Assembly (NCBI RefSeq): GCF_008831285.2
Contig: NC_045142.1
Location: 4,657,501-4,721,500, forward strand
Source of the DNA: Nymphaea colorata
Taxonomy: Eukaryota; Streptophyta; Magnoliopsida; Nymphaeales; Nymphaeaceae
Direction: 5' to 3'
Length of the DNA: 64,000 nt
Shown here: positions 1 through 64,000 of the stretch, in pieces
Position numbering within the stretch: position 1 is the stretch's first letter
Layout: each line of letters begins with the position of its first letter
Position numbers and translations under genes: made by a program
The notes under the pieces: generated by a model
Told to the model about the DNA's origin: nothing
Seen by the model: only the letters and a program-made list of their open reading frames with translations
Databases searched by the model: none

Positions 1-230
1 GTGTTTTGGAACAAGATCAAGTTTTGTCGCCCAAAACCTAGTTCTAGATTGTCATCCACACACCCTCCAGATTGTTTTCTGTCTCCTATGAACAAAAAAG
101 TGTTCCCAATGTTAACAGTGAAAACGGGTCTCTTTTCCATGCTATCTAAAACAGATTATCTTGACCGACGGCCAGTCACGTGATGGGAGGCATCCAAATC
201 AATCATTCAAGGGGATAAATATTTTGCGTT
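1..230 (-). pseudogene. copia-type polyprotein fragment (protease region), truncated by the window edge
   Basis: Read on the minus strand, bases 60-200 match the better preserved copia fragment at 11275-11500. Both share the stretch that reads as a block around LDSMEKRPVF. The frame is broken here and no other retroelement domain is joined to it. It is a decayed scrap that cannot be functional. The relationship is seen by comparing the two copies; the copia assignment comes from the DSG protease-type motif in the other copy. Confidence 0.55.
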
Positions 231-870
231 CTTATAACATAAAGGTAGTGAAAGATGCACATGTGGCTGTTATATATATTCATATATTAATCCCTCTTTA
301 ATTTGAATTTGATGTTTAGTACCCCGCAGGCCTCAGTGAAAAAATTCTGGTTAAAGGACACAAGTTATAATATGGCTTTATATATATTTTTAAGGGGCCA
401 TACCTGTCTCACCTCCGTTTTATGGCTAGTATGCTTTGAATATTTTACCAAACAGAAAAGGTGCATATATAGGCCAGGAGAAACTGTCTGATCTCCTTAA
501 CTTGCCAAAATATTCACATAAAAATACATATATTTATAGTCCCCACCCAACTAACAATTTACATGTTTGGGCCCTCTTTTAAATTTCTGGTCTGCTATTG
601 CTACCAACTACGTTGACACTTAAAGGGAGCACTTAAATGGAGGCACCGTATATCAATTTATAGTTACCTTACGAAAATTCAACGATTTATAGTTATCATT
701 TGCATGTTTTACACTGTTGGGTATAGTAGCTTCTCTGTTTTTATGTAAAAGAAAAAGGCGATGTCATTTGGAGTTTGATATAAATGATGGGCTGTAGTTG
801 AAATTTCAGACCTGTTGTTATCACGTCTTACATGTCCAAGCGGGTGTAGGACGATTTTAGCATTATTTGC
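231..870. other. intergenic, no gene recognised
   Basis: AT-rich sequence with short TATATA runs. The open frames are short and show no family motif. The last 130 bases resemble sequence upstream of gene B and begin the duplicated promoter region of gene A. Confidence 0.5.
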
Positions 871-950
871 ATGGAATCAGTCGTCTCCACCTTTCAACAT
901 TCTGAGTTGGTCTTAGTAGGAGAAATCATTGAAATACGGACAACCATTTG

Positions 951-960
951 CTTTATAAGG
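951..960 (+). promoter_or_regulatory. TATA-like box of gene A
   Basis: CTTTATAAGG lies about 90 bases before the start codon at 1043, inside a block (about 870-1042) shared with the region upstream of gene B. In B the same position reads CTTCATAAAC (6354-6363), so the TATA core is weakened there. This is inferred from position and conservation between paralogues; no transcript start is known. Confidence 0.4.
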
Positions 961-1042
961 GAATCCGGGGAGAGTGGGAAATCGCCCTCATTTCCCGGGA
1001 GCCATCCATTCTCAGCGTTACTGCCACCTTCACTTGGCAGCG

Positions 1043-2442
1043 ATGAAGAATTCATTTCTCATTCTCTCCCTGCTGATGCTCACTGTTAACATGATTCATG
1101 TACTTTCGCAGGGTAAGTCTCCTAGTTTCCCTTACTAATCATGTTATAGGTTATCCTGAACGGGTTGGTGTAATGGATGGTATAAGCAATCTGTCTCTAT
1201 TTTGAGCTCTCGATGTGTTTGCAAAAGAAGGTACTTGTATGGGAGTTGAAGTGTAGTGGGATGAATCTCCAACAAACCTGATACTTCAGAAGATAGTGAC
1301 AAAGGTGAGGGTTCGGTCATCTTGCTGGGTGGTAGTGACAAAGATTTTTTATTCTTCATTAAATTATGTTTGTACATACAAATATACATATTTTTTGTTA
1401 ATCTTTAGATTTTTCGACATCATGCTCCATCGAAACTGATTATATGCACCGTTTTCATGTACAAACAAATTGTGCACTAAGCAGTATAATAACCAAAATA
1501 CTCTTAGCCACTAAAAATTTGAAACACCTATTCGTGTTTATGTTCTTACCACCGTCGTTTGAATAAGGGCTGCAGGCTAATCTTTTGTTAATTCTCGATT
1601 CTCTTTTGTTGATCAGGCGAACAGACACTCTACATAGCATGCGGGATTGCAACAGATTCTGTCCGTGATGATCACGGCAACACGTGGGTACCGGACGTCG
1701 GTGACATCAATTCTGGAGAACCTAAAATTGTTTCGCGGCAGAGTAATGATATGCCATTTCTGAGAACTGTCCGTGAGTTCCCCGGAGGGCCGGAGATGGC
1801 CCTCACTGCTACAAAATTCCACTACCTGGTCAGTCTGGCCTGGGTCTAATCAATGTGACTGCCTACTTCATTTACGACAACTACGATGGAAAAAGCACGC
1901 CACCAACCTTTCTGCTCCAGATCCAAAAAGTTAACGAGTTGACCGTTGAGACTGCTCCAAGTGGTGTCAAGTAGTATTCGGGGGCCTAACGGATTCTCGG
2001 AAGAAATGACAACTCCGTCTGCCTAAAAGGCGAAACTGGAGGAGGCGTGCCCTTCATTTCTGCTATGAAAATAGTTTACCCGTAAGGAGCATCAAGTGGA
2101 GAAGGGATATTTATTTTGAAAACATTGACATATAAAATTTTGTATCCGCTCCTACTCATGTCTAGAGGAGTGAAGGCATCGAAGTCATTGACAGTAAACT
2201 GTGATGCTTATTTTCTTGTTCTACTTCATGCTACATGCAGGACAAGTACAACGCTCATTAACCAACCTACGCCTGTTCAACAATCTAGCTCGTCTTCTAC
2301 TTCAACCAGTAAAGGGACAAAATCCTTTATGGTGCGTGGAAATGGTAAAGAAGGTGTGTTGAATTTTCTGGTGATCTTGTGGCTATCTATTTCATTCTTC
2401 GCATGGTAAACTCGAGCAAGAGGAGGCGGCAAGCGCTCGCAG
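1043..2442 (+). pseudogene. gene A: single-malectin membrane protein, pseudogene
   Basis: Three exons are visible: 1043-1112 (signal peptide starting MKNSFLILSLLML, donor GGTAAG), 1617-2081 (malectin-like) and 2241-2442 (Ser/Thr-rich stalk and TM). Exon 2 starts well (EQTLYIACG, then FLRTVREFP) but shifts frame near 1785-1812. The original frame stops at 1847-1849. The shifted frame keeps the family signature (NYDG, PPTFLLQI, PFISAM) but has stops at 1972-1974 and 1987-1989. In exon 3 the frame runs through a hydrophobic segment and stops at 2407-2409, just after the membrane span. Splice sites and phases match gene C. If expressed, it would make a short secreted fragment of the malectin lobe. 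No kinase exon follows. It is best read as a recently disabled copy of the A/B pair. Confidence 0.8.
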
Positions 2443-3560
2443 GTAACTCTAGCCATCTCTACAAGCTAATGTTAAACTTAAGGGGAAGCCGTGCCACAAA
2501 ATTTAGGCGGCCTTCTGCCTCTTCAATGAAAATTCAATCTAGAAATATCTCAAAAAGGCAGAAGTTTCTCGCCCTTTCACTCAACGATTGAGTTTAAGAC
2601 TGTTTCTGAACTTATCGTGTGTGTGTGTGTGTGTGTGTGTCTGGTACTGTGCACTTTCCATATGGAATTTTTTGTTTTACCTTCTATCTACCTCATTTGT
2701 TGGTTTTCATGGAAGTTTTGTTCCCAGCATTGACAAGTAAATAGGCAAAAAAAGTTTTCCAGTATTAAAGTTCTATGATGGATCCAAAACTAAAATTCAG
2801 TGTTTGTGGTTCACAATAGAGTGGCTTACGAAAAACCATGTTTGTTGACAAAATTGTCTTTGGGATTCTCATGGCAACCACAAATCCATTCTTTTAAATA
2901 TTGCCGCATGTTATCAGAAAATGATTTGCCCATCGAATGGTTGTGCATGGCTTTTGTGGTAATTTTGGATTAATATGTTGTGATAACATATCAGTTTAGT
3001 TAATATTTCGGATCCACATGTTTTTTTTTCGCTTGTATAAGAACATGATTTGTCAGTTGCATGGTTAATTTGTGTATGGCTCTTATGGAAAGTTTGGAAT
3101 AAATATTTGTTGTGACACATTAACCTTTGATAAACTTTTAGACGGTGCTCCTTCAAGAACAGGAAGTGAAAAGTTCCTTCATCCATTAGTACTTCTCCTA
3201 CGCTTTCAAGCATTTGTTCTTCCAGGTCTTCTGCATTCTTTGTCTTGGCGTGCTTACTCACAAATTGCTTCATCCCTGGAACTCAATGTGCAGATGTTGA
3301 GATGAAGGCAGGCGTCTGATCGTGAAAATAAACCCATAGATGAAGTTACTATATTAAATAAGTGAAGGGAATTGCCGTCTATTCAAGCAAATGTAACTGG
3401 TCGGGCCATGGAGGGTGCCTTCCGTAGGCCATGTTTAACAATTAGTCTTTGATCCTGTTGTTTGTATGTACGTTAAATTGTTGAACGTTAAATAAAGAAA
3501 GACGTGTATGTACCTTAAGAAGAATGAGAGCAGAGCAATCCAAATACAATGTCACCAAAT
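2443..3560. repeat. 3' flank of gene A, duplicated after gene B
   Basis: This stretch is homologous to about 7729-9430 downstream of gene B, and shows that A and B arose by duplication of gene plus flank. It contains a (GT)n run at about 2619-2640. The minus strand at 3130-3273 has an open frame beginning MKQFVSKHAK. Its counterpart after B (about 8990-9145) differs by an in-frame codon loss and one stop codon, so it may be an old exon relic. I do not recognise the protein. Confidence 0.5.
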
Positions 3561-4047
3561 CTAGTTTAATTTATTAAAATAGGGGCAAGGGAAAAGGAGG
3601 AGAGGGACTTCCGCTTTTGCACGGGCAGTCAGATTAATATTCCTGCTCACCGATGCCAATGGACCATAATTTTAGTCTCTCTTCGGTACCTAATGTTGAT
3701 ATGATACAAATGAACTATAACTTTCCTGTGACAAATATCCTTTCATGAACAGGCCATTAACCAAGCATAATCGGTAATAATCATCACTGATGTTTGTCTT
3801 GCGTCGATGAGGATTATTACCGATATGTGCTCACTCTTGGCTAATATTATTATCAACGTTCGGAGAACGTCGGTAATAACTTTCTAATTGATGTTCAGCA
3901 CACATCTGTGATCATATGTACACCAAGGAGAGTGAAAATCTCAGTGAAAGCTTTTAGCCACATAATTTTTACCAACGCCTAGAAGTAACGTCGTTAAATT
4001 TTGCCGACACTAGGAGCACCTGGTAATACGTGAATCTTGTGTAGTGT
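3561..4047. mobile_element. degenerate CACTA-like transposon end
   Basis: Several copies of a motif close to CGGTAATAA or its complement occur between 3765 and 4025. The segment ends at 4032-4044 with TCTTGTGTAGTG, whose complement begins CACTACACAAGA, close to the CACTACAAGAA-type end of plant CACTA elements. No transposase frame is visible and the other end was not found. This is a family-level inference from terminal sequence only. Confidence 0.35.
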
Positions 4048-5200
4048 TAGGATCTAGAAATGTGTTGATACCAAGCGATGAAATCTTCAGATGATTCAAC
4101 TTGCACGTATAGGCCCACCCAACACAGTTCCTGTGCAAGTCAAACGGTAGCCATGCTGCATAAGGTCTTAACCCACCCATTTGAACTGTGCCTCTTCCGG
4201 GACAGTCCATTGGTATCACCACATCTGATGTATGTTACTTGATTAAAAGCTTTCATTTCATGTCCACAGTCCACCAGTCAACAGATCTGCCATGTCCGTC
4301 CTCTGGAACCTGAGCATGTGGTTCCTTTCCAGCATATTGTGCCTAACCTCGAAATAAGGAACTTGTTCAATGATTTCCTGCAAAAAGTAGCAAAAAAGCT
4401 TTCACTAAAAAATCTCAACATATACATCTTCTCCACTACTACATAAAAAGCCAAAATCTCATTGAAATTTGCATCACAGTTTCCATGAAGGGAAGAATAG
4501 AGCAAGATTAATCTAACCATTTGGAAGAGATCACCCAGCCGGGAAATTCGCCAACACCGTGGCTGCAATTGCGATTCAAATCTCCCCAAGTTCTCTTTTC
4601 ATTCTTCAGACGAGGATACAAAAATTCAGAAAGAGAATAAGAACTCACTCGAAACACAAAACTCACAGCAAGCCCTCGCCTGCTCGCAACAAGCAAGGGC
4701 TCGCTGGCCAGTGGTCACAGTTGACCCTCGCCCGCCGGGGGGACTGGAAGGGTCGAGCTAAGTTTCCTTCCAGTGGGTAATTTTGTACATTGATTTTCTA
4801 TCCTAATATTGTTTTCCGTTTAAAAGCCGTTTGATAAGCTTCAAAAATGGGGTGGTGATTTCTTTTAGTTAAGGGCCTTTTTTGTATTTTTTCTAAAAAG
4901 TTTTTTGCATTTACATTGAGAAAAGGGACGGGATCCAAAATCGGCATATGGTTTTGGTATCGTTGAAGAACATTTTTGGTCTACCTAATAATTAATGTAG
5001 ACACAAATCAATAAATGAACATATATATATATTGAACATGAAGGAGATGACTTCTTTAATTTATTTTGTATGCGATTTTCTTTTTTGATCCGGTCAAGGT
5101 CAACGTCGCGACAACTGCTCGAGCCGTCTCTCCCCTTGCTGCAAAACGTACGTTTCTTTCAGCAAATGCATGATTCGTTAGCGATGGCAATTTGCTTGAG
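4048..5200. repeat. duplicated segment, copy 1 (also near 12.0-12.7 kb and 52.8-53.0 kb)
   Basis: Bases 4140-4420 match 12000-12160 and 52810-53040. Bases 4500-5180 match 12180-12730. On the minus strand a CTGCAAAAAG-type stretch resembling a splice acceptor is followed by a frame containing EIIEQ and PYFEV. The copy at 12.0 kb is open for about 32 codons in the matching frame. The stretch 4690-4760 is GC-rich. I recognise no known protein. It may be a repeated element or the decayed end of a minus-strand gene. Confidence 0.45.
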
Positions 5201-6240
5201 AGATGTAATGTCGTAGTAGTCTTCTTATCCAACTAAAGGTAGATGTCTAGAACTTGCAAATAAATGAAAATTGTGCTAAAAATATGATAGTTTTTTGGAG
5301 CTCATATTTTGCAGTTGGGGTTGTTGGTACATTTGAAACGAAAATAAGTAAATAAATTAAGGCAAGAGCAAAAGGGAATGAAATGAAAATTGTATTAAAA
5401 ATAGGATAGCTGTTGGAGATTATAGTTTATGGTGGGGTGTTGTCTGGAACTTTTGAGACCTGAGGTAAGTAACTGAGCTACAGCCCAAAAGTTGCCGGGA
5501 AGAGGAAAAGGAAAGGTTACTTGAAATTGGGAAGACTATGTGGATTAACATGAAAGGAAGTAATCATACGTCGTTGGTATGATTATAGATTTGCCATTGC
5601 TTCCTCAAGTGAATGCAATTGAGTTTTTCTTAAAATTATTTATTTCAGGCTGAAGGTTTAGGTTATGCTATAAGCACCTCTGAAGAGATGAAGGTTTAAG
5701 TAATCGTTGCCTCGAGGGATATAGTGTAGCTGGTAGATTTAATGGTATGTATAACGGCGGGTATTTTGTTTGATTTTCGTGAGCCTTTATTCCTGTGTCT
5801 TAAGGTGGTAGGGCATGACATCAAAGTTGAACCATTGTTATCGTTGTCACCCATGCAATTCAGGACTTAGAATGGAGGGGGGGGGGGGGGGGGCTTCAAG
5901 CTTTATTTCAGGCGGTAGGATGAGGTAATCCTTAACTGTGTCCACAGGTGCACAGTTTTTCCTCTCTTTCATAACTTGTATATTTGTTACTTATCAAAAA
6001 AAGGAGAAATCATTAAGTGGTTCTACATCCTGTTGAGAAAATTGGTTCTTTTTTATGCCAAAAATGGATAGTGATTAAACTATTCCTAGAAAAGGTGGAA
6101 TTGACAAGATTTTATAGCATATTTGAATTGATTTAATTTATTGATGAACAAGGGGCGTCATAAGCTTTCACATGGACTGCTATTTGTAGTGGAAATGTTA
6201 GACGTGGACTATTTTATTGTGCAAACTTAGTTTCTTTCCG
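5201..6240. other. intergenic, no gene recognised; poly-G tract
   Basis: No convincing coding frame. A pure G run of about 18 bases sits at 5877-5894. The sequence is moderately AT-rich and not obviously shared with other parts of the window. Confidence 0.5.
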
Positions 6241-6443
6241 TGCGTCATTTGATTGGATTATTGGAATATATGCGCGGGGTCAGTCGTCTCTACCTTCCAA
6301 CATTCTGACTTTGTCTTAGAAGGAGAAATAATAGAAATCCCGATGCCCATTTCCTTCATAAACGAAGCCCAGGAGACCGTGAAATCGCCCTCATTTCCCT
6401 CGAGGCATCCGTTTGATCTTTACGGCGAGCTTCAATTAGCAGC

Positions 6444-7754
6444 ATGAAGAAATCATTTCTCATTCTCTCCCCGTTGATGCTCACTCTTAACATCGTTTAT
6501 GTGCTTTCTCAGGGTAAGCTTTTTAATTCCCTTTGCTAATGGCTGTTGTAGAATAAGGACATCGGTAATGATACGGAGAAATCCCACCGGTATTGAAAGC
6601 ATACAAACTTAACACCCTGCAGAGATGAAAGGAAGGGTGTGGGTTTTTGGCCTTTATATGTACATATATAAAAATTTTTTAGGCTATGAAAGTTTGATGG
6701 TTGAATTTTATTTTCACAAAATTACGTATGTTTGTACATAAAAATATACACTTTTCTGTTAATCCTTAGTTTTTTTTCTTTACATCGCGTGATCAGAGAA
6801 GCTATTTGTACACGTGTTCATGTTCTAATCGTCCATTGAATAAGGACTGGCTAAATCTTTTCTTCGTTCTCGATTCTCTTTTTTGTGATCAGGCGAACAG
6901 GCACTCAACATATCCTGCGGGACAAGCAAGAAGCACCGAGGGGTTGACGTACCTTGCATTTCTGATCTAAATATAGTTGTGGCCCTCTCTAATGGCAGCA
7001 GGTAAGGAGCATTAACTTGGGGAGGGAGTTTTTTTTTTTTCTTTTTGACGTGTGCCGATATTTGAACTGTACAATGGGTTGAGCTAGGTTACCTTTTGAG
7101 GAAGTCATCTTGATCATATTGAAGAGTGCTAACCTTTGGATTATAGGTGCCATTATGAGGTCAAGTGGCCCTTTTTTGGTTCTCTCTCGCTCTCACCATA
7201 GAAAAAGAATATGGGGTTCCCTCCCGTGTGCATTCTAATTGATTTTGATGAAGTTATGATCCAAATTTTGCTGGGACACAGACTGAAATTAAGAAGCCTA
7301 TTAATGTAAAAAAAAAAAAAAACAGGACTTTTCTCTTGAGGGCCCAACCCAACAACAGCTAGTGCTAAATAAAATTGCTGAAAGTTTTTTCACAAAGACC
7401 CATTACGTTTTGTAACATTTTGAAAAGGATCAATTAAAATTTTGTATGCGCTCCTACTCGTGTCCAGCGGGGGAGAAGGCTTCGAAGACGTGGATAGTAA
7501 ACCGTGGGGTTTATTTTGTTGTTCTACGTGATGCTACATGCAGGCCACGTCCACCAAAAGGTCAGGATGCTTCACTCCACAAACCACCGACCACCGGAAA
7601 GGCAGCTGGGAAGATTGGCGGGGGGATTGTCGGCAGTATAGTGACCATTCTTGGGGCTATCTTTTGCTGTCGGCGCAAGGGAAAGTCGAGCGGGGAGGAG
7701 GAGGCGGGTCAAAAACAAGCGCCCGCAGGTAACTCTCCTTTCTCTCCAACCTAA
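6444..7754 (+). CDS. gene B: short membrane protein, malectin core deleted in frame
   Basis: Exons: 6444-6513 (signal peptide, MKKSFLILSPLML), 6893-7001 (remnant malectin exon, 109 nt) and 7544 onward (stalk and TM). Exon 2 keeps only the start of the malectin lobe (EQALNISCG) and a degenerate form of its end (VPCISDLNIVV). The middle, about 350 nt compared with gene C, is gone. Entry and exit phases (1 and 2) are unchanged, so the frame continues into exon 3: a Pro/Lys-rich stalk, a membrane span around GGGIVGSIVTILGAIF, then CCRRK and an acidic/Gln-rich tail. Reading through the donor at 7729 ends at 7754, giving 129 residues. Splicing to an acceptor near 7786 would give a longer, low-complexity tail. 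It can hardly bind carbohydrate as a malectin domain. It could be a pseudogene that happens to be open, or a minimal membrane peptide. Confidence 0.6.
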
Positions 7755-9430
7755 TGTTAACGTTACAGGGAAGGCCCCCGTGCTACAAATTTTAAGGCGC
7801 CTTCCAACCTCTTCAAAGAAAAATCAGGAGGTATCTTTAAGAAGCGGAAGCCTTTCTTTCTTTCTTTCTTTCTTTCTTTTTACCCTGTTATATACGACTG
7901 CTTCGTGTGTGTATATATATATACATGAGAGAGAGAGAGAGAGAGGCGATTGGGACTTTTCGCATACTTCATTCGAATAGCGGGTCTCCTGTGGCAAACT
8001 TTAACCACATAATACTACCACATTCAGGCGAACAAAAAAATGTGAATGGCTGAAATTTAAAACATAAATCGGGTGACTGTAATTAAAAAGTTCGTTTTTG
8101 CTTAAAATTAAGGGTATGGCCCAACCAGTTGCATGAGTCAGAATTTTTTTTAGTGTGGGGCATTGTTGCAGAGAAGTATTCATTTTAAAAGGGGCACAAC
8201 ATGAATAAGTAATTCAAAGACATCTATATAAAAATAAATAAAAATTTTGTTGTTGACGTGAGCAGTTACCCATGCCAGCTTATATATAGCTCCCATACTA
8301 AGCAAGCAAGCATAGAACCTGTGGTCTTCTCCTTCTTTGTCCCACATCCCCATTTTATAAATTCATCCCATTTAATCATTACAGGTTAAGGATAAGTGGG
8401 TAGTTCTCATCATCATGGTACCGAAAAATACATGTCATGGTGGTGTCCTTGGTGGACACCGAATAAAATATACCTAGGTAGAACTACATATCCAGGCTTA
8501 AAACTACTGGGTATTAGTATTGGATACCTTTTTGATGTATTTTTTTATTTTAATTTTCATTTATCCCATTTGTTTGGTTTTTATGGAACTTTGAACCATT
8601 GAAAAGTAAATAAGCAAAAAAAAAAAAAATCCAACATTAAAATTCCACTTAATTGTTTGGTAGAACTTTAAGGCTCCTATTAAAGTTCTAAAATGACTCC
8701 AAAACTCTCCACACAAAACTGCGGTCTTTGTGGCTCACAATACAATAACTTATGGAAAAACCATGTTATGTTGACTAAGTTGCTTTTGGGCTTCTCATGG
8801 CAACCACAAATCCATTCTTTTAAATATATCTGCATCGATCATCGGAAAATGATTTGCCGATCAACACACCTTTTTTTGCTTTTACAAAAAAATGAAGCCA
8901 ATTGCATGGTTAATTTGTGCACGGCTTCTTTGGCAATTTTGGAATAAATATTTGGTTGTGACAAATTAACCTTCTCGGATGAACTTTAAACGGTGCTCCT
9001 CCAAAAATAGGAGGTGAGAAGTTCCTTCGTCCATTACTACTCCTATGCTTTCAAGCATTTGTTCTTCCACGTCCTATGAATTCTTTATCTTGGCGTGCTT
9101 ACTTACAAATTGCTTCATCCCTGGAACTCAATGTACAGATGTTGAAATAGGGAAGGCGTCTGATCCTGAAAAGAAAAACATAGATGAACTTCCTATGCTA
9201 AACAAATGAAGGGAATTGCTGTATATTCAAGCAAATGTAACTGGTCGTGCCTTTTGAAGGTGCATTCCAAGTGGAGCTGAAGGTTTACGCCGTGTTTATT
9301 AGTGTTTGATCATGGGATTTGTAGGTCGAAGGCAAGTATTGTACGTTAAAATTGTGTACATTGAATAAAGAAAGACATGTACCTTAAGAGGAATGAGAGC
9401 AGAGGAATCCAAATACAATGTCACCAAATC
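7755..9430. repeat. 3' flank of gene B, duplicate of the flank of gene A
   Basis: Bases 8540-9430 align with about 2665-3560 after gene A, including a tract near 8790-8830 on cat-ggcaaccacaaatcc-type sequence and the minus-strand relic frame near 8990-9145. Bases 7755-8540 contain a (TTTC)n run near 7853-7880, a (GA)n run at 7927-7946 and nothing coding. Confidence 0.5.
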
Positions 9431-10189
9431 TAGTTTAATTTGAACTGGTTGCAGAATACTGAAAAGCAATTATTATGCATCACATAATTTCAAGGATCGT
9501 TTGGTCTCCACTTTGGTAGTACATCACAGGATCTATATTTGATGAAAAGAATACTATGCTCTTGAAATATATATTTCTAAAACACATGTTCAATTCAAAC
9601 TATTGAACCTCTTACCTCGGGCATCAATTTTTACAAAAAAAAAGAAAAAGAAAAAATGATTGCAATAGTGCATCAAATCAAGTCCTGAGTCGTTCAAACA
9701 ATTCGTCGAACTTTTGGTGAGTAAGTAAAAAGGCTAGGAATAAAAAACTTTCAAACATTCTAAAATGCATTTAAATGACAATCAATCAATGTAATATTTT
9801 GTAAATAAGTATATGTGTAGTTAAATTAGACATGGTCACAATTTGACAACATAATCAGGTGAAAACATAAATTGAAAAAAAATTGAGGATTTTGTGTTTG
9901 TATAGAGTTTTTATGAAATTAATATATCTACACGATATGTGGCTAGAAAAATTTGGACATATACCTTACAAACAGTTATAACCTTAAATCATTCACAAAT
10001 AAAAAAAAACTGACAACGAGATTGAGGAACCAACATTTTTGTCGTTTAGCAGTTCCAAAATGAAGAACACCTGCACTCGCCGAAAAAATGCGGTAACAGT
10101 AGGTAAGAAGATGGAAGAGAAAAGAAAAAGAAGGAAGAAGAACGGATGAGAAAAAGGGTTCAGGAGGAGTTACTACTTACTGAGACCGG
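9431..10189. other. intergenic, no gene recognised
   Basis: AT-rich sequence with poly-A interruptions. No open frame has a recognisable motif. The stretch 10080-10150 is purine-rich. Confidence 0.5.
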
Positions 10190-10700
10190 AGATCCATTAG
10201 CGACGCGCGTGAATAATCGGTAAAGGCTCTATTTAAAAGGGTCAGTAAAATTTGTGTGTAACTTTTGTCGAAGTCCGATGTGTGTCCGTAAAAGTGACAT
10301 TAGCAACGTTCCGAAAAAAGACATCAATAAAGGAGGAGCTATACAGGCGAACCTAGCGGATGTTGGTAAATTCTTCGTCAGAAAACAATTTCACCTCGTG
10401 TTGATAAAACTAGTTTCTTTTTATCGACAATGACAAAACAGACATTAATAAAAGTCACTTCTTAACGATGTTTGTTACCGGACATCGGTAAAAGTTAATT
10501 GTTTAGTTATTTTTATAAACCAAATGTCAGTAAAAGTCCAACTTCAATGCCACACACACCAGTTAAAGCTATTCTTCACCAACATTTTTCGTTAGACATT
10601 GGTAAAAAAATATCTTCGGCCACATGTACCCTTGGACGTGGATAAAAGTGGCCTTTTACGGACGTCCGTTTCACTTCACCGATGACAGCAAGAGTCGTTC
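10190..10700. repeat. array of GGTAAA-type motifs, probably CACTA subterminal sequence
   Basis: A degenerate motif close to CATCGGTAAAAG recurs at intervals of roughly 50-60 bases across this stretch, for example near 10216, 10484, 10525 and 10600. Dense short repeats of this type are typical of the subterminal regions of plant CACTA elements. It stands in the same relative place after gene B as the CACTA-like end after gene A. No transposase and no clear terminal inverted repeat are seen here. Confidence 0.35.

Positions 10701-10703
<3 letters not shown>

Positions 10704-10738
<35 letters not shown>
10704..10738. repeat. (AT)n microsatellite
   Basis: An uninterrupted TA dinucleotide run of about 35 bases. 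The open frames on both strands here that translate to YIYIYI arise from it. Confidence 0.9.
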
Positions 10739-10741
<3 letters not shown>

Positions 10742-11274
10742 AGAAACCACGGGCTCAGCAGTGGGGTTTCTCTTCCAAGGCTTTGACAATACTGCCAGCA
10801 AATCCACCTTATTCTTCGAGGCATCGGTAGGGTCACAGTGACGAGACAACGGTGGGGTGAAGAGAGTGAAAAAAAATGAATGAAGGACTTGATAGTTGAT
10901 TATAAAATTTTTTCATATGCTGGCGACATATTTTTTTTTAAATTACGTCAACATGCAATTTTTTTTAGAATTTTTTAAAATACTGTTTGTCCCTTATGAA
11001 ATATTACACAAACAACCCATGACCTCTAAAAAAATTTCAGAACAATCTTTAATTCCATTAAATAGCTTTTGGTATTTAGGTGGAAGATTCCGTGACACCA
11101 TTTCCAAAACCAAAATTCTGAAATGATCATCCCAGAGTCCTGATTGAGAGTAGACACTATCTAATTGGCTGAGGGAAAAAAGTATCAGAAAATTTGGCTG
11201 CCCATGCTTCATAAGCCTACCCGAACGTTCAATATAAACAACCAGTGAACAAGTAGAGTGGGTGGTCATTCTCA
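10739..11274. other. intergenic, no gene recognised
   Basis: A minus-strand frame of 93 codons (11275-10994) is open but has no motif I recognise. It adjoins the copia fragment and may be part of the same decayed element. Confidence 0.4.
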
Positions 11275-11500
11275 TTAATTATCGTGAGGCAACAAACTTC
11301 TATGGTGCAGGTATCTTTGGCTTATATGAAACGCTTGATTCTTTTCTGTTTCCAAAAAAGAAAGGAGTGTTCCAATGCCTTTCGGAGCAATATCAGCACC
11401 ATTAGCAGCGAAAACAGGTCTCTTTTCCATGCTATCTAAAACAAATAATCTTGACGAGTCGTTGTTCATGTGATCAATAGCACCTGAATCAATCACCTAA
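11275..11500 (-). pseudogene. copia-type protease-region fragment
   Basis: The minus frame begins MIDSGAIDHM, the DSG active-site context of copia retroelement aspartic proteases with the usual following DHM. It then has FAANGADIAPKGIGT, matching the position of the I-A-D-G..P..G-I-G block of that region. The frame ends after about 73 codons, with no zinc knuckle before it and no integrase after it. The same fragment, more damaged, lies at 1-230, so it was probably carried along in the A/B duplication. Confidence 0.7.
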
Positions 11501-11639
11501 TGGAGGATAAGCACGGAGTGATCTGATAACATAAAGCCAATGGCAAAAGCACATACGGGCTGTTAGATTCCTATTTTTACTCTTTTTTAAACCAATTGAG
11601 GAAGCGAAACTTTTTGTTTAGACAGGTGTTTGTATTTAG

Positions 11640-11990
11640 TTATGCACATGAGTGAAGTCTACTCGAGCTCAACTCGAACTTGTTCAGCAAAACTTGTTTT
11701 CATCTCCACTCGTTTTATAAATGAATCGAGCTCGAGTTTAACTGAAAACTCGAATTTATAAACAAGTTGAATTTCAACCGTATGAACTCAACTCGATTAA
11801 AATTGAATAAGCTCACTTAATCTATGTTTTTTTTTTTAAAAAAAAAAATTCAAAGTTGAAATCAACAAAAAGAAATCATGTTAAATAGGAGTTTGTAAAC
11901 TAACTTAAACGAGCCAAGCTCAAACTCGAACTGTATTTATTAAGTGAAGCTTGACTTGACCTTGTGCAGTTCAACTCGAGTTCGAACGGA
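11640..11990. mobile_element. CTCGAG-rich non-autonomous element, hAT-like type
   Basis: Rich in alternating forms of CTCGAG, GAGCTC and AACTCGA with an AT-rich middle containing a poly-T/poly-A pair near 11829-11848. The texture is the same as the better bounded element at 33492-34182 and the one ending near 55052. Terminal repeats are not clear in this copy. No coding capacity. Confidence 0.4.
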
Positions 11991-11999
11991 GCAAGATAT

Positions 12000-12514
12000 T
12001 GTACAACGGATCTGTCATGTCCGTCCTCAGGAACCTGAGCATGCAGTCCCTCTTCCAGCTTATCGTGGCTATCCTCGAAATAATGACCTTGATCAATGAC
12101 TTGCTGCGAAAAGTAACAAAAACGCTTTCACAAAAAAAAGAAACTCAAGCTCACAGTTTCTATGAAGGGAAAAATAGAGTAAGATTAATCTAACCATTTG
12201 GAAGAGATCTCCCAGCCGAGCAATTCGCCAACATCCTGGCTGCAATTTAAATCTCCCCTACTTCCCTTTTCTTTCTTCAGACGAGGATACAAAATTCAAA
12301 AAGAGAATAAGAACTCACCCAAAACACAAAAAAGAAAAAAACTCACTGCAAGCCCTCTCCTGCTCGCAACAAGCAAGGGCTGGTGGTCACAGTGTTGTGG
12401 CTATAATAGTTGAAGTATAGTAATCGACATATGGCTTCGGTATCGTTGAAGTATAGTTTTGGTCTACCTAATAACTAATGCAGACACAAATAAATAAATA
12501 AATAAATATATATA

Positions 12515-12549
<35 letters not shown>

Positions 12550-12740
12550 AAGATGAAGGCTATCTTTTGCCGTTAAATCAGAAGGAGATGACTTCTTTAC
12601 TTTATTTTTTATGCGATTTTCTTTTTTGATCCAGTCAAGGTCAATGTCGCGACAACTGCTTGAGCCGTCCTTCCCCATTCTGCAAAACGTACGTTTCTTT
12701 CGGCAAATGCATGGTTCGTTTGCTATTGAATCTAAATTAC
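12000..12740. repeat. duplicated segment, copy 2
   Basis: Matches 4280-5180 (copy 1) and, over its first 160 bases, 52890-53040 (copy 3). On the minus strand, after the acceptor-like CTTTTCGCAG, a frame runs QVIDQGHYFEDSHDKL and stays open for about 32 codons. Copy 3 has the same QVIDQGHY start but one stop. A (TA)n run lies at about 12505-12546. This is the distal end of the A/B duplication unit. Confidence 0.5.
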
Positions 12741-14733
12741 ATTGTCTGAAGTCAAAAAAACACTTTCACGGAAGATAATAAAACAGGGAAGGGATTGGTT
12801 GAAAACACTTATAAAACTGAAGTATTTGTAATGATTTAACACAAAATATTTATCAGATCTCAGATCGAGATGCAAGCGCAAATATTTAAAGTTGTTTTTC
12901 CCTTGGCGCGTCCCTGTGTTGTAGCTATATATATAGTTGGCTGCATTTGATGCTTGACATAATTGTTTACATTTTTAACGGGGAAGGAGAGTATATTCTG
13001 GCCTTCCACCCAATCGCCCACGGTTGTAGACTGTGTTCAACGTCGTTTGCAGCCACTGCTTCGCTGTTACACATGAGGAGACACCGACGGTGGATTCATG
13101 CGAAACTGGTTATATGCATATAATAATCAGAATAACCTCAGTCGACAAAAAATGAGAGCCTTCTATAAAGACAAAAATCAGAGTAAAAGAGTTAAAAATT
13201 TAAAAAGGATATTTTTTTTAAATCTGCAAAATACCCCTACTCTGACCTTCTTTTTCTGGTGCACAAATGCTGCGTACACCACTACGGTGCATGCAAGTCA
13301 GTCTCTATCCAAGGAGAAAAGAGTTTTGACTTAGAGAGGAAACTAGGGTAACAGTAACATGTTTTCTCAAAAACAACTCAGGTATTTTTGGAGCCCAAAC
13401 GCTCTTAGTTTTATGGCACTTGAATTAGTAGTTTATTCCCTTATTTTCTTCTACAGAAATTCAACCAAATACTGTTCGGCTCCCTAAAAAAGATTTAGGA
13501 CTCAGTACTATCAAACACCCCTAAGGTCATATTATAATGTGACCATAATACGACCTCCTATGAACGACATGTGTGGAGTTGATCAATTGGTGTCGAACCA
13601 TAACCTGTTTTGACGTAGTCAGAGTACAAACTGATCGATTGACCTAACAAAGTATCTGGCTTAAACAATTGGAGTCATTAATTGGTAAGACGATCTCATA
13701 GTGCAACGTGGCCGGTTGGCGTTCTGGTTAGCTGGCCAACATGGGCTCATTTTATACCGTTTTAAGAGAAGGGTATTTCTGTCCCTTACAATACTTCAGT
13801 CTCTCATCACTTGATTTTTCATGTACCTTTCGAAACAATATGTTTATCGGTAGTTTTGAGTAATAGCAAGCCATGGGAGATGGCCATCCCGCGAGGGGAT
13901 TTTCAAAACATGTCAACATTTTCTAGAATCTTAACTGGCCCTTGCAAGTTTTTTGAAATATATATACGCTCCTAACCATTAAAACCCGATCATCTTAGGC
14001 CTCATCCAATCACCATCATCGGATGCAATGCATCAAATGGATGTGCTTAAACATACCACATTGAGCGATGGGTTGTGAGAAGCCAGATGATTTCTTTGTC
14101 TAAAACTCCGATAACGAAATCTATAGGTCCTCTCTCTCTCTCTCTCCCTTTGTCTCCTTCTCCCTCCCTCCCCCCCTCTCTCTCTTTATATATGTATACA
14201 TTGGAGGTGGAATCTTCAGGCTATTGCACCCTAGGTCTATTTCTCTCCCCCCTCTCTCTTACTCAATATATATATATAATTGAATGATGTTTCTATCTTT
14301 TTAGAGTTACTTAGCCATCCAATCATACATGATAGACGGTTAAGAGATAAAAGTGACAAGTATTTTCTTCATTTGGTATTAGTTCATACTCTTTTCTTTT
14401 GGTTTTTTTCTCAACTATCTATGTACTTTAATGGTTGTCCCAGGTTAGAAGAATGAGTAATTCTGGGTAACCAAAGTTATCATTCATTATATATATATAT
14501 GTGTGTGTGAAGGTGGCTTGGTTAGGGATGCACGATGGTATCAACACGATTTTTTATGGACTTGAAATTTAAGACGTGCTGGCATCTGATCTTGAAAGTC
14601 TTAACATTTTCCAAGATGACCCTTTCATCGTTCGCGTGGACGCAATCATCTTCATCTTTGACAACTCTGACTTAGTCCTAATTAATTGGCTTCCTAAGCC
14701 TACCCCAGTTAGAGACGTTGTCTAGAGATTCTA
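12741..14733. other. intergenic upstream of gene C, no gene recognised
   Basis: No recognisable coding sequence. It contains a CT-rich low-complexity tract (about 14130-14190 and 14240-14262) and short TA runs. The last few hundred bases form the promoter side of gene C. Confidence 0.5.
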
Positions 14734-14741
14734 CTATAAGA
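14734..14741 (+). promoter_or_regulatory. TATA-like box of gene C
   Basis: CTATAAGA lies about 70 bases before the start codon at 14809, a spacing similar to that of the TATA-like box of gene A. Inferred from position only. Confidence 0.4.
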
Positions 14742-14808
14742 ACAACCAGATTGGGAGGTTCATTCAGACAAACCGTCCTCTTTTCAAGCTTCTTAGTTAT
14801 TATTGCCG

Positions 14809-17800
14809 ATGGGGAAACCATTTCTCATTCTCTCCCTCCTAACGCTCACGCTTAAGATCCTTCATGTGTCTTCTCAAGGTAAGTCTTCTTCTCTCTTTTT
14901 TTTTCCCTTTTCTTAATTTTTCTTAAAACCTAAATGGAAAATGATCCAAAGGTCCATTATAACTTGGCTCACCATCCCCACAATGATTTTTCCAGTTTGT
15001 ACCCAACCCCAACTTAATTTTCAAAACGAAAATGTTCTTGTTTAGGGACCCTTGTAGTAATTTTTAAAAAACGTAATTTCTCCCTGCCAAGAAAAAATTT
15101 TTTCACTCCGGAATTGCAATCCCCATCTTTAGGACAGACTCGCCCATTCTATGGCTCAAACCGTAACTAGAAAATTATTTTCCCTCTAAATTGTGGTGAG
15201 CAGCGAGCTTCAAGCTTAACAAGGACAACAGGATGAGAAAGCTCAAACAACAAAATGACGAGTGGGACTCGATCTAGGGTCTTCACATTGACATTTGACA
15301 GCTTTTGATTTCCCTCCCATCCTCCTAGCTAGATCTCTTATGTGATTCCGTGTAGTTTAAAAATAAATTGCTTAGGTTTATTCTCTTGCATAACACTCAA
15401 TGCAGTACCATTGTTTTGTATGGAATGACGTTTTCCTAAATAATAACACTTGTTTAGTCCTTGTACAAACCACTAATTATTGGACTCCAAAATAATAATA
15501 ATAATAAATAAAGAAGCCTTGAATTTGAAATCTTGAATAATGGTCCGCATGATATGAGATTGCTAGGATCACAAATCCGTGGATTTAAGATTGGACATCC
15601 CCATTTGATCTTAAATCTATGGTTTTTAGCATGCAATTTGCTGTTGAGATGCTCTCAAAATACACTTTTGAATGCAGCCTTTGATTGAAGATCCGCGGCC
15701 ATCAAATGCAAGCTATAAGTCCAAAACTCTTTTCTCATTGCAAGGGACCAAACTAATTAGGTGTGTACATCGATAGTACCAAAAAGACTTGGAAAAAATT
15801 GAGAAAGACAAATAACTGATTAGGCAATTAACAAGTCACTGTTCAAGTTTTCATGACCGTTAGAAAATAGTGAATCAACTTTCGAAAAAACTATAAATAA
15901 AACAACGCCTGAGTGGAAAACATGAAGTGGAGGAGTAATTTATAAAATTAACTTTCTTATTCAAATTATCTCCTATTGTTCATTTTTTTCCTTTATCTTT
16001 TTCAGAGAGACAATTTTGATTAAGAGGGATAACCTTTCCTATTTAGAGGCATAGTTTCTCCCGAAAGTTGAACACTTAATCTACAATGCTTTAACAAAGT
16101 TGGAGGGCTCTTTTCATGTTATGTCGTTACTATGAGAAGGCATGTTCCCACTTTTTAGTACGAAAATAGCATTTTGGTATTTTTACAGAGTGAATCTTTT
16201 CATGCTCGAAAAGGTATCTTTCATTTAAGTAGGAGAAGCATTTTGTTCATTTCCAGACCATAATGCATAGCCCATATTGGGAGTCACGACATATAACCTG
16301 CACCCTAAAGTTGAACATTAATTTCTCATTTGCTTAAAGTTAGTGGCTTTTATATCTTTTAAAAAAATTTAAGAAATACTTTTTAGTTCCTTTGTGAAGA
16401 AAAGGATTTTAAAGGGAAAAAATGGCCCTATCTTGGCCATGGCCTTTCTTTCCCCTTAATTTTTGACCTTTAAAACTTTATAAAAGTAAATTTAATTTGA
16501 TCTTCCATTGTACAAGCTCACCAAAAATTTCTATCCTTTCAGTACATCGTCATATTTCTTACCAATTAGGTAGAGTTGCATATACCTGTTATCAAGGAAG
16601 TGGAAGATAGCCATGATCAAGGAAGTGAAAGTTGGTCCTGGTCGACCTACAGAAACCAGCGCCTGATGTACGTCAATATTAGAACATGCATGCAGAACCA
16701 TGACCTCATTAATTTGTTAGATGTTCAGCAATATTGTTAAAATCGATTGGTTCTTAAATTGATTCCGTAGGTTGCGTTTGATAGCCTTGGTTCTTAGATC
16801 TGAGTCAAAAGATCCTCAATTTAAACAAATTGAAGATCTCTGTAATGTGGATCTTAAATCCATTAGATGTTAAAAGCCATGGATTTAAGGTCGGGTTTTA
16901 AGGGGTGGGTGGGTGTCGGACCTTAAATTAAATCTACGACCGCTGATCTCAGATCCTCAGAAAAATAATTCAAAGAATTGGCACAAGAAAATCTAGGTAG
17001 CCAAATGCATCAACGTTTAAAACCATATATAATAAGTTTTTAAACAAGAAAAATTCAGGCCCATTTGATCGCCTGTGGCCATTCTTTTCTTCACTAAATT
17101 GGGTAATCGTTTCTTAATGCTTCTGCGCACTCTCGTTCGTTTTGGGCTCTCGTTATTCAGGGGTTCAGGCACTCAACTTAGCGTGTGGGGCGACTGCTTC
17201 CTTCACTGATCCTTATGGGAATCAATGGGTGCCGGATTACCAGTTCATTGGATCTGGCTCCACTGCATCGGTTCAGTTTACGAGCCCAGATGCTCCATTC
17301 CTGTCCACCGTCCGTTACTTCCCTTATGGAAGCATGAACTGCTACGGAATCGGTGGTGTGACTCTGGGGGCTACAATCAAAGTCATTGCCATCTTCCAGT
17401 ATGGTAATTACGATGGCTTGGCACTGCCACCTTCCTTTCTGCTCCAAATCGATGGCGGTGGTTGGACAAGCGTTCAGACTTCAGAGGGTCTGGTAGCGTA
17501 CTCGCTCACCTTTCGGGCTGTGGAGGGCGCGGTCAGTGTTTGCCTTGCCCCGGACAGCACTCGACGCATCCCCTTCATTTCTGCTATACGAGTACTTGAA
17601 GCTGGCGCCGATTCAAGCACGTACGTAGCACCAACTCTCCCGTTCTTTCTTTTCTTTCATTACTTTTGGCTCTCTTCTAAGCTTGTTTTTCTTCTTTGTT
17701 GCCCATGCAAGCAAGGTTCGAACCAGAATTTTTTTCATACAACCTTAAGTATATAAAACTCATTCAGTTTTTGTTTTGAAGAGTGGTAGGCCGTGAGGCA

Positions 17801-20172
17801 ATGACCCGAGTCTCGTGATACTGGCCTAAACTCAAGTCCATTTGAGTTCAACCATTAAATTTAGGTTTCAGAATGAACTCCATGGATCATTCGCCCCATG
17901 GAATCCGCCCCTGCAAGCAAGGGAAATAAGGAGTGATCTCCTTCTTTCTTGAACTGTTAGTTGCTTGGGCCTGATTTTCTTATTTGTCTCTCAAGCAAGG
18001 GAATTAAGGAGTGAGCTTCTTCTTCCTGGAGCTTGGCTTGCTTTTCGTCTTTGTCGCACAAGGGGAATTAAGGAGTGAGCCCCTTCTTACTGGAGCTTGG
18101 CTTGCTTTTCGTCTTTGTCGGCATTTTGATGATTTTCATGTTTATTAGGGAACAAAAAAAAAAAAAAAACTTTTGAACGTACGTTTAGTTACAAAATATT
18201 TTAGATCAGATGAATTTGGTGAAAAGCTTCCCCTATCATTTTTTCTGCATGATCTAAAGTTGTTAATGGATTTTCTCATGGAAAAAAAAAGTAACGTCTA
18301 AAAAATATTTGACTCAATTACACGTTTTTAATAAATGGAATTTGATAAGCACATTTATCAATTCAACTTAAAAGAAAGCGCTTATAGGCATAATTTGTGC
18401 AATGGGCAACTAGGATGTGATATTCAGTTTGGCCCATAATGACTTAAATCCCATGGCTGGTATGACTTCGTTGAGGGTCGCTTCAATCTTGAAGCCAAAA
18501 TATTATGGTGCAAAGTCCATCCGACGTCCATATGATCAACTTTTTGTACGATGAGGTGCATGTCCCACTTATAGTTTTTATTTATTTATTTATTTTATAT
18601 ATGCATATACATATAATGACATTGGTTATCCAGAATCACCAACTATCCAACCAGGGCCGTCCATTTGCTTTAGACTGATGAGAGAGAAAAAAAGAGAAAA
18701 ATATATGAATTAATATTAGATCACATTTTTCTCTTTGTTTTTTACTTAACCATTCATCTTGTTAGATCAAACGATCCTATTTAGACGGCTAGGTTGAAAA
18801 GATAGAGTCACCATTCAATTTTAGCCATTGTCGCAGTCTTCCATGTGTTTAGGGTATCATGGGAAGTAGATACCGAACTTTGTTTCTAGGCAAGTTGGTG
18901 CTTATTTTCTCGTTGGACTTGATGCTACATGCAGGCAAGATGGTAGTTCTGATCCTGGTTCAAGTTCAAGTAGTCAAGTTCCATCTGAAGAAAGGGTAAA
19001 ATTCTCTAGTTCTTCAAAGGTGCGTGCAAAGGGAAAATTAGGCGGACTGATTTATCTGTGCTCCCTCATACCTGGTGGGTTCGGTGTTGCTGTTATTATC
19101 TTAATCATTGTTTATCTGATAAAAAAGAACAAGATGAGGAGGGCAGAAATACAAGCACAATTGGATGCAGGTAACTACATCTTTCTCAAAATGTAAAAAT
19201 GAAGAGACAGGCGGTGCCTATATGTATATGGGTACTGTAGTTTTATGAAAAATTAAGATTAGAAGTATTTATTGCTAAGAATGTAACTACATAGGGGTCG
19301 AATGCAGGAGTGGGTCTTTTGGACCTGAAGACCCATGGTGCCCTGATTTGCATTGTCAATGAAAATCGAGGGATGGCTATGAGACCGACTTGCATGTTTT
19401 GGGGGTAGATGGCTCAGTGCCTTCCCATCTCCCCAACAATAAGGGGGTATATGCCTTAGAAAGGTGTTTGAAAATCATCAAACAATGGATAGAAAGCACC
19501 AATAACAAGACAGTAATCAAATGACTCTTAAGGGAAGCAACCTAGTAACTTGTACTGGATGAATGAGACCCTAATATGCTAGACTTGGTAGAAATTCTCT
19601 AGCCATTAATAATTTTTAATGAGATCAAATGGTGGAAATTAAGTCGAAAAGAAATGGGCAACCTACTTATATTTTTAAAAAACCAAAGTAAACTTTAAAT
19701 GAGGAAAACTATGAGTTTCCTTAATCGAGACCGCTTGTGGCCTCCTTGGGAGGTATTTCAATCTCTTGAAAATAAATACATTTAGGTTTACATGTTTTAA
19801 ACTTCATTTCACCATCTAAACTCCCTAAAATCGACAGCTACATAATTGCATATGAGGGTCTCATAGCCACCAATTTTCTTCTCTCTCTTTCAATATATAT
19901 ATATATATCTATATATCTATATTAATGTGACCATACATTTAAATTTTACTCTGAAAATGAAGACTATATATTCAAATGTTTGACTGGAGAAAATAGGGCA
20001 ACGAATCTTCTCCGTTGTCCTCATTTTAAATTTTTAATTCTTATTTAAAACCATTGGATTGTTTGTTGTTTCTAACTTTCCACCAATGGATTATAATTTC
20101 TATACACTGAAAAGCAGCAGGATTTCTGATCGTGCAGAGAACACAGATTCAGGAGCGAGTAACGAAGCATGA
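14809..20172 (+). CDS. gene C: malectin-like single-pass membrane protein without kinase
   Basis: Four exons join in one frame of 266 codons plus stop: 14809-14878, 17161-17620, 18935-19170 and 20138-20172, all GT..AG, with phases 1, 2 and 1. Residues 1-23 are a signal peptide (MGKPFLILSLLTLTLKIL). Residues 24-177 are one malectin-like lobe with ALNLACGA, STVRYFPYGSMNCY, YGNYDG, VSVCLAPD and PFISAIRV. Residues 178-212 are a Ser-rich stalk. A membrane span lies within 215-239, followed by KKNKMRR and an acidic tail ending SNEA. Malectin-like lobes in plant receptors sit outside the cell and bind cell-wall glycans or peptides together with partners. This protein has only the first of the usual two lobes, no LRR, no GDPC motif and no kinase, so it would need a partner to signal. 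It is the only complete member of its group here. Introns 1 and 2 and the last intron are long and shared with gene D. Confidence 0.82.
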
Positions 20173-20640
20173 AAGATGAAGTTTCCATGATTTTACAATT
20201 GAAGGTAGTCGTCATGATTTATGAAAGAAAATGTAAATTATATATGAAGGCATTCAAAGGTTCTTTTTTAAGTGTAAGTGCTCGTTTAAGGCATGTCTAT
20301 TCGGCCCTGATCATGGAATTTGCATCAATGAGGCAAGAGACTGCTAAACTCAATACTTCCTACCATGTAATGGAGTCCTTTAATTCTGACTGTGGTTTGA
20401 CATTTAATTGTGGCAATAATTCAAAAAAATGCCTAGAAGATGCACGATTGATTAATACGAAGCAAAGTTTGGAATGTTGTTCTTAATATTATCCAACTTG
20501 AAGGCAATGAGAGTTTATGATCTCCTTAATTCGTTAAAAATAAATGATGGTCAACACATATTTTAGCGAAAGCACTTGATAATCTGCTTCTTTGTGACAA
20601 TATGTATCATCGCTGAGACCCACTTTGATTTGGAAAAGCA
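14885..20640 (+). repeat. segmental duplication unit 1 (contains gene C)
   Basis: From just after the exon 1 donor of gene C to about 20640, the sequence aligns colinearly with 22565-28266. It includes the introns, exons 2-4 and about 460 bases of 3' flank. The left limit falls almost exactly at the exon 1/intron 1 border. The right limit falls where a copia element begins in unit 2. Confidence 0.8.
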
Positions 20641-20747
20641 GCAAGCCTTCTTGCATTTCTGTTTGGGCTCTTCTTTGTGATAGTTACTTCCTGCATTCGA
20701 CCATGGCTGGTTCCTCCTAAGACAACTTTTGGGTTTCTTGAAAAGTC
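20173..20747. other. 3' flank of gene C
   Basis: Probable 3' untranslated and flanking sequence, conserved with 27812-28266 after gene D up to about 20620. The open frame on the plus strand here (20169-20486) starts inside the last codons of gene C and differs by indels in the D copy, so it is not taken as coding. Confidence 0.5.
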
Positions 20748-21084
20748 CACTATCACAAAAAACATGTCTTATTGAAAAAAGACGCGTATAATACGACAAA
20801 ACATAGTCAGCCGTATAATAGCCATACAAAACACATTTTTTTTTAAAAGTCAGAAAATAAAAAACGTGAAAAAAGCACCTATTTTACGCTTACTAGACCC
20901 CTTTGTTTGCGTTTTTTTCATATTTTTATATTTTTATAATTTTTAGGATTTATTAAATATTTTAAATTATTTAAAAATTTACCGAGATTTTCTCGTTTCA
21001 TTCTTGGGATATATACAACTTTGCCGTATTATACCCGTCATTTTTTTCGTCGTATAATAGCCCTACACTTTTTTTGTGACAATG
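20748..21084. mobile_element. MITE with long imperfect terminal inverted repeats
   Basis: The left end reads CACTATCACAAAAAACATGT. The complement of the right end reads CATTGTCACAAAAAAAGTGT. Both ends then share an inner block with AAAAAAGAC and GTATAATACG, so the inverted repeat extends about 70 bases. The middle is AT-rich and non-coding. It is absent from the corresponding flank of gene D. The superfamily is uncertain: the ends begin CA and resemble CACTA, but I could not find a clear target-site duplication. Confidence 0.6.
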
Positions 21085-21750
21085 CTTGAAACCTACAGTC
21101 TTCCATCCAGATGCAATCCTTGTAGACCCTCGTCTTCCATCCAGATGCAATCCTTGTAGACCCTCGTGGATCCTAGAACACATCATCTTTGAGCATGCAT
21201 CATATCTCATTTGCCATTAGCCAGTTATCTAAAATATGATTCGAGTTCTGGTTGATCAAATATTTTTCAATCTCAATCAGACACAACTTTCATATGGAAT
21301 CTTGAGGCAAAGGCTTAGGTTCATGAGATTGACCACAACCTTTATATGTCTATTCACACAATCGGCCGACCTTGGTGTTCTTTTTAAGAGTGTTAAATAT
21401 GTTGAATACTACATTAGTTGTAATGAAATATTGCCTAGAGACTTCTAAGGCTGCTCGAACTTAATACTTTTTAATGGACAAGAGTACGTATGTTTTGTTA
21501 ATACCATATATCCGAGTCAATTATTTCAAAACATGTTTGACAAAAAGCAACGTTCCTCTGCCATCATCCATCTTTGGCAAATGGTGATCGACTTTGCTGT
21601 TCCTTGCATGTTTTACAAACACATGCCATAGCGCATACTTGATGTAAGATGCCATACGAATTAATTACATGGGGCCATCATCATAAACTCACTAAATGTA
21701 CAACAAATTGTTGATGCACTAACTTCTGGCTTCTTTTAAATCATTCGCTC
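21085..21750. other. intergenic, no gene recognised
   Basis: Contains a direct repeat of about 35 bases near 21099-21167 (gtcttccatccagatgcaat-type, two copies) directly after the MITE. No recognisable gene; short frames only. Confidence 0.45.
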
Positions 21751-22564
21751 TCTCTTGCATTAGAATCACTCCCTCTCTCTGCGGCCACCCGGCGCTCTAG
21801 CTTTTTGTTTTTTTTCTCCCTTTTCTTTCTCTCCCTTTCACCCATCATCTGGGCCATCATGGGAGGAAAGAAGAAGGCATCGTAAGAACAGGCATGCCGC
21901 AACCTCTCGCCGGCCATTGTTTTGAACGGTTAGATTGTTTTGTCGCTATTCTTTTTTTTTTTTTCATCTCTCGATGAAAAAAGTGTCTCCCTGGCATTCC
22001 TCCCTCTCTCTCTCTCGGAATCTATGCTCCACTCTCTCTCTCTCCCTCTCTCGCTGACCTTTCTTTTTCGCGTCCCTTTCCTTCCTTCATTCAAGCCGCC
22101 TTTTTTTTTTTTGTCATTTCCCTCTCTCTCTCTCTCTCTCCCTGTGCTCTCTCTCTCGGACGGCGCTTGGCTCTGCTCTCTCGCTCGGGCGGGCGTCCTC
22201 CTCCCGTCAGGCGGTCTCCTCAGGCCTCCTCCGGCCCCTCCGGTGACCTCCTCCGGCCCCTCCAGCGACCTCCTCCGGCTCTCTCTCGCTCGGGCGGGCG
22301 GTTTCCTCCCGTCAGGCGGTCTCCTCTGGCCCCTCGGGCGACCTCCTCCGGCCCCTCAGGCGATCTCCTCCGGCTCTCTCTCGCTCGGGCGGGCGGTCTC
22401 CTCCCGTCAGGCGGTCTCCTCCGGCCCCTCAGCGACCTCCTCGGGCGACCTCCTCCGGCCCCTCAGGCTCCTCGGGCGTTCGCCTCCGGCTCCTGTGGAT
22501 CCTCGGGTGGACTCCTCTGGCCCCTCGGGCGGTCTTCTCTTCCCCTTGCGGGTCATGTTAGAGG
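21751..22564 (+). repeat. pyrimidine-rich then GC-rich tandem repeat segment replacing exon 1 of gene D
   Basis: Bases 21770-22175 are CT-rich microsatellite-like sequence. Bases 22176-22480 hold about three units of roughly 97-105 bases, each starting CTCTCTCGCTCGGGCGGGCG and built of shorter CTCCTCCGGCCCCTC modules. Base composition is far from the AT-rich surroundings. The segment joins gene D sequence about where the exon 1 donor of gene C would be. Long open frames on the plus strand (up to 226 codons) translate to Leu/Ser/Pro-rich low-complexity repeats and are not accepted as a protein. It may be an expanded minisatellite or the promoter and leader of another gene fused upstream of D. 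Confidence 0.6.
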
Positions 22565-24867
22565 ATCTTCTTCCCTCTTTCTTTTTTCCTTTTTCTTATT
22601 TTTTCTTAAAAACCAAATGAAAAATTATCCAAAGGTCCACAAAATGATTATAACTTGGCTCACCTTGCCCACACCGATTTTTTTCAGTTTGTACCCAACC
22701 CCAACTCAGTTTTCGAAATGAAAACGTTATGGTTTAGGGCACCCTTGTAGTAATTTTATAAAATAAAATTTGAACCTGCCAAGAAAATTTTTTTAACTCC
22801 GGAATTGCACTCCCCATCTTTAGGATAGACTCACCCATTCTATGGCTCAAATCATAACCTGGATAATTATTTTCCCTCTCAATTGAGGTGACCAGTGAGC
22901 ATCAAGCTTAAAAGGACAACACGATGAGAAAACTCAAACAACAAAATGACGAGTGGGACTCGATCTAGGGTCTTCACATTGACATTTGACAGCTTTTGAT
23001 TTCCCTCCCATCCTCCTAGCTAGATCTCTTATGTGATTCCGTGTAGTTTAAAAATAAATTGCTTAGGTTTATTCTCTTGCATAACACTCAATGCACTACC
23101 ATTGTTTTGTATTGAATGACGTTTTCATAAATAATAACACTTTTTTATTGCTTGTCCAAATCACTAATTATTGGATTCCAACAAATAAATAAATAAACAT
23201 GGAATTTGAAATCTTGAAAAGTGCAGACAACTTGATGAAGAATTTGTGTGATATGAGATCGCTAGGATCTCAAATCCATGGATTTAAGGTTGGACATCCT
23301 CATCTGATCTTAAATCCATGGTTTTTAGTATGTAACTTGCTACTGAGAACACTTTTTAATGCAGCTTTTGATTGAAGATCGGAGGCTATCAAATGCAAGC
23401 TATAAGTCCAAAACTCTTTTCTCATTGCAAAGGACCAAACTAATTAGGTGTGTGCATCGATCGTACCAAAAAGACTTGCAAACAACTGAGAAAGACACGT
23501 AACAGATTGGGCAAAACAAATCACTGTTCAAGTTTTCATGACCGTTACAAAATAGTGAATCAACTTTCGAGAAACTTTAAAAAAACAACGCCTGCGTGGA
23601 AAACATTGAAGTGGAGGAGTATTTATAAAATTAACTTTCTTATTCAAATTATCTCCTATTGTTTTTTTTTGTCCTTTCTCTTTTTCACAGAGGCAATTTT
23701 GATTAAGAGGGATAACCTTTCCTATTGACAGGCACTTCTTTGATAGTTTATCTCAAAAGCTGAACACATAATCTACCATGCTTTAACAAAGTTAGAAGGC
23801 TCTTGACATGTTATGTCGTTAACATGAGAAGGCATGTTCCCACTTTTTAGTACGAAAATAGCTTTTTGGTATTTTTTGTAGAGTGATTTTTTTTTCATGC
23901 ACGGAAGGGGATTTTTCATTTAATTAGGAGAAGCATTTTGGTCATTTCCGGTCCATAACGCATGGTCCCATATTGGGAGTCACAACATATAACCTGCACC
24001 CTAAAGTTGAACAGTAATTTCTCATGTGGTTTTTATATTTTTTAAAAAAAATTAATAAATACTTTCTAGTTCCTATGTGAAGAAAAGGATTTTAAAGGGA
24101 AAAAAACGACCCTATCATGGCCATGGCCTTTCTTTCCCCCTAATTTTTGACCTTTATAGCATTGAATGTGCAAATTTAATTTGATCTTAGATTCTACAAG
24201 CTCACCAGACATTTCTATCCATTACAGTACAGTGTACATCGTCATATTTCTTACAAATTAGGTAGAGTTACAGATACCTGTTATGAAGGAAGTTGAAGAT
24301 GGCCGTTATCAAGGAAGTGAAAGTTGGTCCTGGTCGACCTACACAAACCAGCGCCTGATGTACGTCAATATTAGAACATGCATGCAGAACCATGACCTCA
24401 TTAATTTGTTAGATGTTCAGCAATATTGTTAAAATCGATTGGTTCTTAAATTGATTCCATAGGTTGCGTTTGATAGCCTTGGTTCTTAGATCTGTAATGT
24501 GGATCTTAAATCCATTACATGTTAAATCTATGACCGCGGATCTCAGATCCACAGTGAAACAAACACACTCAAGAAAAAAGTTCAAAGAATTGGCTGAAGC
24601 AAATCGAGGTTGCCATTCTAGCGAATGGATCAATGCTTAAGACCATATATACTTAGTTGTTAAACCAAAAAAAGAAAAGAAATAGTGAGGGAGAGAAAGA
24701 GAATAAGACCGCGTATATCGAATCAAAATTAGCGTATGGTCTGATCTGAATCTGGCGATTCAGGGCCATTTTGATCGCCCGTGGCCATTCTTTTGTTCAC
24801 TTAATTGGGTAATCGTTTCATTAATGCTTCTGCGCACTCTCGCCCGTTTTGGGTTCTCGTTATTCAG

Positions 24868-27516
24868 GGGATCAGGCACTCATCAACATAGCATGTGGGG
24901 CGACTGCTTCCTTCACTGATCCTGATGGGAATCAATGGGTGGGGGATGACCAGTTCATTGCATCTGGCTCCACTGCATCGGTTCAGTTTACGAGCCTAAA
25001 GGCTCCGTTCCTGTCCACCGTCCGTTACTTCCCTTATGGAAGCATGAATTGCTACAGCATCGGTGGTGTGACTCAGGGGGCAGCAATCAAAGTCATTGCC
25101 TTCTTCCAGTATGGTGATTACGATAGCTTGGCACTGCCACCTACCTTTCTGCTCAAAATCGATAGCGGTGGTTGGACAAGCGTTCAGACTTCAGTGGATC
25201 TGGTAGCGAAGATGCTCACCTATCGGGCTGTGGCGAACGCGGTCAGTGTTTGCCTTGCCCCGGACAGCACTCGACGCATCCCCTTCATTTCTGCTATACA
25301 AGTACTAAGCACGTATGTAGCACCAACTCTTCCCTCCCTTTCTTTCTTTTCTTTCATTACTTTTGGCTCTCTCTTAAGCTTGGTTTTCTTTTTTCTTTTT
25401 CTTTTTCTTGTTGCTCAAGCAAACAAGGGCGGAAGCAGATTTTTTTTTTTTTTGGTAAACATTAAATATACAAAAGTCATTCAATTTTTGTTTTGAAGAG
25501 TGGTAGGCCATTTAAGTCCAACCATTAAATTAAGATTTCAGGATAAACTCCATGGATCATACGCCTCATGGAATCCGCCCCTCCAAGCAAGGGAAATAAG
25601 GAGTGAGCTCCTTCTTCCTTCAACTGTTAGTTGCTTAGGCCTGATTTTCTTATTTGTCGCTCAAGCAAGGGAATTAAGGAGTGAGCTCCTTCTTCCTGGA
25701 GCTGGGATTGCTTTTCGTCTTTGTCGCCTAAGGGAGCTCCTTCTTACTCGAGCTTGGCTTGCCTTTCGTCTTTTGTCGGCATTATGATGATTTTCATGTT
25801 TATTAGGGAACATAAAAAAAAAACTTTTGAACGTACGCTTTAGTTACTAAATATTCTAGATCAGATGAATTTGGTGAAAAGCTTCCACTATCATTTTTTC
25901 TGCATGATCTTAAGTTGTTAATGGACATTCTCCTGGAAAAAAAGGGTAACGTCTAAAAAGTAATTGACTCAATCATATTTTTTTTAATAAACGGAATTTG
26001 ATAAGCACATTTACCAATTCAACTTAAAGAAAAACGCTTATTGGCATAATTTGTGCAATGGGCAACTACGATGTGATATTCAGTTTGGTCCATAATGACT
26101 TAAACCCCATGCCTAGTATGACTTCCTTGAGGGTCGCTTCAATCTTGAAGCCAAAATATTATGGTGCAAAGTCCATCCGACGTCCATTGGATCAACTCTT
26201 TGTACGATGAGGTGCATGTCCCACTTACGTTTAATATATATATATAATGACTCTGGTTATCTGGAATCACCCAAATATCAAACCAGGGCTGTCCATCTGC
26301 TTCTGACTGATGAGAAAGAAAAAAAAGGAGAAAAATATATGAATCAATATTAGATAACAAAAATGTCTTACATTTTTCTCTTTGTTTTTCACTTTACCAT
26401 TCATCATGTTAGATCAAATGTATCTAGTTAAATGGTTGGGTTGGAAAGATAGAGTAAGATATATATATATATATGTCAGTTTGAACATGTGTGTTGGCTT
26501 TAAATTTGACTTGCCACAAATAAAGAATATGGAGGCCATAAGCTGTCTTCCATGTGTTTTGGGAGTCAAGTGAAGTAGATACCGAGCTTAGTTTCTAGGC
26601 AAGTTGTGCTTATTTTCTTGTTGGACTTGATGCTACATGCAGGCAAGATAATAATCCTAATCCTGGTCCAAGTCCAGATATTGACGTTTCACATGGAGAA
26701 AGGGTAAAAGTAAAGGTGCGCGCAAAGGGAAAATATGGTGGACTGATTTATCTGTTCTCCCTCATACCTGGTGGATTCGTTGTTGCTGTTATTATCTTAT
26801 TCGTTGCTTATCTGATAAGAAGGAACAGGATGAGGAGGGCAGAAATACAAGCAAATTTGGATGCAGGTAACCGCAGTTTTATGAAAACTTAACATTAGAA
26901 GCAATTATAGGAATGTAACTGATAGGGGTCGAACGCAGGAGTGGGTCTTTTGGACCTGAACACCCATGGTGACCTGATTTGCATTGTCAATGAAAATCGA
27001 GGGATGGCTATGCGACCGACTTGCATGTTATGGGGGTAGATGGCTCAGTGCCTTCCCATCTCTCCAACAGCAAGGGGTATATGCCTTAGGAAGGTGTTTG
27101 AAAATCATCAAACAATGGATAGAAAACACCAATAACAAAACAGTTATAAAAATGCCTCTTAAGGGAAGCAACCTAATAACTTGTTCTGGATGAATGAGAC
27201 TCTCATATGCTAAACTTGGTAGAAATTCTCTAGCCATTGATTTTTAATGAGATCAGATGGTGGAAATTAAGTCGAAAAGAAAAAGACAACCTAATTGTAT
27301 TTTAGAAAGTTCAAAATATCCTTCAAATGAGGAAAAGTATGAGTTTCCTTAAACGAGACCGCTTGTGGCCTCCTTGGGAGGTATTTCAATCTCTTGAAAA
27401 TAAATACATTTAGGTTTCCATGTTTTAAACTTCTTTTCACCATCTAATCTCTCTAAAATCGACAGCTACATAATTGCATATGAGGGTCTCATAGCTACCA
27501 ATTTTCTTCTCTCTCT

Positions 27517-27585
<69 letters not shown>

Positions 27586-27811
27586 TATGGCCATACTTCT
27601 AAAGTTTATATTCAAATATTTGACTGGAGAAAATAGGCATGGAATCTTCTCCGTTGTCCTCATTTTTAAATCTTAATTCTTATTTAAAACCATTGGGCTA
27701 TTTGTTGTTTCTAACTTTCCACCAATGGACTATAATTTCTATACACTGAAAAGCAGCAGGATTTCTGATCGTGCAGAGAACTCAGATTCAGGAGAGAATA
27801 ACGAAGCATGA
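24868..27811 (+). CDS. gene D: malectin-like membrane protein, first exon missing
   Basis: Exons 24868-25312 (malectin lobe), 26643-26866 (stalk and TM) and 27777-27811 (tail, stop TGA) are intact, in frame and in the same phases as gene C. The lobe has LINIACGA, STVRYFPYGSMNCY, YGDYDS, VSVCLAPD and PFISAIQV. Two residues of the usual NYDG motif have changed. The membrane segment lies around SLIPGGFVVAVIILFVAYL, followed by IRRNRMRR. No 70-nt signal-peptide exon is visible upstream: the matching position holds the GC-rich segment ending at 22564. Without a new first exon the protein would lack its secretion signal. Splicing from exon 1 of gene C into this exon 2 would be in phase (1 to 1). 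It may be silent, or driven by an unrecognised upstream exon. Coding quality of the three exons is good, so loss of exon 1 looks recent. Confidence 0.65.
27520..27582. repeat. (AT)n microsatellite in the last intron of gene D
   Basis: About 31 AT units. The same intron position in gene C (about 19890-19920) has a much shorter, interrupted run. Confidence 0.9.
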
Positions 27812-28313
27812 AAGATGAAGTTTCCATGATTTTGCAATTGAAGGTAGTCGTCATGATCTACGAAAGAAAATGTAAATTATATATGAAGACATTCAAAGGT
27901 TCTTTTTAAAGTATAAGTGCTCGTTTAAGGCATGTATATTCGGCCCTGATCATGGAATTTGCAGCAATGAGGCAAGAGAGTGCTAAACTCAATACTTCCT
28001 ACCATGTAATGGAGGCCTTTAATTTGAGTGTGGATTGACATTTAATTGTGGCAATAAATCAAAAAATGCCTAGAAGATGCATGATTGATTAAGAAGAAGC
28101 AAAGTTTGGAATGCTGTTCTTCATCTTATCCAACGTGAAGGCAATGAGAGTTTATGATCTCCTAAATTCGTTAAAAATAAATGATGGGCAACACATATTT
28201 TAGCAAAAGCACCCGAGAAAATTCTTCTTTGTGATAATACGTATCATCGCTGAGACCCATTTTGAGTGAGAAGTTGATTCAACAAATGGAATATGTTGAT
28301 GTTCTATTGTTGT

Positions 28314-29693
28314 CTACTCCCACGATCCATTCTCATAAAAAATGATATCACGCCGAATGATTAAAGACTTTGCTACTGGATTGTATAGTCTATAACCTTT
28401 TGAGTTATTACTATAACCCACAAAAATACATTTCTCACTCTTTTTATCCATTTTGTCTCGACTACTAGAATCAAGCAGAGAGTAGGCAATGCATCCAAAA
28501 ACTTTTAAATTACTTACATCAGGTTTTTTCTTCCACCATGCTTCATATGGAGTCATATTGGAAATTGCTTTGGTTGGTGATATGTTGAGAAGATACATAG
28601 TTGTAGCTACTGCTTCAGCCCAAAACTCATTTGAAAGATGCTTCTCATTCAACATGCTACGAGCCATCTCTACCACTGTACGGTTTTTTCTTTCATCTTC
28701 TTCATTTTGTTGGGGAGTTTTTCTTACTGTCAACTGTCTACGTATGTCATGTAATTTGGAAAAGTTGTCAAAATCATTTGACAAAAATTCTCCCCATCTA
28801 TCAGTACGAAATATTTTTATGGGCCGCCCACATTCTTTTTCTGCAAACACTTTAAATTCCTTGAATTTTTCAAAAGCTTCAGATTTTTCAACAAGAAAAA
28901 ACACTCAACTCATGCGTGAAAAATCATAAGTGAATAGTAGAAAATATCTACTATTATTCAGAGATGGGGTTCTTGTTGGTCCACAAATGTCAGCATGCAC
29001 TAACTCTAAAGGAGTTTTTGCTCTCCATGCTTTCCCAACTGGAAATGGAAGACGATGTTGTTTTCCATACACACATGCTTCACAAATATCTTCATTATTG
29101 GTAAGACGAGGTAAACCAACAACTAACCTTTTCTGCCCCAATAACTTCAGTCCACTGTAGTGCAAGTGTCCATATCTTAAGTGCCATAACTTAGACATTT
29201 TATTCATGTCAGCAACTAAGGCATATGCTTCAAAGTGTGAAAGCTTGATTGGAAACATTTTGTTCTTTGTCATGTGCACTACTATAGGTGGCATGGTAGA
29301 ACATTTCTTTTTTATTTCACATACATCATCATGAAACAAAATCAAATATCCTTTTTGTGTTAACTGTCCAACACTTAGTAAGTTATATGCTAATCCAGGT
29401 ATATAATAAACATCATGTACCAACCTTTTAGTACCACCTTTAATTGATATCTCAATTGTGCCTTTACCATTAATTTGCACTTTTTTGTTGTTTTCAAGTC
29501 GAACTTGTTGTTTCACCGATTCATCAATGTCACAAAACAAGCCTCTCTTTCCTGTCATATGATTACTGCATCCACTATCTAAAAACCATACATGACCAAT
29601 ATTTTCATTTGACTCTGTATGAGTAAAAAATAACTTACCATCTTCTGCTTTCTCATCCACTACATTAACTTGTTGTTTTGCTTTATCCCAACA
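28314..29693 (-). pseudogene. copia pol: protease, GAG-pre-integrase, integrase
   Basis: The protease region reads VWFLDSGCSNHMTG. The pre-integrase part contains LWHLRYGHLHYSGLKLL. The integrase core has ELVHADICGP (first Asp), IKIFRTDRWGEF (second Asp, with Trp where Gly is usual) and RKTPQQN..DERKNRT (Glu). The Pro-Tyr-Glu-Ala-Trp block and KVFGCIAYS follow. Stops interrupt the frame at 28905-28907, where a Trp is normal, and at about 28314-28316. Copia integrase normally leads into reverse transcriptase, which is absent. Confidence 0.88.
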
Positions 29694-30552
29694 TTACGCT
29701 TCAGTATAACCATTTCTTTTGCAAAAAACACAATACCTATTTTTGTGGCCATGTTTTTTATTGTTAGTGTCACCTCTTTCTGACTTGTTTCTGTCTGCCT
29801 CAAATCTTCCTCGTCCACGTTCACGATAGTTAACTCTACCTCGCCCACGACATGCATTCTTTCGTACAGTTGCTCTCTTTCTCTCTTTGCTAAAGTCATC
29901 CAACTTGACTTGAGCTTGAAATGCTTGTTCAACACTTTTCTCAGTTGACTTATTCATTATTTGTTCATGGGCTAAAAGAGAACCCAATAATTCATTAGCA
30001 GAGTATGCAGTCAAATCCTTAGACTTTTCTATAGCCGTAACCACATGATCAAATTTAGGCGGTAAGCTCCTCAATATTTTTTCTACAATTTTCTAGTTGC
30101 TAACAACCTCTCCAAAGGTTTTCATCTTATTTATAATTCTGAAAGCTCTTGAAAAAAAATCTTGGACTGATTCATTGTTTTTCATAAACAATGTCTCAAA
30201 CTCTTTACGGAGGATTTGGAGTTTCACTGTCATTACCTTCTTATCACAATGATATTCTTGCTTGAGAATAGTTCAAGCTTCATTTGAACTAGTAGCACCA
30301 GCAATTCAAGGCAAGATAGTCTCACTTACAGCTTGTTGAAGAACAAGCAATGCTTTTGAATCCTTCTTTCATTGCTCTCTTGATTCAACTGTCTTTTCTC
30401 CTTGTTTTGAGCTCTCTGCACTTTCTATATAGCCATTCTCAACTAAATTCCAAAGATGACTTTATTTTTATGCTCCAAAAACCATAATTATCACCACTAA
30501 ATAGAGGTATGAAAGATTGAAAAATATTCGAAGTGGACATGCCATTAGCCAT
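29691..30552 (-). pseudogene. copia gag with zinc knuckle
   Basis: It probably starts at 30552 (MANGMSTSNIFQSFIPLFSG). Stops break its first half. From 30074 it is open with LRSLPPKFDHVV and the Arg-rich stretch before a CCHC zinc knuckle. The knuckle reads CVFCKRNGYTEA, then a stop, then CW. The His position is Tyr and a stop lies inside the finger, so RNA binding is lost. Gag would form the particle and package the RNA. Confidence 0.8.
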
Positions 30553-30665
30553 AATGAACAAAAACTTCCCACAGAAATTTTGTCGAACAAGTTATGTGCA
30601 GAATTTACCTTGCAGGCTTATCTTTTGCACTTTTACCAGCAATCACAACAACACAATCGACCTGT

Positions 30666-30676
30666 CTCTGATACCA
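30666..30676 (-). other. primer binding site of the copia element
   Basis: The minus strand reads TGGTATCAGAG, the sequence complementary to the 3' end of initiator methionine tRNA that most plant copia elements use. It lies two bases inside the end of the 5' LTR. Confidence 0.85.
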
Positions 30677-30678
30677 CT

Positions 30679-31350
30679 GTTAGCAAAAGGAATGACCTGC
30701 TTGCACGTCCTCTTCTTTAGTTCATGTAAATGACACAACACAAGAACACAACACATTAATCGAGCACTTGTTTCTACAAGTGATCACAAAGGCATGAAAC
30801 ACGATAACAACACACAACACTAAAATTTTGAGCACACTTGAAATGCTTTATCACACTTGAAATGCTTTCTCACACATTTAGCCAATCCAAAGGGTCATAT
30901 ATATACATGCAAAAAAAAACTGAAAAATAAATGACATTGACTCTTGATAATTCCACTATGGTCATTATGGACATATTAAAAACAAAAAACTGAAAATATA
31001 ATGACCATATTAAAAACAAAAAACTGAAAATTAAAATAGGCAAGGTGAATGGGCACATGTCTTGGCAGGATGGAACTTTTGGAGAACCCAAAAGTTAAAC
31101 CGTTCACCTTCTTCATAAAGGCAGCTGCATGCTTTTAATTTTGCATTAACTTTTATCAGATAAATGAGAGGTATTTATAGTTGTAATTACAAAGGGCTCA
31201 AGATGGAATGGGAGAAACGTTAGGGATAGAGCACAAAAGTTTAGGAAGAGATATCTCTAACTAAGATGGTCGCAATCTCCTAGTTATTGATTAACGTAAT
31301 CTCCTTTCTAAAAGAATCCAGCATAATCTCCTTTCTAGAAAGTTCCAACA
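30679..31350 (-). repeat. copia 5' LTR
   Basis: On the minus strand it begins TGTTGGAACTTTCTAGAAAG and ends TTTGCTAACA, so it has the TG..CA ends and is about 672 bases long. The inner end is fixed by the primer binding site. The outer end is inferred from the return of LINE sequence. A TATTTATAG-type box near 31170 fits a promoter inside the LTR. No second LTR exists for comparison. Confidence 0.7.
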
Positions 31351-33491
31351 GAGCCAATGTCTCCAATGTTGAGGATTTTCACCCCATCTCCATAATCTCC
31401 TCTCTAAAAGATCATCGTTAGGCTTCTTGCTTCCCGTCTATATCCTATCATGCCTACCTTTCGTCACCTTGTCATTTGATTCGGTGGCGGTAGAATTTTA
31501 AGATCGGCTGGCTTTTTTGAGGAGACCAAAATAGTCATTTCTTTCACCTTTTTGCTTCCCAGAATAAGTGATTTGCGATAGTGTATATAACTAAGGAAAT
31601 ACCTTGCAACTTTGTCTGAACACTATTTCACTTTCTATCAATCAGTGCTGCAGTTATCCATTACACTCGTTAGTCTTCCTTTTTGCACTCTTTTTTTGTT
31701 TTACTTCTACTTACCCTTGAGCGCGCCCTCCATCCTAATGAGATTGGGGCAGCAGTGTGGGTGATTAAGGTGGGTAAGTCACTGGAGTTGATGACTTTCC
31801 TCCTAAGTTCTTTTGAGACTTTTGGCACTGTTGTCATGACTTTTTGTCAAGAGTTAAATGGCAACTCCTTCCTCCTGAGGAGTTTAAGAGGGTTGTTTGT
31901 GTTCATATTCTTAAGAGGGCCAATGCCTCCAATGTTAAGGATTTTCACCCTATTTCCATACTTGGGTCTTTATAAGATCATCGCTAAGCTTCTTGCTTTC
32001 TGTTTTTGTCCTGTCATGGCTTCCCTTCCTCACCTTGCCCATGGGTGGTGGACTCGTGACTCGATCCGGTGGCAGCAGCGTTCTAGGATCAGCTGGATTT
32101 CTTGATAGACCAAAATAATGGGTGGTGGATTCGTGACTCGATCGGTGGCAGCAGCGTTCTAGAACAAGTGGTACTTTCACTTCTCTTCCTTCATGATTGG
32201 CAATCGTCTATATAACCATGGAGATATCCCTTGCAGCTTTGTCTGAACACTATCCCATTTTCTATCAGTCTATGCTGCAGGCCTCCATTACACTCGTTAG
32301 TTTTTCATTTTGTGCTTTTTCGGTTTCGCTTGTGCTTAGCCTTGAGCATACCCTCCAACCTGATGAAATTAGGGCAGCAATATCGACCCTTAAGTTGGGA
32401 AAGTCACCTGGAGTTGATGACTTTTCTCCTGACTTCTTCATCTGGCACTGTTGCCAACCTGATGTGATGACCTTTTGTCAGGAGTTTGCTGCCAACTCTA
32501 CCATCCTGGGGGAGTTTAGCAGGGTTGTTTGTCTTCATATTCCTAAGAGGGCCAATGCCTCCAATGTTCAAGAATTTTTCACTCTATCTCCATACTTGAC
32601 ATTCCTTATATGATCATCGTCAGGCTTCTTGCTTTCTATCTCTGCCATGTCATGTCTTCCCTTCATCACCTCGCCCTTGAGAGGTGGATTCATGACTCGA
32701 TTTGATGACAACAACGTTCTAGGATCAGCTAGTCTTGTTGGGAAGACCTAGATACTTATTTCCTTCACCTTTTTTCTTGGGGAGACCAACAAAATTGTTT
32801 CTTTCACCTTTCTGCTTTCCAGAACAAGCGGCTCTCTTCCCTCGTGATTGGTGATCGTGTATATAACCAGAGAAATATCCTTGTAGCTTTGTCTGAAGTC
32901 TGAACACTATCCCACTTTCTATCAATCTGTGCTGCAGGTCTCTGTTACACTCGTTAGTCTTCTTTTTTGCACTCTTTTGGTTTGGCTTGTGTTTTCCCTT
33001 CTTTTTTGCACTCTTTCGGTTTCGCTTGCGCTTAGCCTTTTTGCACTCTTTCGGTTTCGCTCGTGCTTAGCCTTGGGCCCTTAAGGTGGGTATGTCACCT
33101 GGAATCATCGCTAGGCTTGTTACTTCCTGTCTCCTGTCATGCTTTTTCTTACCAGCCCGTTTTAGACTACCTTTACCCCTAGTAGACGGATAAATGATGT
33201 GGTATTCTTGGCTAATGAGGTCGCCCATTCTATCTATTCCTCTTGTTTCCCATCTTTTATTCTTAAGCTCGATCTTTCAAAGGTTTTTTATTCGTTCAGC
33301 TGGGACTTTTTATTCGGTCTCCTCTAGCGGCTTAGATTTGGACCAAACTTTTGCGGTTGGTTCGTAGCTTGGTTGTTGGTGCTGGATGGCTAATTCCTTC
33401 AACGGGTCTATTGGTATGTTCTTCTCTTTGCTTGGTGGGCTTTCCCTTTTATTTTTAAGCTGTTTGCGGAAGCTTTCAATGCTCTCTTATG
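31351..33491 (+). mobile_element. tandem array of degenerate LINE (L1-type) reverse-transcriptase fragments
   Basis: Units of roughly 620-660 bases recur in the same direction. The marker CATTACACTCGTTAG appears near 31663 and 32288, with a close variant near 32943. GCCAATGCCTCCAATGTT or a variant appears near 31353, 31919 and 32549. In the best unit (about 32337-32580) the frame reads LQPDEIRAAISTLKLGKSPG, then FCQEF and IPKRANASNV, the N-terminal blocks of L1-type reverse transcriptase. Bases 33160-33480 continue into later blocks: INDVVFLANEVAHS, then LKLDLSKVFYSFSW, the first catalytic-Asp block. All copies are broken by stops and frameshifts. No endonuclease is visible. Confidence 0.72.
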
Positions 33492-34182
33492 TAGGGCTGC
33501 ACACGAGCGGAGTCCAGCTCGAGCTCGAGCTCGGTTCGACTCATGTTTAGTCAGCTCGAGCTTGACACGAGCTTCACAGCCTCAGCTCGAGCTCGACTCG
33601 AGTGACTGTTTTCGAGCTTGAGTTCGGCTCGTTTAAACTCGTAAACCCAAGCTTGGCTCAGCTTGAGCTGACTTCAAGTTCATCAACTCAAGCTTTAGCA
33701 TAGCTTGCGCTGCCTCTTGCCTTCCTTTTTCGCTGCAATCGGTGTATGCATGGGACGACGTGGGGAGGAGGAAAGGCAGGGCATTGGGAAAGGAGAAAAA
33801 GGGAAGGAAATGACGACGTGGGGAGGAGAAAAAGGGGTCTGTTGGGAAAAGAGAAAAAGGAAATGAGGATGGAAGAAGAAACGTGGTGGGAGAAGAGAAA
33901 AAGAAGAAAAAATGATTGAATGGTGAGAAGAGAGAAACTTTGTGAGTAGGTGAAGAGAGGAAAAAAAAGGAGGGAAATTAAAAAATTTAAAAAGATTTAA
34001 TATAACTAGTCAAGTCTAGTTTAACTAAGTCAGTTCTTGTAACTCAAATTCGACTCCTTTATTGATTCAGTTTACCTTTCAGTTCGAACTTGACTTGTTT
34101 ATAAATGAGTCAAGCTCGAGCTGAGCTTTTGCGAGCAAGTTCGAGTCGAGCTCGAGTTGGCTCGACTCGTTGTGCAGCCCTA
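33492..34182. mobile_element. 691-bp non-autonomous TIR element, hAT-like
   Basis: It begins TAGGGCTGCACACGAGC and ends with the complement of TAGGGCTGCACAACGAG, giving an inverted repeat of about 16 bases with one gap. Just inside both ends lie CTCGAGCTC-rich subterminal repeats. The middle is purine-rich and non-coding. TAGGG-type ends with GAGCTCGAG-rich interiors are common in non-autonomous plant hAT elements. Flanking 8-base duplications are only partly matched, so the class is an inference. Confidence 0.65.
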
Positions 34183-36780
34183 TAATCTAATTTTTTAAAA
34201 TACAGTACCACTTTTACCAGTCTTAATTGTCTCTGGTGGTGTTTACTCTGAGGAGGCGACCGGCCCTCTAATTGTCTTGTGCGTGGGATGTTGTTACTCT
34301 TCCTCGGTTCTAGGGGGGTTTTGGTTATCTAGTTATGACATGACCATCTCTGATTTTTTTAGTCCAAATATACCATTTTCACCCCTCACACATGGCATAC
34401 CTTTACCCTCGTCTGTTCTGCATCACACATTTAAAAGAACATTTTTTCAGCCCAACCTTCATCAACTGGCCCATCTGCCCTGAAATCTTGCCCTTTCTTA
34501 GTCCATTTCATCTACTGCATGTTTGGTTTTCTGTCCCTTCACCCTGTGCCATGGTTTTTGTCGGGTTCCTTCTTGCTAGCCACATCAACATCTCTAGTGT
34601 CTTTTTTGTCTTTCAACTACGGAGTCAAGACGCCACCTCTTTGTTAACTCCATTTTCTTTTGTCAATTGCTTGCCACTGCCTGGCCTTCCTTTCTCCATT
34701 CACTCCCCTCTCCCTTCTGCCCGAGGCAGCTATTTCTCTTTTCACCCTTACTTCAAGTAAGAAGTGGGTGGCATTTTACCTGGCTGTCTTTGCTCATTTG
34801 CTATTGGTGGTGGGCTTGAAAAGAGTGTTACAATCGCATGTTTAAGAACATAACAGATAGTGTCGCTTCTATTGGATATATCGTCAAGGCAGATGTCCAC
34901 CTTGCCCTTCGCATTGGTCGCAGAATGACCTCCACCTCTAACTAGGTCACTGAGTCCCTCTTCCACTTCTTGTTTATTGTTTATACTCTGTTTGTACATG
35001 TTTGGGGACATCTTGTCACTGTTTTTGTCTTGATAGAATTCTCATTTTATCACCTCTCTCATGATCTTTCTCTTTCTCTCCCTCTCTCTCATTTATTGTG
35101 TGGTTGTCTGTATATTTTGTTCTTTTTATTTTTGTTTTTGCAGTTTGTTCTTCTATCTAGAGGACATCATGTCCCCAAATTTTGTTATGTATTTTCATTT
35201 TATCGGCTCTCTCTCTCTCACAATGTGCTTATCAAGCCCTTAACTTGGCAGGCGCTGTTTTTTTTTTTTACCTTCTTCTCTCTCTCTCTCTTTTCTATGT
35301 GTTTTTATTCGCTCAGTCTTTCTTTGCTTTCTCCCAAGCAAATACTTTTTTGCTATTTTTGAGATATTTTGATAGAATAGAGGAGCAACTGACCTAGATC
35401 GTGTGCTAGTCGTATATCATTACTGCTTGCCAGATACTCACGGCAGTTAATATATTTAAACAAGTCTGTGCAGAGTATTTGATAGAATTACACTTTGGTT
35501 CAGCCAGATAAAAACCACTTTAGAATTGCTACTTGCTACTTACGTTTGAAAAAGTTATTATTGCATGATTTAGCACTAGGATCCAAGTTTGGAAATATTA
35601 TTTTTATCTAAGATGATGAATAAATGGACATGGTTTTTTGGTGCTGATCTCCAGGTTCTCAAAAAAGTTAATTTTTTTCTTTTCAGTACTGCATGAACCT
35701 TGAACAGCTGCAAAACAAGATTCGGTCATATGAAATTTGGATTAAATCTGGTACCTATATGGAAAAATTATCATCATGGTCGGCTTTTATACAAAATTAA
35801 GACGTAAATGCAATTTTCCTATCTATAAACTGCCGTATATTAAATATTTTACAATTACATATATCTACATATAACTGGGCCAGTCATGGGCTGCAGACCG
35901 AGAAAGTCGGGCTGGGCCTGGGCCAGGGGCACAGTTTACGGCCCAGTCTGACCCCATGTCCAGTCCTAACCACAGACGGAGGGGCACCAGTTGATGCTGT
36001 TGGCTCGTGCTAGTCATTCAGCCGTCGTTGGACAACCGGCGAGGATTGGCAGACGTCATTGACCATCGCCGGTCTTCTAGTAAGGGCCAACAACAATGCT
36101 TGCTGCACCGCCTTCAGCCCTCAACTAGTGAGGGTTGATAGGGTGGACTCCATGGACGCTTGCAGAAGTCCTGGATAGGTCTGGTTCTTTGCGGACTTCC
36201 TTGCCGTCACCACTACCAGAATATTTGGTTCAGATGATTTATCCCATCTGTAGCTCGTTATCGGTCTTCATTCAGATCGGCACAGGAAAGCTGAAGGCAG
36301 ATGTAGAGAATGAATCTGCCCGGTCCACCCCCTCCCCTGTTTTTGAAATCAATTGTTTTTTCCAATTCGAAAGAACATAGTCAGGTTGTTATTTTTTTTT
36401 TTTTCATTTTCTAGTGTTTTCTAAAAATTACGAATTTCATTTATTCAAACATTGGAGATAATTGAAGCTCGATTTCTTCAATGATTTAACCTAATTGGAC
36501 TTCCCCTTAACAAAAATGTGTAACAACAATGTTTAATCAAATATGACACGACACAGGCAAATGTAAAGTATTTTCTGATTCATTGTCAGAGCTCCTTCAA
36601 ATTACTGAGACCAATCCCAATCTTGAATTTTTTTTAATTATGTATATAAGATTCTTCCGATGGTGAATTTGAACTGATGCTTAGTTATATTTGAGAATTC
36701 CAATAACAATTACTTGCATTTAATTTCTAACTCGAATTAGAAAGTTATTGCAATCATATAAAGATTATGGAAGTTCTGCT
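34183..36780. other. intergenic, no gene recognised
   Basis: The plus strand has several pyrimidine-rich open frames (34277-35400) rich in Leu, Phe and Ser. They look like products of CT-rich sequence and show no domain, though part may be the far end of the LINE. A GGGCC-rich patch at about 35877-35970 resembles the end of another non-autonomous element. Nothing else is supported. Confidence 0.5.
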
Positions 36781-37326
36781 ACAAAAAAACTGGAGCTACC
36801 TAAGTAGTTGATCAAGCATCCATTAGAGAAGACCCACACGCTGAGTGCAGATCCATGACCACATTACAACCTTCATCTCCTCAAAAATACTGACCTATGA
36901 AAACTAAGAACTTTTAGTTCCTAGATGAGTCAACCATCCCTTGAAGTTTTTTAGACCGATTAGCCAGGCTAATTGGGCATAGTTCTTTGCTAAACAGTAT
37001 CAAATATTCATCTGCCAATTGAAGGTAGTTTCTTAGTTGAAAAAATTCCGTAATCTTCAAGGACTAAGCAGCATAGCCTGGCATGTACGGCCACTTTGTG
37101 CAGTGCTTTCCGTTTGTTAGACAATAAAAGGAGACAAGTATGAATAAAAAAGACACGAGCAATCTTTATTACAGGAGGATGAAAGTTCAAACTTAAATCC
37201 ACTCATGAAATGCTTATTCATCATCACTATCCATAAATGTTTTAAGTGATTCGATTGTCAAGGAGCAAAAGATCAGCTAATGTTGCATTGAAGCTTTCTT
37301 TTGTCTGCTACGATGTTGATGTGAAA
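36781..37326 (-). other. 3' flank of gene E, shared with gene F
   Basis: Bases 36800-37000 align with about 56125-56320 downstream of gene F, in the same position relative to the kinase stop codon. It is probably 3' untranslated or flanking sequence of the ancestral receptor gene that was duplicated to give E and F. Confidence 0.5.
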
Positions 37327-38504
37327 TTAAGCTTCTGACTTTCTAATGGATGTCCTTGGTGATTTGGGCACAGGATGAGATGTTTCAGTTGAAGACTCTG
37401 AAGTAATCACAACTTCTATAGCTGAAACTTCGAGCTCCTCGGAACCAGCCTCCATCTCCATCTCCATTGCCTGATTCAAGTCATTCAGAATCTTACACAT
37501 GTGTGGCCTCTTTGCAGAACTCCGTGCAGTACATGCGATTGCTACCTCTACAACCTTTTGCATAGAATTCATTTTATGCTGCCCTTTAATCCTTGGGTCA
37601 ACAATGCTATCTATTTCACCACTCACAATATTTGATGTCGCCCATTGAACAATATGAAAGTACTGCTCGGGGGTGCCGAATTTAGCTGGGTGGCCGCAAA
37701 TAAGCTCAAAAAGAACAATACCAAAGCTATAAACATCACTCTTTTTGGTGAGAATGCTTGTTTCGGAATACCTGCGAGACAGATGCACGATAAACCTTCC
37801 TTAGAGTTAATCCCACGAACAAAAAAAATTGTACTCCTTTCTCTTAGAAGGTAGAAGAGTAGTTCTAGTGGCTTGCTTTTATCGTGTATCTAATAGCTTA
37901 TTCTACCAACAAATGACCAGTTATACACCATAGAACCTACATTCTAGAGGGTACCTAGGGATATGCAATATCTATATATTCAATTACAATTTCCTAGGTT
38001 TTAGATTTTTGAGGATCAGCAGCCCCATTTAGCAATTTTGTCCTCTTGATGCTATTCAATTAGTGCTTTTTTAGCTTCTTTTATTTTCTTCCTGAATATA
38101 ACTCGACGATACCTTCTCATTTTAATTTATAGTTATTTTTTAAATATTCATAGAATGACTTCTCTAAATCAAATAGTTGAAACATGCAACATGAGTAAAA
38201 TGCATGCACAGATTATCTGAAAGTAACGCATTAATCATATACTTGTGCATAATGGTGTCCATGCATAGTCATAACAAGCAACTTTAGGTTCTTTCTTAGT
38301 ACAAAGTCAATAGCTCATATATAGGTCTCAGTTGGAAGCAGAGTATGTGATAATTTATTCATTGTGATCCACTTGCAGAATTTGGTAGTCAATTAAGCAT
38401 GTAGCAGCATGTAATAACCAAAATTGCAGTTCACACGTAGCCAACAGCTACGCTTTCCTATGTCATGTGTTTGTGTGTACTCACATACATATATATAAAT
38501 ATAA

Positions 38505-38544
<40 letters not shown>

Positions 38545-41500
38545 TTTACCCCAAGCATCAAGTCACATGGAGCCAAAAATCACAATAGTTGGCCTTGCCA
38601 ACATGATGCACTCGACGAACCTATCTTGGCATGGCGTGGGCCATAAGAGCGCTTGAATATTTAGAAAAGGTGTAATAGTTTAACAGAAAAAACATACTCC
38701 GGATCAATGTATCCAGGGGTGCCAGCAATCCCGGTTGATGTTTGAGTCTTCTCATCAGCCCTAGAAATCCCAAAATCTGCTAGCTTGGCTTCTAGTCGTT
38801 CATTAAGAAGGATGTTTGTAGTCTTTACATCTCTATGAATGATGGCTGGTTGGCAACCTGAGTGTAGATACTCCAAACCTGAATCTCATGAACAAGCTAT
38901 ATAAGCATTGGCTAATGGATGATAAAGACGTTAAGACTACTGAAACCAAAGGGCAGGGCCTTGCATACCTATTGCAACATCCAAAGCTATTTGCAGCCGC
39001 TTCTTCCATGTTAAGGGTGTTGTTGTGGTTTTCCTGCCTACAAACAACAATTGTGACCTCTTACTAGTTAATTTATGATGTATCACTATTACGTTCAAAA
39101 CGGCATTAAGCATTCAATAAAGATTTGGTGGGTTTAAGAAAAAAAAAATTTCAAGTTCTAGAAGGATATATATATATATATATATATACATATACGTGTG
39201 TGTGTGTGTGTATGAGAGGGTAGAACAATATCTTACTTGCTTAGACATTTTCTTACTGACAATTATTAGCCCCATTGGTCTTCTGGAGTTAGGTAGCATG
39301 TCAACTTTTGGTGATAGGAAATAGATTGTTAGCTCTTCAATTTAAATTCACCATATGTTGTTTGGTCTGCTGAAAAAATCCATGCTATAATCCACTCACG
39401 AGGTGGAATATGATCATGTTTTTCTTCTTTTAATTATAGCTTTCTAGCTTCGGCCATGCCACTTATTAATCATATACATCTAATCTGAAATACCATCCAT
39501 CTCACCAAAAGCTTGGCAACTGCTTTTTTTAGCTTGAATATATGAGTACCAAAGTTTTTAATTTCTGATCAAATTTTTCCAATTCCATAAGCTATTTTTT
39601 GGCTGACCCTTGAAGAAATTCACTTATGCAAGCACTACAAGGATTTGTGTAAACGAGGGTTGGCGGGAGGTCCAGCCTTTAGCCAAATAAGGGTTCACCA
39701 AGAGGCTTAGCTTGAAGATCTATGCGTGGAGGAAAAGATGAAGATAAATTAGGTTGGTGAGAGGCGGCGGTAGAGAAGCCTTGAACAAGAAGTTCTAAAT
39801 AAAGTGAGAAACATTTATCTTTTTTAGGGTTATAATGAGTATGTAAAGCTTATCATGTGAAAGCCTTTGCCTATGAATACGTAGGTACCCAAGTTTGTAA
39901 GGTATGGCTCCAAAAAAGAAAGAGAGAAAAAAGAGAGTTTCAAGGGTTGTACTAGTGCTTCTTTGGACATAGTAATAAGAAAGAGTTTGCGGTGGAGGTA
40001 GACTCATGGTTGAGCCACCTTAATTCTGTTTTCCTCTTTTTTGCCCAAGTTCTTGTGTGTTGCTTCATACTTTGTTCCTTTGGCCAAAAGTATAACATAG
40101 TGTGCAGTGGAGTTTGTCTTCCTCACAAGTATCAAAGAAAACAGTATGATCAAGTTGACTATATATGGAAGACAAGTACCAAATCAGTTACCAGCAAATA
40201 GTTTCACTAAAAGTTAAATGTATGTGTCAATATTCTATATTTTCATGGATGATAAAGGTTGTGATGCTAATATTGGTCCTTGAAGGATTATATTCTAAAT
40301 TATGGCGACAATAAAAGAACAAAATCTTCCATTAGTACTAGACAAATGAGCTTCCATATTTCAGCTAGGCAAGAAGTGAGAAGCCTTTTGAAGACCAGTT
40401 CTTCGAACTGCCTAACTTCTTAATTAAGTATTCTTATGTGATGAGCACATAATCAGATGCCATGATCAAATGCTTATAAAGAGCTGTTAGGCAAATACTT
40501 ATGTTATATGCATGTTCATTAACATATTTTTTCAACTTATTGCAGGGCATGATTTGCATATTGTTTACATGATTTATTTATTATGCTAAATTCATGATAT
40601 AATATAGAAAATGAAATTTAGCTATGTCTGTACCTGATAAGAGGCCTCTTAAGCTTCCATTCTGCATGTACTCGTAGAGCACAATCATGTTCATTCCTTC
40701 ATCACAATATCCAACAAATGGGACAAGGTTTTTGTGATGCACTGTTGCTAACAACTTGACCTGAAATGTTGCACATGGTAAACTTGACCTCCTCATATTT
40801 TAATGGAAATAAAACAAGCATAAATAATTAAAACAATAAAGGATAACTCCACTCTAACCTCTGCAACAAATTCTTTAGGTCCTCGTTGGTGCAAATCTTT
40901 CAATACTTTGACTGCAACTTTTTTGCCACTATTAAGGCACCCATAATAAACAGAAGCTGATCCTCCTTCAGCAATAATGGTTTCAAAGTTACATGTGATC
41001 TTCACAATCTCTTCATGGGTGAATCCATGGTTAGGCACTAGCTGCATCCATCCAGTCTGTTGCTTCGTCTGATTCTCTACAATTTCACATAAAAATTCTT
41101 TAATGAATTAAGCCTTCAGTCTGTGATGTGTCGTTTCCATGTGTTGCCAAATTGTTTTTTGAGCCATTGCAGAGTTAACGGTTTCCATTCCATCTAATTT
41201 CACAAAGAAACATAATGCAAACAACTGATTTTGAATGCCTATTTGTTTAGGAGTAGAATTACTTGCTTCAACTTAAGGATATGGTGCCCATGGGAACTAG
41301 ACAATGAATGTCCTCCTGATGGCCATTGCATGTTTCCCGTATGCCAGCCGCTTTTGAGTCTGTGTATATATGCAGTAGTTCTAAAATACTTTTCTTTTTT
41401 GTTCTAAAAGAAGATGTGAAAATGTGTTAGATACACACATGGACCTCATGCAGCTATGATCTATGTGTCAATTTTCTGTTGATAAAGCATAACCAAAAAA

Positions 41501-42104
41501 TTAGATCTGGCTAGGCAATTATCAACATAACACGCACAAATGCTCAAAAAGGTTTTGAGTAACCAGAAACGTTCTGATTTCTAAAGTAGGAGGCCTCTTT
41601 CAGCCTTTCAAGGGGAAGTGGCTTGGCCTATATGCTAGAGGGAGCTGGAAACTCATGGTAGTTATATAGCCATTAATTTAAATGGACAATATTGAGGCAC
41701 ATTCAGAAATAAAATTACTTACCTATATTATTCACAACCACAACATTAGTAGGTGATTGCTCAGGACGTTGGCCTCGAAGGCATGCATAAACAATATAAC
41801 CAACTAGCAATAGAAGTAAGACAGCTGAGCCGACTGATACTCCAATTATGATCGGCTTCACACTTCTTCTGCCTTCTCTTGTGGGTGGACTTGGCTTGTT
41901 TGGGCTTGGCTTGGATTCATTGAGGTTGTTTCCCCCTGTACTGAAAACAAAGATAATTAAGGACATTTAAACCATGCAATGGACGAAGCACCATCAACTG
42001 GTTGCAAATATCATATTTTTAGTTTGTTCATTCTCATGGCCTCTTTGACGCCCCGGAGAAGTTATCCAAGCTCTCTATGCTTGCCTCTCTCTCTCTCTCT
42101 CTCT

Positions 42105-42160
<56 letters not shown>

Positions 42161-45100
42161 TACACCGGGTATGCTCACAAAGGTGCATTGCTTCCTTTGT
42201 ACAGTCCTTACTTTAGTTTTATTTTTCTGCCTGCCAACGATGCCGGTAGGGATCCGGTGAATTTGTTGTCTGCTAGGTTCCTGCAATCGAACAATGGAAA
42301 TTCCAACATAATAATGGCTCAATGGAGATTAACCATAGTTGCAGATTCATACTTCACGAGTGCATTCAGATAAAGAAGCAAAATATTCAATACATTGCAA
42401 TTTTTAAACAAGTAATTAATAAAAACATGGTGACCCTTCTTTTTAAGGAAACAACTCCATATTGACCATATCCTCATTCCCTGTAAGAAAAATAATAGAT
42501 TTCTGCAAGAAATATGGTCACTTTATTAAGGATGCATAGAGTGCCTTGAGAAACAAGCAGAACCGAAGAACACATATTTGGTCATAGTGCCTGATTCATT
42601 TGATAGCTTCAACTCAAGTACTAGTTTAAGCAGTCCCAGTTCGTCTATGTTACAAAGATTGCATTCCTGAGTAGGCTTCCAAGAAATTGATCATAGCCTC
42701 ACCTAATTAGCTGGAGCTGAAACTCATCGTCTAGCGTCTCTGTCTTGAGCTTTAGGTCACAAGTTCTCATTTGGCTCATAAATCAAAATGGGTGGGCTTA
42801 GGATTGTAGAAAAAAGTATAGGTGATCGACAAATTGATAAAAGAAATAAAATTTAATGGCCGGTTTGTATGACAATAGAGGATGAAGTGCTTGAATCACA
42901 AACACGGAAACTATTCATAAACATTACTTCTCTTTAACTGATGAACTTGACTTTAAAGCTTAAATGAGACAAGTAGATAATTCATAATTGGCTTACTAGG
43001 TTCTGTTCAGCCTATTTACTTACTGCGTTAGGCCAAAATGAGCTTGTCACTAGCCAAACCTATTTGAAATGTGAGATACAGTTCTTTATTCTTTGATAAT
43101 CAATAAAAGGTGGGGACCCTACTCCCAGCAGTGTTACACTAGCAATGTAAGTTGCAGCTATAAAAAGAGTTCGGCTACACATTCCATGGGTAGTGGTGTT
43201 ATAATTAAGAATATTTTTTTTTACATTCTTTGAAGACAGAAGAACACTTTGGCCTCGACGACTTATGCCAATGTTTGGTGAGCATCTCCTCTTTCCAGAA
43301 ACAGGGCATTCTTGGAGTAGCATAGAACAAATACCAAACGCCACCATAAATTATCAGGTCGACCGGCACGGTATCACTTCCTCTAGAGGTTCTAGACTTA
43401 CCTTCATGTGGAGTTCTTCCGGTGACATATTCTGTGTAAGCTCTCCATTGATCTTGCAGCCATTAACGTAAGGAGTTCTTTCAGCATAGGGGCTGGTAGG
43501 TGGTCGGTCTTTATTTTAAATCTCTAAAGCATCAACTCTTTATGATAGAGGGGCCAATGATACACAAGTAAAAGTCTGATGTGGGCAGCGCGTCAAGGCA
43601 GTGAAAGTAAGCCTTATAACCTAGAGAAAGTGGAGACAGTATTTCTATTTAATCGAGGAACATTTGGTCCGCCTTCCTCTGTTGGGCCCCACCAGCTTTG
43701 GAGCTAATGGGGTAAAGGAAGGGGGGAGCTTCATTACAATTAAAAGAAAACACATGGGTGACAGCATAGCTTTCCAGCAAGCAATCAAGCTTAATTCTGT
43801 AGTAAAAAGTGTTTGGACTCAAACTGACAAAACAGAAAACTTGGTTTCATGTGAACTGGCTTTCATGTATTTAGCCTTCTTCTGCCTATAAACTTACAGC
43901 TCTTTCAAGAAAGGAAATCTCCCTAAGAACTCTGGGATCTGACCGTTCAAGCTGTTGTTACTGAGATCACTGCAAAATCAAATGGCATTTAGTGAAACTC
44001 CGTGTGTATATATATATATATATATATATAAAAGTGGAAACCGAAGCATGACTGTGTTTTATATATATAAGTGGAAACCGAAGCAGGACTGTGTTTTACT
44101 CACATTATCTCAAGCGCAGTCAGGCCACTGAAGTCTGGAAGGGTACCGATCAAGCTCAACCCGCTAAGGTGACTTAAAAAGCAAAAGAGAGGGGCAACAT
44201 ACTCAAAAGATGCCTTAGGATCAAAGTATTAGTCTTGCTGTGAGAAGGAAAAAGATTTTGCAATTTAAATTAATGGCTGGATTTTTCATAGGTACAATAT
44301 CACAAAATTGAAAACCTCTACCAGTTAAAAAAAAAATAAATCCTAAAAATAAATATAAAAAATGTAAGAATGAAATGTAGAAATGAAAAATGTGGAAGGA
44401 ATGCCAAAAGAACACGAAACATGTTTTTGGCCTTTTTTTTATTTTGAGTTTTTTTAAAAAGTAATGTTTTTTCGGCTGATCTATTTGGACATATAAAAGA
44501 GGGTTTTTTTTTTCAAAAAATAGGATTTCCTATAACAATAAATCTAAATTATTAACCAACATTTTCATCTATTCTCCTGCTTGAAGCTCAAGATCAGAAT
44601 ATAACGAATAAGCTGTTCGGCAAACACACCATTGGGGTTTTAAAACATTTTTCTTTACACACGTTTCAAACACATGTTTTTTTTTTTTTTTTTGTAATAA
44701 AAAACATGTTGATTTTGAACTTGTCTTTTAAAAACATAATGTATGTTCATTATTATTAATGTTCTAAGAGGAAACTCATAAATTTGTATCCTACTCACAG
44801 TTCAGTAACGCTAGGTGAATCGTTAGCATTGCAGTTGAGCCAATCCCAAGTGGACCCTGCAGGAAGGCATGGATCACCTGCCCATGATTGAAGCTGTTGA
44901 TATTGACCCTGCAACACCTTCAAAGCGTTCACTGCAAATCATGTTGTCAGAAAACCGAACATTTTGTTCAAATTTCTAGTGAAAAGAAATGGTAAAAAGG
45001 ACCACATTAATTCCACAAATATAGCAAATTATTATTATTATTATTATTTGTTGCGTTTTCCTAGAAAAGTAGAAAGCATAGTAATAGAGATCATCTTCCA

Positions 45101-47485
45101 ATTGACGCTCGGAAGACGAGACTGTGAGAGTCGTCGTAGTCTTCGCTGCTGGTGTTATAGCGTCCACTAATGCCAGCCCTGGTATCTATATGAATGCGAA
45201 CCATAAACTAAGTACAGGAAATTGATTCATAAAGTGTGCACTAGTTCCTTATGTGTGCGAGAGAGAGAGAGATACCATCATTTCTGCTAGTTCCGTCAGC
45301 TAGTCCTGTCTTGAGTTTAAAAAGCTCCATGGCATTGAGGATGGGAGGAAGGGATGCATCTGGTGTATTGACCAAGGAAATGTTTGATCCAGCAGTCAGT
45401 CTCCGACCACCGTGATTGTAATGCATCCACTCATCTGACTGATAAGGTGGGATTATAGAACCGTAGTCGTTAAGCTTTTCGTCATCAACAAGGAAATCGA
45501 AAGACCTGCTCTTATTCTGGTAAGCTGCCTCTAACACTTCGGAGAAATAGAAACTGTAGTAATATGTATCATCTTCCAAATACAATGGGACTGTCAGAGT
45601 CGTAGCATTGCTCGACGCTGGAGTTATGGCGTGGGCTAATGCCAATCCCGGAATATCCGTGAAGTTTTTTATGAAGCTCATGTTATCTCTCGCCACGGTC
45701 ACGGTGCCGTCGATCTCACCACTTGGATGCCAATAACGGTCATAAGAATCATCAGGATACCTGCCAATCAAACAACCGAGAGTCAACGCGTTTTAGGAAC
45801 CGAGCACAACACAAAACCGGAGAATGCACAGGGCACAACAGAGCAAAGGCAATAAACTCCGGGGAAGGCGCTTCCACTTCCTCGGCCATCTCACAAGGCA
45901 GGGCGTCGGGCAACCACCAGTCCGCTTTTCTTTTTCAGTGTTAAATATTGCAGGTAGTTCGTATGGATGGTAGGCTGAGGTTGTACATCACCTATATATA
46001 TATATAATTTGTACCATAAGATAATTTCCCAGTTTTAGCTGCACAAACATTAGAATTTTAATTATGTACGAATCATAACATCCAAGTACACAATCGTAGA
46101 AACCGTATCTATATGACATCGAAGGTAAAATGTATTTTTCTAGTTATGATGTTAATAAAGTAGTTTAGTCCTATGTTGTAAAAATCGGTTTGCAAACGGA
46201 ATCCTTGAGTCTGCCGATTTAAAGAATTGGCTGTGAATTGGCAAAAACATCAGAAGTTGTTCATACGAGACATGAAACAAATATAAGAAACTCGCTAAAA
46301 AATAAAGTTTTGAGGCTATTTAAAAAACGCGTTACAGTTAATCGAGCTAATTCAGGCTAATTCTGATAACTTTTTCTTTTGCTTCAAAACCTTAAATATT
46401 ATGAAGCGGAAATTAAGAAGTATGAAAAGACTTTTTCAAAACTTTTAATTTCAGCTTATGTACACCGAACTGATTATATGCACTGCTCGGTGTATAAACA
46501 AAAAATTGTGTAGCGGATAATCAAAATACTAGCAATCTTTTTGTGTAAGGTTGGAAAAGAAAAGGTCGTAAAACAGTTGAAAGTCTTACTTTTCGTCTTA
46601 CCTAACAAAGACTTTCGATCCGAATGCTTTCCTCTGCCCCCATAGAAGAAAGTCTTCTTCGCCATCCGTCTCGTACATGCCCGGCTCAAATTCCCTAATT
46701 TCAAGAGCTGAGATGAAAGGAATTTGGTCGGGCGATTTCCGAGCAACACAGACGCTGATGTTTTCTCTCTTGGGTGCATATATTACTTCCCAATAGTAGG
46801 ACTTGTTGGATGAAGTTGTCACGCTGTCCCAATGGTTGCCATCAAATTGAAGATGGAAGGATGGCGGCGATGATTTCCCATCGTAGTTGCCGTAGAAGAA
46901 GGATGCTCGAACCATGTGTTTCCTTCCCCTGTTCACGCCTGGGATCACGTAGCAGCTTTTCTTTTGGGAGGGAAAGTATCGGAGGCTGTTGATCTCTTGT
47001 CCGTACAAATCACTATTATTTTGCACTACGGCAGGTAAAGCACTCCCTGCATTGATATAACTGTCGTCGCCGACCCATTCCATGCCCCGGCTGTCAGTGC
47101 GCGTACCCATTGTTCCACAATCGATGTTCAAGAACACTGGAAAAACAACAAGAAACTCACCAGTTATGATGCATGAAGTGCGCCCTTTCGGGGTGGGTCT
47201 GTAGTTCCTTGAAATCAAACTCCGCCCTTGTATGAAAGCAATCAGTCTCCCGAAACATGCCACTTTTGAAAAACATTAGTTACAGATACGTAGAGGAAGG
47301 AGGGGAACTAAAAGCAGAAATTGTGTGGGAGTATCCATGTGGGTCAATCTGGTGTGGATTTCTTCATTAACGAAGAAACAAAAGAAGCCCAAGGTGAGAT
47401 CATGAGAGCACTTACGTTTGTCAGCAAATCCAGAGAAAATTTGGAGGCCAATGCATAAGCTAAAAAGGAGGGAGCTTGCTGCCAT
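37327..47485 (-). CDS. gene E: malectin-like LRR receptor kinase
   Basis: Thirteen exons join in one frame of 896 codons plus stop: 47485-47416, 47136-46602, 45760-45276, 44931-44799, 44172-44104, 43969-43898, 42280-42212, 41940-41723, 41076-40859, 40760-40634, 39037-38969, 38878-38698 and 37771-37327. Order: signal peptide ([17 protein letters not shown]), malectin-like ectodomain about 24-363 ([17 protein letters not shown], then [13 protein letters not shown]), GDPC motif at 382-385, short LRRs to about 478 ([15 protein letters not shown]), TM segment about 507-530 and kinase from about 570. Catalytic Lys607 (VAVK), HRD with Asp705 and DFG at 723-725 are present. The Gly-rich loop is degenerate: AEGGSAS at 586-592 lacks two of its three glycines. 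This is the LRR-I type of plasma-membrane receptor kinase, which acts in defence, symbiosis or growth signalling. In SYMRK the GDPC motif controls ectodomain cleavage. The ligand is unknown. Confidence 0.92.
38513..38542. repeat. (AT)n microsatellite in a gene E intron
   Basis: An AT run preceded by ATAAAT variants in the intron before the last exon. A second run lies at about 39165-39188. Confidence 0.85.
39633..39660 (+). mobile_element. possible CACTA-type end inside a gene E intron
   Basis: CACTACAAGGATTTGTGTAA resembles the outer end of plant CACTA elements. It is followed by GC-richer sequence with GGGTT repeats. No opposite end is recognised in the same intron, so this is weak. Confidence 0.25.
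42083..42157. repeat. (CT)n microsatellite in a gene E intron
   Basis: Two CT runs split by CCAT, just 3' of the last LRR exon on the coding strand. It generates the Glu/Arg and Leu/Ser open frames seen on the two strands, which are not genes. Gene F has a much shorter CT run at the matching place (about 60256-60280). Confidence 0.9.
44033..44097. repeat. short direct repeat beside the LRR2 splice donor of gene E
   Basis: GTGGAAACCGAAGCATGACT and its near copy begin about 38 bases apart, next to the donor at 44103. Gene F has one copy (about 62119-62147). A local duplication in gene E. Confidence 0.75.
45056..45190 (-). pseudogene. duplicated malectin exon fragment inside a gene E intron
   Basis: On the minus strand this reads [20 protein letters not shown] and then [15 protein letters not shown], matching [20 protein letters not shown] and [15 protein letters not shown] in exon 3 of gene E (about 45540-45655). 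It lies in the intron between exons 3 and 4, lacks the rest of the exon, and is not needed for the frame. A partial tandem duplication of exon 3, or a remnant of another receptor copy. Confidence 0.75.
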
Positions 47486-47575
47486 CTTGAAAGGATGGTG
47501 TATCGATACAAGCGGTTTCCACGCTCAGAAGCAGAACCACCTTTCTTTGTGCGTTAACTTGGCAAAGAGAGCCTG

Positions 47576-47588
47576 CACATAAATAGGG
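47576..47588 (-). promoter_or_regulatory. TATA-like box of gene E
   Basis: The minus strand reads CCCTATTTATGTG about 95 bases before the start codon at 47485. The position is reasonable for a plant promoter; no other element is clear. Confidence 0.4.
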
Positions 47589-48780
47589 ATGTCAATAAAT
47601 GCGGTTAGATGAACTGCAGCTAAAAACAAAAAAAAGTTGGATATAATTTGATTTTAAGAGTGACATGTTGTTGGATTTGGACTTAAATAAATGTCCGATC
47701 AAATTGGAATCTGGAGCTGCAGGTTTAGTTTTAAATAGACACCCTGTCCGCACATTTTGAAAGTTGGTTGTTACCATATTGCGATGCAGTTCAGATGCTG
47801 TTTAGAAGACATATTCGGATTGTAATCTGAATGAAACAATTATATTAGTATCAAATTCAGATTCTCGTATGATATAGATTTCTTTTTTTTATTTATATTT
47901 AAATTCAAATTCGAATCTAAATCTGTAAGTAGATCAAGAGTACATCGGATTAAGAAGTCCTATTAATGTTTTCCCTTGAGACAAGCTTTATAAGGCTTGA
48001 AAAGTGACGGCATTTGTCAAAGAAAACCGGTCCCTTACTCGTACGTTTAACGACTATTCATCCTTCCATTATTGTAGTTTCAGTATGAAGATTCAACAAC
48101 ATACGTACCGCGTTATCAACCGTCCCCTTACTTGTACGTAGTATTTAATGCATTCAAACGCATAAATACTGGACGGGACGACCTTGTATCCTTGCATGCA
48201 ACTTAATTTATAACAAGATCACGTACTTAAGAATTGTTTCTAGATGAGGGCCAAAGTTTGCCCACAAATTTCTTCAACGTCATATTTTCCAAATGAAATG
48301 ACATGAGGTAGATATACAGTCATGACTGGACCTGATTTGCATGCCGATCTAGACCTTGAAGAATCCAGTACTTGAGCTGTAACCATCCCATCTTAAAAGG
48401 ATGAATCATTTGAGCTAGAAACAATTCGAATTGAACTTACGATATGTGTTATCCATAACCTAGGTCTATTTGAACTAGAAAATATGACAGCATGAAAATT
48501 GGGATTGCGTTAGAGTCCATTACCTTGCTCATGTTCAAAATACCAAGACATAAGCATGTAAGTAGAAGACTTTGATTTGGGAAGAGATGGAAGAGTTAAA
48601 TCAACCCATCTAACTCTGTGTAGATCCCGTTATGTCCACCAACATTTTCTTTCTTAAGTGGTATCTATTTCTTCAATAACTTATCAAAGAAGAGCTCATA
48701 TCATTCCTGTTCTTTTTTTTTTTTTACTTTCAAGAACTTAATTTGATGAATGATTTCCAAACTCATAACTCCAAAATTCC
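47589..48780. other. intergenic upstream of gene E, no gene recognised
   Basis: AT-rich. Bases 47640-47960 contain scattered AAATCCGAATC-type and AAATTCGAATC-type motifs resembling those at 61590-61800 in a gene F intron, perhaps remains of a common repeat. No coding sequence is supported. Confidence 0.45.
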
Positions 48781-48899
48781 ACACGGTCAAGGTGGAAAAA
48801 AAAAAATTCCTTTGAGTGGCCGAAGAGTATTTTTAAAATTTCCACGTGGACTAACTATATTTTCTATACTTTTACTCGACCAAACAACAAATTTTAAAA

Positions 48900-50460
48900 A
48901 ATTACAAGTAATTACTAAATTTTGTTTTTCCAAATTATCAAGGGACTGAAGAATATAATCGAGGTTGTTTTCTTGCTTAACAACTTCAACGTGATGGTGA
49001 AGGTGAGGTTGTGTAGACGTAGAAGAAGATCGAGCACCAAACCGGCAAACCCGTTGCATCATTGGAGACACCAGACAAAGGAAGGTGCTGTTGATTTGAG
49101 AACTAGTCTTCTGTTTGTATATGTGGACTTTCGAGGTCTTCGGGGGAGGACAAGGGTTGAAAGTCGTCATGCCGTGGACTAGTCTTCTGTTTGTATATGT
49201 GGAGAAGGGTTCGGGGGAGGACAAGGATTGAGAGTCGTCATGCCGTGGACTAGCCTTCTGTTTGTACATGTGGACAAGGGTTACATAAAAACTTCTCTGT
49301 CATGCCGGGGATCTCCTGCCTCACTGGGAAGGTCTTGTAGTCTTCCTCATCGCTGTTAATGGCACAGAATACAGATGCCATTGTTTTGTTCCTTTTTTTA
49401 ACGATTAAGACAGCTTAGCAAAGAATTTCTGGGCAACGAATGGACACCCATTAGGGCAATGAATGTTGGTGCAAATAAAAAATATTATAAGACAAATTAA
49501 TGATAATAACCCAGCTTAAGCAAATAAAAAGTCATCATCGGTATGCTTGCATGCTAATTTCCTCATCCCTGTTTATCACCTTCTGCAAGAACTAGGACAA
49601 TCTACTGAGAGTAAAGGTTGTCTAGCAAAACAGAGGAAGAAGTTCAAGCTTTATGTTGGAGATTTGGTTTAGAAATGAGAAGCTTATCAAGGGTGTGCGC
49701 ACCAAACTGCGCAACTTCTTAGTTCTTTTCTTTTTTTTTGTTACGAGCATGAATATTTCAGATCAGACCTTACATAACAGAATGTCATTGAACGCTTGGT
49801 AGCAGGCAGATTGTTTTATGAACTTGAATATTTGCCATCAAAAAAGGGTTTATGGTACATTTGGTTTCACTTAATACTTGACATTGTTGGGAATTATTAA
49901 TAACTCAAAGAATAATAATGACACGGAGGATACGTTGACTCGAACCTGGTTATATATGTGCCATATTAGTGTGCATTATGGTTAATATTAAAATGTCTTT
50001 AGTTTACATTAAAAAAAAAAACTTTTTTAATATAAAAATGAAAATAAAAAAATTATGAAAACATTTTTTTAACAAATTACCAAAATGCAAAAGTAAAAAT
50101 AAAAAAATAGAAAAACTGTAAAAAATATTTCTTTTAATAAATTATGAAAATGACATGCACTCTTTTATTCTGAGTGCCGTGCCCAGGGTACACGCATGAC
50201 TTGGTTGTGTCCACGGTGATGACTTCATTAGCCAATGCCTCTTTTCCCTGTCCGCCAAAAACATGCTCGTGTTTGACGGGGAGAGGAGATGCATTAATCA
50301 CTTCGAGGAGTAGTGAAGCGGAGGTGACATTGACGTCGTCCCGTCCACTACGTCCGGCATGTAGAGTCCATTAGCAGGCGATCTACTGGCTGTCGAGAGA
50401 GACAACTGACAACTCCATCTCTTTTGACGTGGAGAGGAAATGAATTAATCACTTAAAAAA
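48900..50460. repeat. unrecognised duplicated unit, copy 1
   Basis: Matches 50740-51770 in order: a block with GAACTAGTCTTCTGTTTGTA, a block with GTCTTCCTCATC..AATGGCAC, a block with GACAAATTAATGATAATAAC, and a block with GCGGAGGTGACATTGACGTC. The last block, read on the minus strand at 50160-50400, has an open stretch (DDVNVTSASLLLEVINASP) that is only partly kept in copy 2. I do not recognise a protein. It could be an old gene fragment or a repeat. Confidence 0.5.
49101..49275. repeat. tandem repeat, about 75 bases, 2.3 copies
   Basis: ACTAGTCTTCTGTTTGTATA starts at about 49101 and 49178, with a variant at about 49250. The minus-strand open frame here (49269-48787) repeats MYKQK/TYTNRR/IYKQK units because of this and is not taken as a gene. 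Confidence 0.75.
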
Positions 50461-50599
50461 GCATATATACGTATTTATAATTTCTTGTGTATTTGATTAA
50501 TCATTTTATATTATATCTCATTTACAAATAATTATTTCAACTTTTTTAAAGATGATGAAAGGGGACCCTTTTCTTTATATCCTTTTCAAGAAGTTTGTC

Positions 50600-51770
50600 C
50601 TATTTTATTTTTTTTTTTAGAATTAAGGGAGAAAAAGAAAGAAATTGTTTTTACTCAGAAAAAAAAAGGCCAACAAGCTGTTGGACGTTGAAGAAAGATA
50701 CCCAAACTAGAACCACTCAAAGCCAACTTGATTATACAGACAAACTGACAAAAGGTGCTGTCGATTTGAGAACTAGTCTTCTGTTTCTATATGTGGACTT
50801 TCAAGGTCTTGTATTCTCAGGGGACAACCAGGGTTACATGGATTACATGGAAACTTGGGCTCTCTGCCATGCCGTGGATCTCCCGGCTCACTGTCATGGT
50901 CTTGTTGTCTTCCTCATCCCTGTGAATGGCACCGATGCCATTGTTTTGTCCCTTCTTTTAACGATGACGAAAACTTAACAAAGAATAACAGGGCAACGAA
51001 TGGACACCCATCTGGCAGAACTACAGACGGTGAACATGGCAATGAATGTCGGTGCAAATACAAAATTTTATGAGACAAATTAATGATAATAACGTAGCTT
51101 AAGCAAATGAGAAGTCATCATCGGTATGCTTGCATGGTAATTTCTTCATCCCTGTTTATCACCTTCTGAAAGAACTGGGACAATCTACTGAGAGTAAAGG
51201 TTGTCTAGCAAACCAGAGCAATAAGTTCAAGCTTGATGTTGGATATTTCGTTTAGATAAGCCGCTTCCATATTTAAGAAGTGAGGAACATTTCAAGGTTG
51301 TTAATCTTTTGCTTTTTTATGTGATGAGCATGAATATTTCAGATCAGATCCTACATAACAAAATAACAATGACTGCTTGCAAAGAAGCTGCAGGCAGATT
51401 CTTTTATGAACTTGAAAAGTTGCCGTCAAGAAAGGGTTAATGCTAGATTAGGTTCGGCTTGATGCTTACATTGTCGGGCACTAGTAATCACGCAAAGAAT
51501 GATAATGGCTCTCAGGAGTTTTGCTCCGTCGTCCACGGTGATGGACGACTTGATCAGCCAATGCTCTTTTTTGCTGGTCGGCGGAAAAAAAAAAAAGCTC
51601 GTCGCTGAGGTGTAGATGCTGATGCGGAGGTGACATTGACGTTGTCCCGCCGACCACGTCGGTCATAGAGAAGTCCATTAGGAGATGATCTTCTTGCTGC
51701 CATGGGAGAACTGACAATTCGATCTCTTTTGACGTGCAGAAGAGATACATCAATCACTTAAAAAAAAAAC
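50600..51770. repeat. unrecognised duplicated unit, copy 2
   Basis: Counterpart of 48900-50460. It begins with AT-rich sequence and has plus-strand frames reading GAVDLRTSLLFLYVDFQGL and later GLVVFLIPVNGTDA. The same pieces in copy 1 are shifted by indels. Neither strand gives a domain I can name. Confidence 0.5.
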
Positions 51771-52780
51771 ACATATACGTATATGTAATTTCTTGTACAT
51801 TTGATTAACCATTTTATTTTATATATGCATATATATCCTTTACATATAATTATTTTAGTTTTTTAAAGATGATTTTTTGTGTTTTTTAAAAAGGAAGGGC
51901 AACAAGAGCTGGTTACGTGCCGTCCGCGTAAAGTCTGTAAGAAAACTCAATTGTATCGGTTTTTGAGGGTATTTAGCATGTGGGACCCACTTTTGAAGAT
52001 ACATGTACATATAAACAAGTTATAGTTCGGAAGGAGAACAACTTGTCTTGTTTTTTGAAAAGGAAGAAAGAAAGATAAATTGTTTTTATTCAACAAAAAA
52101 ATGGCATACAGGCTGTTTAACCATGAATAAAAATACCCAAGCCAGTACCACGCAACGTAGGCACAAAGGCTGATAACTACAACGCCCTCGCTTAAAGGGT
52201 TTAGATGTATAAGAATCTCCAATCCATATATTTAAGAGTCAGACCGCACTTTCAATCCGGCCTCAAATATGAGGTTTTTCATTATGAACCGATGGCCTGA
52301 TCAAATTCTCCTTTTTTTACATAGTGGTAAAATCTGACGTTTGTTTATATTATGCAAAAAAGTTGCATGCGCCATTGTGAACAACGGGCATTTTTGTAAT
52401 TTAATAAAAAGATCTTTTGTACTTATTTTTTTTACTTTTTAGTTTTTCAGTTTTATCTTTACAAAAGGTTTTCTTTTTCAATGTAAACTGAAAGTATTTT
52501 GGTCATTAACCATTTTGGCATACAAAAATTCATGCATCAGTATGTCACATATAATCAGGTTCCTATCTCTGGATCATAAATAAGAGGAATCCTAGATGAG
52601 TCTCAGATCTTGTATCTAAGGCTGTCAAATGCCCTCTAATGTTTTCCATTTCCGAAACATGAAATTTGGGGCCGTTTTCTTTGAGTGGGCATTGAATTCA
52701 AAACTATGAATTAAATTAATTTAAATTGGCTAATTGAGACGGATTAAAGTTGCATGAAGAGACTCACCTAGCAGGCCCCT
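51771..52780. other. intergenic, no gene recognised
   Basis: AT-rich with poly-T and poly-A runs. Nothing is supported beyond short random frames. Confidence 0.5.
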
Positions 52781-53040
52781 ATGAGTCGGGCCAAATAACA
52801 CTAACACATCTTAACGTACCCTTAGCCCACCCATTTGAGCTGTGCCCCTCCGGACAGTCCATTGGTGCCACATCTGGTCTTACTTGATTACAACTTTCAT
52901 TTTTGTCCACTCAGCAGATCTACCACGCCCGTCCTCGGGAACCTGAGAAGGTAGTCCCTCTTACAGCTTACCGTGCCTACCCTCCAAATAATGACCTTGA
53001 TCAATGACTTGCTGCGAAAAGTAGCGAAAACGCTTTCACA
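52781..53040. repeat. duplicated segment, copy 3
   Basis: Homologous to 4140-4420 and 12000-12160. The minus strand after GCAG again reads QVIDQGHY and continues as LEGRHGKL before a stop. It directly adjoins RLK intron sequence on its right. Confidence 0.55.
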
Positions 53041-53840
53041 AAAAAACATGCTGAACTGAAGAACACATATTCGATAGCTTCAACTCGAGTACTGTACTTT
53101 ATGTAGTCTCAGTTCGTAAACGTTAAAAAGATAATATGCCCGATAGGCTTCCAAAATCACAGCCTCACTTAATTAGCTGAGCTTAAACTGATCTTCCGCG
53201 TCTTTGTCTTGAGCTTTAAGCCGCAAGTTCTCATTTGGCTCGAAAGTTGAAACGGGTGGGCTTAAGATTGTAGAAAAAAGTGGGTAGCAAACAAATTGAC
53301 AAAAGAAATAAAAATTAGTGGCCAGTTTGTATGACAACAGAGGATGAAGTGCTTGAAGCACACATATGCACATGCACAACTATTCATAAGCCTTACTTCT
53401 TTTTAACTGCTGAACTTGACTTTAAAGCTTAAATGACACAACTAGACAATTCACAATCGACTTACAAGGTTATATTTTGCCCATTTGGTTCATGCGCTAA
53501 GCCAAAATGAGCTTGTTACTAGCTAAACCCATTTGGAATGTGATGCAGTTTTTTATTCTTTGACAAGCAATAGAAGGTGCAGAGCGTAATTCCCAGTGGT
53601 CTTACACTGCAAAGGTCAGCTGTGCCTATAAAAAGAGTTCGGCTACACGTTCCAGGGGTAGGGATGTTCCAAACAAGAACGTTTCTTTACATTCTTTGAG
53701 GATACAAGAACACTTTGTCCTCGACGATTTATGTCTAGTGTTTGGTGAGCATATCCCATTTCCAAGAACAGGAGGACAGGTCATTCTTGGAGTAGCGTGT
53801 AACAGATACAAACACCCTCAGGTCCACCTGTACTTGAAAT
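53041..53840. repeat. copy of gene E intron sequence (third receptor relic?)
   Basis: Aligns with about 42560-43345, the long intron between LRR exons 3 and 4 of gene E, and more weakly with 60670-61330 in gene F. Shared blocks include CTTTGTCTTGAGCTTTAAG and TATAAAAAGAGTTCGGCTAC. The flanking LRR exons are not present. Orientation is the same as in E. Confidence 0.65.
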
Positions 53841-54744
53841 GGTATATTATTTGTGTGTATATGCATAGAAAAATTAGTTTAACTTCCACCATGAATAATA
53901 GCATCTATTTCTCACCTTTATGGATATTGTACATAAATTTAAATATGTCAAGGGAATGGGATCACCTTCATGTGGCATGAAATGTATGCATGGGAGGTGA
54001 TTTTTTGTACTGATCATATATGTCTACAGCTTTTGTATCTTTTCTTTTTTCGCAACAAATTTTTGGGGGAATAACCTCTGGCTGGGTTGCATCCGAGCAA
54101 TGAAATGTTCAACGTAATCACTGCATCTATTTTTCTCGTTTAACTGAATGCATATGCATTTAAAGGGTAAACAAGTAGACTTAAAAATCAGTGAAGTTAG
54201 GATTGGTAGAAATCAAACCCAATAATATATATTTGTATGTGTGTGTGTATAGCATGTTGTGATGGCTGGGTGGAGCTTTGGTTTTCATGAGATAGGAAGT
54301 TGACAAAGAAAACCAATGACAGCCTGGCTGCATTCGCCAGACATGTCAAATAACTGGTCCTGGCCTTGGTGTTTAATGCTGCTGATAGCTTATGAAGTGA
54401 AAATCTTATTAAATCATATTTTTTGATGCAGTTTTCTCCGATAATCTTGCAGGATCAAATGAAAACATCCACACAAGATATGCATGTATCAAACCCCCTT
54501 CGTTGTCTCTCTTAAATCTATATAGTTTTAATTTGACGCCATTTTGAGTTCGTGAATTGTATAAAGAAACAAAGCACTATATTAATGGATATATGAAAAG
54601 ATAAAGCAATTATTTAATGTGCAAAAGAGTGGGAGAGGGGGAGGGGAAAAGAGAGAGAGAGAGAGAGGGAGAGAGACAGATAGATAGAGTAATGAGCGTC
54701 AGCTGCCTTAGGCCGAAACATTTAAATAGACCTAAGGACCGGTG
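53841..54744. other. intergenic, no gene recognised
   Basis: No coding sequence is supported. It contains a short (GT)n run near 54236-54250 and a (GA)n/GATA tract at about 54650-54690. Confidence 0.5.
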
Positions 54745-55052
54745 ACCAAAAGTTTAAATGGACCCTAGGAGCGATGAGCTGGGTCGATCTATTTCAAGTC
54801 AAATTCATGAACTCAAGCTCGACTTGGTTAAGAAAATGAGCCTTTTTTTTTTAAACTATAATTGGTGAAATGGGTCAAGCTTTATCAAGTCAAATTCAGT
54901 GAACTCAAGCTTGCCCAGTTAAGCAAATGGGTTTCTTTTTTCTTTTTAAACTCGAACTCAAATCATTTGTGAAAGGAGTCAGCTCAAGCTTGAGTTTGAG
55001 CTGAGCTTCACCAAGCCGCGTCCGAGCTATTGGACTTGGTGTTCAGCCCTAA
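54745..55052. mobile_element. CTCGAG/AAGCTTGA-rich non-autonomous element, hAT-like type
   Basis: Internal repeats of TCAAGT and CTCAAGCTTG. The right end reads GTGTTCAGCCCTAA, whose complement TTAGGGCTGAACAC resembles the ends of the element at 33492-34182. The left end is unclear. Non-coding. Confidence 0.45.
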
Positions 55053-55429
55053 CTAAATTGTTCATGGCAAGAAATGCATGTTCATGTCACAAAGAAAGTG
55101 TTCTAAAGTTGTTGAAAGATTCAATTGGACCGATGAACCGTAGATACGCACGTTGTTGTCAATTTCAAAGTTGCCATTATAGACAAAGCAGTTTCTGATG
55201 TTTCATGGTACCAACAATTGCTAAGGAAAGCGTATCTATCTTCCAAAGCTTATTTATCTTCCTATGACCTGGCCATAATTCTCACATATCTGAAGAAACC
55301 CTTGGACACAGACTATAGGATAAGAGAAATTAACATATAGCTGTTAAACCAAGGATATCCAAATATTGCTTGGGAAAGCTTGCATTGAAAATCTATAACT
55401 TATTATTGCCTATATCATGTGTAGATGAT

Positions 55430-55590
55430 TCGGCTTTTTTGGGCAAGATAAAAGCAAAAGGGTATATCTCCAGATCCATTGCAAACGCAGAGTATCGAGT
55501 GTTGGCAACAACTAGTGAGATCACATGGGTCAAAAAATTAGTGATAGAAATGGGAAATTTAGTACTCCCACTCCCTCCGCACTAGTAGCG
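55430..55590 (+). pseudogene. copia RNase H fragment
   Basis: The plus-strand frame reads ISRSIANAEYRVLATTSEIT then WVKKLVIEMG and LPLPPH. This is the AEYRAL..EI.W...L..ELG..L..P block of copia RNase H. The expected Ser-Ser-Thr-Glu before AEY is changed. Only this block survives, so it is dead. It is not the missing 3' part of the element at 28-31 kb, being 24 kb away and in the opposite orientation. Confidence 0.75.
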
Positions 55591-56537
55591 GCTTACACAG
55601 CAGCAAGTTCAATCTTTCATGATAGAATGCAATAGATCGGAATTGGTTGTCCACTTATAAGAGAAAAGGCCTCGAAGGATGAGATTTCACTCCTTATATA
55701 CATAGGCCTAAACAGCTCACATATGGCTAGGGCAGAGCCCAGCGGGAGCATGGCCAATGACAAATTTTCCAAAAAAAAAAAAAAAATATAACTGGTAATT
55801 TAAAAAAAAAAACATTTCACCTATATAAAAATTTTGAAAGTTTATATTTCAGCCCTCTCAAATTTTGAAATTATAGTTTGGCTCCCTTATTCTAAAGTCC
55901 TACCTCTGCCCCCAAGATATGGCTCCCAAGGTATGGCTTAATGAAAAGGTTATCAAGATGACAATTGATTCAGGCACTTGACCAATGGGGCTATATGCCC
56001 TACTTGAGGGAGAGTGATGAAACAATAATGTTGACTAGCATTCAAGATATTCTAATTTAGAAAGCTTATCATCATCAAGCCGTTTGCATTCTTGTTTCCA
56101 TTTTTAAAACTAATCTTTCCAATTAGGTAGTTGATCAAGCATACATTGGAGAAGAGCTATATGTCCAGTGCAGAGCCATTGGCTACACTGCTACTCTTCA
56201 TCTCCTTAAAAACACTAAGCTCTAAAAATTAAGATCTTCTAGTTCTTGCACAAATCAACCATCCCTTGAGGCTTCCTGTCTAAAAGTCTAGGGTAACCTT
56301 GTATGTATCTTTGCTAAACACTTAATGAAATAGTCGCCCTACCCATTCAAGGTAGTGTTCTCCGTTTAAATATTCTACTAGAAAGTAAAAACCATAGGAA
56401 TAAAAAACCAAGGAACTTGGCATACATGGCTGCTTTGTGTTGCTTGTTGAATAAGTCAATTGGCAAGTAGCAAAAGATCAACTAATGTTTCAATGAAGCT
56501 TTGTCTGTCGGTTATGATGTTGATTCAACATAAGTTT
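55591..56537. other. 3' flank of gene F and intergenic sequence
   Basis: Bases 56125-56320 align with the 3' flank of gene E. The rest has poly-A tracts (about 55769-55787) and no coding frame that can be supported. Confidence 0.5.
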
Positions 56538-59500
56538 CTACCTTGCTATAGGATGTTCTGGATGATTTGCACTTGAAATAGGTGTTTCAACAGAACACAT
56601 TGAAATGGTCGTCACTTCTGTCCTTGTAACATCAAAAGCATAATAACCAGTCTCGATCTCCATCGCCTCATTCAAGTCCTTTAGAATATTATCCATGTTT
56701 GGCCGCTCAACAGACCTTCGTGCAGTACATGCTAATGCTATATCTGCTACCTTCCACACAGAATTTATTTTGTGCTGCCCTTTAATCCTTGGGTCAATAA
56801 TGCTCTCTACTTCACCCCTCACAATCTTTGATCTTGCCCATTCAACTATATGACAGTGCTCCTCAATATTGTCAAATATGGCTCTCCGACCGCACATAAG
56901 CTCAAAAAGAACCACACCAAAGCTGTAAACGTCACTTTTTTTTGTAAGAATGCTTATTTCTGAGTACCTACAAAACCAAAATATATAGCAACCATTTGAA
57001 CTGACATGTTTTAGACCACAAAAATTATTCAAATATTTATCGAAAAAGGCCAAATGACTTAAAGAAAAAACATACTCAGGATCAATATATCCAGGTGTAC
57101 CAACAATCATGGTTGATATTTGAGTCTTCTCCACAGCCCTGGAAATTCCAAAGTCTGCTACCTTGGCTTCTAATCGTTCATTAGGAAGTATGTTTGTGCT
57201 TTTTATGTCTCTATGAATTATGGAGGGTTGGCAACCTGAGTGTAGATAATCCAAACCTGCATTGCAGGCTCAACTTATTAGCATTCACAAATGTCATTAA
57301 AGATGATGAAGCTGTTGAGACTAAATGACACAGGTTACATACCTGTTGCAACATCCAACGCTATTTGCAGCCGCCTCTTCCATGTTACAAGTTCTGCTCC
57401 TGTTCTTTTTCTTGCATTTATTGAAACAATTTCAATTTCTTAATATTTAATTTTCTAATTTATTATCAAGATAACATGAAGCACTATTGGCCATTGTATG
57501 AACTATGTAAATAATATAGTCCTAAAAGGTTTTGGGGTTAAGAAAAAAAAAAGTTGCTTCAAGTTCTAGAAGGTGTACATATATGTATGTTTCTTTACCA
57601 TGTATTTTCTTATAAACAATTCTTATTCCAAGAGGTCTTTGCTAGTAATTAGGCAGTTAATTTGTTTCAGAATGCCAACTTCAGGGTGACAGGAAATAGT
57701 TTGGAAGATCTTCATTTGCCTTTTGAAGTCATTCATACTGACAAAAAAAATGTCCAGTAACACAGAATAACAAAAGCTTCTATCAAGGCAAGACAAATGG
57801 CTTCTATATTTCAACTATGCCTAGAAGCATGAAATATTTTGAAGGTAGGTGCTTCAAACTACCTAACTTTTTAACCGATCATCCTTAAGTTACGTGCGTG
57901 AATTCAGATCATGATCTCAAATGATCATATGGAAAATGTTTATAGAGAGTTGAAGAAAAAATCTTTTATGCATTTTAAAGTAATCAACTATCTAGTAGTT
58001 ATGCATGTCCTTGACATATCCTATGCAACTCATCCTATGACATGATTAGCATGTTGTTTTTGTGATTTACTGAGTATAATTCTAAATTTATGACACATTA
58101 TAAAAAAAAAAAAAAAAAAATTGGCTATATACTTGATAAGATGTCTTTCAAGCTTCCATTCTGCATGTACTCATAGAGTACAATCATATTCATGCCTTCA
58201 TCACAAAATCCAATAAATGATACAAGGTTTTTGTGATTCACTGTCATTAACAACTTGACCTGCAATGTTGGACAGGGAAAAACTTGAGTTCCTTCATAAA
58301 ATTATGGGAATAAAATGAGAAAAAACAATTAACAATAAACATAATCTACTCTAACCTCTGCGACAAATTCTTTAGATCCTTGTTCTTGCCAATCTTTCAA
58401 TACCTTGACTGCAACTTCATTGCCATTATTAAGGCATCCATAATAAACAGAACCAGATCCTCCATTACCAATAAGGATTTCAAAGTCTTGTGTAATCTTG
58501 ACAATCTCTTCATAGGTGAATGCATGATTTTGCTCCAATTGAATGCAACCAGCTTGTTGCTTGAGATGGTTCTCTACAGTGTCACATGACAATTCCTTAG
58601 CCAATCAAGCTTGTATTTTGTGTCTTCATGGTGGCTATGTGTTATAAACCTATTTGTTGATAGCAATTTTAGTGCCATTCAATTTCATGAAGAAGTGAAA
58701 TGCATGCAATTGTTTCTGAATGCCTATAAGTTTTGGATAAAATACACTTCCTTTCATCATCATTGGCACTTCAATTATGTAATAGTTTTTTTTTTCTTTG
58801 TTTTTTTTTTAAATCTCCAAACAAGTGGAAGGTGTAACCATGCCAATACTCTATTGGTGACAGCCATAAAACACCTTGACTGCACCTCCCAATTCTAGGA
58901 GACACACTTGGAACAATGTTATGTAAGCAGTTGATGCCTATGGAAATTAAACTATGGCATTTGCTTGACAGAAATTGCCTACTCCTATTATGCCAGCCCC
59001 CTTTGGGTCTAAGTGTGCAACAGTTTCTTATACTTATCTTTTTTCAATTTAAAGGAGTATACCAATCACCTCTTCTCTTCCTTCATACCAACAATTGTAT
59101 AAACATCATTTTTATCTTATTAATGTAGATTGTGTTGTAAACATGAGGAGGTGACGAAGTCAAGAGGAGGATCACTACTCAACCTTATAAAGTTCCCATC
59201 AAAACAATGAAAAAATGAAAGCGAAGAAATTATTCTAGGCAATGAACAATCAAACACAATTGCACTAACCAAACAAGGAAAGGATGATTAAACAAAAGAG
59301 CTATAACTTAATTTCCAAGTCAAGGACTCACTCTTGCTAGATGAACAACTACTATTTTGTAGACAAGAATGAAGAAGTAAGCTAAAATTTCAAATATTGA
59401 AGCACAGATATTCAATGCATCCACTTACATTTCATCACCTCAATGAGGTTCATGACATACAAGTGCATTGTTCCATTGCCCCCACAAACAAACATAGACT

Positions 59501-62500
59501 AGAGAAATATAGACGCATTCTATATTAAGAGGCAATAGAGCAAGCATAACTAATCAGTTCTAAATGGCCTCCTTTTGTAAAAATGAGGGTACATTCAAGC
59601 TGGCTTCTACAATGTGACTGGTTGAAGACAAACATTATAAAGTATGAGAAAATAATGCACCAAAGCAATTAGGTACACAAGGATACAAAAGCTACATTCT
59701 CTAGAAAGACTTTTAATAGTAAGAAGTATTCACTATAGCGCAAGAATGATCTCTCTTTCCTTTCATAGGGAGGTGCCTTGGCCAATATGCTAAAAGGAGG
59801 TGGGAATCTAAGATAGTATGCAATTTGCGATCAATTTAATTGGAGACAACTGAGGCACATTTGAGAATAAAATGACTTACCTGCATTATTCTCAGACACA
59901 ACATTGAGTGATGGCCTAAGATGTTGGCTTAGAGGGCGTGCATTGACAACACAACCAACTAGCAATAGAAATAAGATAACCATGCCAACTGATACTCCAA
60001 CAATCATCAGCTTCCTATTTGAGAGTGGACTTGGATTGACTTCAGTGAGCTTGTTCCCATTTGTACTAAAAGTAGAGACAATTAAAGAGAATTCAAGATG
60101 TTGTATATAGATGAAATGACATTACCCAATTACAGATATCATACTTTTAGTTTGATATGCTATGGATAGAATACCATCACCCAATTACAGTTATCATATT
60201 TTTAGTTTGCCTATCAATGGCTAAAGAAGTTATTTGAGCACCCCTTGATTACCCCCTCTCTTTCTCTCTCACTCTCTCTCGTAGACTAAAATATGGTCAC
60301 AATGCTGCATTTTCTTCCCTGAAAAAAACTGCCACTTACTTTAGTGTAAGTTTCTTGTTACTTGCTAGTGACACAGGTAGAGACCCAATGAAATTATTGT
60401 CTGCCAGGTTCCTACATGCAACAATCAATGGAATCTTGTCATGATAAGGGCCATTGGTGATTAAACCAAACAGATTGTTGATTCAAACTGTATGATTGTC
60501 CTCAAATTGGGAAACAAAAGATTCAACACACAACAATTTCTACATAACTAGTTAACAAAACTGTTGTAATCCTTATGTGCAAAGCAAACAAAAGATCCCA
60601 TATTCGCAAACTCCTCTCTCCCTACAAGAACAATATTAGAAACTTTCCACAAGAAACTTTGCCACAGAGAGGGTTGAGAAACATCCTACACAAACTGAAC
60701 GAATACAAATTTGGTGCTAATACATCACCCATTTGAGTGGCTTCAATCAGTGTTTAAGCTATCACAGTTCATCTAATTAGTTGCAAAGATAGCACACATC
60801 CACACAGATTGCCAAAAATAAATATGACACACAATTTCACGTAATAAGTTGAGGTTTTGAGCTTCATGTCACAATTAGTTCTGATTTAGCTTGTAAGTTT
60901 AAAAGGGTGGGATTAAGGTTACATAAACAAGAAACTAAGAAAGAAGACAAAAAATTGCAATGTTAACTAGTTGTATAATTGTACAACAAGAGATAATGTA
61001 GTGCTGAAATTATACGAGAACATACATTAATGAGCCTTGCCTCTCTTTAACAGCTCACTCCATTTAGAGTTTTAATTGAACAACCAATTACTAATGCAGG
61101 CTCGACTTACTTGTCCGCCTAAGCAAATTATGTTCAGTCCATTAGCTTGCATCACCACGCTGGAATGAATTTGTTACTAGCCAAACCTATTTGAGGTATA
61201 ATGAGCTACATAAATCTACAGGAATGATGGTTTCAATTCTTTTGGATGTTATAGGCCGATTACAGATGTTGCATAAGCTTTCCCTTTATCTTGCAGCCAT
61301 CAACTCTCAAGAGTGCTAGACATAACACCACCGAAAAAGATGACACTCGTAGAGCCCAAGGAATGATGTTGACATAGATAGGAGTTGAAAGTAGACACTT
61401 ATAGTGGTTACCTAAATAACATCCGGTATTAATTGTTTTAGCCTTAATAAGATGGAACTTTGTATTTCAATACTACCAACATTTCGGTGTATTCTTTACC
61501 ATTGGGCGTGGGAGGTTTAGGCATGTCGATGTTTCCATGTATTCTTTACCGTACCACATTACAGTATACTAAATATTAACTTTCAAAATGTATTTATATT
61601 TGATAAAGAATGCTTATTTACAATTGAATCTAAATGCCAATCCAAATCCGATTTAATATTTATTTAAAACTGTATCTAAATCCAAACTTGAGTGGATGTT
61701 ATTTCCTAAATCCAAAATGCAATGCGATTTCATAATCTGATGTTAAAACATTTTTCATATCTGATAATTCTGAAGCAATGAATAGGATATCCAATCTGCA
61801 ATGTCCATCCATTGATGTCACCAGTGGGGCTTCATTAGGATTAAAAGAAAGCACACAGGACAGATTGACATTAATCAAGAATTGGAGCTAACCTTCAATA
61901 CTAAAAACTTTTTAGACTTGAACTAATGGAAAAAAAAAATTCATCTGAACTAGCTTTCGCAATTTTTTGAAGTTTTTTTTTCGTATGTAAACTCACAGTT
62001 CTTTCAAGGAAGGAAATCTCCCCAAGAAGTCTGGGATCTGACCGTTCAAGCTGTTGTTACTCAGATCACTGTGAAATGAGATGGTGTCCAGTAAGACACC
62101 CTATATATAATTAAGCAAGTGGAAACCAAAGAGTGACGGTGTTTTGCTCACATTATCTCAAGTGCAGCCAAGCCGCTGAAGTCTGGAAGGCTGCCGTTCA
62201 AGCCTGATCCGGTAAGGTGCCTTAAAAAGTAAAAGAGAAGGGCAATGTTACTCGAAAATGCCTAATGATCATAGTATTAGTCTTGCTGTGAGAGAAGGAA
62301 AAAAGATTTTATTGCTAGTTTTAAACAGCTAGATTTGTCTCCCGAATAATATGGAAAATTTGAAAATCTCAGCAAGTTTTTTAAAAAAATTAAAATATGA
62401 AATCCTAAGAATAAAATGTGAAAAGAATACCAAATGAACAAGAGATTGGTTGTCTTTTTCAAAAAGGCAGGTTTTTCAGCTAACGTATTTTTTTGTCGAA

Positions 62501-62963
62501 AATGACAGATTTTTTGTAACAATAAATCTAAAGCATGAGCCGACATATTCTCCATTTCTCTCGCAGAGTACAGTGAATAAGGTGTTCGATAAGGACAACA
62601 CTGAGGTTTTGAAACACTTTCCTTTACATACCTGCCAAGAGAAACATGTTTGGTTCTGAATATGGCAGAAATTATGGATGTTTTATGTAAATTAACAATG
62701 AAATGTTTGACAAAATCAGGTTTTTTAATTAAAACATGGTGCTTTCAAACTTGTGTTTTAGGAAAATAATATATGTCCTTCTTATTATTATATTTCTACG
62801 AGGAAACTCATAAATTTGTGTCCTACTCACAGTTCAGTAATGCGTGGTGGATTGTCAGCACTGCAGTTGAGCCAATCCCAAGTGGACCCTGCTGGAAGGC
62901 ATGGATCACCTGCCCATGACTGAAGCTGTTCATATTGACCTTGTAACTCCTCCAACGCCTTCA
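56538..62963 (-). CDS. gene F: malectin-like LRR receptor kinase, 5' part beyond the window
   Basis: Exons found: 62963-62831 (GDPC region), 62220-62152, 62068-61997, 60411-60340 (LRRs), 60065-59881 (TM), 58573-58356, 58259-58133, 57438-57343, 57256-57076 and 56967-56538 (kinase, stop TAG). They join in one frame and match gene E exon for exon in phase; several lengths are identical. [22 protein letters not shown] and a TM around MIVGVSVGMVILFLLLVG are visible. The Gly-rich loop is intact (IGNGGSGSVYYG), and VAVK, HRD and DFG are present, so unlike gene E it has all core catalytic motifs. One kinase exon needs an acceptor 27 bases upstream of the position used in E, giving about nine extra residues, because the equivalent acceptor would run into a stop. 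The signal peptide and malectin exons should lie beyond 64000. Confidence 0.87.
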
Positions 62964-64000
62964 CTGCATCCAATGGTCACAAAACCAACATTGTGCTCAA
63001 ATTAATTTCTTGCGAATGGAAATGGTCAAAATTGAAAATCATTGTAAAAGGAAAAAAACGTATTGTGCAGCATTTTCATCACAATTTCAGAAATGAAAAG
63101 TAATTAATTGTTCTGTGTTCCCAGATATTAAAAGAGTTGACTCGGCGACTCGGCTAGATTAGGTCGAAAATTTTTTAGTGGATTTTCATTGTAACCTTAT
63201 AGTGTAATTTACTGCATACTCCCTCAGCATAGAGGGGCATGATATTAGTTATGATTTGTCAACAACTCTAACCACGAAGAAGGTCATAAAAATAAGAACA
63301 CTTGCTTTACTTCTATTTATCCCTTTCTCTCTCTGTATAAACCATCTAATTCTCCATGGGCGTCTAAAGATTTAGAGATTAATGGTGAGAATATATTTGC
63401 AAATTGTTGGATTAGTATTTCTTTCTTATCACAGATAAAAGATTTCATGAGAGAAAGAAAAAACAAAAAACAGTTAAGAACTTAAGAACCAAGAAAAATT
63501 TTTACACTTTAAAGCCGTTGAAACCGAACCCGAGTCACAGACCAGTAAGTCAGCCAATTGTTAGCCGAGTCGCTGGAGTTTTGGTATCAACTCACTTAGG
63601 TCCTGATTCGTGGCCCAGTGAGAGGATGATCCTGAGCTGAACCAGGTCATTCCCATGTTGACTCGCTGAGTTGGCCAACAATGATCTTGTTACCTCTTCC
63701 TCTCGCTTTTAAGAAGAGGCATTAGTCGAGAGAATAAAATGTCATTTTCTGTCTTTTACTGAGCCGAGACAGCATTGCATGGCAGCCAATCGAGCTACAT
63801 GGACGTGCTCAAAAGGTTTAAAACAATGGCATTGGAAAAAATTTAAAAATTTCATGAACAAATGAGGTTGAACAAAATAAGTTAACTGAAATAGTTTTTG
63901 TTTGTTTCTGGTTTAATGATCAATAAAAGGACTTTGTGAAGCAATTATGTGCTGCCTACATAGTTTGATTGATCATCGATAAATAGATGTCATATATAGG
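62964..64000. other. gene F intron with an inserted GACTCGG-rich repeat
   Basis: In gene E the malectin exon follows within 345 bases of the matching exon. Here more than 1 kb holds none. Bases about 63135-63680 carry GACTCGGCGACTCGGCT near the left and GTTGACTCGCTGAGTTGG near the right, the texture of a non-autonomous insertion that has enlarged the intron. No coding sequence is seen. Confidence 0.45.

Follow-up and report, generated by a model that had tools for sequence, protein, structure and literature searches.

What kind of gene encodes a malectin-like lobe and a membrane span without a kinase, and lies on the strand opposite to genes for malectin-like receptor kinases? Malectin-like proteins that lack a kinase have been described but have received little attention, and the 64,000-nt stretch of Nymphaea colorata DNA analysed here (the window) holds one such gene, C, with the related loci A, B and D and the receptor kinase genes E and F (Table 1). 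The exon anatomy and phases of C and of a second complete gene, G, the clustering of the family on one strand, the single clade formed by seven of its lobes, and an excess of amino-acid over silent changes in frames that are open are all observed. We cautiously lean towards reading these genes as a birth-and-death family of membrane-anchored, single-lobe receptor-like proteins with a diversifying face, which would act in trans.

Table 1. Positions of the single-lobe loci and of the receptor kinase genes used for comparison, numbered along the window.
Feature	Position	Strand	Remarks
A (pseudogene), exon 1	1043..1112	+	70 nt
A, lobe exon	1617..2081	+	frame change, stop codons
A, transmembrane (TM) exon	2241..2442	+	expected frame hits a stop at 2407-2409
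B, exon 1	6444..6513	+	70 nt
B, lobe exon remnant	6893..7001	+	109 nt against 460 in C, 117 codons fewer
B, TM exon	7544..7728	+	
B, tail exon	9139..9209	+	DVEIGKASDPEKKNIDELPMLNK and stop
C, exon 1	14809..14878	+	70 nt, leaves in phase 1; ATG, GT donor; MGKPFLILSLLTLTLKILHVSSQ
C, exon 2, single malectin-like lobe	17161..17620	+	460 nt, leaves in phase 2; Pfam
C, exon 3, stalk rich in Ser, TM span and basic residues	18935..19170	+	236 nt, phase 2 to 1
C, exon 4, tail	20138..20172	+	35 nt; ENTDSGASNEA and stop; acceptor inferred
D, lobe exon	24868..25312	+	open
D, stalk/TM exon	26643..26866	+	open
D, tail exon	27777..27811	+	
E, malectin-like LRR receptor kinase (comparison gene)	37327..47485	-	
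E, exon 1	47485-47416	-	70 nt
E, lobe-1 exon	47136-46602	-	535 nt, ends in phase 2
E, lobe-2 exon	from 45760	-	
E, TM exon	41940-41723	-	218 nt, in phase 2, out phase 1
E, first kinase exon	from 41076	-	
F, second receptor kinase	56538..62964	-	LRR, TM and kinase exons

Gene C (14809-20172, plus strand) has four exons, 801 nt in all, encoding 266 residues, and all 3 introns are GT-AG. Its first exon probably encodes a signal peptide, judged by eye and from the corresponding exons in A, B and G; in a 19-residue hydropathy scan (cut-off 1.6) the N-terminus lies above the cut-off in G and below it in C. The scan gives C one strong span at residues 212-244 (peak at 221-239) and one marginal window at residue 84. 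A Pfam search with the 266-residue product, the check proposed in the preliminary description, returned Malectin_like alone, and only its first part (profile positions 2-153 of 331, E 2.2e-22); the motif GDPC is absent from the translation. For queries made from the lobe-2, LRR and kinase exons of E, no plus-strand match in the window reached E 1e-3. Within the window the GDPC/LRR query recovered E and F alone, and the kinase queries, run on the window and on loci L029, L030 and L049-L053 (respectively G, H, J, N, K, L and M), gave minus-strand matches only (E 1e-3). LRR or kinase exons following C on its strand are ruled out by these exon queries at that threshold. Pfam, hydropathy, translation and exon queries bear out the description of C as a protein with one malectin-like lobe and probably one membrane span, and no second lobe, LRR, kinase or GDPC.

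The lobe may have the beta-sandwich fold of malectin. A profile of 10 lobes matched the structures of ANXUR1/2 at its positions 3-91, with E 1.2e-6 at best, and the C lobe alone gave a weak match (E 0.0084). Across the 10 aligned lobes 24 residues are invariant and the core is kept; these residues and the tree described below group the C lobe with receptor-kinase lobes. Since a kinase exon was seen in only three lobe genes (E, F and a gene in L013), the label "receptor-kinase lobe" rests, for the other genes, on the tree. A lobe at C5:4723842-4724261, outside the window, probably belongs to gene F.

The E/F type, which we call LRR-RLK I from its domain order, resembles C in several respects. 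A 70-nt exon 1 is present in A, B, C and E, the lobe sequence of C resembles lobe 1, and phases 1, 2 and 1 are common to C and E, the TM exon running from phase 2 to phase 1, as previously noted. Three phases agree by chance about once in 27 (simple arithmetic), but in C they represent more than chance, because G, with a lobe 52% identical to that of C, again has an exon 1 of 70 nt and agrees in each of the three phases. By contrast with LRR-RLK I genes, C lacks lobe 2, GDPC, LRRs and kinase, its lobe exon (460 nt) is 75 nt shorter than that of E (535 nt), and the single-lobe genes lie on the opposite strand to E and F.

A further proposed link to the kinases does not hold. The start of the last exon of C, AGAACACAGA, had been taken as kinase-type; in B, J and K the tail exon is longer and begins at a 5' acceptor that is absent in C. 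The 35-nt exon of C matches the end of this longer exon, and AGAACACAG of C sits within the matching stretch. The shared start is therefore no evidence of descent, and the last exon of C as a clipped kinase exon is ruled out.

Nor are A-D four equivalent genes, as had been supposed. The lobe match of A is split over two frames and contains two stop codons, and B, despite losing most of its lobe, retains an open frame of 144 residues. Gene D is, on its alignment, a tandem copy of C that lacks exon 1: similarity to C starts at 22566, facing the sixth base of C intron 1, and blastn of 13500-21300 against 20900-28400 found no counterpart of C exon 1 or its upstream DNA before that point.

The genome was searched for single-lobe copies with two queries, the C lobe and the C TM exon. 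With the lobe, at least 10 single-lobe loci were found, or at least 11 counting B, and all eleven lie on the plus strand within a stretch of about 0.5 Mb (C5:4.62-5.11 Mb); among 112 candidates scored, at least 28 lobes are on the minus strand of C5:4.59-5.31 Mb. Two loci are complete, C and G. Gene G lies 0.41 Mb from C and encodes 289 residues in 870 nt of coding sequence; the two lobes have 74% DNA identity, and the introns do not match save for a few bases at the exon edges. Seven of the 11 loci are clearly broken: besides A, the lobe of J contains a frame change, a stop and a frame change are common to K and L, M has a stop and gaps, H has a frame change and has lost most of the lobe, and N has lost the first part of the lobe.

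Unusually fast amino-acid change is frequent in recognition proteins engaged in an arms race, and the readable copies show it. Between C and D, omega is 2.94 over 232 codons (P 0.0014); for their lobes alone it is 2.15 and not significant (P 0.085). The C and D exons differ by three indels, each a multiple of 3 in length; from the aligned portions of the introns, 6.5 indels that shift the frame would be expected (P 0.0015 for seeing none). Over 143 strict columns of the C, D and G lobes, omega is 2.0 (P 0.004) and M2a is preferred to M1a with an LRT of 25.8, in models fitted with our own code rather than PAML and in a set where the C-G and D-G comparisons are not independent. None of 90 null simulations at omega 1 reached the observed omega test or LRT. 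When four broken copies are included, mean omega falls to 1.12, which does not differ from 1 (P 0.46), and the site test is still high (LRT 26.0). Comparisons of C or G with E were saturated and discarded. The other malectin-like lobes of the genome have a median omega of 0.40, with no value above 1, in 30 pairs retained from the 35 nearest because they exceed 75% DNA identity, several sequences occurring in more than one pair; the 30 include a 55-codon fragment pair (with L031) and a CrRLK-type pair, labelled from its intronless two-lobe frame. In the five pairs below 75%, excluded from the median, omega is below 1 in all five. The site test also gave a signal in two of three control sets of other lobes, with 1.6% of sites affected in one (P 0.0009) and 4.9% in the other (P 0.016). 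That the C/D/G lobe evolves like other lobes is rejected, given an omega of about 2 against that median and the outcome of the simulations.

Could the single-lobe genes simply be non-functional fragments of receptor kinases, of which C and G happen not yet to be broken? The seven broken loci and the missing exon 1 of D speak for this, as does the C-D intron yardstick, by which replacement changes are only 1.23-fold above the intron rate (P 0.15). On the other hand, the neutral probability that C and D both escaped stops and frameshifts is 0.0002 over both branches and 0.014 for the D branch alone. G is independently complete, and about a fifth of lobe sites in C, D and G have omega near 0. We regard such relics as possible but on balance doubtful. 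That the protein is functional but takes no part in an arms race, serving under relaxed constraint as an anchored structural or carbohydrate-binding protein similar to rice OsCBM1, seems clearly unlikely to us; its high omega would come from chance, few silent changes or gene conversion. Silent changes between C and D are about half of intron divergence (P 0.037), so that omega above 1 in this pair stems in part from their scarcity, and a rice protein with a malectin-like domain only is reported to have a role in drought tolerance (PMC8651890). Relaxation, however, takes omega to 1, not 2; none of the 90 simulations at omega 1 reached the observed test, and the median for other lobes of the genome is 0.40.

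Direct truncation of an E/F-type kinase, the origin first envisaged, is in our opinion very improbable, even if C shares its phases with E. The tree unites the seven single-lobe rows in one clade (100/100), whose stem is long (1.1 changes per column) and which stands outside the 26 E/F-type rows (90/96); its neighbours, with weak support (91/78), are five C6 lobes and C5_4594/C5_4602. The C8 lobe fragment (L031), L, M and H were left out of this tree, and A, J, K and N entered as pieces. Nesting of C and D inside the E/F clade is thus not found in the best tree, and kinship is not rejected by the AU test, which leaves standing a clade of the single-lobe rows with the 26 E/F-type rows (p 0.40) and one with E and C5_5304 (p 0.156). 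The test thus allows more than one parent gene. The preliminary description of C as a single-lobe, kinase-less gene with the phases of E stands; its derivation from an E/F-type gene is not supported. In favour of truncation, phase 1 is the entry phase of the J tail exon as well as of the first kinase exon in both E and F, and close to their start these exons all read KQQ, three residues only. Against it, a genome query with the C TM exon retrieved C, D and J, with no kinase TM exon among its matches; the TM exon of G scored E 0.77 in this search, no better than a C9 match at E 0.76. In L012 no kinase-gene TM exon was identified for comparison.

Related proteins have been described in other plants. 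Rice MRLPs, AtRLP4 and flax relatives of RLP4 are reported to have a malectin-like ectodomain and no kinase (PMC8651890, PMC9603095, PMC8121149), as does C, but RLP4 carries an LRR domain, whereas C has one lobe, no LRR and belongs to a fast-evolving family confined to a cluster. OsCBM1, described as having a malectin-like domain alone and no kinase (PMC8651890), resembles C by that description. In the Arabidopsis OAK cluster, tandem malectin-like LRR kinases have positively selected lobe sites (PMC3136440); in that cluster the variable lobe is the second one of a kinase, in the single-lobe family it is the first one, carried by a protein without a kinase. In the open-licence literature searched, we met no single-lobe malectin-like family of this kind, and found no paper there on a malectin-like domain in water lily.

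On the reading we prefer, C would be expressed and its product, in which a signal peptide is followed by a single malectin-like lobe, a short stalk, a membrane span and a tail of few residues, would reside at the membrane. Its lobe, the counterpart of lobe 1 of the two-lobe module in LRR-type malectin receptor kinases, would keep the core and vary exposed positions to track a changing partner; candidates are a ligand of non-self or reproductive origin and the ectodomain of a kinase encoded nearby. As it has no kinase of its own, the protein might act in trans, as a co-receptor or decoy for the clustered receptor kinases. Most sister copies have decayed. A receptor-like role without signalling of its own is possible, and the selection result adds support. 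It is rather unlikely, in our estimate, that the family is a hypervariable system for recognising self/non-self or pathogens, whose single lobe on a kinase-less anchor diversifies to follow changing partners and hands its signal to the clustered malectin-like receptor kinases on the opposite strand; if true, a variable sensor and a conserved signaller would be divided within one gene cluster. A cluster in which kinase-less copies diversify and the lobes of kinase genes are conserved would make it possible to ask whether half of the module suffices for recognition, and whether receptor-like proteins may take fast-evolving recognition over from receptor kinases.

Gene C comprises four exons of 70, 460, 236, and 35 nt with 6 canonical splice ends, and encodes a product of 266 residues in which the Malectin_like match of the lobe is limited to the first part of the domain profile (Pfam). 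Hydropathy analysis gives one strong span (residues approximately 212 to 244), directly followed by basic residues, and a single marginal window besides, at residue 84. The N-terminus is signal peptide-like by eye and by its counterpart exons and falls below the hydropathy threshold used for the span, a threshold exceeded by the N-terminus of G, a single-lobe locus outside the window. The neighbouring malectin-like LRR receptor kinase E has the same phases, with an exon 1 of 70 nt, a lobe-1 exon of 535 nt that ends in phase 2, and a TM exon that enters in phase 2 and exits in phase 1. Exon sizes, splice ends, and product length bear out the preliminary description of C as a four-exon single-lobe gene with the phases of E. 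Downstream of E's lobe-2 exon lies a second, partial copy of that lobe, 62% identical over 45 aa.

C's last exon starts like the kinase exons of E and of F, the other neighbouring receptor kinase, and this had been read as a sign of kinship, a reading we abandon. In B and J (single-lobe loci inside and outside the window), the tail exon starts at TGTACAG/ATGTTGAAA, and in K, also outside, at ATATAG/ACGTTGAAAA; the frames of B, J, and K are DVEIGKASDPEKKNIDELPMLNK, HVEKQQDIDDHADESSESSQDHLAA, and DVEKPQDSFRAEDTVSGKNLEA. Since C exon 4 corresponds to the end of this longer exon (EDTVSGKNLEA in K versus ENTDSGASNEA in C), the loss of an acceptor in C most plausibly accounts for its likeness to a kinase exon, which is then accidental. 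Near the start of J's tail exon and of the E and F kinase exons, in equal phase, stands KQQ, which is at most suggestive.

Descent from an E/F-type gene had also been proposed, with nesting of C and D inside the E/F clade as its test. A tree built from 53 lobes includes seven single-lobe rows: A, C, D, G, J, K, and N (A, J, K, and N as pieces, A as a very long branch). They group as a single clade with support of 100/100 and a stem of 1.1, separate from the 26 E/F-type rows (90/96), and their placement is weakly supported (91/78). AU tests rejected neither kinship with these 26 rows (p 0.40) nor grouping with E and C5_5304 (p 0.156).

A to D had been presented as kinase-less single-lobe membrane proteins, a description that is confirmed for C as an intact gene and not for its three neighbours. 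A is a broken locus. B, with GT-AG introns, has lost 117 lobe codons in frame; what is left stays open over 144 aa and comprises an N-terminus resembling a signal, a hydrophobic span, a tail, and almost no lobe. D is a tandem copy of C (86% to 92% identity in exons, 90% to 91% in introns) whose similarity to C sets in only with base 6 of intron 1, so that it lacks the signal exon. Immediately upstream of that point is a GC-rich repetitive stretch, perhaps part of the rearrangement that took away D's exon 1.

Searching the genome with C's lobe gave at least 107 matches among 112 candidates scored. By our own count of these matches, the C5 cluster holds at least 28 lobes, each of them on the minus strand, alongside at least 10 single-lobe loci (14 pieces), each on the plus strand; B, nearly lobeless and so hardly findable by a lobe search, makes at least 11. 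The J lobe has a frame change, M a stop and gaps, and parts of the lobe are missing from H and N. K and L have a stop and a frame change in common, so a pseudogene was duplicated. Pseudogene M and a minus-strand lobe are arranged head to head, approximately 2.3 kb separating the two lobes. G reads through: its exons of 70, 499, 245, and 56 nt encode 289 aa and keep phases 1-2-1. The last of these exons is positioned via the acceptor region that G shares with A and B rather than from a transcript. C's TM exon as query retrieved C, D, and J. The TM exon of G itself came out at E 0.77 in this search, comparable to a match on C9 (E 0.76).

Positions of the loci and neighbouring features
Feature	Sequence	Coordinates	Strand
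Gene C	window	14809-20172	plus
B	window	6444-9209	plus
GC-rich repetitive stretch	window	22160-22560	
Open frames just downstream of D, resembling Copia-type retrotransposon gag and integrase	window	28314-30092	minus
Frames similar to LINE-type reverse transcriptase fragments	window	31674-32613	plus
Partial second lobe-2 copy	window	45060-45194	minus
G	C5	5084318-5087272	
K	L051	2622-3066	
L	L052	1830-2160	
M (L053)	C5	5074800-5077499	
Lobe facing M	C5	5073301-5073732	minus

Replacement/silent rate ratios (omega) and site tests (M2a over M1a) were computed with codon models in our own code, not PAML. C and D differ by 63 replacement changes in 521 sites and 9 silent changes in 175 sites (P 0.009 by Fisher's test), and the omega of the pair is 2.94 (P 0.0014). 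Their aligned intron parts (4106 columns) carry 46 indels, of which 38 have lengths not divisible by three, and despite this load the exon frames of both are still open. The C-G and D-G pairs, which are not independent, give omega 1.67 (P 0.04) and 1.89 (P 0.02). When the C, D, and G lobes are analysed jointly over 143 columns, omega is 2.0 (P 0.004) and the site test LRT 25.8, and none of 90 simulations was as high as observed for either. As a control, 35 nearest pairs of other lobes were taken; the 30 with more than 75% DNA identity have a median omega of 0.40, none above 1, and three five-sequence sets give 0.51, 0.43, and 0.30. The site test is significant in two of these three sets as well, on 1.6% and 4.9% of sites. 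Against diversification, replacement change between C and D is no more than 1.23 times that of the introns (P 0.15), and there is little silent change (P 0.037). For the lobe of this pair by itself P is 0.085, and mean omega is 1.12 (P 0.46) once four broken copies join the C, D, and G lobes.

Earlier papers describe malectin-like proteins without kinase from rice, Arabidopsis, and flax (PMC8651890, PMC9603095, PMC8121149), and the authors of a poplar study explain the absence of LRRs from genes of this kind by unequal crossing over. No family that is at once single-lobe, diversifying, and cluster-bound turned up in the open-licence literature searched. Having no kinase, the single-lobe protein has to work through a partner, for which the clustered kinases would be the obvious candidates. 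A conserved core with many fast sites, frames that are kept, and copies that are dying form the trace to be expected of a recognition protein under changing pressure.
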